From the NCBI GenBank assembly GCA_963555705.1, contig OY743189.1, forward strand, positions 3,303,501 through 3,367,500: a DNA stretch of 64,000 nucleotides, given 5' to 3'. Below, piece by piece: positions 1 through 64,000 of this stretch. The DNA comes from Ligustrum vulgare (taxonomy: Eukaryota; Streptophyta; Magnoliopsida; Lamiales; Oleaceae). Within the stretch, counting starts at the first letter, position 1. Each line of letters opens with the position of its first letter. Under the pieces are notes generated by a model, which was given only the letters and a program-made list of their open reading frames with translations, was not told the DNA's origin and ran no database searches. The position numbers and the translations under genes are program-made.

Positions 1-266
1 ATGAATGTGGAAAATTGAAAGGTATCAAGAAAGGTCTTCTTGACTATGGAATGATGTTCTTGTTCTTGCACTTCAACAATAATCACTTTTTTTTTTTTTT
101 TTCAAGAGCAATCAATAACGACAAGAATTGAAACTAAGACCAATTTCGTAACGGTGCAGAATTTTCCAAGAACAATGAGATCTAGTAAAGAAAAAAAAAA
201 CAAGAAAATGAAACAAAACAAGAATTATATCAAAACCTGGATTTAGAGCCAAGCTCTGATACCAAA
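1..266 (-). other. CRM-A 5' leader, antisense
   Basis: Reverse complement of the untranslated leader that follows a CRM-A 5' LTR; it matches the leader of the well preserved copy at 43219-43704. The PBS complement (GCTCTGATACCA) lies at 253-264, two bases from the LTR. The gag gene of this minus-strand element would lie left of the window. Confidence 0.85.
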
Positions 267-1022
267 TGATGCGATTCTTGTTGGAGAATCACGGGATCTC
301 GCGGAAATTGAATCAACACTTGGAAAGTTCCAAATCCAGATTAATTGACGATAACAATATGACCCAACACTCACGACTCAAGAACCAAGGATGTATCAAA
401 TCCAAGACCCGTTAAGATGCGGAATGAAAAACCATAAAGGGGCGAACGCCACAAAGGTTGTCAAATCCTTTGATAAGTTCAAGGGGTTCAATCAAGAACG
501 AAGAAGAATAGGGAATAACTCACCTAGTTCAAGCAATTTCATTAAGCATCAAAGTAGTCTCTTTACAATGACAAAGACAAGATAAATAGGCCTAAAAACG
601 CGTCCAAGCCGCGTAAACCCTAAAAAAGACGCGCAATTGTTACGGCCGTAACATATGTGTTTACGGCCGTAAAAAGTGTTTTACGGCCGTGAATAATTTT
701 ATTACGGCCGTAAATCACTTTCTGCCCAAAATTGTGATATCAAAGTTACGGCCGTAATTTCAGCACTTACGGCCGTAAAAGGCCTTCTGATCCATTTCTT
801 CCTTGTTCTTTGACCCAAATGCCTTGTAATGGTTTTGGCGCATCTCCCATATTGTCATGTATTGAAAATGGAGTCTTTGACCATGCATTTGATTATTCAT
901 CCACCCAAGCTTGCATAAACCCCTGCATTGCTTGCTTGATCTTCTTAGCCCTCAGTCTCGTTATTGGTCCCACTGGTACATGCAACGGGTCCTTACTCGT
1001 ATGGTCACTCAGGTACTCATCA
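267..1022 (-). repeat. CRM-A 5' LTR, antisense (756 bp)
   Basis: On the plus strand it begins TGATGCGATTC and ends ACTCATCA, the reverse complement of a TGATGAGTACC...CATCA LTR. The length matches the 755-bp LTR at 48329-49083. It carries several ACGGCCGT palindromes and the end of the integrase frame. At 1022/1023 it abuts sense pol sequence, so this element inserted into a plus-strand CRM pol gene. The second copy of the 5-bp target duplication (TACCC expected) would be outside the window. Confidence 0.9.
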
Positions 1023-1366
1023 TACCCAGTGGGCTGCCACCCATTCGGGGCATCGAGCACCAGATTGATTTTGTACCGGGAGCTGTCATTCCAAATAGGC
1101 TTGTATATAGAAGCAATCCGGAGGAAACAAAGGAGCTTCAGCGGCAAGTTGACGAGTTGTTGAGGAAGGGCTACGTTCGAGAAAGTATGAGCCCATGCGC
1201 GGTGCCGGTCTTATTGGTGCCCAAGAAGGATGGAACCTGGAGGATGTGCGTGGATTGTAGGGCCATCAACAATATCACGGTAAAGTATCGCCATCCTATA
1301 CCAAGGTTAGATGACATGCTTGATGAATTTTATGGTTCATGCGTCTTTAGTAAAATTGACCTTAAG
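1023..1366 (+). pseudogene. CRM-A reverse transcriptase N-terminal fragment
   Basis: Encodes the start of a Ty3/gypsy RT, from [12 protein letters not shown] to FSKIDLK, stopping well before the YFDD catalytic box. Diagnostic residues ([19 protein letters not shown]) match CRM-A at 43705 rather than CRM-B. At about 1364-1367 it runs in frame into the gag-protease linker of a CRM-B copy. The junction has only 3-4 bp of shared sequence, which points to template switching or microhomology repair. The antisense LTR at 267-1022 truncates its 5' side. Confidence 0.85.
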
Positions 1367-4300
1367 GATATGCCAGCTCTAGAGGATGTTAGTGAAAATG
1401 ATTATGCGGACTATGCATTAGCTAAATCACTTGTCACTAGGAGAGCCCTTAGTACTCAAGTTAAGGTGGAAGAGTCGGGTGAGCAGCGAGAAAATATATT
1501 TCATACTAGGTGCTTTGTGAATAACAAGGTGTGTAGTTTGATAATAGATGGGGGTAGTTGTGCGAACGTTGCTAGCACTACTCTAGTAGAGAAATTGTGC
1601 CTACCTATGCTAAAACACCCTAGGCCATATAAGCTACAGTGGTTAAATGAATCGGGCGAGATTAAGGTAAATAAACAGGTGGTAGTTGATTTGGCGATTG
1701 GGAAGTATGAAGATAGCGTGGTTTGTGATGTGGTACCCATGCATGCGGGGCACATCTTGTTGGGCAGGCCATGGCAATTCGATAGGAAGGTTATTCATGA
1801 TGGATTTAAAAATAGGTATACCTTCACTAAGGATGGGAAAAATGTCAAACTAATGCCTTTGTCACCTCAACAGGTCTATGAAGACCAACTGAAATTAAAA
1901 AGTGAGGAAGAGAGAAAGAGGGTCGGGACCACGAACCCGGAAAAAGGAGAGTTGTGTGAAAAACCGAGAGTTGGGACCACGATCCCAGAAAAAGGAGAGG
2001 GTGTGAAGAGTACCAGTAAAAGAGAGAAAACAAAGGTAAGCTTCTACGCAAGACAGAGTGATATCACCAAAGCTATTTCTACAAATAAACCTGTGATTTT
2101 ACTAATGTACAAGGAATCTCTCCTTGTGCTCGATGAAGCTAACAACTCCCTCCCCAGTTTAGCTGTGTCTCTTTTGCAGGAATTTGTAGATTTATTTCCC
2201 GAGGAGATTCCGAGTGGGCTGCCGCCAATTCGAGGGATTGAACACCAGATTGACTTCGTGCCTGGAGCGGTCATTCCAAACAGGCCAGCTTATAGGAGCA
2301 ATCCAGAAGAGACCAAGGAGCTACAAAAGCAGGCTGAAGAGCTGCTGAAAAAGGGCTATGTTCAGGAAAGCATGAGCCCATGTGCAGTACCAGTTCTGTT
2401 GGTACCCAAAAAGGATGGGACTTGGAGGATGTGCGTGGACTGTAGGGCAGTCAACAATATTACGGTAAAGTATCGCCATCCCATACCTAGACTTGATGAC
2501 ATGCTTGATGAACTTTATGGTGCTAGTATTTTTAGTAAAATAGACCTTAAGAGTGGTTATCACCAAATTCGTATGAAAGAAGGTGATGAATGGAAAACCG
2601 CCTTCAAAACCAAATATGGTTTATATGAATGGATGGTTATGCCGTTCGGCCTCTCAAATGCACCTAGCACTTTTATGAGATTAATGAATCATGTCTTGCG
2701 TGCTTACATTGGTAAATTTGTCGTGGTATACTTTGATGACATTCTGGTATATAGTAAGAACTTAGGTGATCACATTGACCATTTAAGATCTGTTTTGGAA
2801 GTTTTGAAAACTGATAAACTATATGCTAATTTTAAAAAGTGTACTTTTTGCATGGAAAAGGTAATTTTTCTTGGCTTTGTCGTTAGTTCTAATGGTGTTG
2901 AGGTAGATGAGGAGAAAATTCGTGCTATTAAAGAATGGCCAACTCCCAAAAGTATTACGGAGGTTAGGAGCTTCCACGGGTTGGCTAGGTTTTATAGGAG
3001 GTTTGTTAAAGATTTTAGCACACTTCCAGCACCACTAACAGAAATAGTCAAGAAGTGTGTAGGATTCCATTGGGGGGAAGCACAAGAAAATGCTTTTAAA
3101 ATGCTTAAGGATAGGTTATGTTTTGCACCGGTTTTAGCTTTACCTAACTTTAACCAAACCTTTGAGATTGAATGTGATGCATCAGGAATAGGTATTGGAG
3201 CTGTTCTTATGCAGGAAAAAAGACCGATTGCATTTTTCAGTGAAAAGCTGAGTGGGGCAGTCTTGAATTATCCTACCTACGACAAGGAGCTTTATGCTCT
3301 TGTTCGTGCCTTGAAAACATGGCAGCACTATCTGTGGCCAAAGGAATTCGTTATACACACTGACCACGAGTCACTGAAACACCTCAAGGGACAAGGTAAG
3401 CTAAACAAAAGACACGCCCGTTGGATGGAATTCATTGAGACCTTTCCATATGTCATTCGCTATAAGCAAGGTAAGGAGAATGTGGTAGCAGATGCCCTTT
3501 CTCGCAGGTATGTTCTCTTAACTTCTTTAAATACGAAGTTGCTTGGGTTCGAATATATTAAAGGTATGTATGCTAATGACCCTAATTTTTCTACCATTTA
3601 TGCTTCATGTGAAAAAGGTGCAATTGATAAATTTTATAGGCATGATGGCTATCTGTTTAGGGAAAGTAAACTTTGTGTGCCTAATTGTTCTATGCGTGAA
3701 TTGCTTGTGCGTGAGGCTCATGGTGGGGGGTTAATGGGGCACTTTGGTATTTTTAAGACATTAGAAACTTTACAAGAGCATTTTTATTGGCCTAAAATGA
3801 AAAAGGATGTTCACCATATTTGTGAAAGATGCATAACTTGTAAACAATCTAAGTCTAGAGTCTTACCACAAGGTTTGTATACACCTTTGCCCGTACCTAA
3901 TGAACCTTGGGTAGATATATCTATGGATTTTGTGTTAGGTCTGCCTAGGACAAAAAAAGCTAAAGACTCGATATTTGTGGTGGTAGACAGGTTTAGAAAA
4001 ATGGCGCATTTTATTCCTTGTAATAAAACTGATGACGCAACTAACATAGCGGACCTATTCTTTAGGGAAGTTGTAAGACTCCATGGGATACCTAGGAGTA
4101 TTGTTTCTGATATGGATGTTAAGTTCCTAAGCTACTTTTGGAAAGTCTTGTGGGGGAAAATGGGTACTAAATTGTTATTTTCTACTACATGTCACCCGCA
4201 AACTGATGGTCAAACTGAGGTAGTTAATAGGACATTAATCCAACTTTTGCGCACTATAATAAATAAGAATCTAAGAAGTTGGGAGGAATGTTTGCCATTT

Positions 4301-5044
4301 GTGGAATTTGCTTATAATCGATCTGTGCATTCTACTACTTCATGTTCACCTTTTGAAGTTGTTTATGGTTTCAACCCGCTAACTCCTCTTGATTTAACTC
4401 CTTTACCTGCAGATGAACGGAGCAGATTGGACGGGGCGAAAAAGGCTAAGTTTGTGAAAGAACTTCATGAGAAGGTGAAAGGACAAATTGAAAAGAAAAA
4501 TGAGCGTTATGCGACTCATGCCAACAAAGGTAGGAGGCAAGTGACGTTCAAGCCAGGTGATTGGGTGTGGGTGCACTTGCGAAAGGAGCGATTCCCAACC
4601 CTAAGAAAGTCTAAGTTGCAGCCAAGAGGCGATGGACCTTTTCAGATCCTTGAAAAGATAAATGAGAATGCATATAAGCTCGATCTTCCAGGTGAGTATA
4701 ATCTGTCTGCTTCATTTAATGTTGCTGATCTTTCTCTGTTTGATGCAGGTGATGATTCGAGGACGAATCCTTTTCAACAGGGAGGGGATGATGAGTTCCG
4801 GAGTGGCTCGAAGAACGTTGACCCGTTGCACGTGCCCGTAGGACCAATAACGAGACAAAGAGCCAAAAGAATCAAGCAGGCAATGCAAGGATTCATGCAA
4901 GCGTGGATGGACGAGTGCTCTTGTGCAAGGACTTCATTTACATTGCATAACAATGTGGAAGAGGAGCCAAAGTTATTGCAATACATTAGGATCAAGGAAG
5001 AACAAGAAATTGGGCAGCAATGGAATCACGGCCGTAAAGCCTGA
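1367..5044 (+). CDS. CRM-B pol: protease, RT, RNase H, integrase with C-terminal tail in the LTR
   Basis: An uninterrupted reading frame of about 1,225 codons for replication and integration of a Ty3/gypsy element. In order: retropepsin (LIIDGGSC and HILLGRPW), RT from about 2217 (VVYFDDI near 2730), RNase H from about 3165 (ECDASG, HTDHES, ADALSRR), integrase zinc-binding region and catalytic core, GDGPF module near 4630, then a tail with [13 protein letters not shown] coded inside the 3' LTR. The stop TGA is at 5042-5044. Gag and an authentic start are missing. The open frame extends upstream through the RT fragment and the antisense LTR to 911 only by chance. VDRFRK and SDMDVK replace the usual VDRFSK and SDRDVK, so activity is doubtful. 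Confidence 0.9.
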
Positions 5045-5287
5045 TATTACGGCCGTAACGGATTCACGGCCGTAAAGCCAAAATTACGGCCGTAACACTA
5101 CAATGGCGAAATTATGCAGAAGAGAACTTACGGCCGTAACCCACATCTTCACGGCCGTAAAAAGTTTAGTAGTTTTAATTCAGAGTATTGATTACGGCCG
5201 TAAATGTCATTTTCACGGCCGTAACATATGTTGTCAATTTTTAATCCTTAGCGTGATTACGGCCGTAAAGGTCATTCTCACGGCCGT
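5028..5287 (+). promoter_or_regulatory. U3 array of ten phased ACGGCCGT palindromes
   Basis: Core starts are 5028, 5049, 5066, 5086, 5130, 5151, 5194, 5215, 5259 and 5280, giving spacings of 21, 17, 20, 44, 21, 43, 21, 44 and 21 bp. Most cores sit in (T)TACGGCCGTAA or TCACGGCCGTAA. The array starts at the integrase stop codon and ends about 100 bp before the TATA-like box, a typical place for enhancer elements. Regulatory function is inferred. Confidence 0.6.
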
Positions 5288-5383
5288 AAATTAGGTTCCG
5301 AATTTTAAGTTAATGTTAGGCGTTTTTAGCTTTTTAGTTTAGGTTGAATTCTAGTTTATTTTTAGTTGCTTTATTTTCTTTGC

Positions 5384-5394
5384 CTATATATATG
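5384..5394 (+). promoter_or_regulatory. TATA-like box of the CRM-B LTR
   Basis: CTATATATATG lies between the palindrome array and the conserved R/U5 block. The equivalent site occurs in every CRM-B LTR of the window. The transcription start itself is not visible. Confidence 0.55.
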
Positions 5395-5704
5395 ACTTTA
5401 TTCAGCATTGTAAAATACAACTTTTATTCTTGAGATTAATGATATTGAAGGTGAGATATTCCCTTATATTTTCTTCGTGTTCTCGTCGAACAAATTGAAC
5501 TTATCAAAGGATTTGACAACCTTTGTGGCGTTCCCCCTTTGTGGTTCTTATCTCCGCATCGTAACGGGTTTTGGGTTTAATATACCCTTAGTTCTTGCGT
5601 CGTGAGGTCGGGGTTGCATTGTTACCGTCTACTATCTTGGATTTTAGAGCTTTCCGGCGTTTAATTCCGCGTGTTCTTGGTGATCCCCATAACGGATCAC
5701 ATCA

Positions 5705-6517
5705 ACGTTAATCCAACTTTTGCGCACTATAATAAATAAGAACCTAAAAAGTTGGGAGGAATGTTTGCCATTTGTGGAATTTGCTTATAATCGATCTGTG
5801 CATTCTACTACTTCATGTTCACCTTTTGAAGTTGTTTATAGTTTCAACCCGCTAACTCCTCTTGATTTAATTCCTTTACCTGGAGATGAACGGAGCAGTT
5901 TGGACGGGGCGAAAAAGGCTAAACTTGTGAAGGCACTTCATGAAAAGGTGAAAGAACAAATTAAAAAGAAAAATGAGCTTTATGCGACTCATGCCAACAA
6001 AGGTAGGAGGCAAGTGACGTTCGAGCCAGGTGATTGGGTGTGGGTGCACTTGCGAAAGGAGCGATTCCCAACCCTAAGAAAGTCTAAGTTGCAGCCAAGA
6101 GGCGATGGACCTTTTCAGATCCTTGAAAAGATAAATGAGAATGCATATAAGCTCGATCTTCCAGGTGAGTATAATGTGTCTGCTTCATTTAATGTTGCTG
6201 ATCTTTCTCTGTTTGATGCAGGTGATGATTCGAGGATGAATCCTTTTCAACAGGGAGGGGATGATGAGTTCCGGAGTGGCTCAACGAGCGTTGACCCGTT
6301 GCACGTGCCCGTAGGACCAATAACGAGACAAAGAGCCAAAAGAATCAAGCAGGCAATGCAAGGATTCATGCACGCGTGGATGGACGAGTTCTCTAGTGCA
6401 AAGACTTCATTTACCTTGCATAAGAATGTGGAAGAGGAGCCAAAGTTATTGCAATGCATTTGGATCAAGGAAGAACAAGAAATTGGGCAGCAATTGAATC
6501 ACGGCCGTAAAGTCTGA
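5705..6517 (+). pseudogene. CRM-B integrase C-terminal part with LTR-encoded tail
   Basis: Open frame from the second half of the integrase core ([21 protein letters not shown]) through the GDGPF module to [13 protein letters not shown], ending TGA at 6515-6517 inside the LTR that starts at 6262. It is the host copy into which the upstream CRM-B inserted: the LTR ending at 5704 abuts a cut within the integrase. PR, RT and the first catalytic Asp are therefore separated from it. Otherwise it is intact and about 95 percent like its neighbour by eye. Confidence 0.85.
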
Positions 6518-7167
6518 TATCACGGCCGTAACGGATTCACGGCCGTAAAGCCAAAATTACGGCCGTAACACTACAATGGCGAAATTATGCAGAAGAGGAC
6601 TTACGGCCGTAACCCACATCTTCACCGCCGTAAAGAGTTTTGTAGTTTTAATCCAGAATATTGATTACGGCCGTAAAGGGTATTGTCACGGCCGTAACAA
6701 ATGTTTTCAATTTTAATCCGTAGCTTGCTTACGGCCGTAAACTCATAAGTCACGGCCGTAACTTAGGTTCGGAATTTTAAGACAATGATAGGCGTTTAGT
6801 TTATTTTGCAATTCTAGTTTATTTAGGTTTCTTTATTTTTCTAGCCTATTTATATGGCTTTATTCAGCATTGTAAAGACACAACTTTTATTCTTGAGATT
6901 AATGATATTGAAGGTGAGATATTCCCTTATATTTAATTCGTGTTCTCGTCGAACAAATTAAACTTATCAAAGGATTTGACAACCTTTGTGGCGTTCCCCC
7001 TTTGTGGTTCTTATCTCCGCATCGTAACGGGTTTTGGGTTTAATATACCCATAGTTCTTGCGTCGTGAGGTCGGGGTTGCATTGTTACCGTCTACTATCT
7101 TGGATTTTAGAGCTTTTCGGCGTTTAATTCCGCGTGTTCTTGGTGATCCCCATAACGGATCACATCA
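6262..7167 (+). repeat. CRM-B 3' LTR (906 bp)
   Basis: Follows the polypurine tract CAGGGAGGGGA and ends GGATCACATCA at 7167. It has the same order as the LTR at 4789: integrase tail, palindrome array (from about 6499 to 6760), TATA-like CTATTTATATGG near 6846, R/U5 hairpin near 6960. The right flank is the Glu-rich ORF of a noa-E element, so this CRM-B had inserted there. Confidence 0.9.
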
Positions 7168-7417
7168 GGTTGAGTGTGCGAAAAAAGAAATTGAAGTAGT
7201 TGATCAAACTTCGAGTCTTGAAGTACAGAATAAAATTGTGGAAGAGGAGATTGAAAATAACATTGTTGACAATGATAAGAATGAAATAGAAGAGGTGGTT
7301 GAGAAAAAAGAAGAGAATGAGCAAAAAAGTATATTGACTTTTGGAGGCGACGAGAAGGTTCCTTTGGTGGGGAAAAAAGTTGTGGAGGTTTTGTATCATG
7401 AGTACAAGGATCCATAC
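7168..7417 (+). pseudogene. noa-E Glu-rich ORF fragment
   Basis: Encodes an acidic stretch (VECAKKEIEVVDQ ... HEYKDPY) matching the middle of the intact noa-E ORF at 51949-52947. It is cut on the left by the CRM-B LTR and on the right by an LTR fragment, and continues at 7761. The function of this protein is unknown. Confidence 0.8.
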
Positions 7418-7760
7418 TGATGTGATCCGGAAAAGGCGTCAAAAATGAGAAATCAAGATACGGGCAATTCAACAATATTCTACATGGAAAAATGAACAAG
7501 TTTCGTGTTGGGCTCAAGTTGAGATTCAAATCTCGTCAACAGATCAGAAAATCAGAAAATTGGGCAGAAGATATGTTACGGCCGTAACATTGTTTCTCAC
7601 GGCCGTATTATGGATTTCACGGCCGCATCACATTCCTCACGGCCGTAAATGAAAATTGGTATTTTTGTTCAGAAGGAGATTTACGGCCGTAACATCAATC
7701 TTCACGGCCGTAATATGGTGACATTTTGATCAGAGAAGGACTTACAACCGTAAGTCCGAC
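7418..7760 (+). repeat. noa-C/E LTR fragment
   Basis: Starts TGATGTGATCCGGAAAAG and runs through a decayed palindrome array, then stops near 7760, where the interrupted noa-E ORF resumes (TTGTGCATGGA). R/U5 is missing, so it is a truncated solo LTR inside the noa-E interior. Confidence 0.8.
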
Positions 7761-8157
7761 ATTGTGCATGGAAACACTAAATTTCCCTCCCCATTTTTTA
7801 TAAATCTTTCTTGCAGGTTTATTGTGCAAGGAAGTTTGAATTACATCAACCTTGGTCAATTCCCCTCGTGTTCTTCTTGTCTACAAATTGGAGGAGCATC
7901 ATTTATTGAATGCATGTCAGGGAATCGACAATATTCCGTTTAATTCAGGAGGAACAGTTTGATTTTTCAAGAATAACACCATGATTAGGGACGAATCATC
8001 CGAAAGAATGAGGGAATGGTACGAATCAGGGTGGGCTTGACGGGAAAACGTCAAAGATCAAACATTGCTTGTACGAAGAAAGTTCGAGGCCAAACCAAGT
8101 GAGCAAGCCAAGAACAGCTTTATGATTCGGGACGAATCATCTCAAAGGAAGAGGGGA
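7761..8157 (+). pseudogene. noa-E ORF C-terminus and 3' internal region
   Basis: Continues the ORF of 7168-7417 with several disruptions, down to a FNSGGTV-like end, then carries the repeated hairpin/PPT modules that precede the LTR (GATTCGGGACGAATC followed by AGGAAGAGGGGA). The last PPT directly precedes the LTR start at 8158. Confidence 0.75.
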
Positions 8158-8428
8158 TGATGTGATTTGGAAAAGAAGCTAAGAACAATGTTATAATTCG
8201 AGACGAATCATCTTAAAGGAAGAGGGAATGTTGTCATCCGGAAATGGAGTAAAAAATGAGAAATCAAGATACGGGCAATTCAACAATATTCTAAATAGGA
8301 AAATGAACAATTTTCATGTTGGGCTCGAGTCAAGATTCAATTCCCGTCAAAGGATCAGAAATCAAGGCAGAAGGGCTTTTACGGCCGTACTTCTATAATT
8401 ACGGCCGTAACATTATCAGCTCACAATT
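8158..8428 (+). repeat. noa-C/E 3' LTR, truncated, with an extra 71-bp start unit
   Basis: The LTR start occurs twice: 8158-8228 is one unit (LTR start, hairpin, PPT), followed by a second, decayed LTR start at 8229 (TGTTGTCATCCGG). A CRM-A LTR interrupts it at 8429. The same doubling is seen at 33013, 54387 and 55154. Confidence 0.75.
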
Positions 8429-9238
8429 TGATGAGTACTTGAGTGACCCAACGAGTAAGGACCCGTTGCATGTACCTGTGGGACCAATAACGAAGTTGAG
8501 GGCTAAGAAGATCAAGCAAGTAATGCAGGGGTTTATGCAAGCTTGGGTGGATGAATATTCAAGTGCAAGGTCGAAGACTCCATTTTCAATGCATGACAAG
8601 ATGGGAGATGGGCCAAAACCGTTACATTGAAGTTGGGTCAAAGAACAAGGAGAAAAGAAGTCAGAGGGCCTTTTACGGCCGTAAGTTCTGGAGTTACGGC
8701 CGTAACTTTGTTATCTCACGGCCGTAACTATCATTTTCACGGCCATAATTGAGTTATGTAATTTTATTCAGTATGTGACTTACGGCCGTAAGAACACATG
8801 TCACGTCCGTAAGAGTTAAAACAATTTTTGGACCCGAGGGTCAATTACGGCCTTAAGAACGATAGTTAAGGCCGTAAAAAGGCGCCGAGTTTTGTTTTAA
8901 GAATTTTACGGCTAGGGGTTAATTTGGACGTGTTTTGTACTATATTATTTATTTGATGATTATTGAGATTGCTTGAATTAGGTAAGTTTATCCCTATTCT
9001 TCTTCGTTCTTGATTGAACCCCTTGAACTTATCAAAGGATTTGATAACTTTTGTGGCGTTCATCCCTTTATGGTTCTTCATTCCGCATCTTGACGGGTCT
9101 CGGATTTGATACATCCTTGGTTCTTGAGTCGTGAGTGTCGGGTCATATTGTTATCGTCAATTAATCTAGATTTGGAACTTTCCAATCATTTATATAATTT
9201 CCGCGTGATCCCGTGATTCCCCAACAAGAATCACATCA
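8429..9238 (+). repeat. 5' LTR of deleted CRM-A (810 bp)
   Basis: TGATGAGTACTTGAG at the start, AATCACATCA at the end, followed by TT and a mutated PBS TGGTATCAGATT at 9241-9252. It carries the integrase-tail coding stretch, the palindrome array (8670-8880) and the R/U5 hairpin with a G-U type pair (near 9027). Confidence 0.9.
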
Positions 9239-9630
9239 TTTGGTATCAGATTGGTCTTGAGTAATCATTGAATCTGTATTAGATTCTTTGATTTCTTGAA
9301 ATTCTTCACTGTTACAAGATTGGTCTTAGTTTCAATTCTTGTTGTTATTGATTGTTCTTGATTAAAAAAAAAAAAAAATACGAAATTCAGATAAAAAAAA
9401 TTGATTATTATTGAAGTGCAAGATCAAGAACACAATTCCATAGTCAAGAAGACCTTTCTTGATACCTTTTATTTTTCCCACATTCTTGGTAGTTTTCGTC
9501 ATCCATCACAACTTTCAAAATCTTTCAATCCTTTTAAATCAATTTTCTTGAGTCCAATATTCCATCAAATTTTCTTTTCATCCATTTGTGTCTTGCCCTG
9601 GGGTCAATTTCACAACGACCAAGTCCGTGA
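9239..9630 (+). other. CRM-A leader with deletion into gag
   Basis: Untranslated leader resembling 43219-43530. At about 9629 it jumps from the AAGTCCGTG leader motif straight to the middle of gag, so the gag start codon and the N-terminal coiled-coil region are lost. Confidence 0.75.
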
Positions 9631-10740
9631 AAAGAAGGTAGAACTGATTTTTGAATGCCATAACTACTAAGAGGGAAAAAAGGTGAAGTTAGAAGTTATA
9701 GAGTTTGCAGACTATGCACTTGTGTGGTGGGATCAATTTGTGACGAGTAGGAGGAGGAACCGTGAAAGACCTATTGAGACCTGGAACGAGTTGAAGGGTT
9801 TGATGAGGAAAAGGTTTGTGCCCAACCATTACTATAGGGACTTGTACCAGAAACTCCAAACTCTATCTCAGGGTTCGAAGAGTGTAGTAGAATACAATAA
9901 AGAGATGAAGATTGCTATGATCCAAGCAAATATTGAGGAGGATCCGGAGGCCACAATGGCCAGGTTTTTGAGCGGTTTGAACAGAGACATTGCAAATGTT
10001 ATAGAACTGCAACATTATGTTGAACTAGAGGAGATGTTGCACATGGAGATGAAGGTGGAAAGGCAGCTGAAATGGAAAGGGACAGCAAAATACTCTTCGG
10101 GTTCTACTCCTTGGAAACCTACGTGGAGTGGAAGTAACAAAAATGAAGGAACTGCTCCAAAAGGGAAGTCAGAACCACCAAAAGCTCGAGAGGAATCTGC
10201 TAATAAAGGTAAACCCACTTCTGACTCTCAACCTCCTAGAAGTAGAGACATTAAGTGCTTTAGGTGTATGGGAATTGGGCACATTGCATCACAATGCATG
10301 CTGGACACATCCTGTTGGGTCGGCCATGGCAATATGACAGGAGAGTGGTACATGACGGGTATAAAAATAGATATAGTTTTACAAAGGATGGGAAAAGTAT
10401 CAGACTTATGCAGCTAACTCCACAACAAGTTTATGAAGATCAGTTGAAATTAAAGGGTGAAGAAGAGAAGACAAGGAGAGTTGGGACCCCGATCCCAGAA
10501 AAAGGAAAGCTAAGTGTTCAAAGGAGAGTTGGGACCACGATCCCAGAAAAAGGTGAGCTGATAGAAAAACAGAGAGTTGGGGGTTCCGCCTCAGAAAAAG
10601 GAGAGGGAGTGACGAGTGCCAGAAAAGAAAGAGGAGAGAAAACCAAAGTGAGCTTCCTTGCCAAAAAGAGTGAGATCAAAAGAGCTGCCCTTGACCACCA
10701 ATCAACGGTCTTACTAATGTACAAGGACTCCTTCCTCGCA
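9631..10740 (+). pseudogene. CRM-A gag-linker remnant
   Basis: Capsid-like region ([29 protein letters not shown]) followed by the zinc knuckle start [14 protein letters not shown]. The knuckle then joins, through a shared CAATGC, the end of the protease (GHILLG). The whole retropepsin active site is deleted and the frame is shifted. The basic KGEL/EKGE linker follows to LALSD, where it fuses to the LTR. A stop occurs in HNY*EGKK near 9669. Confidence 0.85.
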
Positions 10741-11567
10741 CTGAGTGACCCCACGAGTAAGGACCCGTTGCATGTACCAGTGGGACCAACAACAAGGCTG
10801 AGGGCTAAGAAGATCAAGCAAGCAATGCAGGGTTTTATGCAAGCTTGGGTGGATGAATATTCAAGTCCAAGGTCGAAGACTCCATTTTCAATGCATTACA
10901 AGATGGGAGATGTACCAAAACTGTTACAATGCATTTGGGTCAAAGAACAAGAAAAAAAGAAGTCAGAGGGCCTTTTACGACCGTAAGATCTGGAGTTACG
11001 GCCGTAACTTTGTTATCGCACGGCCGTAAATATCATTTCACGGCCGTAATTGAGTAGTGTAATTTTTAGTCAGTAGGTGACTTACGGCCGTAAGAATACA
11101 TGTCACGGCCGTAAGAGTTAAATCAGTTTTTGGACCCGAGGGTCAATTACGGCCGTAAGAACGAATGTTACGGCCGTAAAAATGCGCCGAGTTTTATTTT
11201 AAGTATTTTACGGCTAGGGTTATTTTGGACGCATTTTTTGGACTATATTAGGTTTTCTTTGTCATTGTAAACAACACAACTTTTATGATTAATGAGATTG
11301 CTTGAATTAGGTGAGTTTATGCATATTCTTCTTCGTTCTTGATTGAACCCCTTGAACTTATCGAAGGATTTGACAACCTTTGTGGCGTTAACCCCTTTAT
11401 GTTTCTTCATTCCGCATCTTAACGGGTCTTGGATTTGATACATCCTTGGTTCTTAAGTCGTGAGTGTCGGGTCATATTGTTATCGTCTAATAATCTGGAT
11501 TTGGAACTTTCCAAGTGTTTATACAATTTCCGCGAGATTCCGTGATTCCCCAACAAGAATCACATCA
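10741..11567 (+). repeat. 3' LTR of deleted CRM-A, first dozen bases missing
   Basis: Fused to the linker at AGTGACC, so the PPT and the LTR start are gone. The rest matches the 5' LTR and ends AATCACATCA. It has its own palindrome array (10976-11180). Confidence 0.85.
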
Positions 11568-13012
11568 AGGTATATTTTGCTAAACATACAAGCACCATAT
11601 GACGATACTTTACCGTAATATTGTTGACTGCTCTACAATCCACGCACATCCTCCAAGTCCCATCTTTTTTTTGCACCAACAAAATTGGTACTGCACATGG
11701 ACTCATACTTTCCCTAACATGAGTAAAATCACTGGTTTGTTTGTAGAAATAGCTTTGGTGATATCACTCTGTTTTCCGTAGAAGCTCACCTTTGTTTCTC
11801 TCTTTTATTTTTACTGGCACTCTTCACACCCTCTCCTTTTTCTGGGATCGTGGTCCCAACTCTCGGTTTTTCACAAACTCTCCTTTTTCCGGGATCGTGG
11901 TCCCGACCCTCGTTCTCTCTTCCTCACTTTTTAATTTCAGTTGGTCTTCATATACCTGTTGAGGTGACAAAGGCATTAGTTTGATATTTTTCTCATCCTT
12001 AGTGAAGGTATACCTATTTTTAAAACCATCATGAACAACCTTCCTATCGAATTTCCATGGCCTGCCCAACAAGATGTGCCTCGCATGCATGGTACCACAT
12101 CACAAACCACGCTATCTTCATACTTCCCAATCGCCAAATCAACTACCACTTGTTTATTCACCTTAATCTCACCCGATTCATTTAAGCACTGTAGCTTATA
12201 TGGCCTAGGGTGTTTTAGTATAGGTAGGCACAATTTCTCCACTAGAGTAGTGCTAGCAATGTTCGCACAACTACCACCATCTATTATCAAACTACACACC
12301 TTGTTATTCACAAAGCACCTACTATGAAATATATTTTCTCGCTGCTCACCCGACTCTTCCACCTTAACTTGAGTACTAAGGGCTCTCCTAGTGACAAGTG
12401 ATTTAGCTACTGCATAGTCCCCATCATCATTTTCACTAACATCCTCTAGAGCTGGCATATCCTTATACTCATCCTCTACCTCTCCCTCTTTCTCATCCTC
12501 CGAACTTAATACCCCATCACGCATAACCAATATTTGTTTATTTGGACATTGTGAAGAAATATGTCCTAAGCCGGAACATTTAAAACAATGAATATCTCTA
12601 GTCCTAGGAGTTTGAGAATCAGAACCAATTTTACATTTGTTGGGTGGCTCTATTTTTCCCTTCGGTGTCTCAGATTTATTTTTCTGCAAAACCCCATCAT
12701 TTTTAGAAGTCCCACTCCATGTAGACTTACCAAAAGAACTGGAACATGTAGGGAATTTGGAAGTTCCCTTCCTTTTTAATTGTCGCTCCACTTTCATGGC
12801 CATGTGAAGCATCTCCTCCAAATCGATATAATGCTGCAATTCAATAACATTAGCAATATCTCGATTTAAACCATTCAAAAACCTAGCCATGGTTGCCTCC
12901 GGGTCTTCCTCTATATTTGCCCTAATCATGGCAACCTCCATCTCCCTATGGTAATCCTCCACACTCTTACTACCTTGGGAAAGGGTTTGTAGTTTTTGGT
13001 AGAGATCCCTGT
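11568..13012 (-). pseudogene. CRM-B gag-protease-RT remnant (3' portion of split copy)
   Basis: Minus strand; the continuation of the gag gene that starts at 30254. It reads [13 protein letters not shown], zinc knuckle CFKCSGLGHISSQC, retropepsin [11 protein letters not shown], linker, then RT pieces with at least two deletions (between PVILL and the ESMSPC region near 11721, and between KYRH and YGA near 11600). A one-base loss near 12092 shifts the frame in the protease. The insertion at 13013 separates it from its gag N-terminus. Confidence 0.85.
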
Positions 13013-13362
13013 TGATGAGAATCATGGCGGGCTTGACAAAAAAATCAAATATTCAAGCGAAAATGAGAATTCAAACAGGTTCGGAGAGCTTCAAAGTTCA
13101 AATCAGGTCAAAATGGATCAGAAATGTTTTCACGGCCGTAAGCTAGATTGTCACGGCCGTAAGTCATCCTCGGGTGGAAATTAAAGAGTTGCAAGATTTT
13201 AACAGTTACGGCCGTAAGTTTATGTTCACGGCCGTAATCCTTAAGCAGAAGTACAGTTACGGCCGTAAGGAATGTTGTCACGGCCGTAATTCTAAATTAA
13301 TGCAAATCATGCGGAATTTTATTTCCTTAATTATAGGATTAGATTTACTTTGTTTTTGTTAT
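13013..13362 (+). repeat. noa-D 5' LTR, first part
   Basis: Starts TGATGAGAATCATGGCGG and includes six ACGGCCGT palindromes (13134-13290). It is interrupted by noa-C at 13363; target duplication GTTAT at 13358-13362 and 26409-26413. Confidence 0.9.
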
Positions 13363-14070
13363 TGATGTGATCCCGGGAGGGGGTCACGACGACCACGCGG
13401 AATGAACGCAGGGAAAGTTCCGAATTCAGGTTGGAACGGACGATAACACTACAACCCGAGCCTCACGACGCAAGAACCATGGGTATATTAAACCCAAGAC
13501 CCATTACGATGCGGAAACAAGAACCGTAATGGTTTGAACGCCACAAAGGATGCCCACGCCTTTGATAAGTCCGATTGTTTTGAATGCCACAAATATCCCA
13601 CAATATTTGATAAGTTCGAAGTTTGTTCAATTCCAGAACAATGTTGAGAAAACACTCAATATAATTTTCATTCATCAAAAGTATTCTGTTTTTACATTGA
13701 ATGGAAAAGCATATAAATAGGCAAAATAAAACCTAATCGCTAACTGACTCTGAATAGAATTCAAATTAAACTAGAATACTAAATTAGGAAAATAACCTAA
13801 AAACCAAAATTACCAAAATTGGAAAAAGAATTAAAAACCAATAAAGGAAATACAAATCAACTGCAATACTAAAAATCCTGAAAATCTGATTCCGCCGCTT
13901 ACGGCCGTAAAAGTCGGACTTCGGCCGTAAGTCCTTCTCTGATCAAAATGTCACCATATTAGTTACGGTCGTGAAGATTGATGTTACGACCATGAAATTC
14001 CATGTAGAATATTGTTGAATTGCCCGTGTCTTGATTTCTCCTTTTTTATCGCCTTTTCCGGATCATATCA
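13363..14070 (-). repeat. noa-C 3' LTR (708 bp), antisense
   Basis: Plus-strand ends TGATGTGATCCCGGG and GGATCATATCA (one C to T change). It contains the palindrome array near 13900-13990, an ATATAAATAGG TATA-like complement near 13711, and two R/U5 hairpins (13535-13620). Confidence 0.9.
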
Positions 14071-14212
14071 TCCCCTCTTCCTTTAAGATGATTCGTCCCG
14101 AATCATAACATTGTTCTTTGCTTCTTTTCCGGATCACATCATCCCCTCTTCCTTTAAGATGATTCGTCCCGAATCATAACATTGTTCTTTGCTTCTTTTC
14201 CGGATCACATCA
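14071..14212 (-). repeat. Two tandem 71-bp PPT plus LTR-start units
   Basis: Two near-identical units (14071-14141, 14142-14212), each holding, in element sense, a TGATGTGATCCGG start, the hairpin GATTCGGGACGAATC and a PPT AAAGGAAGAGGGGA. A third PPT follows at 14213. They look like former LTR starts left inside the element. Confidence 0.85.
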
Positions 14213-14451
14213 TCCCCTCTTCCTTTAAAATGATTCGTCCCGAATCATAAAACTGTTCTTGGCTTGCTCACTTGGTTTAGCCTCGAACCTTCTTCGTACA
14301 AGCAATGTTTGATCTTTGACGTTCTCCGAACCTGCTTGACTTCTTGTTTTGGCTTGAATTATAGATTTTCCCGTCAAGCCCACCTTGATTCGTGCCATTC
14401 CCTCCTTCTTTAGGATGATTCGTCCCGAATCATGGTGTTGTTCTTGAAAAA

Positions 14452-15248
14452 TCAAACTGTACCTCCTGGATCAAACGGAAAATTATGGACTCCGTGACAT
14501 GAATTCAATAGATGATGCTCCTCCAATTTGTAGACAAGAAGGTATTGAAACACGAGGGGAATTGACCAAGGTTGATGTAAATCAAAATTCCATTCACAAT
14601 AAACCTGCAAGAAAGATTTAAAAAAATTGGGGAGGGAAATGTTAGTTTCACGAGGTACAAAGTATGGATCCTTGTACTCATGATGAATTATTTGCAATTC
14701 ATTTTTCCCAACAACAAAATTCTGCTCTTCACCTCCTTCCTTCTTTGCAATTTCTTGCTCAACCCCTTCTATCTTTTTACTCCCAAACTCAACCAATTCT
14801 TCTAACTCCACATTCCCACGCCTAACCTCCTCTTCCAAATTTTTGGACTCTACCACCTCTTCTAATTCTTCATACCCAACTTCCAATTTTTCCTCCTCAA
14901 TTATTGGAATTTGATCACCTAACTCCACCTTTTCATCTCCTACCACAAAATTCGGGGTTTCTTCAACTACTTCTAATTCATGTTTCAAGTCTCCCTCCTT
15001 CTTTTCAACATCCATATCTTGAGACTCCAATTTTAAATCCCCTCCAATGTCACTTTCACCCTGTTGTAATTTAGCTTCATCCTCCCTTTCACTCTCCCTC
15101 TTTCTTAACTTAGCTTCTTTTCTAGCCTTCCGTTCATACCTCATCCTTTCCTCAAAAATTTCTGTTCGACTCTTCCAAAGCGCCCTCGCATTAATCTCTT
15201 CATCCCAATCAACTCCAATCCCAACCCTAGGTTTATGGTTACGCCTAT
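14452..15248 (-). CDS. noa-C Glu/Lys-rich ORF, C-terminal part
   Basis: Unknown function. It continues the ORF that begins at 25158 and is cut by the LARD at 15248. It reads KPRVGIGVDWDEE, then a long charged, probably helical stretch rich in Glu and Lys, then a more hydrophobic end (LPNFFKSFLQVYCEW) and a stop after FDPGGTV at 14452. Together with its N-terminal part it would be close to the intact 332-residue noa-E protein at 51949-52947. Confidence 0.7.
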
Positions 15249-15929
15249 TGTAGCGCCCCGAGTTCCGTATACCCGATTCACTACGTCATTTTCTGTCTAA
15301 ATTTTTCGAATAATAATTTTGCGGAAGAAATAATTGAAATTCATTTTTGGCAACATTAAATAAACTGTAATGGCCGATAAAATTGAAAACATTTATGAAA
15401 CCATTTGAAATAGTAAATCGAACCATTAATTTTGTAAAGAAATTGACAATGTCATAATTTCTCAAATAAATGAACTTCTCTAAATTATTCGATTGTTTGG
15501 AAAAATACGGAAATCATTAACGTCAAACTTTCAACCGCTTAACGATTATTGCCACCATCATTCATCGCTCGCCACCGTCTCCGAAATCTGCAAAACTGTT
15601 AAAAAGTAGGGTGAGTATTTCATGGGGGAAATACTCAGTAGACTCATCGCAAATTAATTTAATTTATAAGATGATTAAACACATAAATCCCGGCTCTTTA
15701 TAAAACGGGCATTGATAGAGCTTCTTTATAAAACTGCTCTTGATAAAACTCATATTGTGCATTACAGCACGGGACATATTTTGCAAATCATATGCTCTTT
15801 GAAAACATCTCTTTGAAAACAGCTCTTTGAAAACCATATACTTATAAAAACATTTTAATTATGCCAAGCATAATTTCTTTTGAAAGCATAACATAAGATA
15901 GGATTTAAATCCTCATAAACATACAAGAA

Positions 15930-16330
15930 CTTTACCGAACTTAGGTGGCAAGAATTCTTATGCAGTAAAATCATAATAACAGTAAAATCACAGTAACAGT
16001 AAGATCATAATAACATAGGATAAGATCGAAATCCTCATAAATATAAGAATTTTACCGAACTTAGGTGGCAAGAATTCTTATGTAGTAAAATCATAATAAC
16101 AGTAAGTATACCAAAACATAATTCATGAAATTCATAGGGATCATTTCCATCATAACATAAGATAGGATCGAAATCCTCATAAACATACGCGATAGAAATT
16201 TTACCGAACTTAGGTGGTAAATCCTCATAAACATATGGAAAGACAGGAATTTTACCGAACTTAGGTGCTAAATCCTCATAAACTTATGGAGACACAAGAA
16301 TTTTACCGAACTTAGGTGGTAAGAATTCTT
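15930..16330. repeat. Repeats around ACCGAACTTAGGTG in the LARD LTR
   Basis: Five copies of ACCGAACTTAGGTG start at 15934, 16054, 16203, 16254 and 16305. The last three are exactly 51 bp apart, each with a CCTCATAAAC block. The set recurs in the other LTR at about 22233-22633. Confidence 0.8.
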
Positions 16331-16639
16331 ATGTGCATAGCAATGATCCAAAACATATAAAACATTATCGTAAAAACATAGGGTATACTTACTTTTCATA
16401 AAAACATAAGGTATATTTACCTTTCATAAAACATACTTAATTTTCTTGAAAATTGACTTTCACAAGTCACATGACATTTATATGAAATCATAATTTAAAT
16501 CAATTAATAAGTGTGAGTCTACCTCAAATCCGACGAGTGCAAAGTTGAGCGGGAATGACTTCAATTTCTTTAAATTCTCCGTACGCTTCGTCTTAGCCAA
16601 TAAGTCACTTTAGTCTATCGAATATATAGTTCAAAATGA

Positions 16640-16930
16640 TAAATTATAATTTGAGGACTAAAATTGATGTTTTGAAAGTTGAGGGACTAAAATGAATACT
16701 TTTGAAAGTTGAGTCGGAAACTCAAAACAGTAGGGTTGAAATAATATATTTTAAAACAATAGGGGCTGATTAAAACTCATTTAAAACTTAAGGGCTGAAA
16801 TTGATAAGTTTAAAAGCTAAAAGGACTGAATTGCAAAACTTTTAAAGCTTGGGGACTGATTTGAAACAATTTAAAACTTCAGGGACTGAAATGATCACTT
16901 TTCAAACTTAGGGAGCTAATTTGCAAATTC
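16640..16930. repeat. Degenerate repeats of about 35 bp (GGGACTGAAATG type)
   Basis: At least seven imperfect copies of a unit with GGGACT(A/G)AAATG and TTTAAAACTT. The second LTR has the same run at about 22943-23233. Function unknown. Confidence 0.7.
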
Positions 16931-18711
16931 TGAAAATCATTATTTTAAAACATCAGATTTATCTTCTCTCTCTCACTTTACTGTCTCTCGACCTCACTCT
17001 CTCTTCAAAACCGGCGAAGGAGGTAGGCGATCTGGAGAGTAAGGAAGATGCGATTCGTCGGCGCACACCGGCGTAGGGTGCGGTGACTGGTGTCGGTCAG
17101 AGTAAGATTCAGATTGGAGGGCTTAGGTGCGAGATTGGCGCAGAATCAAAGTGCAACCGAAACTCAAATTTCGAACTTAGAGTTGTGATCTTACGGCGGT
17201 GATTGAGGTAAGTGTCGGGGTTCATCTATTACTGGGTTTTGGGTTTTGATTTGTGAGGAGCAGTCGTTGGCCTGTGATTGAGATTCTGCGTGACAGTGAT
17301 GATTGATGATGTTTGCTGGGTGTTTTGAAAATATGGAATTGAATTGGTGATCTGCAAATTGGTGGTGATGGAACTAATTCCGGTGGTGGTTTAACCTGTG
17401 GTAGCCAGTTATGCATTGAATTGGATGAAGCTGAAATGGAGGAAAACTGGGAGGAAGCTGGCCGGTTATGGAGGTTTTGATGTTGATTTGGCTGTGATTC
17501 ATTTGATAATGAGATGATGGTGATACCGGTGGTTGGTGGATTGATGTAGGTGAAATGGAGTAGGAATGAATTGTGTATTGATGCAGTGATGAATTTGATT
17601 AAGACAGATGTTGGTTTAGAGTTCAATCTGGGCAGGGTGATGGCTGGTGGTTGGACTGATGATGATGATGATCGATAATGGGTTGGTGGTGATGGAAGGC
17701 AGACGGTGGTGGTGCAAATGAGGACTGCAGTGGCAGGGTCATCATTGGTGGTATGATGCAAATTGGTTTGGGTGGTTGGAATTTGTAGGGGAGTTGATAC
17801 TGGAGTTGCTGAAACCATGGTTTGGTAGAGAGGTATAGGTGGTGGTTTGATTTCTGATGGTGATGAAGATGAAGATGATGAGTTTGGATGGCTGCAATGT
17901 TTGGTGATTCGGCAGTGGTAGTATTGGGGATTGTGGTTGGTACTGAGGTGGTGGTGTTTGCATATGAATGCTAAGTTGATAGCTGGAGATAGAGGTGAAT
18001 TTATTGTGTTTCTTGCATGTCGTGACTTGTACTGGTTAGGAATTAAAGAAGAAAGTAGTGGAGAATTTGGTTGGATGGGAATTAGGTGTAAAGTGTTAGA
18101 ACAAAAATAATTAGGTTTAGTGGAAGGAAAAGAAAATGTTTAGGGAATTTTGGTGATGGTTGTATAATGAGTGCAGACAGGTTGTGTGATGGAAATGAAG
18201 CCGTGGAGTTTGCATGTGGAATATTTGAGGGGATGGAATGATGGTGTTGGAGAATATTAGGTGTAAAGGTGGGGAAAAATATAAAAACGAGGGGTGTGAT
18301 TAGATTTAGGATAAATAGGCTTAATTTAGGATACTTAACTAAAATTGGACTAACTACGATTAAGGAATGAAATTAAAATTGATATATTTTGGACTTAAAA
18401 TAAATTTGAAAATAAATAAATATTGAGATAAAAATTGAATTACGTATTTGGACTTGAAATAATTTGAATAAGTAAAATTGAGATATTTTAATAAATTTGG
18501 AATTCAAAATGATTTTGAAAATAATACTTTGAATAAATAATTAAAATAACATAATTTTAGAAATTCGAATTTTAATTTAAAATCGAACAAATTCGATATT
18601 TCTTGACTTGGCTAGACGAATCCGTCGCGGCATTAATTTCAAAACAATAGCGACTCAATTTTCTAAATATTAAAATAATTATTTATTGTATAAAAATTCT
18701 GGGTCGCTATA

Positions 18712-21551
18712 ATCTTACCCCCTTAAAATAATTTCGTCCTCGAAATTAAACTTACTTAATCTTATGATTTCTGAATACTTAATCAGAATCTCTTCTTTCT
18801 CTTATGTAGCATCATCGCTACCATATTTAACCCAACCATATTTAACCCACTGGACTTTGACTAAATGCATCACTTTGTTTTCTCAAGAACATGGACTTTT
18901 CTATAGACATATGTGTCTACTCAAAAATTCTACTGAATCGTATGTGACTGAAAGTTCACTATTCTTTGAATTCCATTATTATGAACCAAAAACAACATAA
19001 CTTATTCATAGATGATCAACTTATTTCATAATCTCAATACATCATCACCTTCAATTATCATCATCATATCATTCCTTACAATTTCTATTGTACCTTTATA
19101 TTCAAATAACCTTACGTCCATCATCATTATCTCACATAATCCCAAACAACATCATGTCTCTTTACTAATTTCTGTAATTCCATAAAAAAATCTCTTCAAG
19201 TTTCCATAAATCTTTACTGATATATCAAACCATAATAATTTGTCATCTCTAAATTTCTTATCATCGAATATTCCAAAAATAATCAAAACAATTCCCAATC
19301 GTATGTAAAAATTTCATCATATCTTGTAGTATTCATGTAACATGTTACTTATCATCGTATCATGTGACCTCAGATATTCGTATATATCTCTAAAATTTCA
19401 ACAAATCTTTACTGACATATCATATCATAATAATTTTTCCTTTCTTCTTATCATCGAATATTCAAAAAAAAAAAAATAATCAAAGAATTACCTGAATATT
19501 CTCTTTACATAATATACCCAAACATATCAACATAGTATCATCAACTTATCTTTCCAATATTTGTAACTCAAAATTCAGTAAACAAATATCTTTCAAATAA
19601 CTAAGATTCTTTACTTAAATGTCACCACATTTCCTGCAAAGTATTTCTTTCACTTATACATACTTATGAATTCTGATTCAATACGGTCCTTATTTCTCTT
19701 TCACGTATTCCCGTATCATCTCACTATACCTTGATTATTATATCAAAAATATCAGTACCAAAATCTAATAAAATATTCCATATCTCCAATCTTATCATCA
19801 AATTTTCTTTTGTCGAGAAAAATAACAGCGCATTAACTCTTGTTCCCACTTTTCATTTTTCTATACTTTAAATCATACATCAAGTACTCGGTATCAAATA
19901 CTCATTCTAGCTGAGAGCTAAGATACTAACTTAAAACAGCATCACAAGGATCAGATATGTTATTCTCAAACTTAAGAAACTTTACTAATTTCTCAAATCT
20001 GAAATTCAAAATTAAAATTTTCTATTCTCCCAAACTTCAATTCATATCACACTTTATGAACAATACTCTGATTAATCTTATCATCATTAAATAAGACTTC
20101 TGTAAATCATATAGGATTCCTCATCATATTTGCTTAACCCAAAGATACAATCCCATAATTTAAAATCACACAACTGATCATCTCAGATTTTCCATTATTG
20201 TAGCCAAAATATTTACTCACTTCAAAAGTACAACCAATAATAATTAATCGAAACTGTATCACTAAATCTTTAAATAAACCCATATATTATGACTAAAAGT
20301 GAAAATTCTCAATCGTAGATAATATTTCACCATAATGCAATAAACCATCAAAATAAGATCATCGAACTCAATATTCACACGATTCTTCCCTGGATAACCA
20401 TAACATCTCTTAACCGTCTAGTCGTCATATCTATCACGTACCTTATACGTCAATCTGATCACTAATATAATATATCAATTTCTCAGACTAAAAAAAATCT
20501 TGGATTCTACCGTGATCCCTCTTCTGAACTCCATTCCAAAATAAGTCATCACTGTAAAATCTTATCCCTATTTTCCTCAAAATTCATATCCTTATAATAC
20601 TCTCCAATACAAGTGATCAATCCATTCCCAAGAATAATTAAGATTCTTCCCAATAATGCCATTATACTTGTCTTCACTCGTCTTTCAAAATATAACTTAT
20701 CATTTACTCAATCTTGCTTATGAACTTGCAATTCTAAACTCAATTCTCTTAGTGATTGCATACAATACTATGCTCTTATTTCCAAACGATAAAATTCTAG
20801 GCAGAGTCTCCTTTGTAATTTGAACTTATCCCAAACCATAAGTATACTTCATACTAACAATAACATATAACTCCATATTTAATCACAACGATCTAAAAAT
20901 ATTGAAAACGATTCCAACACTTCAATATCATCAAAAATATCCCATAATTCCATTCATAATTCCTCAACATAACAATTTTAAATCATATTTTTCAATATCA
21001 CAATATCACTTCCTTCCATACCTTAATTGGCTCAAAAGTTACTCATACTTATAAATATATGCCATAAATCATATTCCCAAAATTTATTCACAAAGCCAAA
21101 CTTCATAATAAATTTCTCTTCAACATAGAGGCATAATTCATTTACTCAACATAATATCCATTACTTAATTTTCAATAAAATCATATTGTTCCCATTATGC
21201 TCAACACTCGTTTTCTTTCTTAAAAAATTTCTCATAATCATACATTAAAGCATATAAGTTATGACAAAGCATAACAACATCATTATTTTCGAAGAAATAC
21301 ATTCTTATTTCTCATAAATCATAAGTATCCGGAATACTCTTCATTCTTTCTCATAAATCAATAAAATGAGTATTCGAAATACTGAAATAACTTTAAACAT
21401 TATAAACTTCTTTAACTCGGAGTTGGTGGAGCGAAATGATGGCAGTGGCAATCTTCATCAATAAAAATCTTATAATGAAAAATATTTCTTGAAAATTCTT
21501 TTTGAAAATTTTTCCAGTCTACAGAAACGCAGACTAGCTCTGATACCAACT
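18712..21551 (-). other. LARD internal region, non-coding
   Basis: 2,840 bp, very AT-rich with many ATCAT and TCATAA runs and no ORF above about 80 codons on either strand. The PPT complement lies at the left end (18713-18725) and the PBS complement (GCTCTGATACCAA) at 21537-21549. I see no gag, RT or cellular gene in it. Confidence 0.85.
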
Positions 21552-24500
21552 TGTAGCGCCCCGAGTTCCGTATACCCGATTCACTACGTCATTTTCTGTC
21601 TAAATTTTTCGAATAATAATTTTGCGGAAGAAATAATTGAAATTCATTTTTGGCAACATTAAATAAACTGTAATGGCCGATAAAATTGAAAACATTTATG
21701 AAACCATTTGAAATAGTAAATCGAACCATTAATTTTGTAAAGAAATTGACAATGTCATAATTTCTCAAATAAATGAACTTCTCTAAATTATTCGATTGTT
21801 TGGAAAAATACGGAAATCATTAACGTCAAACTTTCAACCGCTTAACGATTATTGCCACCATCATTCATCGCTCGCCACCGTCTCCGAAATCTGCAAAACT
21901 GTTAAAAAGTAGGGTGAGTATTTCATGGGGGAAATACTCAGTAGACTCATCGCAAATTAATTTAATTTATAAGATGATTAAACACATAAATCCCGGCTCT
22001 TTATAAAACGGGCATTGATAGAGCTTCTTTATAAAACTGCTCTTGATAAAACTCATATTGTGCATTACAGCACGGGACATATTTTGCAAATCATATGCTC
22101 TTTGAAAACATCTCTTTGAAAACAGCTCTTTGAAAACCATATACTTATAAAAACATTTTAATTATGCCAAGCATAATTTCTTTTGAAAGCATAACATAAG
22201 ATAGGATTTAAATCCTCATAAACATACAAGAACTTTACCGAACTTAGGTGGCAAGAATTCTTATGCAGTAAAATCATAATAACAGTAAAATCACAGTAAC
22301 AGTAAGATCATAATAACATAGGATAAGATCGAAATCCTCATAAATATAAGAATTTTACCGAACTTAGGTGGCAAGAATTCTTATGTAGTAAAATCATAAT
22401 AACAGTAAGTATACCAAAACATAATTCATGAAATTCATAGGGATCATTTCCATCATAACATAAGATAGGATCGAAATCCTCATAAACATACGCGACAGGA
22501 ATTTTACCGAACTTAGGTGGTAAATCCTCATAAACATATGGAAAGACAGGAATTTTACCGAACTTAGGTGCTAAATCCTCATAAACTTATGGAGACACAA
22601 GAATTTTACCGAACTTAGGTGGTAAGAATTCTTATGTGCATAGCAATGATCCAAAACATATAAAACATTATCGTAAAAACATAGGGTATACTTACTTTTC
22701 ATAAAAACATAAGGTATATTTACCTTTCATAAAACATACTTAATTTTCTTGAAAATTGACTTTCACAAGTCACATGACATTTATATGAAATCATAATTTA
22801 AATCAATTAATAAGTGTGAGTCTACCTCAAATCCGACGAGTGCAAAGTTGAGCGGGAATGACTTCAATTTCTTTAAATTCTCCGTACGCTTCGTCTTAGC
22901 CAATAAGTCACTTTAGTCTATCGAATATATAGTTCAAAATGATAAATTATAATTTGAGGACTAAAATTGATGTTTTGAAAGTTGAGGGACTAAAATGAAT
23001 ACTTTTGAAAGTTGAGTCGGAAACTCAAAACAGTAGGGTTGAAATAATATATTTTAAAACAATAGGGGCTGATTAAAACTCATTTAAAACTTAAGGGCTG
23101 AAATTGATAAGTTTAAAAGCTAAAAGGACTGAATTGCAAAACTTTTAAAGCTTGGGGACTGATTTGAAACAATTTAAAACTTCAGGGACTGAAATGATCA
23201 CTTTTCAAACTTAGGGGGCTAATTTGCAAATTCTGAAAATCATTATTTTAAAACATCAGATTTATCTTCTCTCTCTCACTTTACTGTCTCTCGACCTCAC
23301 TCTCTCTTCAAAACCGGCGAAGGAGGTAGGCGATCTGGAGAGTAAGGAAGATGCGATTCGCCGGCGCACACCGGCGTAGGGTGCGGTGACTGGTGTCGGT
23401 CAGAGTAAGATTCAGATTGGAGGGCTTAGGTGCGAGATTGGCGCAGAATCAAAGTGCAACCGAAACTCAAATTTCGAACTTAGAGTTGTGATCTTACGGC
23501 GGTGATTGAGGTAAGTGTCGGGGTTCATCTATTACTGGGTTTTGGGTTTTGATTTGTGAGGAGCAGTCGTTGGCCTGTGATTGAGATTCTGCGTGACAGT
23601 GATGATTGATGATGTTTGCTGGGTGTTTTGAAAATATGGAATTGAATTGGTGATCTGCAAATTGGTGGTGATGGAACTAATTCCGGTGGTGGTTTAACCT
23701 GTGGTAGCCAGTTATGCATTGAATTGGATGAAGCTGAAATGGAGGAAAACTGGGAGGAAGCTGGCCGGTTATGGAGGTTTTGATGTTGATTTGGCTGTGA
23801 TTCATTTGATAATGAGATGATGGTGATACCGGTGGTTGGTGGATTGATGTAGGTGAAATGGAGTAGGAATGAATTGTGTATTGATGCAGTGATGAATTTG
23901 ATTAAGACAGATGTTGGTTTAGAGTTCAATCTGGGCAGGGTGATGGCTGGTGGTTGGACTGATGATGATGATGATCGATAATGGGTTGGTGGTGATGGAA
24001 GGCAGACGGTGGTGGTGCAAATGAGGACTGCAGTGGCAGGGTCATCATTGGTGGTATGATGCAAATTGGTTTGGGTGGTTGGAATTTGTAGGGGAGTTGA
24101 TACTGGAGTTGCTGAAACCATGGTTTGGTAGAGAGGTATAGGTGGTGGTTTGATTTCTGATGGTGATGAAGATGAAGATGATGAGTTTGGATGGCTGCAA
24201 TGTTTGGTGATTCGGCAGTGGTAGTATTGGGGATTGTGGTTGGTACTGAGGTGGTGGTGTTTGCATATGAATGCTAAGTTGATAGCTGGAGATAGAGGTG
24301 AATTTATTGTGTTTCTTGCATGTCGTGACTTGTACTGGTTAGGAATTAAAGAAGAAAGTAGTGGAGAATTTGGTTGGAAGGGAATTAGGTGTAAAGTGTT
24401 AGAATAAAAATAATTAGGTTTAGTGGAAGGAAAAGAAAATGTTTAGGGAATTTTGGTGATGGTTGTATAATGAGTGCAGACAGGTTGTGTGATGGAAATG

Positions 24501-25014
24501 AAGCCGTGGAGTTTGCATGTGGAATATTTGAGGGGATGGAATGATGGTGTTGGAGAATATTAGGTGTAAAGGTGGGGAAAAATATAAAAACGAGGGGTGT
24601 GATTAGATTTAGGATAAATAGGCTTAATTTAGGATACTTAACTAAAATTGGACTAACTACGATTAAGGAATGAAATTAAAATTGATATATTTTGGACTTA
24701 AAATAAATTTGAAAATAAATAAATATTGAGATAAAAATTGAATTACGTATTTGGACTTGAAATAATTTGAATAAGTAAAATTGAGATATTTTAATAAATT
24801 TGGAATTCAAAATGATTTTGAAAATAATACTTTGAATAAATAATTAAAATAACATAATTTTAGAAATTCGAATTTTAATTTAAAATCGAACAAATTCGAT
24901 ATTTCTTGACTTGGCTAGACGAATCCGTCGCGGCATTAATTTCAAAACAATAGCGACTCAATTTTCTAAATATTAAAATAATTATTTATTGTATAAAAAT
25001 TCTGGGTCGCTATA
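21552..25014 (-). repeat. LARD 5' LTR (3,463 bp)
   Basis: Near-identical to 15249-18711. Differences seen: two near 22493, and one each near 23217, 23360, 24379 and 24405. Both LTRs start TATA rather than TGTA in element sense, so the unusual terminus belongs to the family rather than to one copy. Confidence 0.92.
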
Positions 25015-25019
25015 CCTAT

Positions 25020-25158
25020 ATTCCCTTTCACGCCGTTGAGCAAGTTCTGCACTATGCGTATCTACTGAGTTCTTAACCTTCCCAAACTTCGCATCTAATT
25101 TCGCATCAAAATTCGCTTCCAATTTTGCAAATAACTCCTCAAACTGTTTCTCCATCAT
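25020..25158 (-). CDS. noa-C ORF, N-terminal part
   Basis: Starts at ATG 25158 (MMEKQFEELFAK). The segment [13 protein letters not shown] is nearly the same as residues 37-49 of CRM-A gag, so the N-terminus derives from, or shares ancestry with, gag. It is interrupted by the LARD at 25014 and continues at 15248. An upstream in-frame ATG analogous to that of noa-D is absent here (AAG in its place). Confidence 0.7.
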
Positions 25159-25699
25159 GACAAGCAGAGAAGATTGATGGTGATCTTTCCTAGATGATGA
25201 AATTTCGTGAAATTTGGACTTTGTGGAATGGAATGGAATAATAGTTTGACCCAAGGACTAATAATGAATTTTAATTTTGACTTGGAAGGCAAGGAATATC
25301 AATTATTTAAGGAAATTCAAGAAAGTGGTTCTTGAATTTCGGAGTGACTTTTTTTTTTTTGTGAATTATGATGAATTTTCGGAATTAATAAAAATAAAAA
25401 AAATATAATTTTTTTTTTAATAAAATTCGAAAATTAGACACGAACGCAACAAAACAAACGGGACAGGATTTGGAAAACAATCGAATAAGAAAAACACTTT
25501 TGATTTTTTAAGGACGACTCTTATGGATCAAACTGGAAAAAAATTTACTGGCAAGAAGAACAAGAAAAATTGAAAACAAAGACTCAAATAACAAAAATAG
25601 GATTGGATGATTTTTATGGGACTCGATGATAAACATAAAAATCAAACTGGATAGAAAAAACACAAGAACCTGAATTCAGAGTCCAGCTCTGATACCATA
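25159..25699 (-). other. noa-C leader and PBS
   Basis: Untranslated leader on the minus strand with poly-A/T tracts. The PBS complement is at 25683-25697, followed by TA and the LTR. No ORF of note. Confidence 0.8.
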
Positions 25700-26408
25700 T
25701 GATGTGATCCTGGGAGGGGGTCACGATGACCACGCGGAATGAACGCCGGGAAAGTTCCGAATTCAGGTTGGAACGGACGATAACACTACAACCCGAGCCT
25801 CACGACGCAAGAACCACGGGTATATTAAACCCAAGACCCGTTACGATGCGGAAATAAGAACCGTAATGGTTTGAACGCCACAAAGGATGCCCACGCCTTT
25901 GATAAGTTCGATTGTTTTGAATGCCACAAATATCCCACAATATTTGATAAGTTCGAAGTTTGTTCAATTCCAGAACAATGTTGAGAAAACACTCAATATA
26001 ATTTTCATTCATCAAAAGTATTCTGTTTTTACATTGAATGGAAAAGCATATAAATAGGCAAAATAAAACCTAATCGCTAACTGACTCTGAATAGAATTCT
26101 AATTAAACTAGAATACTAAATTAGGAAAATAACCTAAAAACCAAAATTACCAAAATTGGAAAAAGAATTAAAAACCAATAAAGGAAATACAAATCAACTG
26201 CAATACTAAAAATCCTGAAAATCTGATTCCGCCGCTTACGGCCGTAAAAGTCGGACTTACGGCCGTAAGTCCTTCTCTGATCAAAATGTCACCATATTAG
26301 TTACGGTCGTGAAGATTGATGTTACGACCATGAAATTCCATGTAGAATATTGTTGAATTGCCCGTGTCTTGATTTCTCCTTTTTTATCGCCTTTTCCGGA
26401 TCACATCA
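25700..26408 (-). repeat. noa-C 5' LTR (709 bp), antisense
   Basis: Plus-strand ends TGATGTGATCCTGGG and GGATCACATCA, then target duplication GTTAT. It carries no extra 71-bp unit, although the internal region near the 3' LTR keeps two. Confidence 0.92.
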
Positions 26409-26413
26409 GTTAT

Positions 26414-26879
26414 TGTTTCCAATTAAATTAGGACTCTATTTTGATAGATTTTATGTATTCCCTAATTAGATTAGATTTTATTTAGTTTCCTAGTAGACTA
26501 GGATTTTTATTCTGGTTGCCTATATAAAGGCGTCTTCATTGTAATACAAGAATATAAGACTTTGATTATTGAATGAAATATATTGAGTGTTTTTACTCTC
26601 TAAAGGTGAGGATTCCCTTTAATTCGAACTTATCAAATGTTGTGAGATATTTGTGGCGTTCACCAAATTGAACTTATCAAGGATCTGGACATTCCTTGTG
26701 GCGTTCAAACCATTACGGTTCTTGTTTCCGCATCGTAATGGGTCTCGAGTTTAATATGCCCCATGTTCTTGCGTCGTGAGGCTCGGGTCGTATTGTTACC
26801 GTCCGTTCCAACCTGGATTCGGAACTTTCCTGGCGTTAATTCCGCGTGTTCGTCGTGACCCCCTCCCGGGATCACATCA
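26414..26879 (+). repeat. noa-D 5' LTR, second part
   Basis: Continues the LTR begun at 13013; total about 815 bp. A clear TATA box TATATAAA lies at 26521-26528. Two R/U5 hairpins at 26626-26661 and 26670-26706 have different stems. Ends CCCGGGATCACATCA. Confidence 0.9.
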
Positions 26880-27266
26880 TCTGGTATCAGAGCTGGACTC
26901 TGAATTCAGGTTTATTCTATCCCAGTTTGATTTTGTATTTTTATCATAGAGTCTTCATAAAATCATCCATATCTTGTTATTGGGTCTTTTTTTCTTTAGT
27001 TTTCTTTTCTTCGTGTTCTTCGTGCCAGTAAAAATTCCCATTATTTGATCCATACAAAATTCCATCAAAAATTCAATCTTGTTTATTTTATTCGATTCTT
27101 GTCCAAATCCTGTCCCGTTTGTTTTGCCGTGTTTGTTGTCGAGTTTCGGATTTATAAAAAAAAAAAAATTCTAAATTTTTTTTAATTTTTTTTTATTTCA
27201 TCCATTATTCAAAAAAAAAAAAAAGTGGAAATATTCGAAAATTCAAGGACCACTTCCTTGAGTTTC
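26880..27266 (+). other. noa-D leader with PBS
   Basis: PBS TGGTATCAGAGC at 26882-26893, complementary to initiator tRNA-Met as known for plant LTR elements. The rest is T/A-rich leader without an ORF. Ends with the GTTTC copy (27262-27266) of the target duplication of the solo LTR. Confidence 0.85.
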
Positions 27267-28211
27267 TGATGAGAACCCGGGAGGGGTTCCTCGTCTAGCT
27301 CGCGAAATTAACGCTTGGAAAGTTCCGAATCCAGGTTGGAACGGACGATAACAATGCAACCCGGACCTCACGACGTAAGAACCAGGGGTATATTAAACCC
27401 GAGACCCGTTACGATACGGAGATAAGAACCACAAAGGGGGAACGCCACAAGGAATGTCCAGATCCTTGATAAGTTCAATTGTTTTGAACGCCACAAGATT
27501 TGAATCTTGATAAGTTCGATATTTAAAGGGAAAATCCTCACCTTTAGAGAGAGTAAAAACAATCAATAATTTTATTCATCAAAAGTATTCTGTTTTTACA
27601 TTTAATGGAAAAGCATATAAATAGGCAAAATAAACCCTAGTCGCTAACTGACTCTGAATAGAATTCTAATTATGCTAAAATAGCTAAAACAACTAAAATA
27701 ACCAAAATAAATTAGAACTAAAGAAAACCCTAACCGCCTAATTAATTCAAAACTGTGGCGCCTAAGTTACGGCCGTGACTTATGAGTTTATGGCCGTAAC
27801 TAAGCTACGGATTAAAAATTAAAAACATATGTTACGGCCGTGAAAATTTTATTTACGGCCGTAAGTGACATTCTGAACAAAATAATAAAAGTTACAAAAC
27901 TCTGTTTACGGCCGTGAGTATTTGGATTACGGCCGTGAATACTTCCACTTCATTTACGGCCGTGAGATCATGCGTTACGGCCGTAATTGCCTTTCTGCAA
28001 AATTTCGTGATGTTGATGTTACGGTCGTAAAATGGGTGTTACGGCCGTAAGTCAGCTTCTGCCCAATTTTTCTGATCCTTTGACATTAATTGATCTGATT
28101 TGAATCTCGACTCGAGCCCAACATAAAACTTGTCCATTTTCCCATGTAGAATTTTGTTGAATTGCCCGTATCTTGATTTCTCATTTGTGACGCCTTTTCC
28201 GGATCACATCA
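27267..28211 (-). repeat. Solo LTR of noa-E type (945 bp)
   Basis: Antisense LTR with perfect 5-bp target duplication GTTTC (27262-27266, 28212-28216) and no internal sequence, so it is a solo LTR formed by LTR-LTR recombination. It carries at least nine palindrome cores (27760-28050) and two R/U5 hairpins of different stem classes (27450-27515). Confidence 0.93.
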
Positions 28212-28266
28212 GTTTCATAACTCCTTGTTATCAAATCTTTCCATTCCATTCCACATCCTACCCACA

Positions 28267-28770
28267 ATGTCTAAATTCAGGGAAAAACCTCAAACAGTTC
28301 CTAGAGTTAGGTGGGAGAATAGGAATGATCATAAACCTAGAGTTGGAATTGGGGATGAGCTGAAAGTATTGAAAGATGGTGCCTCAAAAATAGGGGACGG
28401 TGTCTCGGAAATGAGGGATGAATTTGATGAGGTGAGAATGATGTTAAAGCAGTTAAAAGAGGAGATGATTGTAAAGGGAGCAAGGGAAAAATTAGCCAAG
28501 TTGCAACGGGAAAGTGAAAGGGAGGCTGAGCCTGAATTACAAAGGGGGAGTGAGTGTGAGATTATAACAAAGCCTCTTCTTGTTAAGAATATTGAATTTG
28601 AAGAGTTGAAATTTGAAGTAGTTGATCAAACTCCGAATTTTGAAGTAGATGATAAAAGTGTTGTGGAGGTTTTTGAGCTTGAGAACTTTGAAAATGAATG
28701 TGTGGCGGGGCGTGAGAGTAAAAATATTGAGCAAGAGAGTGAAAAGATTGAAAGAAGGGAAAAAAAATAG
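28267..28770 (+). CDS. noa-D charged ORF, frameshifted
   Basis: Unknown function. ATG at 28267 (MSKFREKPQTVPRV), 167 codons to TAG at 28768. Features: RNDHKPRVGIG (also in noa-E as HKPRVGIG), then a predicted coiled coil (MRDEFDEVRMMLKQLKEEM) and an acidic tail. A run of A at 28761-28767 shifts the frame; the homologous C-terminus (SFLQ ... FPFDPGG) continues out of frame to about 29042. The copy at 59568-60232 is open longer. Confidence 0.7.
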   Translation: MSKFREKPQTVPRVRWENRNDHKPRVGIGDELKVLKDGASKIGDGVSEMRDEFDEVRMMLKQLKEEMIVKGAREKLAKLQRESEREAEPELQRGSECEIITKPLLVKNIEFEELKFEVVDQTPNFEVDDKSVVEVFELENFENECVAGRESKNIEQESEKIERREKK

Positions 28771-29090
28771 CCTTGTTGTGGGAAGAGAGGATGTGGTGAT
28801 GATTCCTCGTGAGTACAGGGATCCATAATTTGTACCTTATGAAACTAATAATTCCCTCCCCATTTTTTTAAAATCCTTCTTGCAGGATCGAAATAACCAG
28901 AAGTTTGAGCCCCACCACATATGGCCAAGGAAGCTCACATTTCGATCAATACATATAATTCAAGTAATTGGGATCTATCGGTTGGTCCTTTGGCATGAAA
29001 GCAAAGGATTTCCATTTGATCCAGGGGGTGCACTGAAACATCATTAACAAAGCTATGATTCGGGACGAATCATTCTAAAGAAGGGGAGAA
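28771..29090 (+). pseudogene. noa-D ORF tail and 3' internal region
   Basis: Out-of-frame continuation of the ORF, then the hairpin GATTCGGGACGAATC and PPT AAAGAAGGGGAGAA ending at 29090, immediately before the LTR start TGATGAGAATCATGG. Confidence 0.75.
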
Positions 29091-29561
29091 TGATGAGAAT
29101 CATGGCGGGCTTGACATAAAAAATCAAATATTCAAGCCAAAATGAGAATTCAAACAGGTTCGGAGAGCTTCAAAGATCAAATCAGGTCAAAATGGATCAG
29201 AACTGTTTTTACGGCCGTAAGCTAGCTTGTCACGGCCGTAAGTTATCCTCGGGTGGAAATTAAAGAGTTGCAAGATTTTAACAATTACGGCCGTGACAAC
29301 ATTCCTTACGGCCGTAACTGTACTTCTGCTTAAGGATTACGGCCGTGACCATAAACTTACGGCCGTAACTGTTAAAATCTTGCAACTCTTTAATTTCCAC
29401 CCGAGGATGACTTACGGCCTTGACAAGCTAGCTTACGGCCGTAAAAACAGTTCTAATCCATTTTGACCTGATTTGATCTTTGAAGCTCTCCGAACCTGTT
29501 TGAATTCTCATTTTGGCTTGAATATTTGATTTTTCTGTCAAGCCCGCCATGATTCTCATCA
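29091..29561. repeat. Inverted LTR-start palindrome at the right end of noa-D
   Basis: The first 193 bases of the noa-D LTR in sense (29091-29283) are followed by 86 bp of U3 and then the inverted copy (29370-29561), arms about 97 percent alike by eye. The right edge reads GATTCTCATCA and abuts the target duplication CCTAT, so both termini of this insertion are U3 ends. Confidence 0.88.
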
Positions 29562-30254
29562 CCTATAGTAATGTCCAGGCACAAATCGTTTTCTCATAAG
29601 GTCCTTCAACTCATCACAAGTTTCAATAGGCCTCTCTCCATTCCTCCTTTTACTAGTAACCAATTGATCCCACCATACTATAGCATAATCAGTAAATTTT
29701 ACGACTGCCAATTTAACCTTTTTAGTTTCAGAATAATTATGACAATCAAAAATTAATTCTACCCTCTATTCCAATTCAAAATAAACGTCCGGATTACTTT
29801 TACCTTGAAACGAGGGAATGGACATTTTAATATTACCAACATGCCCATCTACATCATCCCTACGATCACGCCTATATCCCCTATCACGTCTTTCTCCCCA
29901 ATCTCGTGTCCTTCCAACACTAGTAATAGACAATTCACCACTATCTTCATAACTATCAACAACCTCAACATGTTCATTCCTAGCTCTAAACTGTTGGTTG
30001 AAGTCATACCTTAGTGGTCTCCGTAAATTAGGAAAATTGCGCGGTTTTTCCTGACTTGGTTGAACAATTCCCGCACCACGTGTCTCCCCCGGATTATTTG
30101 TTCTTTCCACATTCACTCAGGATTGGGGACCAAATTTTGCTTCCAACTTGGCATCCAACCTCGCCTCCAATTTTGTAAATTGTTCCTCCATCATTGCAAG
30201 CATTTTAAAATCTTCAAGATCCTTTTCCGTCGTCGAAGCTTCCTTCTGTGACAT
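29562..30254 (-). pseudogene. CRM-B gag, N-terminal half
   Basis: ATG at 30254 (MSQKEA). It has an N-terminal helical region (MMEEQFTKLEARLDAKLEAK), a basic RG/RD-rich stretch and the start of the capsid-like domain ([16 protein letters not shown]). An in-frame TGA follows FGPQS, and a second stop follows VYFELE. Continues at 13012 beyond the noa-D insertion. Confidence 0.85.
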
Positions 30255-30700
30255 GGATAGTATTATAGAAAAGAGAAAAAAAAATTAAATAAAGATCCTC
30301 ACATGTTTTATCACTCGTGTATCACTCGATTTTGGTTTTTTTCCCTCTATTAATCTCACCACTCTGCCTTTTTCCTCTCTTTTCCCTTTTTCCCACGTTC
30401 TCAAAGAACCCACCAAACTAGTTACGGATTTGGTCCTTGTGGAATGAACCCCAAAGTGCAAATAAGGAAAGTTGATGGAAAATATTGGAATTAGGAAGTT
30501 TAAGAAGAAAATTATGGAAACAAGAATTCTATTTCAAGAAGAAGTTTTATAGAATCATAAATAAGGAATTTAACGGAAAAAAAGATTGTTGGAAGATTTG
30601 CCAATGATTATTTTCCAAGAAATGATTTTTTGAATTATCTTGGAAAAATTTTCTTGTTTCTTGTATCAAATCAACTACCCTTTTTTTTTTTGTAATTTTC

Positions 30701-30736
<36 letters not shown>

Positions 30737-30914
30737 TCTCAACAAGAACAACCAAGAATAAGAAACAAAAATTAGCAAATCTTGAATTTTTGACGAATTT
30801 CAAGAAATAAGAATTGGAATAATTTTTTTTTTTGGGAATGAATAATAACTGGAAATAAAAGAAAAGAATTGGAATACTAAATACTTGGATTTAGAGACAG
30901 ACTCTGATACCAGA
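30255..30914 (-). other. CRM-B leader and PBS
   Basis: Leader with long T runs near 30700-30735. The PBS complement CTCTGATACCA is at 30902-30912, two bases from the LTR. No ORF. Confidence 0.85.
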
Positions 30915-31816
30915 TGATGTGATCCGATATGGGGATCACCAAGAGCACACGGAATTAAACGCCGGAAAGCTCTAAAATCCAAGATAGTAGACGGTAACAA
31001 TGCAACCCCGACCTCACGACGTAAGAACTATGGGTATATTAAACCCAAAACCAGTTACGATGAGGAGATAAGAACCACAAAAGGGGAACGCCACAAAGGT
31101 TGTAAAATCCTTTGATAAGTTCGAATTTGTACAACGAGAACAAGAAGAAAATTAAGGGAATATCTCACCTTTAATATCATTAATCTCAAAAATAAAAGTT
31201 GTTGTTTACAATGCTGAATAAAGCTATAAAAATAGGCTAACAAAATAAAGCAACTAAAAATAAATTATAATTCAACTAAAACTAAAACGCCTAACATTAT
31301 CCTAAATTTCGGTGCCTAAGTTACGGTCGTAACTTTTAAGTTTACGGCCGTAAGTGACTCAGGGTCTAAAAATCAAAACATATGTTACGGCCGAGACAAT
31401 GTCTTTTACGGTCGTAAGCGACTCTCTGAACAAAAAAAATAAAAACTACTAAACTTTATTTACAGCCGTGAGGATTTGTATTACGGCCGTAAGTCCTCTT
31501 CTGCATAATTTTGTGTTGATGATGTTACGGCCGTGAGATCATAGTTTACGGCCGTAATTTTTGGGCGTTACGGCCGTGAATCTGTTGTTTCCCAATTTCT
31601 TGTTGTTCCTTGATCCAAATTCATTGTAATAACTTTGGCTCATCTTCCACTTTGATATGCAACGTAAATGAGGTCTTTGCACTCGAGCACTCATCCATCC
31701 ACGCTTGCATTAATCCTTGCATTGCCTACTTGATTCTTTTGGCTCTTTGCCTCGTTATTGGTCCTACCGGCACGTGCAACGAGTCAACGCTCTTCGAGCC
31801 ACTCCGGAACTCATCA
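30915..31816 (-). repeat. CRM-B 5' LTR (902 bp), antisense
   Basis: Plus-strand start TGATGTGATCCGATATGG, end CCGGAACTCATCA. It contains the integrase-tail frame, palindromes 31315-31580 and the R/U5 hairpin near 31091-31127. It inserted into an antisense noa-D LTR that resumes at 31817. Confidence 0.9.
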
Positions 31817-32410
31817 GGGAAAGTTCCGAATTCAGGTTGGAACGGACTGTAACACTACGACCCGAGCCTCACGACGCAAGAACCCGGAGCATATTAAACC
31901 CGAGACCCGTTACGATGCGGAAACAAGAACCGTAATGGTTTGAATGCCCCAAGGAATGTTCAGATCCTTGATAAGTTCAATTTGTTGAACGCCACAAATA
32001 TTACACTATATTTGATAAGTTCGCATTAAAGGGAATCCTCACCTTTAGAAAGTAAAAACACTGAATATGTTTTATTCAATAATCAAAGTCTGTTTTCGAA
32101 TTACAATCAAGATGCCTTTATATAGGCAACCAGAATAAAGATCCTAGTCTACTTAGGAAACTAAATAAAATCAAATCTAATTAGGGAATAGATAAAATCT
32201 ATCAAAATAGACTCATAATTTAATTGGAAACAATAACGAAAACAAAGTAAATCTAATCCTATAATTACGGAAATAAAAATCCGCATGATTTGCATTAATT
32301 TAGACTTACGGCCGTAATTGTTAAAATCTTGAAACTCTTTAATTTCCACCTGAGGATGACTTACGGTCGTGTGACAAGCTAGCTTACGGCCGTAAATACG
32401 GTTCCGATCC
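31817..32410 (-). repeat. noa-D 3' LTR, antisense, first part
   Basis: U5, R and part of U3 of a noa-D LTR lacking its outer 45-50 bp. It breaks off at GATCCATTTT; the missing LTR start continues with the same bases at 54795-54901. R/U5 hairpins at about 31940-32015 show a CAAATAT/ATATTTG stem. Confidence 0.85.
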
Positions 32411-32701
32411 ATTTTTACTTTGTTTTTATTATTGTTTCCAATTAAATTAGGACTCTATTTTGATAGGTTTTATCTATTCCCTAATTAGATTAGATTTTAT
32501 TTAGTTTCCTAAGTAGACTAGGATCTTTATTCTGGTTGCATATATAAAGGCGTCTTCATTGTAATAAAAGGGAAAGACTTTGATTATTGAATAAAATTAT
32601 TGAGCGTTTTTACTCTCTCTAAAGGTGAGGATTTTCCCTTTAAACAACAACCTTATCAAGATTCAAATCTTGTGGCGTTCAACAATTGAACTTATCAAAG
32701 G
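32411..32701 (+). repeat. Sense noa-D LTR segment inserted in the antisense LTR (left piece)
   Basis: Begins mid-LTR at TACTTTGTTTTT, has TATA box ATATATAAAG near 32540, and is split by noa-E (TSD AAAGG at 32697-32701 and 54460-54464). Continues at 54465 with U5, a mutated PBS and leader. Together with the antisense LTR it forms a large inverted repeat. Confidence 0.8.
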
Positions 32702-32855
32702 TGATGAGAACCTGGGAGGGGGTCCTCTTCGTAACTCGGGAATAACGCTTGGAAAGTTCAAAATCCAGGTTGAAACGGACGATAACAATGCAACCCCGAC
32801 CTCACGACGCAAGAACCAGGGGTATATTAAACCCGAGAACCGTTACGATGCGGAG
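32702..32855 (-). repeat. noa-E 3' LTR, U5 piece
   Basis: Antisense U5 starting TGATGAGAACCTGGG, stopping at GATGCGGAG, where a CRM-B LTR fragment begins. About 230 bp of LTR between here and 39354 are missing. Confidence 0.8.
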
Positions 32856-33012
32856 AATAATAGTTGTTGTTTACAATGCTGAATAAAGCCATATATATAG
32901 GCTAACAAAATAAAGAAACCTAAATAAACTAGAATTGCAAATAAACAAATGCATTTTCTTGTGCTTCTCCCCAATGGAATCCTACCAACACTAGTAATAG
33001 ATAATTCACCAC
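32856..33012 (-). pseudogene. Mosaic of CRM-B LTR, RNase H and gag fragments
   Basis: LTR R-region piece (32856-32946), then RNase H ([11 protein letters not shown], 32947-32986), then gag ([10 protein letters not shown], 32987-33012). The RNase H/gag junction equals that at 37590/37591, so both come from the same deleted CRM-B lineage. Confidence 0.75.
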
Positions 33013-33973
33013 TGATGTGATCCGGAAAAGAAGCTAACAATGTTATGATTCGGGACGAATCATCTTAAAGGAAGAGGGGATGATGTGATCCGGAAAAGGC
33101 GTCAAAAATGAGAAATCAAGATACGGGAAATTCAACAATATTCTACATGGAAAAATGAACAAGTTTCGTGTTGGGTTCGAGTCGAGATTCAAATCAAGTC
33201 AACGGATCAGAAAATCAGAAAATTGGGCAGAAGATGCGTTACGGCCGTAACATTGTTTCTCACGGCCGTAACTTATGAATTTCACGGCCGCATCACATTC
33301 CTCACGGCCGTAAATGAAAATTGGTATTTTTGTTCAGAATGAGATTTACGGCCGTAACATCAATCTTCACGGCCGTAACTAATATTGAGACATTTTGATC
33401 AGAGAAGGACATACGGCTGTAAGTCCGACTTTTACGGCCGTAATTGACGCAAATCAGATTTTTCGGGATTTTAGTATTTCAGTTGATTTGTGTTTCCTTT
33501 ATTGGTTTTTAATTCTTTTTCCAATTTTGGTAATTTTTGTTATTTTAGTATTTTAGGTATTTTAGCCTAATTAGAATTCTATTCAGAGTCAGTTAGCGAT
33601 TAGGGTTTATTTTGCCTATTTATATGCTTTTCCATTCAATGTAAAAAACAGAATACTTTTGATGAATGAAAAGTATATTGAGTGTTTTCTCAACATTGTT
33701 CTGGAATTGAACAAACTTCGAACTTATCAAATATTGTGGGATATTTGTGGTGTTCAACAAATCGAACTTATCAAAGGCGTGGGCATCCTTTGTGGCGTTC
33801 AAACCATAACGGTTCTTGTTTCCGCATCGTAACGGGTCTTGGGTTTAATATACCCATGGTTCTTGCGTCGTGAGGCTCGGGTTGTAGTGTTATCGTCCGT
33901 TCCAACCTGAATTCGGAACTTTCCCGGCGTTCATTCCGCGTGTTCGTCGTGACCCCCTCCCGGGATCACATCA
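33013..33973 (+). repeat. Solo noa-C LTR with an extra start unit
   Basis: Target duplication ACCAC (33008-33012, 33974-33978). The left end is a 68-bp unit (LTR start, hairpin, PPT), followed by a second LTR start at 33081; the right end is CCCGGGATCACATCA. It contains palindromes 33240-33450 and two R/U5 hairpins (33718-33800). Confidence 0.9.
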
Positions 33974-34291
33974 ACCACTATCCTCATCACTATCAACAAC
34001 CTCAACATGTTCATTCCTAGCTCTAATTTTTGGGTTGAAGTCATACCTTAGTGACCTCCGTAAATTAGGGAAATTGCGCGGTTGTTCCTGACGTGGTTGA
34101 AAAATTCCTACGCCACGTGTCTCCCTCGGATTATTAGGTTTTTCCACATTTACGCCGGACTGTGTACCAAATTTTGCTTCCAACTTGGCATCCAACCTCG
34201 CCTCCAATTTTGCAAAACGTTCCTCCATCATTGCAAGCATTTTAAAATCATGAAGATCCCTTTCCGTCGACGAAACTTCCTTCTGTGATAT
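33974..34291 (-). pseudogene. CRM-B gag N-terminal fragment
   Basis: Helical N-terminus (MMEERFAKLEARLDAKLEAK) and [19 protein letters not shown]. The start codon is ATA at 34289-34291 instead of ATG. Second unit of the tandem array of gag::RNase H deletion derivatives. Confidence 0.8.
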
Positions 34292-34918
34292 GGTTAGTAA
34301 TAAAGAAAACAGAAAAAAAAATTAATAAAGATCCTCACGTGTTTTATCACTCGTGTATTACTCGATTTTGGCTTTTTCCCTCTATTAATCTCACCACTCT
34401 GCCTTTTTCCTCTTTATTCCCTTTTTCCCACGTTTTCAAAGAACCCACCAAACTAGTCATGGATTTGGTCCTTGTGGAATAAACCCCAAAGTGCAAATAA
34501 GGAAAGTTGATGGAAAAATTGGAATTAGGCAGTTTAGGAAGGATATTATAGAAACAAGAATTCTATTTCAAGTAGAAGTTTTATGGAAACAAGAATAAGG
34601 AATTTAATGGAAACAAGAATTGTTGGAAAGATTTGCCAAATATTATTTTCTTGATTTCTTGTTCAAATCAACAACACTACTTTTCTATTTTTTTTTTTTT
34701 TTTTCGTAAATTTCGGATTTTTTTTTTTTTTTTTTTGCTACTCAAAAAAAATAATCAAGAATAAGAAACAGAAATTGGCAAATCTTGAATTTCTGACGAA
34801 TTTCAAGAAACAAGAATTGGAATGAATCTTTTTTTTTTGAATGATTAATAACTGGAAATAAAAGAAAAAGAACAGGAATACTAAATAATTGGATTTAGAG
34901 ACAGGCTCTGATACCAGA
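34292..34918 (-). other. CRM-B leader (array unit 2)
   Basis: Untranslated leader with T runs; PBS complement GCTCTGATACCA ends at 34916, two bases before the LTR. Confidence 0.8.
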
Positions 34919-35859
34919 TGATGTGATCCGATACGAGGATCACCAAGAACAGGCAGAATTAAATGCCGGAAAGCTCTAAAATCCAAGATAGTAGACGGTA
35001 ACAATGCAACCCCGACCTCACGACGCAAGAACTATGAGTATATTAAACCCAAAACCCGTTACGATGCGGAGATAAGAACCACAAAGGGGGAACGCCACAA
35101 AGGTTGTCAAATCCTTTGATAAGTTCAATTTGTTCGACGAGAACACGAAGAAATTAAGGGAATATCTCACCTTCAGTATCATTAATCTCAAGAATAATAG
35201 TTGTTGTTTACAATGCTGAATAAAGCCATATATATAGGCTAACAAAATAAAGAAACCTAAATAAACAAGAATTGCAAATAAACTAAACGCTGAAACTAGG
35301 TTAAAAATACGCCACCTAATTTACGGCCGTAACTTTTAATTTTACGGCCGTAAGTGACTTACGGACTAAAAAGCAAAACACATGTTACGGACGTGACAAA
35401 TTTATATACGGCCGTAATCGACTCTCTGAATAAAAATATAAAAACTACTAAACTTTATTTACGGCCGTGAGGATGTCCTTTACGGCCGTGAGTCCTCTTT
35501 TGCATAATTTTGTCTTGATAATGTTACGGCCGTGAGATCATGGTTTACGGCCGTGACTGCCTTTCTGCACAAATTTAGCCAAGATGATTTTACGGCCGTG
35601 AAAGAGGTGTTACGGCCGTGATTCTACTTCAGCCTTATTTTCTTGTTCTTCTTTGATCCAAATGCATTGTAATAACTTTGGCTCTTCTTCCACTTTGTTA
35701 TGCAACGTAAACGAGGTCTTTGCACTCGAACACTCATCCATCCACGCTTGCATGAATCCTTGCATTGTCTGCTTGATTCTTTTGGCTCTTTGCCTCATTA
35801 TTGGTCCTACGGGCACGTGCAACGGGTCAACGTTCGTCGAGCCACTCCAGAACTCATCA
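34919..35859 (-). repeat. CRM-B LTR shared by two array units (941 bp)
   Basis: Has a leader/PBS on its left and a PPT plus pol on its right (PPT complement TCCCCTCCCTG, 35860-35870). It is thus the 3' LTR of one unit and the 5' LTR of the next, as produced by unequal recombination between LTRs. Palindromes 35325-35620. Confidence 0.88.
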
Positions 35860-37590
35860 TCCCCTCCCTGTTGAAAAGGATTCGTTCTCGAATCATTACC
35901 TGCATCAAACAGAGAAAGATCAGCAACATTAAAAGAAGCAGACACGTTATACTCACCTGGAAGATCGAGCTTATAGGCATTCTCATTTATCTTTTCAAGG
36001 ATCTGAAAAGGTCCATCGCCTCTTGGCTGCAACTTAGACTTTCTTTGGGTTGGAAATCGCTCCTTTCGCAAGTGTACCCACACCCAATCACCCGGCTCGA
36101 ACGTCACTTGCCTCCTACCTTTGTTGGCATGAGTCGCATAACGCTCATTTTTCTTTTCAATTTGCCCTTTCACCTTCACATGAAGCTCTTTCACAAGCTT
36201 AGCTTTTTTCGCCCAGCCCAAACTGCTCCGTTCATCTACAGGTAAAGGAATTAAATCAAGAGGATTTCGAGGGTTGAAACCATAAACAACTTCAAAAGGT
36301 GAACATGAAGTAGTAGAATGTACAGATCGATTATAAGCAAATTCCACAAATGGCAAACATTTCTCCCAACTTTTTAAATTCTTATTTATTATAGTGCGCA
36401 AAAGTTGGATTAATGTCCTATTAACTACCTCCGTTTGGCCATAAGTTTGCGGGTAACATGTAGTAGAAAATAATAATTTAGTAACCATCTTCCCCCACAA
36501 GAATTTTCAAAAGTAGCTTAGGAACTTAACATCCCTATCAGACACAATACTCCTAGGTACCCCATGGAGTCTCACAACCTCCCTAAAGAATAGGTCAGCT
36601 ATGTTTGTTGCGTCATCAGTTTTATTACAAGGAATAAAATGCGTCATTTTGCTAAATTTGTCTACCACCACAAATATCGAGTCTCTACCATTTTCTGTCC
36701 TAGGCAACCTAACACAAAATCCATAGATATATCTACCCAAGGTTCATTAGGTACGGGCAAAGGTGTATACAAACCTTGTGGTAAGACCCTAGACTTAGAT
36801 TGTTTACAAGTTATGCACCTTTCACAAATATGGTAAACATTCCTTTTCATTTTAGGCCAATAAAATTGCTCTTGTAAAGTTCCTAAAATCTCAATTACAC
36901 CAAAGTGGCCCATTAACCCCCCCACCATGAGCCTTACGCACTAGCAATTCACGCATAGAACAATTAGGCACGCAAAGTTTACTTTCTCTAAATAAATAGC
37001 CATCATGCCTATAAAATTTATCAATTGCACCCTTTTCACATGAAGCATAAATGGTAGAAAAATCAGGGTCATTAGCATACATACCTCTTATATATTCAAA
37101 TCTAAGCAACTTCGCATTTAAAGAGTTTAAAAGTACGTACCTGCGAGAAAGGGCATCTGCTACCACATTCTCCTTACCTTGCTTATAGCGAATAACGTAT
37201 GGAAAAGTCTCAATGAATTCCATCCAACAGGCGTGTCTTTTGTTTAGCTTACCTTGTCCCTTGAGGTGTTTCAGTGACTCGTGGTCAGTGTGTATGACGA
37301 ATTCCTTTGGCCACAGATAGTGCTGCCATGTCACCAGGGCACGAACAAGAGCATAAAGCTGCTTGTCGTAGGTAGGATAATTCAAAACTGTCCCACTCAG
37401 CTTTTCACTGAAAAATGCAAGCGGCCTTTTTTCCTGCATAAGAACGGCTCCAATACCTATTCTTGATTTATCACATTCAATCTCAAAGGTTTGGTTAAAG
37501 TTAGGTAAAGCCAAAACCGGTGCAGAACATGACCTATCCTTAAGTACTTTAAAAGCATTTTCTTGTGCTTCCCCCCAATGGAATCCTACC
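35860..37590 (-). pseudogene. CRM-B RNase H-integrase remnant fused to gag
   Basis: Minus strand from [11 protein letters not shown] through RNase H ([18 protein letters not shown]), integrase zinc-binding region ([10 protein letters not shown]), core, and GDGPF module; the frame then continues into the LTR tail to 35610. Frameshifts: an extra base in a G run near 36917-36923, and others near 36700 and 36505. RT and protease are absent: a deletion joins gag directly to RNase H at 37590. Confidence 0.85.
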
Positions 37591-37929
37591 AACACTAGTA
37601 ATAGATAATTCACCACTATCCTCATCACTATCAACAACCTCAACATGTTCACTCCTAGCTCTAATTTGTGGGTTGAAGTCATACCTTAGTGACCTCCGTA
37701 AATTAGGGAAATTGCGCGGTTGTTCCTGACGTGGTTGAACAATTCCTGCGCCACGTGTCTCCCCCGGATTATTAGGTTTTTCCACATTTACGCCGGATTG
37801 TGTACCAAATTTTGCTTCCAACTTGGCATCCAACCTCGCCTCCACTTTTGCAAAACGTTCCTCCATCATTGCATGCATTTTAAAATCTTGAAGATCCCTT
37901 TCCGTCGACGAAACTTCCTTCTGTGACAT
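37591..37929 (-). pseudogene. CRM-B gag N-terminal fragment with intact ATG
   Basis: ATG at 37929 (MSQKEVSSTERD), helical N-terminus, [17 protein letters not shown], acidic [10 protein letters not shown], up to SITSVG, then the frame enters RNase H sequence out of phase (126 codons in all). First unit of the array. Confidence 0.82.
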
Positions 37930-38556
37930 GGTTAGTAATAAAGAAAACAGAAAAAAAATTAAATAAAGATCCTCACGTGTTTTATCACTCGTGTATCACT
38001 CGATTTTGGCTTTTTCCCTCTATTAATCTCACCACTCTGCCTTTTTCCTCTCTATTCCCTTTTTCCCACGTTCTCAAAGAACCCACCAAACTAGTCACGG
38101 ATTTGGTCCTTGTGGAATAAACCCCAAAGTGCAAATAAGGAAAGTTGATGGAAAAATTGGAATTAGGAAGTTTAGGAAGGATATTATAGAAACAAGAATT
38201 CTATTTCAAGTAGAAGTTTTATGGAAACAAGAATAAGGAATTTAATGGAAACAAGAATTGTTGGAAAGATTTGCCAAATATTATTTTCTTGATTTCTTGT
38301 TCAAATCAACAACACTTCTTTTCTATTTTTTTTTTTTTTTGTAAATTTCGGATTTTTTGTTTTTGTTTTTGCTACTCAACAAAAATAATCAAGAACAAGA
38401 AACAGAAATTGGCAAATCTTGAATTTCTGACGAATTTCAAGAAACAAGAATTGGAATGAATCTTTTTTTTTTTTTTGAATGATTAATAACTGGAAATAAA
38501 AGAAAAAGAACAGGAATACTAAATAATTGGATTTAGAGATAGGCTCTGATACCAGA
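37930..38556 (-). other. CRM-B leader (array unit 1)
   Basis: Leader and PBS complement (ends 38554), nearly the same as 34292-34918, which supports tandem duplication. Confidence 0.8.
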
Positions 38557-39353
38557 TGATGTGATCCGATACGGGGATCACCAAGAACAGGCTGAATTAA
38601 ACGCCGGAAAGCTCTAAAATCCAAGATAGTAGACGGTAACAATGCAACCCTGACCTCACGACGCAAGAACTATGAGTATATTAAACCCAAAACTCGTTAC
38701 GATGCGGAGATAAGAACCACAAAGGGGGAACGCCACAAAGGTTGTCAAATCCTTTGATAAGTTCAATTTGTTCGACGAGAACACGAAGAAATTAAGGGAA
38801 TATCTCACCTTCAACATCATTAATCTCAAGAATAATAGTTTTTGTTTACAATGCTGAATAAAGCCATATATATAGGCTAACAAAATAAAGAAACCTAAAT
38901 AAACTAGAATGGCAAATAAACTAAACGCTGAAACTAGGTTAAAAATACGCCGCCTAATTTACGGCTGTAACTTTTAATTTTACGGCCGTAAGTGACTTAC
39001 GGACTAAAAAGCAAAACACATGTTACGGACGTGACAAATTTATATACGGCCGTAATCGACTCTCTGAATAAAAATATAAAAACTACTAAACTTTATTTAC
39101 GGCCGTGAGGATGTCCTTTACGGCCGTAATCCTCTTCTGCATAATTTTGTTCTTCTTTGATCCAAATGCATTGTTATAACTTTGCACTTTGTTATGCAAC
39201 GTAAACGAGGTCTTTGCACTCGAACACTCATCCATCCACGCTTGCATGAATCCTTGCATTGTCTGCTTGATTCTTTTGGCTCTTTGCCTCGATATTGGTA
39301 CTACGGGCACGTACAACGGGTCAACGTTCGTCGAGCCACTCCGGAACTCATCA
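38557..39353 (-). repeat. CRM-B 5' LTR of the array (797 bp)
   Basis: Ends CCGGAACTCATCA. It lacks about 130 bp of the palindrome region and a further short piece compared with 34919-35859, and keeps only about six palindromes. Right flank is noa-E LTR. Confidence 0.85.
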
Positions 39354-39690
39354 GAATGGAAAAGCATATAAATAGGCAAAATAAACCTTAGTCGCTAACT
39401 GACTCTCTATAGAATTCTAATTATGCTAAAATAACTAAAATAACCAAAATAAACTGGAACTAAACAAAACCCTAACCGCCTAATTAATTCAAAACTATGA
39501 CGCCTAAGTTACGGCCGTAACTTTTAAGTTTACGGCCGTAAGTGACTTACGGTCTAAAATTCAAAACATATGTTACGGCCGTGACAAGTTCTTTTACGGC
39601 CGTAAATGAACTTCTGAACAAAAATAAAAGTTGCAAGACTTTGGTTACGGCCGTGAGAATTTTGATCACGACCGCGAATAATTCCACTTC
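39354..39690 (-). repeat. noa-E 3' LTR, middle piece
   Basis: R and U3 region with palindromes 39507-39680; ends with the ACTTC copy (39686-39690) of the CRM-A target duplication. Confidence 0.82.
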
Positions 39691-40448
39691 TGATGTGATT
39701 CTTGTTGGGGAATCACGGGATCTCTCGAAAATTGAATTAAACATTTGGAAATTTCAAATCCAGATTAATTGACGATAACAATATGACCCGACACTCACGA
39801 CTCAAGAACCAAGGATGTATCAAATCCAAGACCTGTTAAGATGCGGAATGAAGAACCATAAAGGGGTGAACGCCACAAAGGTTCTCAAATCCTTTAATAA
39901 GTTCAAGGGGTTCAATCAAGAACGAAGAAGAATAGGGATAAACTCACCTAATTCAAGCAATCTCATTAATCATCAAAGTTATCTCGTTTACAATGACAAA
40001 GAAAAGCTAATATAGTCCAAAAACGCGTCCAAAATAACCCTAGCCGCAAAATACCAAAAATAAGACGCGACGCATTTTTACGGCAGTGAAAATCTACCTT
40101 ACGGCCATAATTTACCCTCGGGTCCAAAACTGATTTTAACTCTTACGGCCGTGACATTGGTTCTTAAGGCCGTAAGACACCTTCTGAATAAAAAAACTGC
40201 CTAATTCCTTACGGCCGTGAATTGGTTGTTACGGCCGTGCGATAGCAAAGTTACGGCCGTAACTCCAGACCTTACGGCCGTAAATTGTCTTCTGAATTCT
40301 TTTCTTCTTGTTCTTTGACCCAAATGCCTTGTAACGGTTTTGGCGCATCTCCCATATTGTCATGCATTAAAATTGGAGTCTTTGACCATGCATTTGAGTA
40401 TTCATCCACCCAAGCTTCCATAAACCCCTGCATTGCTTGCTTGATCTT
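39691..40448 (-). repeat. CRM-A 3' LTR, antisense, lacking its start
   Basis: Starts TGATGTGATTCTTG on the plus strand. Breaks off in the integrase-tail region at GATCTT, joined to the gag-pol linker. Palindromes 40080-40285. Confidence 0.87.
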
Positions 40449-42017
40449 TTGATCTCACTCTTTTTGGCAAGGAAGCTCACTTTGGTTTTCTCTCCTCTTT
40501 CTTTTCTGGCACTCGTCACTCCCTCTCTTTTTTCTGAGGTGGAATCCTCAACTCTCTGTTTTTCTCTCAGCTCTCCTTTTTCTGGGATCGTGGTCTCAAC
40601 TCTCTTTTGAACACTCAGCTCTCCTTTTTCTGGGATCGGGGACCCAACTCTCTTTGTCTTCTCTTCCTCACTTTTTAGTTTCAGCTGATCCTCATAAACT
40701 TGCTGTGGAGTTAATGGCATAAGTCTAATGCTTTTCCCATCCTTCGTAAAACTGTATCTATTTTTGTACCCGTCATGTACCACCCTCCTGTCATATTGCC
40801 ATGGCCGACCCAACAGGATGTCTCCAGCATGCATTGGAACCACATCACAAATTAAACTCATCATCATCCTCAACCTCATCCTCCGACACCACCACCCCAT
40901 TTCGCACAAGCATTATTTTTTTTTCCGGCCATTGTGATGCAATGTGTCCGATTCCCATACACCTAAAACACTTGATGTCCCTACTTCTAGGAGGTTGAGA
41001 GTTAGAAGCGGGGTTACCTTTTTTTGGCAGATTCCTCTCGAGCCTTTGGTGGTTCTGGCTTCCCCTTTGGAGCAGCTCCTTCATTTTTGTTATTTCCACT
41101 CCACGTAGGTTTCCAAGTAGTGGAACCCAAAGAGTATTTCGCAGTTCCTTTCCTCTTCAGCTGCCTCTCCACCTTCATCGCCATGTGCAACATCTCCTAA
41201 AGTTCAACATAATGTTGCAGTTCTATTACATTTGCAATGTCCCTGTTCAATCCACTCAAAAACCTGGCCATTGTGGCCTCCGGATCCTCCTCAATATTCG
41301 CTCGGATCATAGCAATCTCCATCACTTTATGGTATTCCTCTACACTCTTTGAACCCTGAGACAAAGTTTGAAGTTTCTGGTACAAGTCCCTATAGTGATG
41401 GTTGGGCACAAACCTTTTTCTCATCAAACCCTTCAACTCGCTCCAAGTCACTGTAGGTCTTTCACGGTTCCTCCTCCTACTCGTCACTAATTGATCCCAC
41501 CACACAAGTGCATAATCTGCGAACTCTATAACAGCTAACTTCACCTTTTTTTCCTCTGAGTAGTTATGGCATTCAAAAATCAGTTCTACCTTCTTCTCCC
41601 ACTCAAAGTACACATCCGGATCACTTTAATGTTTCCTAAGCTTCTATCAATCCCATCATCATCCCTATTTTCACGCCTATTTCCTCTTCCACGTCGGCCA
41701 CCACGACCTCTTCTCCTACCCAAGCTAGCCACTGATACACTTTCACTATCATCGTCAACACTATCTCCTATCTCAACATCATCATCATCCCGAACTCCAT
41801 TTCTAGGATTATGGTCATACCTTTGCGGCCTCCGGATATTAGGAGCCGTGCGCGGCTGTTCTCTATGTAGTTGGGCAATTTCTGCACTATGCGTGTCCAC
41901 AGATTTTTTAATTTCCCCCAACTTCGCATCCAACTTCTCGAATCGTTTTTCCAACATTGCAAGAAAGTGGAACTGTTGGTTATCCTCCCCTGTCGATGAT
42001 GCGGCTTTCTGTGACAT
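40449..42017 (-). pseudogene. CRM-A gag with protease deletion
   Basis: ATG at 42017 (MSQKAASSTGED), N-terminus with [15 protein letters not shown]-rich stretch, capsid-like domain, zinc knuckle [14 protein letters not shown] (last Cys changed to Trp), basic linker. A small deletion with frameshift follows SLGNIK (near 41623), and a stop follows YVEL (near 41199). The retropepsin core is lost by a join at a shared GATGAGTT, from DDDEF to NLICDVV. Confidence 0.85.
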
Positions 42018-42555
42018 GGTTAGTGATCAAAAGGAAAAAAAAATTCAAGAAAATATATCCTCACGTGTTTAGCACTCGTGTATCACTCTATTCGGCTTTT
42101 TCCCTCATTGATCTCACCACTCTGCCTTTTTCCTCTCTATCCCTTTTCTCAAGTTCTCAAGGAACCCACCAAACTAGTCACAGACTTGGTCCTTTTGGAA
42201 TTAACCCAAGGTGCAAGACACAAACAGATGAAAAGAAGATTTGATGGAATAGTGGACTCAAGAAACTGATGTTACTGGAATGAACGAATTTGAAGGTAGT
42301 GATGGATGACGAAAACTACTATGAATGTGGAAAAATTAAAAGGTATCAAGAAAGGTCTTCTTGACTATGGAATGATATTCTTGATCTTGCTCTTCAATAA
42401 TAATCACTTTTTTTTTCTTTTTTCTTTTTTTTTTTTAATCAAGAACAATCAATAACAACAAGAATTGATAATAAGAACAATTTGTAACCGTGCAGAATTT
42501 TCAAGGACAACGAAATCTAATGAAGAAGAAAAAAATGAAACAAAACAAGAATTAT
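42018..42555 (-). other. CRM-A leader, antisense, left part
   Basis: Leader of the antisense copy up to the insertion point; the last five bases, ATTAT (42551-42555), are the target duplication of the inserted element. Continues at 49089. Confidence 0.85.
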
Positions 42556-43218
42556 TGATGAGTACCTGAGTGACCATACGAGTAAGGACCCGTTGCATGT
42601 ACCAGTGGGACCAATAACGAGACTGAGGGCTAAGAAGATCAAGGAAGCAATGCAGGGGTTTATGCAAGCTTGGGTGGATGAATATTCAAATGCATGGTCA
42701 AAGACTCCATTTTCAATACATGACAATATGGGAGATGCGCCAAAACCATTACAAGGCATTTGGGTCAAAGAACAAGGAAGAAATGGATCAGAAGGCCTTT
42801 TACGGCCGTAAGTGCTGAAATTACGGCCGTAACTTTGATATCACAATTTTGGGCGTAATAAAATTATTCACGGCCGTAAAACACTTTTTACAGCCGTAAA
42901 CACATATGTTACGGCCGTAACAATTGCGCGTCTTTTTTAGGGTTTACGCGGCTTGGACGCGTTTTTAGGCCTATTTATCTTGTCTTTGTCATTGTAAAGA
43001 GACAACTTTGATGCTTAATGAAATTGCTTGAACTAGGTGAGTTATTCCCTATTCTTCTTCGTTCTTGATTGAACCCCTTGAACTTATCAAAGGATTTGAC
43101 AACCTTTGTGGCGTTCGCCCCTTTATATTGTTATCGTCAATTAATCTGGATTTGGAACTTTCCAAGTGTTGATTCAATTTCCGCGAGATCCCGTGATTCT
43201 CCAACAAGAATCGCATCA
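42556..43218 (+). repeat. CRM-A 5' LTR (663 bp, two deletions)
   Basis: TGATGAGTACC...CGCATCA. Compared with the 3' LTR it lacks 18 bp in the palindrome array (near 42851) and 74 bp in R/U5 (near 43133). TATA-like CTATTTAT at 42971-42978; R/U5 hairpin 43080-43116 with all pairs intact. Confidence 0.93.
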
Positions 43219-43220
43219 TT

Positions 43221-43232
43221 TGGTATCAGAGC
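43221..43232 (+). other. Primer binding site
   Basis: TGGTATCAGAGC, complementary to the 3' end of plant initiator tRNA-Met, two bases after the LTR. Minus-strand DNA synthesis starts here. Confidence 0.9.
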
Positions 43233-43704
43233 TTGGCTCTAAATCCAGGTTTTGATATAATTCTTGTTTTGTTTCATTTTCTTGTTTTTTTTTTCTTTAC
43301 TAGATCTCATTGTTCTTGGAAAATTCTGCACCGTTACGAAATTGGTCTTAGTTTCAATTCTTGTCGTTATTGTTGAAGTGCAAGAACAAGAACATCATTA
43401 CATAGTCAAGAAGACCTTTCTTGATACCTTTCAATTTTCCACATTCATAGTAGTTTTCGTCATCCATCAAATCTTCTTTTCATCTGTTGTGTCTTGCACC
43501 TTGGGTTAATTCCACAAGGACCAAGTCCGTGACTAGTTTGGTGGGTTCGTTGAGAACTTGAGAAAAGGGATAGAGAGGAAAAAGGCAGAGTGGTGAGATC
43601 AATAGAGGGAAAAAGCCGAATAGAGTGATACTCGAGTGCAAAACACTCGAGGATATTTTCTCTTGAAAATTATTTACATATTTTTTTCTTTTTGATCACT
43701 AACC
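43233..43704 (+). other. CRM-A leader
   Basis: Untranslated leader of about 470 bp with T/A tracts and no long ORF. Copies elsewhere in the window are deleted at varied points within it. Confidence 0.8.
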
Positions 43705-46700
43705 ATGTCACGGAAAGACGCATCCTCGACAGGGGAGGATAACCAACAGTTCCACTTTCTTGCAATGTTGGAAAAACGGTTCGAGAAGTTGGATGCGAGG
43801 TTGGGGGAAATTAAAAACTCTGTGGACACGCATAGTGCAGAAATTGCCCAACTACATAGAGAGCAGCAGCACACGGCTCCTAATATCCGGAGACCGCAAA
43901 GGTATGACCATAATCCTAGAAATAGAGATTGGGATGATGATGGTGTTGAGATAGGTGATAGTGTTGATGATGACAGTGGAAATGTGTCAGTGGCTAGCTT
44001 GGGTAGGAGAAGGGGTCGAGGTGGTCGGCGTGGAAGGGGCAATAGTCGTGAATATAGGGATGAAGATGAGATGGATAGAAACCTGGGAAACATTAAAATG
44101 ACTATACCATCTTTCCAGGGTAAAAGTGATCCGGAGGTGTACCTTGAGTGGGAAAAGAAGGTAGAACTGATTTTTGAGTGCCACAACTACTCAGAGGGAA
44201 AAAAGGTGAAGTTGGCGATTATAGAATTTGCAGACTATGCCCTTGTGTGGTGGGATCAATTAGTGACAAGTAGGAGAAGGAACCGTGAACGACCTATTGA
44301 GACCTGGAACGAGTTGAAGGGTTTGATGAGAAAAAGGTTTGTGCCCAACCATTACTATAGGGACTTGTACCAGAAACTCCAAACTTTGTCTCAGGGTTCG
44401 AAGAGTGTAGAGGAGTACCATAAAGAGATGGAGATTGCTATGATCCGAGCAAATATTGAGGAGGATCCGGAGGCCACAATGGCCAGATTTTTGAGTGGTT
44501 TGAACAGGGACATTGCAAATGTAATAGAGCTGCAACATTATGTTGAACTGGAGGAGATGTTGCACATAGCGATGAAGGTGGAGAGGCAGCTAAAGAGGAA
44601 AGGAACAGCGAAATACTCTTCGGGTTCCACTCCTTGGAAACCTACGTGGAGTGGAAATAACAAAAATGAAGGAGCTGCACCAAAGGGGAAGCCAGAACCA
44701 CCAAAGGCTCGAGAGGAGTCTACCAATAAAGGTAACCCCGCTTCTAACTCTCAACCGCATAGAAGTAGGGACATCAAGTGTTTTAGGTGTATGGGAATCG
44801 GACACATTGCATCACAATGCCCGAACAAAAAAATAATGCTTGTGCGAAATGGGGTGGTGGTGTCGGAGGATGAGGATGAGGATGATGATGAGTTTAGGGA
44901 TATGCCTGCCTTAGAAGAAGCTAGTAATTGTGATGATGGAGATTATGCGGTAGCTCAATCCCTTGTTACTAGGCGTGCCCTTAGTACCCAAATTAAGGTG
45001 GAGGAATCCGGTGAGCAAAGAGAAAACATATTCCATACTAGATGCTTTATTAATAATAAAGTGTGTAGTTTGATCATTGATGGGGGGAGTTGTACCAACG
45101 TGGTTAGTACCACTCTTGTTGAGAAGTTGTGTTTACCTATTATCAAACACCCTAGGCCTTATAAATTACAATGGTTGAATGAGTCCGGTGAGATAAAGGT
45201 AAATAAGCAGGTGTTAATCAACCTTTCTATCGGGAAATACGAGGATGAGTTAATTTGTGATGTGGTTCCAATGCATGCTGGACACATCCTGTTGGGTCGG
45301 CCATGGCAGTATGACAGGAGGGTGGTACATGACGGATACAAAAATAGATACAGTTTTACGAAGGATGGGAAAAGCATTAAACTTATGCCATTAACGCCAC
45401 AGCAAGTTTATGAGGATCAGCTGAAACTAAAAGGTGAGGAAGAGAAGACAAAGAGAGTTGGGACCACGATCCCAGAAAAAGGAGAGCTGAGAGCAAAACA
45501 GAGAGTTGAGGGTTCCACCTCAGAAAAAGGAGAGCGAGTGACGAGTGCCAAAAAAGAGAGAGGAGAGAAAACCAAAGTGAGCTTCCTTGCCAAGAAGAGT
45601 GAGATCAAAAGAGCTGCCCTCGACCACCAACCAATGGTCTTACTAATGTACAAGGACTCCTTCCTTGCACTCGGCGACACTAACTCTTCCCTTCCCCATT
45701 TAACTGTTTCTCTTTTACAGGAATTTGATGATGTTTTCCCGGAAGACATACCCAGTGGGCTGCCACCCATTCGGGGCATCGAGCACCAGATTGATTTTGC
45801 ACCGGGAGCTGTCATTCCAAATAGGCCTGCATATAGAAGCAATCCGGAGGAAAGAAAGGAGCTTCAGCGGCAAGTTGACGAGTTGTTGAGCAAGGGCTAC
45901 GTTCGAGAAAGCATGAGCCCATGTGCGGTGCCGGTCTTATTGGTACCTAAGAAGGATGGAACCTGGAGGATGTGCGTGGATTGTAGGGCCATCAACAATA
46001 TCACGGTAAAGTATCGCCATCCCATACCTAGGTTAGATGACATGCTTGATGAATTGTATGGTTCATGCGTCTTTAGTAAAATTGACCTTAAAAGTGGATA
46101 TCACCAAATACGCATGAAAGAGGGGGACGAATGGAAAACTGCATTCAAGACCAAATACGGGCTTTATGAATGGTTAGTTATGCCGTTTGGCCTCACCAAT
46201 GCACCTAGTACATTCATGAGGTTGATGAACCATGTTTTACGAGCTTTCATTGGTAAATTTGTGGTCGTGTACTTTGATGACATTTTAATTTATAGTAAGA
46301 ATGTAGAAGAACATGTTAGGCATTTGAGGTTTGTACTTGAGGTTTTACGAACTGAAAATTTGTATGCTAACTTTAAAAAGTGTACATTTTGCATCGATAA
46401 GGTCATATTCCTTGGTTATGTTGTTGGTAAGGATGGTATTGCGGTCGATGAGGAGAAAATTCGAGCTATTAGGGAATGGCCAACACCAAAGAGTGTAACT
46501 GAGGTAAGGAGTTTTCATGGGTTAGCAAGTTTTTATAGGAGGTTTGTGAAAGATTTCAGTACAATCGCCACACCACTCACTGAGGTAATTAAAAAGAGTG
46601 TGGGTTTCCGTTGGGGGAATGAACAGGAAAATGCTTTTTCGTTGCTTAAAGATGCCTTATGTTCTGCACCGGTCTTAGCATTTCCTAATTTTAACCAAAC

Positions 46701-47583
46701 CTTCGAGGTTGAATGTGATGCATCAGGAATAGGGATTGGAGCTGTTCTTATGCAGGAAAAGAGACCGATAGCTTATTTCAGTGAAAAGCTGAGCGGGGCA
46801 GCGTTGAACTATCCAACGTATGATAAGGAGCTTTATGCTCTTGTCAGGGCATTGGAGACTTGGCAGCATTACCTCTGGCCAAAAGAATTTGTCATCCACA
46901 CGGATCACGAGTCATTGAAGCACCTCAAGGGACAAGGTAAGTTGAACAAGAGACATGCCCGATGGATGGAGTTTGTGGAGACTTTTCCTTATGTCATTCA
47001 ATACAAACACGGTAAGGAAAATATAGTTGCAGACGCATTGTCAAGACGGTATGTGCTCCTTAATTCATTGAATGCTAAATTATTGGGATTTGAATATGTT
47101 CGAGATTTGTATGCGAACGATCATGATTTTTCCTCTATTTATGTCTCATGCGAAAAGGGAGCATTTGATAAATTTTATAGGCATGATGGTTATTTGTTTA
47201 AGGAAAATAAATTGTGTGTGCCTAACTGTTCTATGCGTGAGTTGTTAGTACGTGAAGCTCACGGGGGTGGTATGATGGGTCATTTTGGTGTTTTAAAAAC
47301 ATTGGAAACATTGAAGGAACATTTTTATTGGCCTAGGATGAAACGGGATGTTCACCAAATTTGTAATAAATGCATAACTTGTAAACAGGCCAAGTCTAAA
47401 GTATTACCACATGGATTGTACACTCCTTTACCTGTTCCTAGTGAGCCTTGGGTAGATATATCCATGGATTTTGTTTTAGGATTGTCTAGGACAAAGAAGG
47501 GTCGGGATTCCATTTTTGTGGTGGTGGACAGGTTTAGTAAAATGGCACACTTCATCCCTTGCCATAAACTGATGACGCCGTGA
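43705..47583 (+). CDS. CRM-A gag-pol polyprotein up to a frameshift
   Basis: 1,292 codons. Gag: residues 1-375, with a helical N-terminus, RG-rich 100-113, capsid-like core 145-290 and zinc knuckle C359-C362-H367-C372. Retropepsin: D459 in LIIDGGSC (Gly where most have Ser or Thr) and HILLG 527-531. Linker 570-640. RT: about 690-930, MPFGLTNAP 826-834, catalytic D858 and D859 in YFDD. RNase H: D1005, E1042, D1067, D1110. Integrase: H1186, H1193, C1220, C1223, first catalytic D1255. A missing A in the run near 47568 ends the frame at TGA 47581-47583. Gag and pol share one frame, as usual in chromoviruses. Confidence 0.95.
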
Positions 47584-48320
47584 ACATAGCAGACATATTC
47601 TTTAGGGAAGTTGTCAGGCTACATGGGGTGCCTAGGAGTATAGTGTCTGACAGGGATGTCAAATTAATTAGTTACTTCTGGAAGGTTCTATGGGGGAAAA
47701 TGGGTACTAAACTATTGTTTTCCACTACATGTCATCCTCAGACGGATGGTCAGACAGAAGTAGTCAATAGGACGTTAATACAACTCTTGCGTGTTGTCAT
47801 AAATAAAAATTTGAAGAGTTGGGAGGAATGTTTACCTTTTGTGGAATTTGCATATAACAGGGCTGTACATTCTACTACTACTTACTCTCCTTTTGAAATT
47901 GTGTATGGCTTCAATCCACTAACCCCTTTGGACCTAATTCCTTTGCCTGTAGATGACAGTAACAGTTTAGATGGCAAGAAGAAAGCCGAGCTTGTGAAGT
48001 CACTCCATGAAAAGGTCAGGCTACAAATAGAAAAGAAGAATGAGCGGTATGCGTCACATGCGAATAAGGGTCGGAAGCAGGTGATTTTTGAACCAGGCGA
48101 TTGGGTGTGGGTTCACATGCGAAAGGAACGATTTCCAGCACAACGGAAGTCTAAGCTTCAGCCTAGAGGAGATGGGCCATTTCAAGTCATTGAGAGAATC
48201 AACGACAATGCTTATAAGTTGGATCTTCCAGGTGAGTTTAATATATCTGCTACTTTTAACGTTGCTGATCTCTCTCTGTTTGACGCAGGTGATGATTCGA
48301 GGACGAATCCTTTTCAATAG
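47584..48320 (+). CDS. CRM-A integrase C-terminal part, after the frameshift
   Basis: Continues the integrase in the next frame: second catalytic Asp in IVSDRDVKL, catalytic Glu in [11 protein letters not shown], then the GDGPF module and [12 protein letters not shown]. It has no start of its own. The stop TAG (48318-48320) replaces a CAG Gln codon present in the CRM-B copies. Downstream the same frame stays open into the LTR with [13 protein letters not shown] (48366-48584), so the tail is cut off by this stop. Confidence 0.92.
48294..48309 (+). other. Conserved hairpin upstream of the PPT
   Basis: GATTCG-AGGA-CGAATC, a 6-bp stem with a 4-base loop, nine bases before the PPT. In CRM copies it lies within the codons for DSRTNP. 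Non-coding families keep the equivalent GATTCG-GGA-CGAATC. Confidence 0.6.
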
Positions 48321-48328
48321 GGAGGGAA
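48319..48328 (+). other. Polypurine tract
   Basis: AGGGAGGGAA directly abuts the 3' LTR start, the expected primer for plus-strand DNA. The equivalent in CRM-B is AGGGAGGGGA. Confidence 0.88.
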
Positions 48329-49083
48329 TGATGAGTACCTGAGTGACCATACAAGTAAGGACCCGTTGCATGTACCAGTGGGACCAATAACGAGACTGAG
48401 GGCTAAGAAGATCAAGCAAGCAATGCAGGGGTTTATGCAAGCTTGGGTGGATGAATATTCAAATGCATGGTCAAAGACTCCATTTTCAATACATGACAAT
48501 ATGGGAGATGCGCCAAAACCATTACAACGCATTTGGGTCAAAGAACAAGGAAGAAATGGATCAGAAGGCCTTTTACGGCCGTAAGTGCTGAAATTACGGC
48601 CGTAACTTTGATATCACAATTTTGGGCAGAAAGTGATTTACGGCCGTAATAAAATTATTCACGGCCGTAAAACACTTTTTACGGCCGTAAACACATATGT
48701 TACGGCCGTAACAATTGCGCGTCTTTTTTAGGGTTTACGCGGCTTGGACGCGTTTTTAGGCCTATTTATCTTGTCTTTGTCATTGTAAAGAGACAACTTT
48801 GATGCTTAATGAAATTTCTTGAACTAGGTGAGTTATTCCCTATTCTTCTTCGTTCTTGATTGAACCCCTTAAACTTATCAAAGGATTTGACAACCTTTGT
48901 GGCGTTCGCCCCTTTATGTTTTTCATTCCGCATCTTAACGGGTCTTGGATTTGATACATCCTTGGTTCTTGAGTCGTGAGTGTTGGGTCATATTGTTATC
49001 GTCAATTAATCTGGATTTGGAACTTTCCAAGTGTTGATTCAATTTCCGCGAGATCCCGTGATTCTCCAACAAGAATCGCATCA
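48329..49083 (+). repeat. CRM-A 3' LTR (755 bp)
   Basis: Full-length LTR TGATGAGTACC...CGCATCA. Integrase-tail frame to 48584, six palindromes, TATA-like CTATTTAT at 48762-48769, R/U5 hairpin 48871-48907 and a second small hairpin GGAT/ATCC near 48945-48962. Confidence 0.95.
48575..48709 (+). promoter_or_regulatory. Six phased ACGGCCGT palindromes in U3
   Basis: Core starts are 48575, 48596, 48640, 48661, 48681 and 48702; spacings are 21, 44, 21, 20 and 21 bp. All six cores are perfect. They lie 55-190 bp upstream of the TATA-like site. Confidence 0.6.
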
Positions 49084-49126
49084 ATTATATCAAAACCTGG
49101 ATTTAGAACCAAGCTCTGATACCGAA
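49084..49126 (-). other. CRM-A leader, antisense, right part with PBS
   Basis: TSD copy ATTAT, then the leader remainder and PBS complement GCTCTGATACC (49113-49123) with A to G at its last base. Confidence 0.85.
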
Positions 49127-49935
49127 TGATGTGATTCTTGTTGGGGAATCACGGGATCTCGCGGAAATTAAATTAAACACTTGGAAAGTTCCAAATCCAG
49201 ATTAATTGACGATAACAATATGACCCGACACTCACGACTCAAGAACCAAGGATGTATCTAATCCAAGACCCGTTAAGATGCGGAATGAAGAACCATAAAG
49301 GGGTGAACGCCATAAGGTTGTCAAATCCTTTGATAAGTTCAAGGGGTTCAATCAAGAACGAAGAAGAACAGGGATAAACTCACCGAATTCAAGCAATCTC
49401 ATTAATCATAAAAGTTATGTTTTTACAATGACAAAGAAAACCTATTATAGTCCCAAAAAAATGTGTCAAAATAACCCTAGCCGCAAAAATAGTAAATAAA
49501 AATGTAGCACCATTTTACGGCCGTAACTATCATTCTTACGGCCGTAATTGACCCTCGGGTCCAAAACTGTTTTATCTCTTACGGCCGTGACATGTGTTCT
49601 TACGGCCGTGAAAATGATAGTTACGGCCGTAAGTCACTTTCTGCCCAATTTGTGCGATGTCAATTTTACGTCTGTAACTCCAGAACTTACGACCGTAAAA
49701 AGGCCTCTTTTCTCCTTGTTCTTTGACCCAAATGCATTGTAACGGTTTTGGCTCATCTTCCATATTGTCATGCATTGAAAATGGAGTCTTCAACCTTGCA
49801 CTTGAATATTCATCCACCCAAGCCTGCATAAACCCCTGCATTGCTTGCTTGATCTTCTTAGCCCTCAGCCTCGTTATTGGTCCCATCGGTACATGCAACG
49901 GATCCTTACACGTTGGGCCACTCAGGTACTCATCA
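49127..49935 (-). repeat. CRM-A 5' LTR (809 bp), antisense
   Basis: TGATGTGATTCTTG ... GTACTCATCA on the plus strand. Its variants resemble the LTRs at 8429-11567 more than the outer LTRs of this block. Palindrome cores here often carry C to T or G to A changes (49510-49700). Confidence 0.9.
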
Positions 49936-50338
49936 CTAACACGGTTTAATTTAAAAATATGTGAAATTATAGCGACACAGTTTTTAGAAATTTGATACTT
50001 ATTTAACCTTGAATGTATATAGGAGTAGAGATGGATTTGATGAGAATATTGCCAGTTTACAAATGAAAAGTCCATCATTTCATAGGAAGAGTGGTAGTAA
50101 GGAAGTAGTGGTGGAGAGAATTGTGAATAATAAAGCATGTAGTGTCATTATAGATGGGGAGAGTTGCACAAATTTGTTGAGTGCTAGTAGGGTGGAAAAA
50201 TTGGGATTACCGGTGATACTGCATCATAATCCTTATATATTGCAAATGTTGAATGACTATTGGAAGTGAGGGTAAGTGAACAAGTTCTTCTTACCTTAAA
50301 CATTGGAACCCATAGAGATCAAATACTATGTGATGTAG
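49936..50338 (+). pseudogene. Gag-protease fragment of another Ty3/gypsy element
   Basis: The first 75 bp are unrecognised AT-rich DNA. From about 50009 the frame reads FDENIASLQMKSPSFHRKSG (like gag [12 protein letters not shown]), then NNKACSVIIDGESCTNLL, a retropepsin-like site with DGES. The usual capsid and zinc knuckle between them are deleted. A stop follows NDYWK. It ends at CTATGTGATGTAG, joined to an LTR-like start. Confidence 0.75.
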
Positions 50339-50731
50339 TGATGTGATCCGAAGTAGGAGACCAAAGGAGAAGTCGACCTATCGGAACTGTGTCAGTGATC
50401 TATGCGGGAAACGGCACAAGTTTCATGCTGGAATCGAGCCGAGAAGACAAAGGGGTCGGGCCGAATTAAAGGGGCAAGGTCTGGAGGCCAAGGGCACATT
50501 CACGGCCGTAAAACCAGTTGTTCACGGCTGTAACAGCCCCTCGAGTCAAAAGCAAGAATTCCAGGATTTTTATACTTACGGCCGTAAGACTATAATTCAC
50601 GGCCGTAACTCCTTCTCTAGTGGAATTGAGTAATTCAGAAAATTGATACTTACGGCCGTGAGAGTTCTTGTTACGGCCGTAACTCATTAACAGAGAGTCA
50701 CTTACGGTCGTAAGTGACATTGTTACGACCG
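50339..50731 (+). repeat. LTR-F fragment
   Basis: Starts TGATGTGATCCGAAG and then differs from families A-E, but carries the same paired palindromes (50500-50735, cores often 20-21 bp apart). R/U5 is missing; fused near 50731 to an antisense CRM-A LTR at CACAAAGGTTG. Confidence 0.7.
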
Positions 50732-51374
50732 TAACACAAAGGTTGTCAAATCCTTTGATAAGTTCAAGGGGTTCAATCAAGAACGAAGAAGAATAGGGAT
50801 AAACTCACCTAATTCAAGCAATCTCATTAATCATCAAAGTTATCTCGTTTACAATGACAAAGAAAAGCTAATATAGTCCAAAGACGCGTCCAAAATAATC
50901 CTAGCCGCAAAATACCAAAAATAAGATGCGGCGCATTTTAACGGCAGTGAAAATCTACCTTACGGCCGTAATTGACCCTCGGGTCCAAAACTGATTTTAA
51001 CTCTTACGGCCGTGACATTGGTTCTTACGGCCGTAAGACACCTTCTGAATAAAAAAACTGCATAATTCCTTACGGCCATGAATTGGTTGTTACGGCCGTG
51101 CGATAGGAAAGTTACGGCCGTAACTCCAGACCTTACGGCCGTAAATTGTCTTCTGAATTCTTTGACCCAAATGCCTTGTAACGGTTTTGGTGCATCTCCC
51201 ATATTGTCATGCATTGAAATTGGAGTCTTTGACCATGCATTTGAGTATTCATCCACCCAAGCTTGCATAAACCCCTGCATTGCTTGCTTGATCTTCTTAG
51301 CCCTCTACCTCGTTATTGGTCCCACCGGTACATGCAACGGATCCTAGCTCGTTGGGCCACTCAGGTACTCTTCA
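50732..51374 (-). repeat. CRM-A 5' LTR, antisense, truncated in U5
   Basis: Outer right LTR of the block; ends GGTACTCTTCA (CATCA mutated) followed by TSD ACTTC. Shares private variants with 39691-40448. Palindromes 50940-51145. Confidence 0.85.
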
Positions 51375-51379
51375 ACTTC

Positions 51380-51712
51380 AGTTTACGGCCATGAGATCAC
51401 ATGTTACAGCCGTAATGGCCTTTCTGCCCAATTTCGCCACGATGATTTTACGGCCGTAATTCGGGTGTTACGGCCGTAAGAATGCTTCTGCCCAATTTTC
51501 TGATTCTTTGACATTAATTGATCTGATTTGAATCTCAACTTGAGCCCAACATGAAACTTGTTCATTTTCCCATGTAGAATATTGTTGAATTGCCCGTATC
51601 TTGATTTCTTATTTTTGACATCTTTTCCGGATCACATCATCCCCTCTTCCTTTAAGATTATTCGTCCCGAATCATAACATTGTTCTTAGAGCTTCTTTTT
51701 CGGATCACATCA
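51380..51712 (-). repeat. noa-E 3' LTR, start piece with extra unit
   Basis: U3 up to the inner start at 51639, then a 73-bp unit (51640-51712) with PPT, hairpin and a second LTR start. The next PPT complement (TCCCCTCCTCC) begins at 51713, so the true LTR start of this element is 51712, matching the 5' LTR end at 54459. Confidence 0.85.
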
Positions 51713-51948
51713 TCCCCTCCTCCTTTAAGATGATTCGTCCCGAATCATAAAGCTATTCTTGGCTTGCTCACTTGGTTTAGCCTCGAACCTTCTTCGTACA
51801 AGCCATTTTGATCTGACGTTCTCCGAACCTGCTTGACTTCTTGTTTTGGCTTGAATTATAGATTTTCCCGTCAAGCCCACCCTGATTCGTACCATTCCCT
51901 CCTTCTTTAGGATGATTCGTCCTGAATCATGGTGTTGTTCTTGAAAAA
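51713..51948 (-). other. noa-E 3' internal region with fossil LTR start
   Basis: PPT, hairpin, then a noa-D-like LTR start (in sense CAGGGTGGGCTTGACGGG) and another PPT/hairpin near 51898-51930. No ORF. Confidence 0.75.
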
Positions 51949-52947
51949 TCAAACTGTACCTCCTGGATCAAACGGAAGGTATTGAAACACAAGGGGAATT
52001 GACCAAGGTTGATGTAAATCAAACTTCCATCCACAATAAACCTGCACGAAAGATTTAAAAAAAATGGGGAGGGAAATGTTAGCGTCTCCATGCATAAGGT
52101 ATGGATCCTTGTATTCATTATACAAAACCTCCAATCCTTTTTTTCTCACCACGAGGCCCTTATCGTCGCCTCCAAAAGTCAATATACTTTCTTGCTCATT
52201 CTCTTCTTTTTTCTCAACCACTTCTAATTTTTCACATTCAACCACCTCTTCAATATTATTATTGACAATTTCAACATTCAAATGTTGAACTTCTACCCCA
52301 ACTTCCAATTCATTCCTATTATTGTCAACAATGTTATTTTCAATCTCCTCTTCCACAATTTTATTCTCTACTACAAGACTCGGAGTTTGATCAACTACTT
52401 CAATTTCTTTTTTCGCACACTCAACCTCCACTTCTAAATTTCCGGGCTCAATCACCTCTCCTAATTTCTCATGCTTTTGCTCATGCACCACCTCATAAAT
52501 AATTTTATCGACATGATTAGGCACCTCGTCTTCTAACTCGTTCCTCAAGTCTCCCTCCTTCTTTTCAACATTCATATCCTGACACTCCAATTTTAAATCC
52601 CCTCCAATCTCACTTTCACCCTGTTGTAATTTAGCTTCAGCCTCCCTTTCACTCTCCCTCTTTCTTAACTTAGCTTCTTTTCTAGCCTTCCGTTCATACC
52701 TCATCCTTTCCTCATAAATTTCTGTTCGACTCTTCAAAAGCGCCCTCGCATTAATCTCTTCATCCCAATCAACTCCAATCCCAACCCTAGGTTTATGGAT
52801 ACGCCTATATTCCCTTTCACGTTGTTGAGCAAGTTCTGCACTATGCATATCTACCGAGTTCTTAACCTTCCCAAACTTCGTATCTAATCTCGCATCAAAT
52901 TTTGCTTCCAATTTTGCAGCTAACTCCTCGAACCGTTTCTCCATCAT
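51949..52947 (-). CDS. noa-E charged protein, intact ORF
   Basis: 332 codons from ATG 52947 (MMEKRFEELAAKLEAKFD) to a stop after FDPGGTV. The frame is open further upstream to 53040 but only from a GTG; the ATG used by noa-D is ATA here. Order: helical N-terminus with KNSVDMHSAELAQ as in CRM-A gag, HKPRVGIGVDWDEE, Lys/Arg/Glu helix, long Glu/Val-rich region with repeated VVEC/EEVVE motifs, then a hydrophobic C-terminus (LPIFFKSFVQVYCGWKF). No RT, protease or zinc knuckle. Function unknown; a gag-derived RNA or particle partner is one guess. Confidence 0.8.
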   Translation of the reverse strand: MMEKRFEELAAKLEAKFDARLDTKFGKVKNSVDMHSAELAQQREREYRRIHKPRVGIGVDWDEEINARALLKSRTEIYEERMRYERKARKEAKLRKRESEREAEAKLQQGESEIGGDLKLECQDMNVEKKEGDLRNELEDEVPNHVDKIIYEVVHEQKHEKLGEVIEPGNLEVEVECAKKEIEVVDQTPSLVVENKIVEEEIENNIVDNNRNELEVGVEVQHLNVEIVNNNIEEVVECEKLEVVEKKEENEQESILTFGGDDKGLVVRKKGLEVLYNEYKDPYLMHGDANISLPIFFKSFVQVYCGWKFDLHQPWSIPLVFQYLPFDPGGTV

Positions 52948-53457
52948 GACAAGCAGAGAATATTGATGGTTATCTTTCCTACATGATGAATTTTCGTGAA
53001 ATTTGGATATTGTGGAATGAATGGAATAATAGTTTGACACAAGGAGTAATAATGAATTATAATTTTGACTTGGAAGGCAGAGAATATCAAGAATTTAAGG
53101 AAATTCAAGAAAGTGGTTCTTGAATTTCGGAGTGACTTTTTTTTTTTTTGAATTATGATGAATTATCGGAATTAATAAAAATAAAAAAATAATTTGTTTT
53201 CTTTTTAATAAAACCCTAAAATTCAACACGAACGCAACAAAATAAACGGGGCAGGATTTGGATAAGAATCGAATAAAATAAACAAGATTAAATTTTTGAT
53301 GGATTTTTGTATGGATCAGATAACAAAATTTTTTTTTTACTGACACGAAGAACAAGATATGGATGATTTTGTGTAGACTCTATGATAAAAACACAAAATC
53401 AAACTGGATAGAATAGAAAAACAAAACCTGAATCCAGAGTCCAGCTCTGATACCATA
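52948..53457 (-). other. noa-E leader and PBS
   Basis: Leader with A/T runs; PBS complement GCTCTGATACCA at 53444-53455, then TA and the LTR. Confidence 0.85.
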
Positions 53458-54459
53458 TGATGAGAACCCGGGAGAGGGTCCTCGTCGTAGCTCGCGGAAT
53501 AACGCTTGGAAAGTTCCGAATCCAGGTTGGAACGGACGATAACAATGCAACCCCGACCCTACGATGCAAGAACCAGGGGTATATTAAACCTGAGAACCGT
53601 TACGATGCGGAGATAAGAACCACAAAGGGGGAACGCCACAAGGAATGTCCAGATCCTTGATAAGTTCAATTGTTTTGAACGCCACAAGATTTGAATCTTG
53701 ATAAATTCGTTGTTTAAAGGGAAAATCCTCACCTTTAGAGAGTAAAAACACTCAATAATTTTATTCATCAAAAGTCTTCTAATTTTACATTGAATGGAAA
53801 AGCATATAAATAGGCAAAATAAACCCTAGTCGCTAACTGACTCTTAATAGAATTCTAATTAGGCTAAAATAACTAAAATAACCAAAATAACCAAAATAAC
53901 CAAAATAAACTAGAACTAAACAAAACCCTAACCGCCTAATTAATTCAAAACTACGACGCCTAAGTTACGGCCGTAACTTTTAAGTTTACGGCCGTAAGTG
54001 ACTTACGGTCTAAAATTCAAAACATATGTTACGGCCGTGACAAGTTCTTTTACGGCCGTAAATGACCTTCTGAAAAAAAAATAAAAGTTGCAAGACTTTG
54101 GTTACGGCCGTGAATAATTCCACTTCAGTTTACGGTCATGAGATCACATGTTACGGCCGTAATGGCCTTTCTGCCCAATTTCGCCATGATGATTTTACGG
54201 CCGTAAAGAGGGTGTTACAGCCGTAAGAATGCTTCTGCCCAATTTTCTGATCCTATGACATTAATTGATCTGATTTGAATCTCGACTTGAGCCCAACATG
54301 AAACTTGTTCATTTTCACATGTAGAATATTGTTGAACTGCCCGTATCTTGATTTCTTATTTTTGACGCCTTTTCCGGATCACATCATCCCTTCTTCCTTT
54401 AAGATGATTCGTCCCAAATCATAACATTGTTCTTAGAGCTTCTTTTTCGGATCACATCA
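53458..54459 (-). repeat. noa-E 5' LTR (1,002 bp) including the 73-bp extension
   Basis: Antisense LTR starting TGATGAGAACCCGGG. The inner LTR start is at 54386; a PPT/hairpin/start unit (54387-54459) follows, and only then the TSD AAAGG (54460-54464). Palindromes 53965-54230; two R/U5 hairpins 53631-53708. Confidence 0.9.
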
Positions 54460-54464
54460 AAAGG

Positions 54465-54794
54465 CGTGGACAACATTAATGGCATTATGGTTCTTGTTTC
54501 CGCATCGTAACGGGTCTCGGGTTTAATATACCCCTGGTTCTTGCGTCGTGAGGCTCGGGTTGTAGTGTTACCGTCCATTCCAACCTGAATTCGGAACTTT
54601 CCCGGCGTTATTCCGCATGTTCGTCGTGACCCCCTCCCGGGATCACGTCATCTTGTATCAGAGCCGGACTCTGGATTCAGGTTTTGTTTTTTTTTTTTCT
54701 ATTCTATCCAGTTTGATTTTGTGTTTTTATCATAGAGTCTACACAAAAATCATCCATATCTTGTTTTTCGTGTCAGTAAAAATTTCCATTATTT
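54465..54794 (+). repeat. Sense noa-D LTR end, PBS and leader piece
   Basis: Continues 32411-32701: U5 to CCCGGGATCACGTCA at 54650, mutated PBS TTGTATCAGAGC (54653-54664), leader to GATCCAT near 54794, where antisense noa-D U3 resumes. Confidence 0.8.
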
Positions 54795-54901
54795 GATCCA
54801 TTTTGACCTGGTTTGATCTTTGAAGCTCTCCGAACCTGTTTGAATTCTTGTTTTGGCTTGAATATTTGATTTTTCTGTCAAGCCCGCCATGATTCTCATC
54901 A
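54795..54901 (-). repeat. noa-D 3' LTR, antisense, start piece
   Basis: Completes the LTR broken at 32410; ends GATTCTCATCA at 54901, followed by the PPT complement TTCCCCCTTCTTT. Confidence 0.85.
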
Positions 54902-55153
54902 TTCCCCCTTCTTTATGATGATTCGTCCCGAATCATAGCTTGGTTCATGAGTAGCTTCTCCACCTGAATCAAATGGGAATTTATGGACTCCATGACATGA
55001 ATTCAATAAATTGTGCTTCTTCAATCGGTAGTAGACAAGAAGGTATTGAAACACGTTCATGAATTGCCATGGTTGGTGTGACTCATACTCCCATGTATAA
55101 TGATCAACCTGTAACAAAGAATTAAGAAAAATAGGGTGGGGAATGTTAGTTTC
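54902..55153 (-). CDS. noa-D charged ORF, C-terminal part
   Basis: Continues the ORF from 59568: ends HQPWQFMNVFQYLLVYYRL ... FPFDSGGEATHEPSYDSG and runs to a TGA formed by the first bases of the LTR (54899-54901). Includes the pre-PPT hairpin GATTCGGGACGAATC in its last codons. Interrupted by the noa-E at 55154. Confidence 0.7.
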
Positions 55154-56085
55154 TGGTGTGATCCGGAAAAGAAGCTAAGAACAATGTTATGATTCGGGAC
55201 GAATCATCTTAAAGGAAGAGGGGATGATGTGATCCGGAAAAGGCGTCAAAAATGAGAAATCAAGATACGGGCAATTCAACAATATTCTACATAGGAAAAT
55301 GAACAAGTTTCATGTTGGGCTCGAGTCAAGATTCAATTCACGTCAAAAAGATCAGAAATCTAGGCAGAAGGGCTTTTACGGCGGTAACTTCCATAATTAC
55401 GGCCGTAACATTATCAGTGCACAATTTGGGCAGAACAGCGTTTACGGACGTAACTTTGCTTCTCACGGCCGTAACATGGAATTTCACGGTCGTAACATCA
55501 ATCTTCACGGCCGTAACTAATATTGAGACATTTTGATCAGAGAAGGACTTACGGCCGTAAGCGACGCGAATCAGATTTTCGGGATTTTTAGTATTTCAGT
55601 TGATTTGTATTTCCTTTATAGGCTTTAAATTCTTTTTTCCAATTTTGGTAATTTTGGTTATTTTAGCTATTTTAGCATAATTAGAATTCTATTCAGAGTC
55701 AGTTAGCGACTAGGGTTTATTTTGCCTATTTATATGCTTTTCCATTCAATGTAAAAACAGAAGACTTTTGATGAATAAAATTATTGAGTGTTTTTACTCT
55801 CTCTAAAGGTGAGGATTTTCCCTTTAAACAAATTGAACTTATCAAGATTCAAATCTTGTGGCGTTCAAAACAATTGAACTTATCAAGGATCTGGACTTTC
55901 CTTGTGGCGTTCCCCCCTTTGTGGTTCTTATCTTCGAATCGTAACGGGTCTTGGGTTTAATATTCCCATAGTTCTTGCGTCGTGAGGTCGGGTTGCATTG
56001 TTGTCGTCTGTTCCAACCTGAATTCGTAACTTTCCAAGCGTTATTCCGCGAGCTACAACGAGGACCCCCTCCAGGGTTCGCATCA
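55154..56085 (+). repeat. noa-E 5' LTR (932 bp, extended)
   Basis: 71-bp start unit 55154-55224, second start TGATGTGATCCGG at 55225, palindromes 55375-55560, R/U5 hairpins near 55836-55910, end CAGGGTTCGCATCA. Confidence 0.88.
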
Positions 56086-56761
56086 TATGGTATCAGAGCT
56101 GGACTCTGAATTTAGGTTCTTGTGTTTTTCTACCCAGTTTGATTTTTATGTTTATCACCGAGTCTCATAAAAATCATCCATATCCTATTTTTATTATCTG
56201 AGTCTTTGTTTTTAATTTTTCTTGTTCTTCTTGCCAGTAATTTTTTTTCCAATTTGATCCATAAGAGTCGTCCTAAAAAAAACAAAAGTGTTTTTTTATT
56301 CGATTGTTTTCCAAATCATGTCCCGTTTGTTTTGTTGCGTTCGTGTCGAATTTTCGGATTTCATTAAAAAAAAAATTATTTATTTTTTTATTTTTTATTA
56401 ATTCCGAAAATTCATCATAATTCAAAAAAAAAAAAAAAAAAGTCACTCCGAAATTCAAGAACCACTTTCTTGAATTTCCTTAAAAAATTCTTGATAATTC
56501 CTTGCCTTCCAAGTCAAATTAAAATTCTTGATATTCTTTCCTTTCTAGTCAAAATTCAAGAACCACTTTCTTGAATTTCTACAATATTCTTGAGTTTCTT
56601 TCCTCTCGAGTCAAATTCAAGAACCACTTTCTTTCCTCTCGAGTCAAATTCAATATTATTTTCCTTTTCGAGTCAACATTAAATTCCTTCTTGATATTTG
56701 TCAATATCTGGACCCTCTTATTTTGAGTCTCTCAAATTTTTGAAAGCTACATAAAGGGATG
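56086..56761 (+). other. noa-E leader
   Basis: PBS, then T-rich leader, then several near-repeats of a unit with CAAGAACCACTTTCTTG and TTCCTTTC (56455-56700). That motif contains the inverted repeat CAAGAA/TTCTTG. No ORF. Confidence 0.75.
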
Positions 56762-56930
56762 AATTATGAGTTCGATCCTACCTTCCAGACTAGGTGTCAT
56801 GTGGGCAGTAAAGTGTGCAATATTATTATTGATAAGAAGTATTATTGCGATCTGGCAAGTACCACCATGGTTGAGGAGTTGGGCTTACCTTTACTACCAC
56901 ATCCCAATCCTTATAGGCTGACGTGGTTAA
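56762..56930 (+). pseudogene. Retropepsin fragment with altered active site
   Basis: Encodes CHVGSKVCNIIIDKKYYCDLA then MVEELGLPLLPHPNPYRLTWL, homologous to CRM protease ([17 protein letters not shown]), but DGGS is replaced by DKKY. Out of frame with the Glu-rich ORF that follows. Neither the gag-like N-terminus of noa-E nor pol is present. Confidence 0.75.
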
Positions 56931-57522
56931 GGAGTTAGAAGAGGAGGTGCCTAATCATGTCGATCAAATTATTTATGAGGTGGTGCATGAGCAAAAGCAT
57001 GAGAAATTAGGAGAGGTGATTGAGCCCAGAAATTTAGAAGTGGAGGTTGAGTGTGCGGAAAAAGAAATTGAAGTAGTCGATCAAACTCCGAGTCTTGAAG
57101 TAGAGAATAAAATTGTGGAAGAGGAGATTTAAAATAACATTGTTGACAATGATAGGAATGAATTGGAAGTTGGGGTAGAAGTTCAACATTTGAATGTTGA
57201 AAATAAAAATATTGAAGAGGTGGTTGAATGTGAAAAATTAGAAGTGGTTGAGAAAAAAGAAGAGAATGAGCAAGAAAGTATATTGATTTTTGGAGGCGAA
57301 GAGAAGGGCCTCGTGGTGGGGAAAAAAGTTGTGGAGGTTTTGTATCATGAGTACAAGGATCCATACCTTGTGCATGGAGACGCTAACATTTCCCTCCCCA
57401 TTTTTTTTAAATCTTTCTTGCAGGTTTATTGCACATGGACGTTTGATTTACTGATCCTTGGTCAATTCCCCTCATATTTCAATAACTTCTTATCTACAAA
57501 TTGGAGGAGCATCATTTATTGA
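56931..57522 (+). pseudogene. noa-E Glu-rich ORF, C-terminal two thirds
   Basis: Matches the middle and end of 51949-52947 (EVPNHVDQIIYEVVHEQ, VGVEVQHLNVE). A stop lies at about 57129 (GAA to TAA), and the end is frameshifted after FDLL. Unknown function. Confidence 0.8.
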
Positions 57523-57812
57523 ATGCATGTCTAGGAATCGACAATTTTCCGTTTGATCCAGGAGGTACAGTTTGATTTTTCAAGAACGACACCATGATTC
57601 GGGACGAATCATCCTAAAGAAGGAGGGAATGGTACGAATCAGGGTGGGCTTGACGGGAAAATCTATAATTCAAGCCAAAACAAGAAGTCAAGCCTGTTCG
57701 GAGAACGTCAGATCAAACATTGCTTGTACGAAGAAGGTTCGAGGCTAAACCAAGTTAGCAAGCCAAGAACAGCTTTATGATTCGGGACGAATCATCTTAA
57801 AGGAAGAGGGGA
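57523..57812 (+). other. noa-E 3' internal region with stacked PPT/LTR-start fossils
   Basis: Hairpin 57596-57610, PPT 57616-57629, noa-D-like LTR start at 57630 (TGGTACGAATCAGGG), then a second hairpin and PPT before the extended LTR start at 57813. Confidence 0.8.
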
Positions 57813-59567
57813 TGATGTGATCCGAAAAAGAAGCTAAGAACAATGTTATGATTCGGGACGAATCATCTTAAAGCAAGAGGGGATGATGTGATCTGGAAAA
57901 GGCGTCAAAAATGAGAAATCAAGATACGGGCAATTCAACAATATTCTACATAGGAAAATGAACAAGTTTCATGTTGGGCTCGAGTCAAGATTCAATTCAC
58001 GTCAAAAGGATCAGAAATCAAGGCAGAAGGGCTTTTACAGCCGTAACTTCCATAATTACGGCCGTAACATTATCAGTGCACAATTTGGGCAGAACAGTGT
58101 TTGGAATTTCACGGCCGTAACATCAATATTCACGGCTGTAACTAATATTGAGACATTTTGATCAAAGAAGGACTTACGGCCGTAAGTCCGACTTTTACGG
58201 TCGTAAGCGGCGCGAATCAGATTTTCGGGATTTTTAGTATTTCAGTTGATTTGTATTTCCTTTATTGGTTTTAAATTCTTTTTTCCAATTTTGGTAATTT
58301 TGATTATTTTAGCTATTTTAGCATAATTAGAATTCTATTCAGAGTCAGTTAGCGACTAGAATTTATTTTGCCTATTTATATGCTTTACCATTCAATGTAA
58401 AAACATAAGGTGGCGTCCTGTTTGTATTTTATTTTGTATTTTCATTTTCGAAAATGTTTTGTATTTTGTGTTTTCAAATTTGCTGAAAACGCGTTTGGTT
58501 TGTCATTTCTGAAAACTGTTTTTGAAAATGAAAAGCTGGAAAACACGTTCTGTTTGAAATTTTGCAGAACACTATTTAAACTATTTTTAATTAATTTGCT
58601 TGCAGAAAACTACTAACTCCAACTCAAATTTCCTTTCACAATACACTAAAAATATGGTTACATGCAACACACTAATGTGAGCATTAAGAGTCTATATTAA
58701 CACAGCTTGGTCAGGTTCGGGACTTGAGAAAGCTCTACTTCTATTAAAATTCAGAAAATGCAAGTTCTTTCAACACCACCAGAGTCCATTTATCATTGCA
58801 TTTTTTGAAATATAACAACAAGAATTCTCATTTAATTTTTTTTTGTAATGTTGATATTAAATTCAATAAAACTTTATTTAAACTAAGTTCCAAGTTAGGA
58901 TAATTCTCAAAAAAAAAAAAAAAAAAATTCTTTATTTAGGCTTAGTTCCAAACTAGGATAATTCTAAAAAAAATAAAAAATTTATATTAAGCTTAGTTCT
59001 AAGTTAAGATAATTAAAAAAAAAAAAAAAATTCCCAAAACGCGTTTTCCGCGTTTTGGACATTTTTTATCGAAATACACACAAAACGCCCAAAACGATGT
59101 TTCGGGCGTTTTCCGTTTTGTGTACAAATTTTTTTTTTTGTTTTCCATAATGCGTTTTCGAAAATGGTAAAGAGAACGCGTTTTTATCGTTTTCGAAAAT
59201 AAAAACAGAAAACGACCTCAAAACAGCAAAGAGAACAGGGGCTAAGACTTTTGATGAATAAAATTATTGCGTGTTTTTACTCTCTCTAAAGGTGAGGATT
59301 TTCCCTTTAAACAAATCGAACTTATCAAGATTCAAATCTTGTGGTGTTCAAAACAATTGAACTTATCAAGGATCTAGACATTCCTTGTGGCGTTCCCCCT
59401 TTGTGGTTCTTATCTCCGCATCGTAACGTGTCTTGGGTTTAATATACCATGGTTCTTGCGTCGTGAGGTCGGGGTCGCATTGTTGTCATCCGTTCCAACC
59501 TGAATTCGGAACTTTCCAAGCGTTATTCCGCGAGCTACGACGAGGACCCCCTCCCGGGTTTTCATCA
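57813..59567 (+). repeat. noa-E 3' LTR with start unit and MITE-like insert
   Basis: Start unit 57813-57883, second start at 57884, palindromes 58035-58205, insert 58409-59242, R/U5 hairpins near 59320-59395, end CCCGGGTTTTCATCA. Without the insert it is about 918 bp, like the 5' LTR. Confidence 0.87.
58409..59242. mobile_element. MITE-like insert (834 bp)
   Basis: Flanked by TAA on both sides. Ends GGTGGCGTCCTGTTTG and AGAGAACAGGGGC are weakly inverted (both contain CCTGTT). AT-rich with many TTTTCGAAAAC motifs and three copies of a roughly 55-bp CTTAGTTCCAAGTTAGGATAA unit (58880-59020). A 3-bp TAA duplication would fit a PIF/Harbinger derivative, but the terminal repeats are poor. No transposase. 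Confidence 0.55.
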
Positions 59568-60232
59568 GTTTCTCCATGTACAAGATATGAATCCTTGTAC
59601 TCATGATACAACTCTTCCACTTCTTCTTTTCGCACCACGAGGCCCTTCTCTTTGCCTCCAACAGTCATCTCACTTTCTGGTTCATTCTCTTCTATTTCTT
59701 TTCTCTCGTGCACCTCGTCTAACTTTTCACACTCAACAACCTCTCCCAGATTATCAGTTTTCTTCTCATGTACCTCATCAATAATTTTATCCTCGTGCCC
59801 ATTCAATTCCTTACTACCCAAGTGCAAACCCTCTACCTCAATTGTTGGGATTTGATCAACTAATTCAAATTTCAATTCCTCAATTTCAATCTCAACAGTC
59901 CTATCCCGAGGCTCCAATGGTAAGTCCTCCACATTCTTACTTTCATTCTTCTGTTGTAATTTATCATCAGCCTCTCCTTCACTCTCCCTCTCTTGCAAGT
60001 TAGCCAATTTTTCCCTCGCTCTCTTTGCAATCATCTCCTCCTTTAACTGCTTTAACATCATTCTCACCTCATCAAATTCATCCCTCATTTCCGAGACACC
60101 ATCTCCTATTTTTGAAGCACCATCTTCCAATACTTTCAGTTCTTCCCCAATTCCAACTCTAGGTTTATGATCATTCCTATTCTCCCTCCTAACTCTAGGA
60201 ACTGTTTGAAGTTTTTCCCTGAATTTAGACAT
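59568..60232 (-). CDS. noa-D charged ORF, N-terminal part
   Basis: ATG at 60232 (MSKFREKLQTVPRV). Helical segment with MRDEFDEVRMMLKQLKEEM, then acidic repeats (VVECEKLDEVHERKE) and LYHEYKDSYLVHGET, where the noa-E inserted; continues at 55153. Together about 300 codons with no internal stop, so it is the better preserved noa-D protein. Function unknown. Confidence 0.75.
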
Positions 60233-60614
60233 TGTTTAGTTGGATGTGAAATGGAATGGAAAGATTCGATAACAAGGAGCAAAGAAACTCAAGGAAGTGG
60301 TCCTTGAATTTTGGAATTGACTTTTTTTTTTTTTTTTTTGAATAATGAATTTTCGGAATTAAATAAAATAAAATAAAATGTTTAATTTAATTTTTTTTAA
60401 TAAATCCGAAAATCTGACACGAACGCGACAAAACAAACGAGAGTTAAGTTGGACGAAAAATGAATAAGATAAACACTTTTGAATTTTTGTTGGATTTTTA
60501 TATGAATCAAAAACTGAAAAATTTTACTGGCACGAAGAACACGAAGAAAAAGTAAACTCAAGAATAAAAAAGACTCAATAACAAGATATTGATGATTTTG
60601 TGCAGACTCTATGA
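60233..60614 (-). other. noa-D leader
   Basis: Leader up to CTCTATGATA, where pararetroviral sequence begins; the PBS and 5' LTR of this element are absent from the window. Confidence 0.75.
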
Positions 60615-60683
60615 TAATTTTGACTTCATGTTTACTAGTAAAAGCATATATTTTTCTAATAGTTAAACATGAAGTCAAAATTA
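60615..60683. repeat. 20-bp perfect inverted repeat at the virus boundary
   Basis: Arms 60615-60634 and 60664-60683 (TAATTTTGACTTCATG...), 29-base loop. It lies exactly where retroelement leader changes to viral sequence. Confidence 0.8.
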
Positions 60684-60819
60684 AGAATGCAACGAGAACA
60701 CATATAATAGAACTCATATTTAAAAATTTATTGGAATACAAACCAGCTAAAGAAAATCCAAGAATGACAATACCGAAGATATATAAATAGATTTCAATCA
60801 AGCTAGAAGATTAGTAAAT

Positions 60820-61371
60820 ATGGATAAACCACAAATAGAATTTGGAAAAAGATCAATTAGCCTAAGAAGAAATACTAGTAAAAGATCATTACCTGAAATT
60901 GAAAATAGAAATGATTCAGAAAAACAAATAATGACAAAAATACATAGAAAAATATCAAGAATGAATCTATCTAAAAGAAATGAGACAAAACAATTTAAAG
61001 TTATGATAGAAATTAGAATAAATGGAGAATGGAAAGAGCAGAAAGTATTAATAGATACTGGAGCAACTGTATCTCATATAAAAGAAAACATAATAGGAGA
61101 TTTAGAACTTAAAGTAACAAATAATCCAATTCAAATACAAGATTATTTTGAAAATATTCATCCCATGGATACTTATGTAGAATTACCAATAAGAATAAAT
61201 AAAAGAAATGAAATAATCATAAACATGTACGTAGAACATACAGGAAAGGTAAATACAGAATTGCTATTAGGGACAGACTTCTTAGAGCAAGTAAAACCAT
61301 ATTACATAAAAGATGATATAATGCTATTAACAATACAAAATGAGAATCTAGTTATACCAAGGTTATTATGA
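60820..61371 (+). CDS. Pararetroviral ORF with first retropepsin-like domain
   Basis: 183 codons. The basic N-terminal 60 residues (KRSISLRRNTSKRS) are not recognised. The aspartic protease-like part has VLIDTGATVSH (catalytic Asp about residue 76) and LLLGTDFLEQVKP near 150. Ends TGA at 61369. Whether it is cleaved from, or once joined to, the following frames cannot be seen. Confidence 0.7.
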   Translation: MDKPQIEFGKRSISLRRNTSKRSLPEIENRNDSEKQIMTKIHRKISRMNLSKRNETKQFKVMIEIRINGEWKEQKVLIDTGATVSHIKENIIGDLELKVTNNPIQIQDYFENIHPMDTYVELPIRINKRNEIIINMYVEHTGKVNTELLLGTDFLEQVKPYYIKDDIMLLTIQNENLVIPRLL

Positions 61372-61411
61372 ATTATAAGGAAGAAGAGAACATATTTATA
61401 TATTAACCAAA

Positions 61412-61987
61412 ATGAATTACAATGGATATCTTAGCAGAAATTATCATGCATTGTTTGATACAGGAGCATCATCCTGTTTGTTTAAAGAAAATATATTACC
61501 CCAAGAAATGTGGAGTAATAAAAAAGATAATGAAAAAAGAGTAATACTTGCAGGATTTGATGGAAGCACAAACCTAATAACTAAAGTACCAAGGAATGTT
61601 AAAATACAAATAGGAAAATATGAATTACAAATACCTTATGTATATCAATTTGATGATATGCCAGAGGAGGATATATTATTAGGAAATAACTTCATAAAAC
61701 AATATTATCCAATAACTATTGATAAAAAAGTTATACTTTTATCTACCCCTTGTCACCATATAGCAATAGCAATAAGAATTAATGATCCTGACTGTAGAAA
61801 AAAAATGCCTCATATAGCAGTTCAGCGTGGTGAGGATAGACAAAAATTAACACAAACAACACAATTTATGCCTAATAAAAATAGAATAAATCTAGTACAA
61901 GAACATTTTGATCAAATAGTAATAAAAAATATTACAAAAAAATTATTAAAATTATCAGGAAATAATCCTTTGGAAAAATGCACATAA
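61412..61987 (+). CDS. Pararetroviral ORF with second retropepsin-like domain
   Basis: 191 codons in another frame. HALFDTGASSCLF near residue 15 and EDILLGNNFIKQYYP near 90 again mark a retropepsin fold. The two domains are clearly divergent, so this is not a recent duplication. It overlaps the RT frame by ten bases at 61978-61987. Confidence 0.7.
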   Translation: MNYNGYLSRNYHALFDTGASSCLFKENILPQEMWSNKKDNEKRVILAGFDGSTNLITKVPRNVKIQIGKYELQIPYVYQFDDMPEEDILLGNNFIKQYYPITIDKKVILLSTPCHHIAIAIRINDPDCRKKMPHIAVQRGEDRQKLTQTTQFMPNKNRINLVQEHFDQIVIKNITKKLLKLSGNNPLEKCT

Positions 61988-62658
61988 ATAAAACTATGGC
62001 AGAAATTATACTAGAAGATGACACTAAGATTATTAGTGTAAAATCAATTAAACATACACCAAATGAATTACCTGAATTTGAAATACACATAAAAGAAATG
62101 CTAGAAAAGAAATTCATTAGAGAATCTAACAGTATACATATTAGTTCAGCCTTCACTGTAATAAAACATTCAGAACAAAAAAGAGGAAAATCTAGAATGA
62201 TAATTAATTATAAAAGGTTAAACACTTATACAAAAAAATTAGAATATCCAATATCAAACCAACATGTATTATTTAACCAAATTAGAGGAAAGAAATATTT
62301 CTCTAAATTTGATCTTAAATCAGGATTTTATCATATTATGTTAACTGAAGAATTTAGACATTTAAAAGCTTTTACAGTACCGCAAGGATTTTATGAATGT
62401 GTATTATCTTTTGGATTTAAAAATAGTGAAGGAGAATTCCAAAGTCACATGAATAAAATATTTAAAGATTATTATCATTTTATTACAGTATATAGTGATG
62501 ATGTTCTTATTTACTCTGAAACTAGACAAGACCACCTAAAACATCTTAATATTTTTATAGATATTGTAAGGAATAATGGAATTATATTATCAGCTACAAA
62601 AATGGAGATAGCTAAAGAAAAGGTAGAATTTTTGGGATCTATAATAAGCCAAGAATGA
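61978..62658 (+). pseudogene. Pararetroviral reverse transcriptase
   Basis: 226 codons covering fingers and palm: INYKRLN, FSKFDLKSGFYHI and the catalytic YSDD (caulimovirids usually have YxDD). Ends in a TGA after IISQE that looks like a changed Trp codon. The connection region (SFLGLVNQTRKYVHNLAKHL) continues downstream. Confidence 0.75.
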
Positions 62659-63322
62659 ATAAAACTCCAAAAATATATTGGTACAAAAATATAAGAATTT
62701 GACAATCATATAAAAGATAAAACACAATTACAAAGCTTTTTAGGACTTGTAAACCAGACTAGGAAATATGTACATAACTTAGCAAAACATTTAATCCCAT
62801 TACAAAAAAGACTAAAAGGAAAAACTAGATGGACACCATGGTCTAAAGACGAAGAAGAAGAAATACAAAAAATTAAAGCCTTTGTAAAGATTTGTTAGAA
62901 TTAGAATTACCAAAAAAAGAATGTGATTGAATTATAGAAACTGATGCATGCGAAACAGCATGGGGTGCTGTACTTAAATATATTTATCCAAATGTGGATG
63001 AGGAAAGGATTGCACAATACACTAGTGGCAGTTTTACTCAAACTCAAACTAATTATCATATAAATGAAAAAGAATTATTAGCTATAAAATTTGCTATTAA
63101 AAAGTTTAAATTATTTATTGTTACTACAAAATTCAAAATTAGAACCGATAATACACAATTCAAATATTGGTTAACTAAAGAAATTGATCCAACTATTGCA
63201 AATAAAAAAGTTAATTAGATGGCAAGTAGAACTTAGCCATTATGATTTTGAAATTATTCATATTAAGGGTAATGACAATGTTATTGCAGATTATTTATCA
63301 AGACATGGAAGACATACTTAAG
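62659..63322 (+). pseudogene. Pararetroviral RT connection and RNase H
   Basis: Connection from LQSFLGLVNQTRK (about 62740), then RNase H with ETDACETAWGAVL, ELLAIKFAIKKF, IRTDNTQ and, after a frameshift near 63208 in an A run, IADYLSRHGRHT at 63284-63319. Stops and the frameshift break it into pieces; the longest is 62994-63218. Confidence 0.72.
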
Positions 63323-63755
63323 AAAGTAGAAGAAATTAACTTGGCCATGGGTCAAATGAATATCAACTATTCAAATCTATTCAAGTGAACTAGCCTTTTA
63401 CAAGTCAAGGGTTAATTCTCTTGAGGAAATGTACAAAGGAGGATCTCAATCCTCTCCAGTGAAGAATTTATCTGTAGGACTTCCTATTGAGGAAGAAGTA
63501 TCTAATGTATCAATTATTGGAAGTTCATCTTGTAAAGTCATTAGCAAAACTATTGAACCATCTAAAGAAACTTTTTTTAGAAGCTGCGAAGAAACCAGCA
63601 GTCGTAACAAAGGAACTATTAGAAAAGTAGAAAGTTATGAAGAAACTAGAGGCATTCTTGAAATATGTGGAGTATCTAAACAAGAGGACAAAAGAAGGAG
63701 AATGACTAAGGACAATTAGCCATCAAAAAATCAATTATTTTTCCAGGAGCAGAAC
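63323..63755 (+). pseudogene. Downstream pararetroviral ORF remnant
   Basis: A short frame from ATG 63307 (MEDILKKVEEINLAMGQMN) overlaps the end of RNase H, and a second, 63429-63719, reads VKNLSVGLPIEEEVS and a Ser/Lys/Glu-rich tail. Position after pol suggests a transactivator-type or accessory ORF, but I recognise no motif. Confidence 0.45.
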
Positions 63756-64000
63756 TGATGAGAACCCGGGAGGGGGTCCTCGTCGTAGCTCGCGGAATAA
63801 CGCTTGGAAAGTTCCGAATCCAGGTTGGAAGGACGATAACAATGCAACCCCGACCTCACGACGCAAGAACCAGGGGTATATTAAACCCGAGACCCGTTAC
63901 GATGTAGAGATAAGAACCACAAAGGGGGAACGCCACAAGGAATGTCCAGATCCTTGATAAGTTCAATTGATTTGAACACCACAAATATCCCACAATATTT
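63756..64000 (-). repeat. noa-E type LTR, antisense, cut by the window end
   Basis: Starts TGATGAGAACCCGGG and reads U5 and the R/U5 hairpin (63927-63967) into the window end. Confidence 0.85.

Follow-up and report, generated by a model that had tools for sequence, protein, structure and literature searches.

A covarying UUAU/UGGC hairpin module in the R/U5 leader of plant LTR retrotransposons: a candidate Gag-binding packaging signal

The long terminal repeats (LTRs) of the window, by which we mean the whole 64,000-nucleotide stretch of Ligustrum vulgare DNA analysed here, carry a hairpin module of the form GAAC-UUAU-stem-loop-stem-UGGC-GUUC. It shares a single R/U5 leader with further covarying hairpins, and the covariation of its inner stem is strong. 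As far as sequence comparison can tell, the folded leader is common to autonomous and non-autonomous families. We give roughly even odds (a probability of about 0.5) to the reading that the genomic RNA of the retrotransposon forms this hairpin, which would be bound by Gag and so select genomes for packaging.

The arrangement of the leader can be followed in the LTR copy on the plus strand at 26521-26893. A TATA-like box (26521-26527) is followed by AATGAAA (26572-26578), an A-rich motif to which we would assign a poly(A)-type role. Next come a hairpin H-1, GAGU-loop-ACUC (26585-26598), seen in the fold and by eye, with differing stems, in other families; the hairpin H0, UAAAGG-UGAGGAUUC-CCUUUA (26601-26621), recognised from arm pairing over families; and the two modules of the preliminary description, both of which are present. 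The first (M1, 26626-26661) has the inner stem CAAAUGU/AUAUUUG with one G.U, the second (M2, 26670-26706) has CAAGGA/UCCUUG, and each was identified by exact anchors, alignment and covariance model. Downstream of the modules lies a longer U5 hairpin, H2 (26711-26795), identified by covariation, with its core CCGCAT at 26728-26733 and TCGTG at 26774-26778. The LTR-terminal hairpin H3 (26855-26875), drawn by eye from alignment and folds and with one C.A mismatch in this copy, stands just before the primer site; the LTR ends in CACATCA at 26879, and the primer binding site TGGTATCAGAGC, which we take to be of the tRNA-Met type, occupies 26882-26893. The same order recurs in a set of 58 leaders drawn from 40 sources, namely the window and 39 further loci. 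Of the 58, 43 have a TATA-like box ahead of the first module, at a distance of 101-113 nt in 41 of them; an A-rich poly(A)-type motif, loosely defined and counted without a control, is found in 49; and the primer site follows downstream in 19, in 18 of them 131-209 nt past the last module and in one 43 nt past it. Since the modules lie between the TATA-like box and the primer site, they belong to the predicted transcript, the ends of which we infer, and the earlier placement of the structure within the LTR transcript is upheld. The modules may be wholly U5, because they are downstream of the A-rich poly(A)-type motif.

The module itself is real. In the window the pattern GAACTTAT-gap-TGGCGTTC, with its anchors exact, is matched 21 times, and 100 shuffles that preserve dinucleotides yield no match. 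A covariance model was built from 32 window copies, hand-picked from a substitutions-allowed search and aligned without structure (one of them lacks a stem base), and it finds 34 places in the window, two of them incomplete: one copy runs off the end of the window and another is interrupted at a junction. By eye, the flanks of the 34 places are LTR R/U5 sequence, partly truncated. The places other than M1 and M2 are given here with their strands; all were found by the covariance model, and they are also exact-anchor matches unless marked s, for a match with substitutions allowed, or described otherwise. Four LTR clades, A to D, can be distinguished in the window, all with the module and two of them with two modules. 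Clade A has 444-480 (minus), 9025-9061 (plus) and 11354-11390 (plus, s), the latter two with a G.U in the stem, 39868-39904 (minus) with a U.G in the stem, and 49305-49340 (minus), the stem of which is one base short. Clade B has 5497-5533 (plus), 6960-6996 (plus, s), 31086-31122 (minus), 35090-35126 (minus) and 38728-38764 (minus). In clade C the first and second modules are at 13582-13617 (s) and 13536-13572 (s) on the minus strand, at 25919-25954 (s) and 25873-25909 on the minus strand, and at 33720-33755 (s) and 33764-33800 on the plus strand. In clade D they are at 27486-27517 and 27440-27476 (minus), 53677-53708 (s) and 53631-53667 (minus), 55835-55866 and 55876-55912 (plus), and 59318-59349 (s) and 59359-59395 (plus). 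An LTR truncated downstream has its first module at 31987-32022 and its second at 31942-31978 (s), both on the minus strand, and an interrupted LTR has a first module at 32649-32680 (plus, s). The LTR upstream of the gag-pol frames, with a deletion in its U5, carries a module at 43080-43116 (plus), and the LTR downstream of these frames carries one at 48871-48907 (plus, s). A module cut on its 3' side is at 50732-50765 (minus; flanks by eye), and an LTR at the window edge has its second module at 63928-63964 (minus) and its first, cut by the edge and found by the model, at 63974-64000 (minus). The coordinates first reported for 5497-5533 and 43080-43116 (CAAAGG/CCTTTG) and for 53677-53708 on the minus strand (CAAGATT/AATCTTG) hold; the CAAATAT/ATATTTG copy is also present, with its limits corrected from 33718-33760 to 33720-33755.

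The source genome (1.385 Gb) has 18,174 exact-anchor matches (8852 + 9322), and the reversed anchor pattern has none in the same 1.385 Gb. Families were surveyed in 40 stretches around matches of contig C1, taken from 100 listed of the 18,174. By pattern, 13 of the 58 leaders have one module, 24 have two and 21 have three in tandem; the module number of a leader, and with it the counts of 24 and 21, is a lower bound, as two leaders counted as having one (L141 and L147) have three by the covariance model. The internal loop is the most constant part: UUAU is invariant in 32/32 window copies, and across the 58 leaders UUAU is seen in 119/124 and UGGC in 110/124 modules, which were located by near-match to these very anchors. 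The outer GAAC/GTTC, on the other hand, had been described as constant, and this is contradicted by AAAC, GGAC, AACC, GAAT and GTTA in the window and by third modules elsewhere in the genome, which have GAAAC/GTTTC, with a longer outer helix, or AGAC/GTTT. The stem class is mostly specific to each tandem position in the 58 leaders, and the same 5' stem arm occurs twice in just 1 of 44 distinct tandem sets, where reassortment that ignores the ancestry of the positions gives 12.9 (minimum 4). A kissing loop that initiates dimers would call for a palindromic apical loop; by eye, the apical loops of the window modules (AUUUGACAA, CGUGGGCAU, UCUGGACAU and UGUGGG) are not palindromic, and in other families the short palindromes UCGCGA and CUCGAG are seen at the tip of some second modules. 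At G000:C1:54388171-54502723 a tandem array of LTR units repeats a single module variant about 20 times, with a spacing that is mostly about 2.29 kb.

The inner stem is held together by paired changes. Among the 21 distinct window copies, 99.2% of inner-stem cells and 92.9% of outer-stem cells are paired, and slid partners pair in 28-55% as against 96.7%. Three inner pairs have changed on both sides with the pairing kept, in agreement with the first observation that the inner stem changes on both sides together. Set against 500 shuffles, three of five measures beat all 500 in the window copies, while the number of pairs changed on both sides (381/500) and the further pair types (344/500) were not above the shuffles. 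A larger alignment, fitted to the model, holds 150 of 153 model matches, 99 of them distinct; L127, which overlaps L126, was left out. In the 99 distinct copies 96.6% of cells are paired, compared with 35-75% for slid partners, and 123 cells are changed on both sides, compared with 35.9 in the shuffles (0/500 as high); here too the number of pairs changed on both sides (406/500) and the further pair types (209/500) were not above the shuffles. The structure-free window alignment gives a picture like that of the model-fitted one. When the arms of 91 distinct modules were anchored on the conserved loops alone, pairs 4-6 formed in 243/269 cells (shuffled mean 169.6, maximum 186; slid 31-73%). At stem pair 4, the classes counted genome-wide are A-T 10,309, G-C 6,088, G.T 231, A.C 208 and pyrimidine-purine 0.

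Relatedness was taken into account with a phylogenetic null, in which the LTR tree was built with the modules removed and the observed substitutions were moved randomly along the branches in 1000 simulations. The inner stem of the first module shows 4 kept double changes (null mean 0.24) and that of the second module 6 (null mean 0.63), neither number being reached in any of the 1000 simulations; the paired fraction of the second module is below the null maximum (3/1000 as high). With a false leader, window_10446, included to make 59 leaders, the first module had 8 double changes, likewise reached by 0/1000; this false leader was also excluded from the counts of motif positions, H0 and tandem sets. 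The last module, with 2 double changes in the 59 leaders that include the false one, is not significant (67/1000 as high), nor is the outer helix (98-230 of 1000). In a test confined to the window, the fold was taken from clade A alone and applied to clades B, C and D, where 7/8, 6/8 and 10/11 double changes preserve it (p <= 0.001); taking clade B, C or D as reference gives anything between a strong result and no significance (p as high as 0.36). In an R-scape-like per-pair test with a phylogenetic null, stem pair 4 ranks first in both the first and the second module, at E 2.1 and 0.074. The covariation claimed earlier holds as a whole in the larger alignment, but no single module pair reaches E 0.05. 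Taken together, the inner-stem covariation, the tree null and the position relative to the TATA-like box sustain the earlier view that a nucleic-acid structure is selected downstream of the promoter.

The leader's longer hairpin H2, with the core CCGCAT...UCGUG, also covaries. Its four pairs just outside the core are formed in 217/232 cells (94%) of 58 distinct rows; slid partners give 36-47%, and shuffles have a mean of 148 and a maximum of 167 cells. At outer pair 4, UA, CG, AU and GC all occur. The set is that of cores with a 3' anchor and so omits 36 CCGCAT-like places, and 6 of the 58 rows with false anchors were dropped before the tree and per-pair tests, leaving 52. The tree test used 16 pairs, chosen after the 58-row pairing result had been seen. 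They are formed in 94.6% of cells, where the null gives 70.4% and at most 84.5%, and 9 double changes have preserved the pairing, against a null mean of 1.47 and a maximum of 7 (0/1000). The signal is clearest in outer pairs 1-4 and weaker in the inner pairs (double changes, p 0.36) and in outer pairs 7-14 (types, p 0.20). In a mutual-information test with a phylogenetic null, pairs of H2 stand at ranks 2, 6, 7, 10 and 17 of 1225; no pair is significant among these few independent families, and the best, at E 2.9, lies outside the structure. Folded singly, some clade C copies, for example at 26710-26740, favour a stem of CCATTACGG with CCGcatCGTAATGG that competes with H2 and could possibly serve as a switch.

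Upstream of the modules, H0 is formed by stems as different as UAAAGG/CCUUUA, AUAGG/CCUAU, AAUGUG/CACAUU and UUGUUC/GAACAA around a UGGAUU-like loop. It could be anchored in 48 of the 58 leaders, and of the 100 positions in 20 distinct arm pairs 83 are paired, a number not reached in 5000 shuffles that ignore relatedness (maximum 81); slid partners pair at 43-72%. The string AGGTGAG, which resembles a splice donor, is found at the H0 loop of several families; a role as splice donor was rejected, because clade C and the families with a TGGATT loop lack the string and because it falls at the covarying H0 loop. H-1, the further hairpin in R, and H3 are visible by eye. Folding z-scores are modest in the four folds made (sense -1.8 and -2.3, antisense -2.5 and -2.6), and the sense strand does not fold better than the antisense.

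It is worth asking whether the structure acts as RNA or as a DNA cruciform, both of which had been put forward. The conserved G.U pairs of H2 point to RNA, because 48, 52 and 48 of the 58 rows keep U-G, U-G and G-U at H2 outer pairs 8, 9 and 10, and at pairs 2-3 UG is exchanged with Watson-Crick pairs with no A.C. Single changes from the Watson-Crick pairs of H2 give G.U 13 times, A.C 9 times and other combinations 15 times, so that the excess of G.U is slight. The wobble test at module pair 4 finds no RNA-specific asymmetry genome-wide (231 G.T, 208 A.C, the A.C class including the C1 array of about 20 near-identical units). A lack of G.U excess among single changes is expected if most copies decay neutrally.

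The window is made up of nested plant LTR retrotransposons, which are Ty3/gypsy where they are coding. The assignment comes from the element at 43696-48320, where Gag (PF03732), reverse transcriptase, RNase H and an integrase zinc-binding domain are encoded between LTR copies in two separate frames, 43696-47583 and 47568-48320. Gag, RT-RNase H, integrase, LTRs and a primer site are thus all represented, integrase by its zinc-binding domain only. The CCHC knuckle of Gag scores 20.6 bits, the Pfam cut-off being 20.8, and among 120 listed of 1180 Gag relatives are proteins of many angiosperms, including oak, beech, pecan, citrus, ginger and date palm. Other elements of the window look non-autonomous. 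One such stretch, 51371-54459, has an open reading frame (51949-53094, minus) with no Pfam domain, 88 columns of which align to the N-terminus of Gag (E 6e-13). At the DNA level this stretch matches the gag-pol element at greatest length in R/U5, with 174 columns at 78% identity, and the other matches between the two are 34-70 columns; further pairs of elements have U3 matches of 163 and 153 columns. The U3 parts are rich in ACGGCCGTAA repeats (640-714, 5022-5096, 6498-6568, 35459-35621, 48637-48711, 55444-55517 and others), the CGG-CCG core of which resembles the Sirevirus motifs upstream of the TATA box described in the accessible part of PMC2829016, whereas the coding elements here are Ty3/gypsy. 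Several families have a conserved peptide read from the LTR start, as if pol ran into the 3' LTR (10264-10986 and, on the minus strand, 49572-50144). Two direct repeats of 3.46 kb, 15248-18711 and 21551-25014, are 99.8% identical and might be long LTRs, still young, that belong to a different element. At 60787-62658 there are reading frames with aspartic-protease-like sequence (by eye) and reverse transcriptase (PF00078), presumably an integrated element of the caulimovirid type.

How would such a leader work? A conserved internal loop, a compensating stem and a copy number that varies together suggest a binding site for protein that is present in repeats. In the reading we prefer, one to three tandem hairpins in a folded R/U5 leader, between the predicted transcription start and the primer binding site, would present a recognised face made of the outer helix, the UUAU/UGGC internal loop and the first three pairs, CAA/UUG, which are near-constant. 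The distal stem would need only to pair and would therefore drift by compensatory change. Gag, with its CCHC knuckle, would bind the recognised face, would select and perhaps dimerise the genomic RNA, and would ready it for tRNA-primed reverse transcription. Non-autonomous families with no reverse transcriptase would keep the leader and so use the Gag and Pol of autonomous relatives. In a bolder version, which is tentative and to our mind doubtful, plant Ty3/gypsy elements would have a modular code for packaging that has so far gone undescribed. Each UUAU/UGGC hairpin would be one site for Gag, one to three of them in a row would form an address label, non-autonomous families would copy this label, and the distal stems of tandem units would necessarily be different, as identical tandem hairpins would misfold or be lost by template switching during reverse transcription. 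The distinct distal stems of tandem units, with a repeated arm in a single one of the 44 sets, agree with such a code.

Other roles have to be weighed against packaging. The leader could serve reverse transcription, by placing the primer site, pacing strong-stop synthesis or aiding the first strand transfer in the manner of retroviral U5-IR stems and R hairpins. The modules, H2 and H3 would indeed be template for the strong stop, lying as they do between the predicted start and the primer site, which H3 adjoins (by eye), and a self-primed retrotransposon requires a U5-IR-like structure, going by a title in the reference list of PMC4974528. A module number that varies from one to three, however, fits repeated protein sites better than a single geometry of reverse transcription, and we regard such a role as unlikely. 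Quite unlikely, in our estimate, is a control of expression through translation start or shunting, nuclear export, or the choice of poly(A) site between the 5' and 3' LTRs. The hairpin set directly downstream of the A-rich motif and the AGGTGAG string at H0 would suit it, but neither clade C nor the TGGATT-loop families have the string, which is better explained by the H0 loop.

Two further explanations would make no use of an RNA function of the element. If the symmetry acted in DNA, as palindromic factor sites, as cruciforms or through template-switch correction without selection, one might expect what is seen in part: G.T and A.C mismatches are about equal genome-wide, the single changes in H2 are split 13 to 9, the changes come as blocks, and CTTATC is, as we read it, the reverse of a GATAAG box. 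Such an origin is nonetheless very improbable in view of the wobble pairs kept and exchanged in H2, the recurrent wobble pairs in modules (CAAGAG/TTCTTG; CAAATATTC/GAGTATTTG) and the constant position relative to the promoter and primer motifs. The least probable of these readings is that host small-RNA silencing has shaped the hairpins, as dicer substrates, decoys or means of evasion. Many short hairpins in very abundant repeats could be so understood, yet conservation falls on the internal loop and the lower helix, and silencing gives no reason to expect this.

That retroelements can have structured leaders is already known, and the UUAU/UGGC module is without a description in the literature searched. 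Small hairpins are bound by Gag or NC in some retroviruses. The retroviral 5' leader likewise has a row of hairpins between the cap site and gag, several of them near the primer site, and in the elements studied here conserved hairpins stand between the predicted start site and gag. The differences are that the hairpins here are inside the LTR and vary in number between families; we know of no retroviral leader that shares the sequence and internal loop of the module.

Among the retrotransposons, the TIPIRT domain of Ty1 and the 5' cis region of Ty1 and Ty3 are similar in being 5' RNA with functions in translation, packaging and priming (PMC5454406 and PMC4974528, accessible parts). According to the same parts of PMC4974528, the minimal cis region of Ty1 is 380 nt at the 5' end, the packaging sequences of Ty1 and Ty3 are not precisely defined and the RNA structure of Ty3 is called uncharacterised; the Ty1 model differs in resting on probing and in having a pseudoknot and kissing loops, and nothing like the UUAU/UGGC module appears in that text for either element. 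A parallel in biology is found in barley, where the non-autonomous BARE2 has conserved dimerisation and packaging signals and is packaged in BARE1 particles, although these elements are of the Ty1/copia lineage (PMC3735527, in the portion available). The stretch 51371-54459, its ends taken provisionally, has a partial Gag-like reading frame and an R/U5 in common with the gag-pol element, and may fit a BARE2-like pattern. The Sireviruses share symmetrical conserved motifs of variable copy number in the non-coding parts of divergent plant elements, but there the motifs lie upstream of the TATA box or in the PPT inverted repeat, and the elements are again Ty1/copia (from the accessible part of PMC2829016). 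The accessible part of the work on models of conserved LTR structure has a table of models with no plant Ty3/gypsy LTR and no such module (PMC3601003). Retrozymes, as the available part of PMC4918200 has it, are plant LTR elements with structured RNA in their repeats; that RNA is a hammerhead ribozyme, and in this window there is no hammerhead or other Rfam match, for which reason a retrozyme was rejected.

No known motif came up for the module in the searches made, in line with the first impression. Rfam gives no match at gathering score on the whole window and none up to E 5 on 26500-26960, and a resemblance to the SAM-I riboswitch (CUUAUCAAGAG) was dropped for want of an Rfam match in the window. 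No description of the module was found among the matches listed in the literature searched, the scope of which took in few subscription papers, nor in the accessible parts of PMC3601003, PMC4974528, PMC3735527, PMC2829016 and PMC11656987. The strict pattern had 0 matches in viral contigs and 0 in the genome contigs searched, and the loose-pattern matches in viral contigs (at least 120 stretches) were judged to be chance for 16 fixed bases. A cross-species search by way of chance reading frames over the leader brought no candidates in the collections searched, none of which was one of plant DNA.

In large plant genomes the share of LTR retrotransposons can exceed 80% (PMC3735527, accessible part). 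Many plant LTR retrotransposons are non-autonomous, and the RNA signals that choose genomes for packaging are hardly known. A compact, countable and covarying hairpin in thousands of copies is a testable candidate for such a signal; its covariance model can be used to seek elements of this sort in other plants, and the module opens to study the means by which non-autonomous families exploit their autonomous counterparts.
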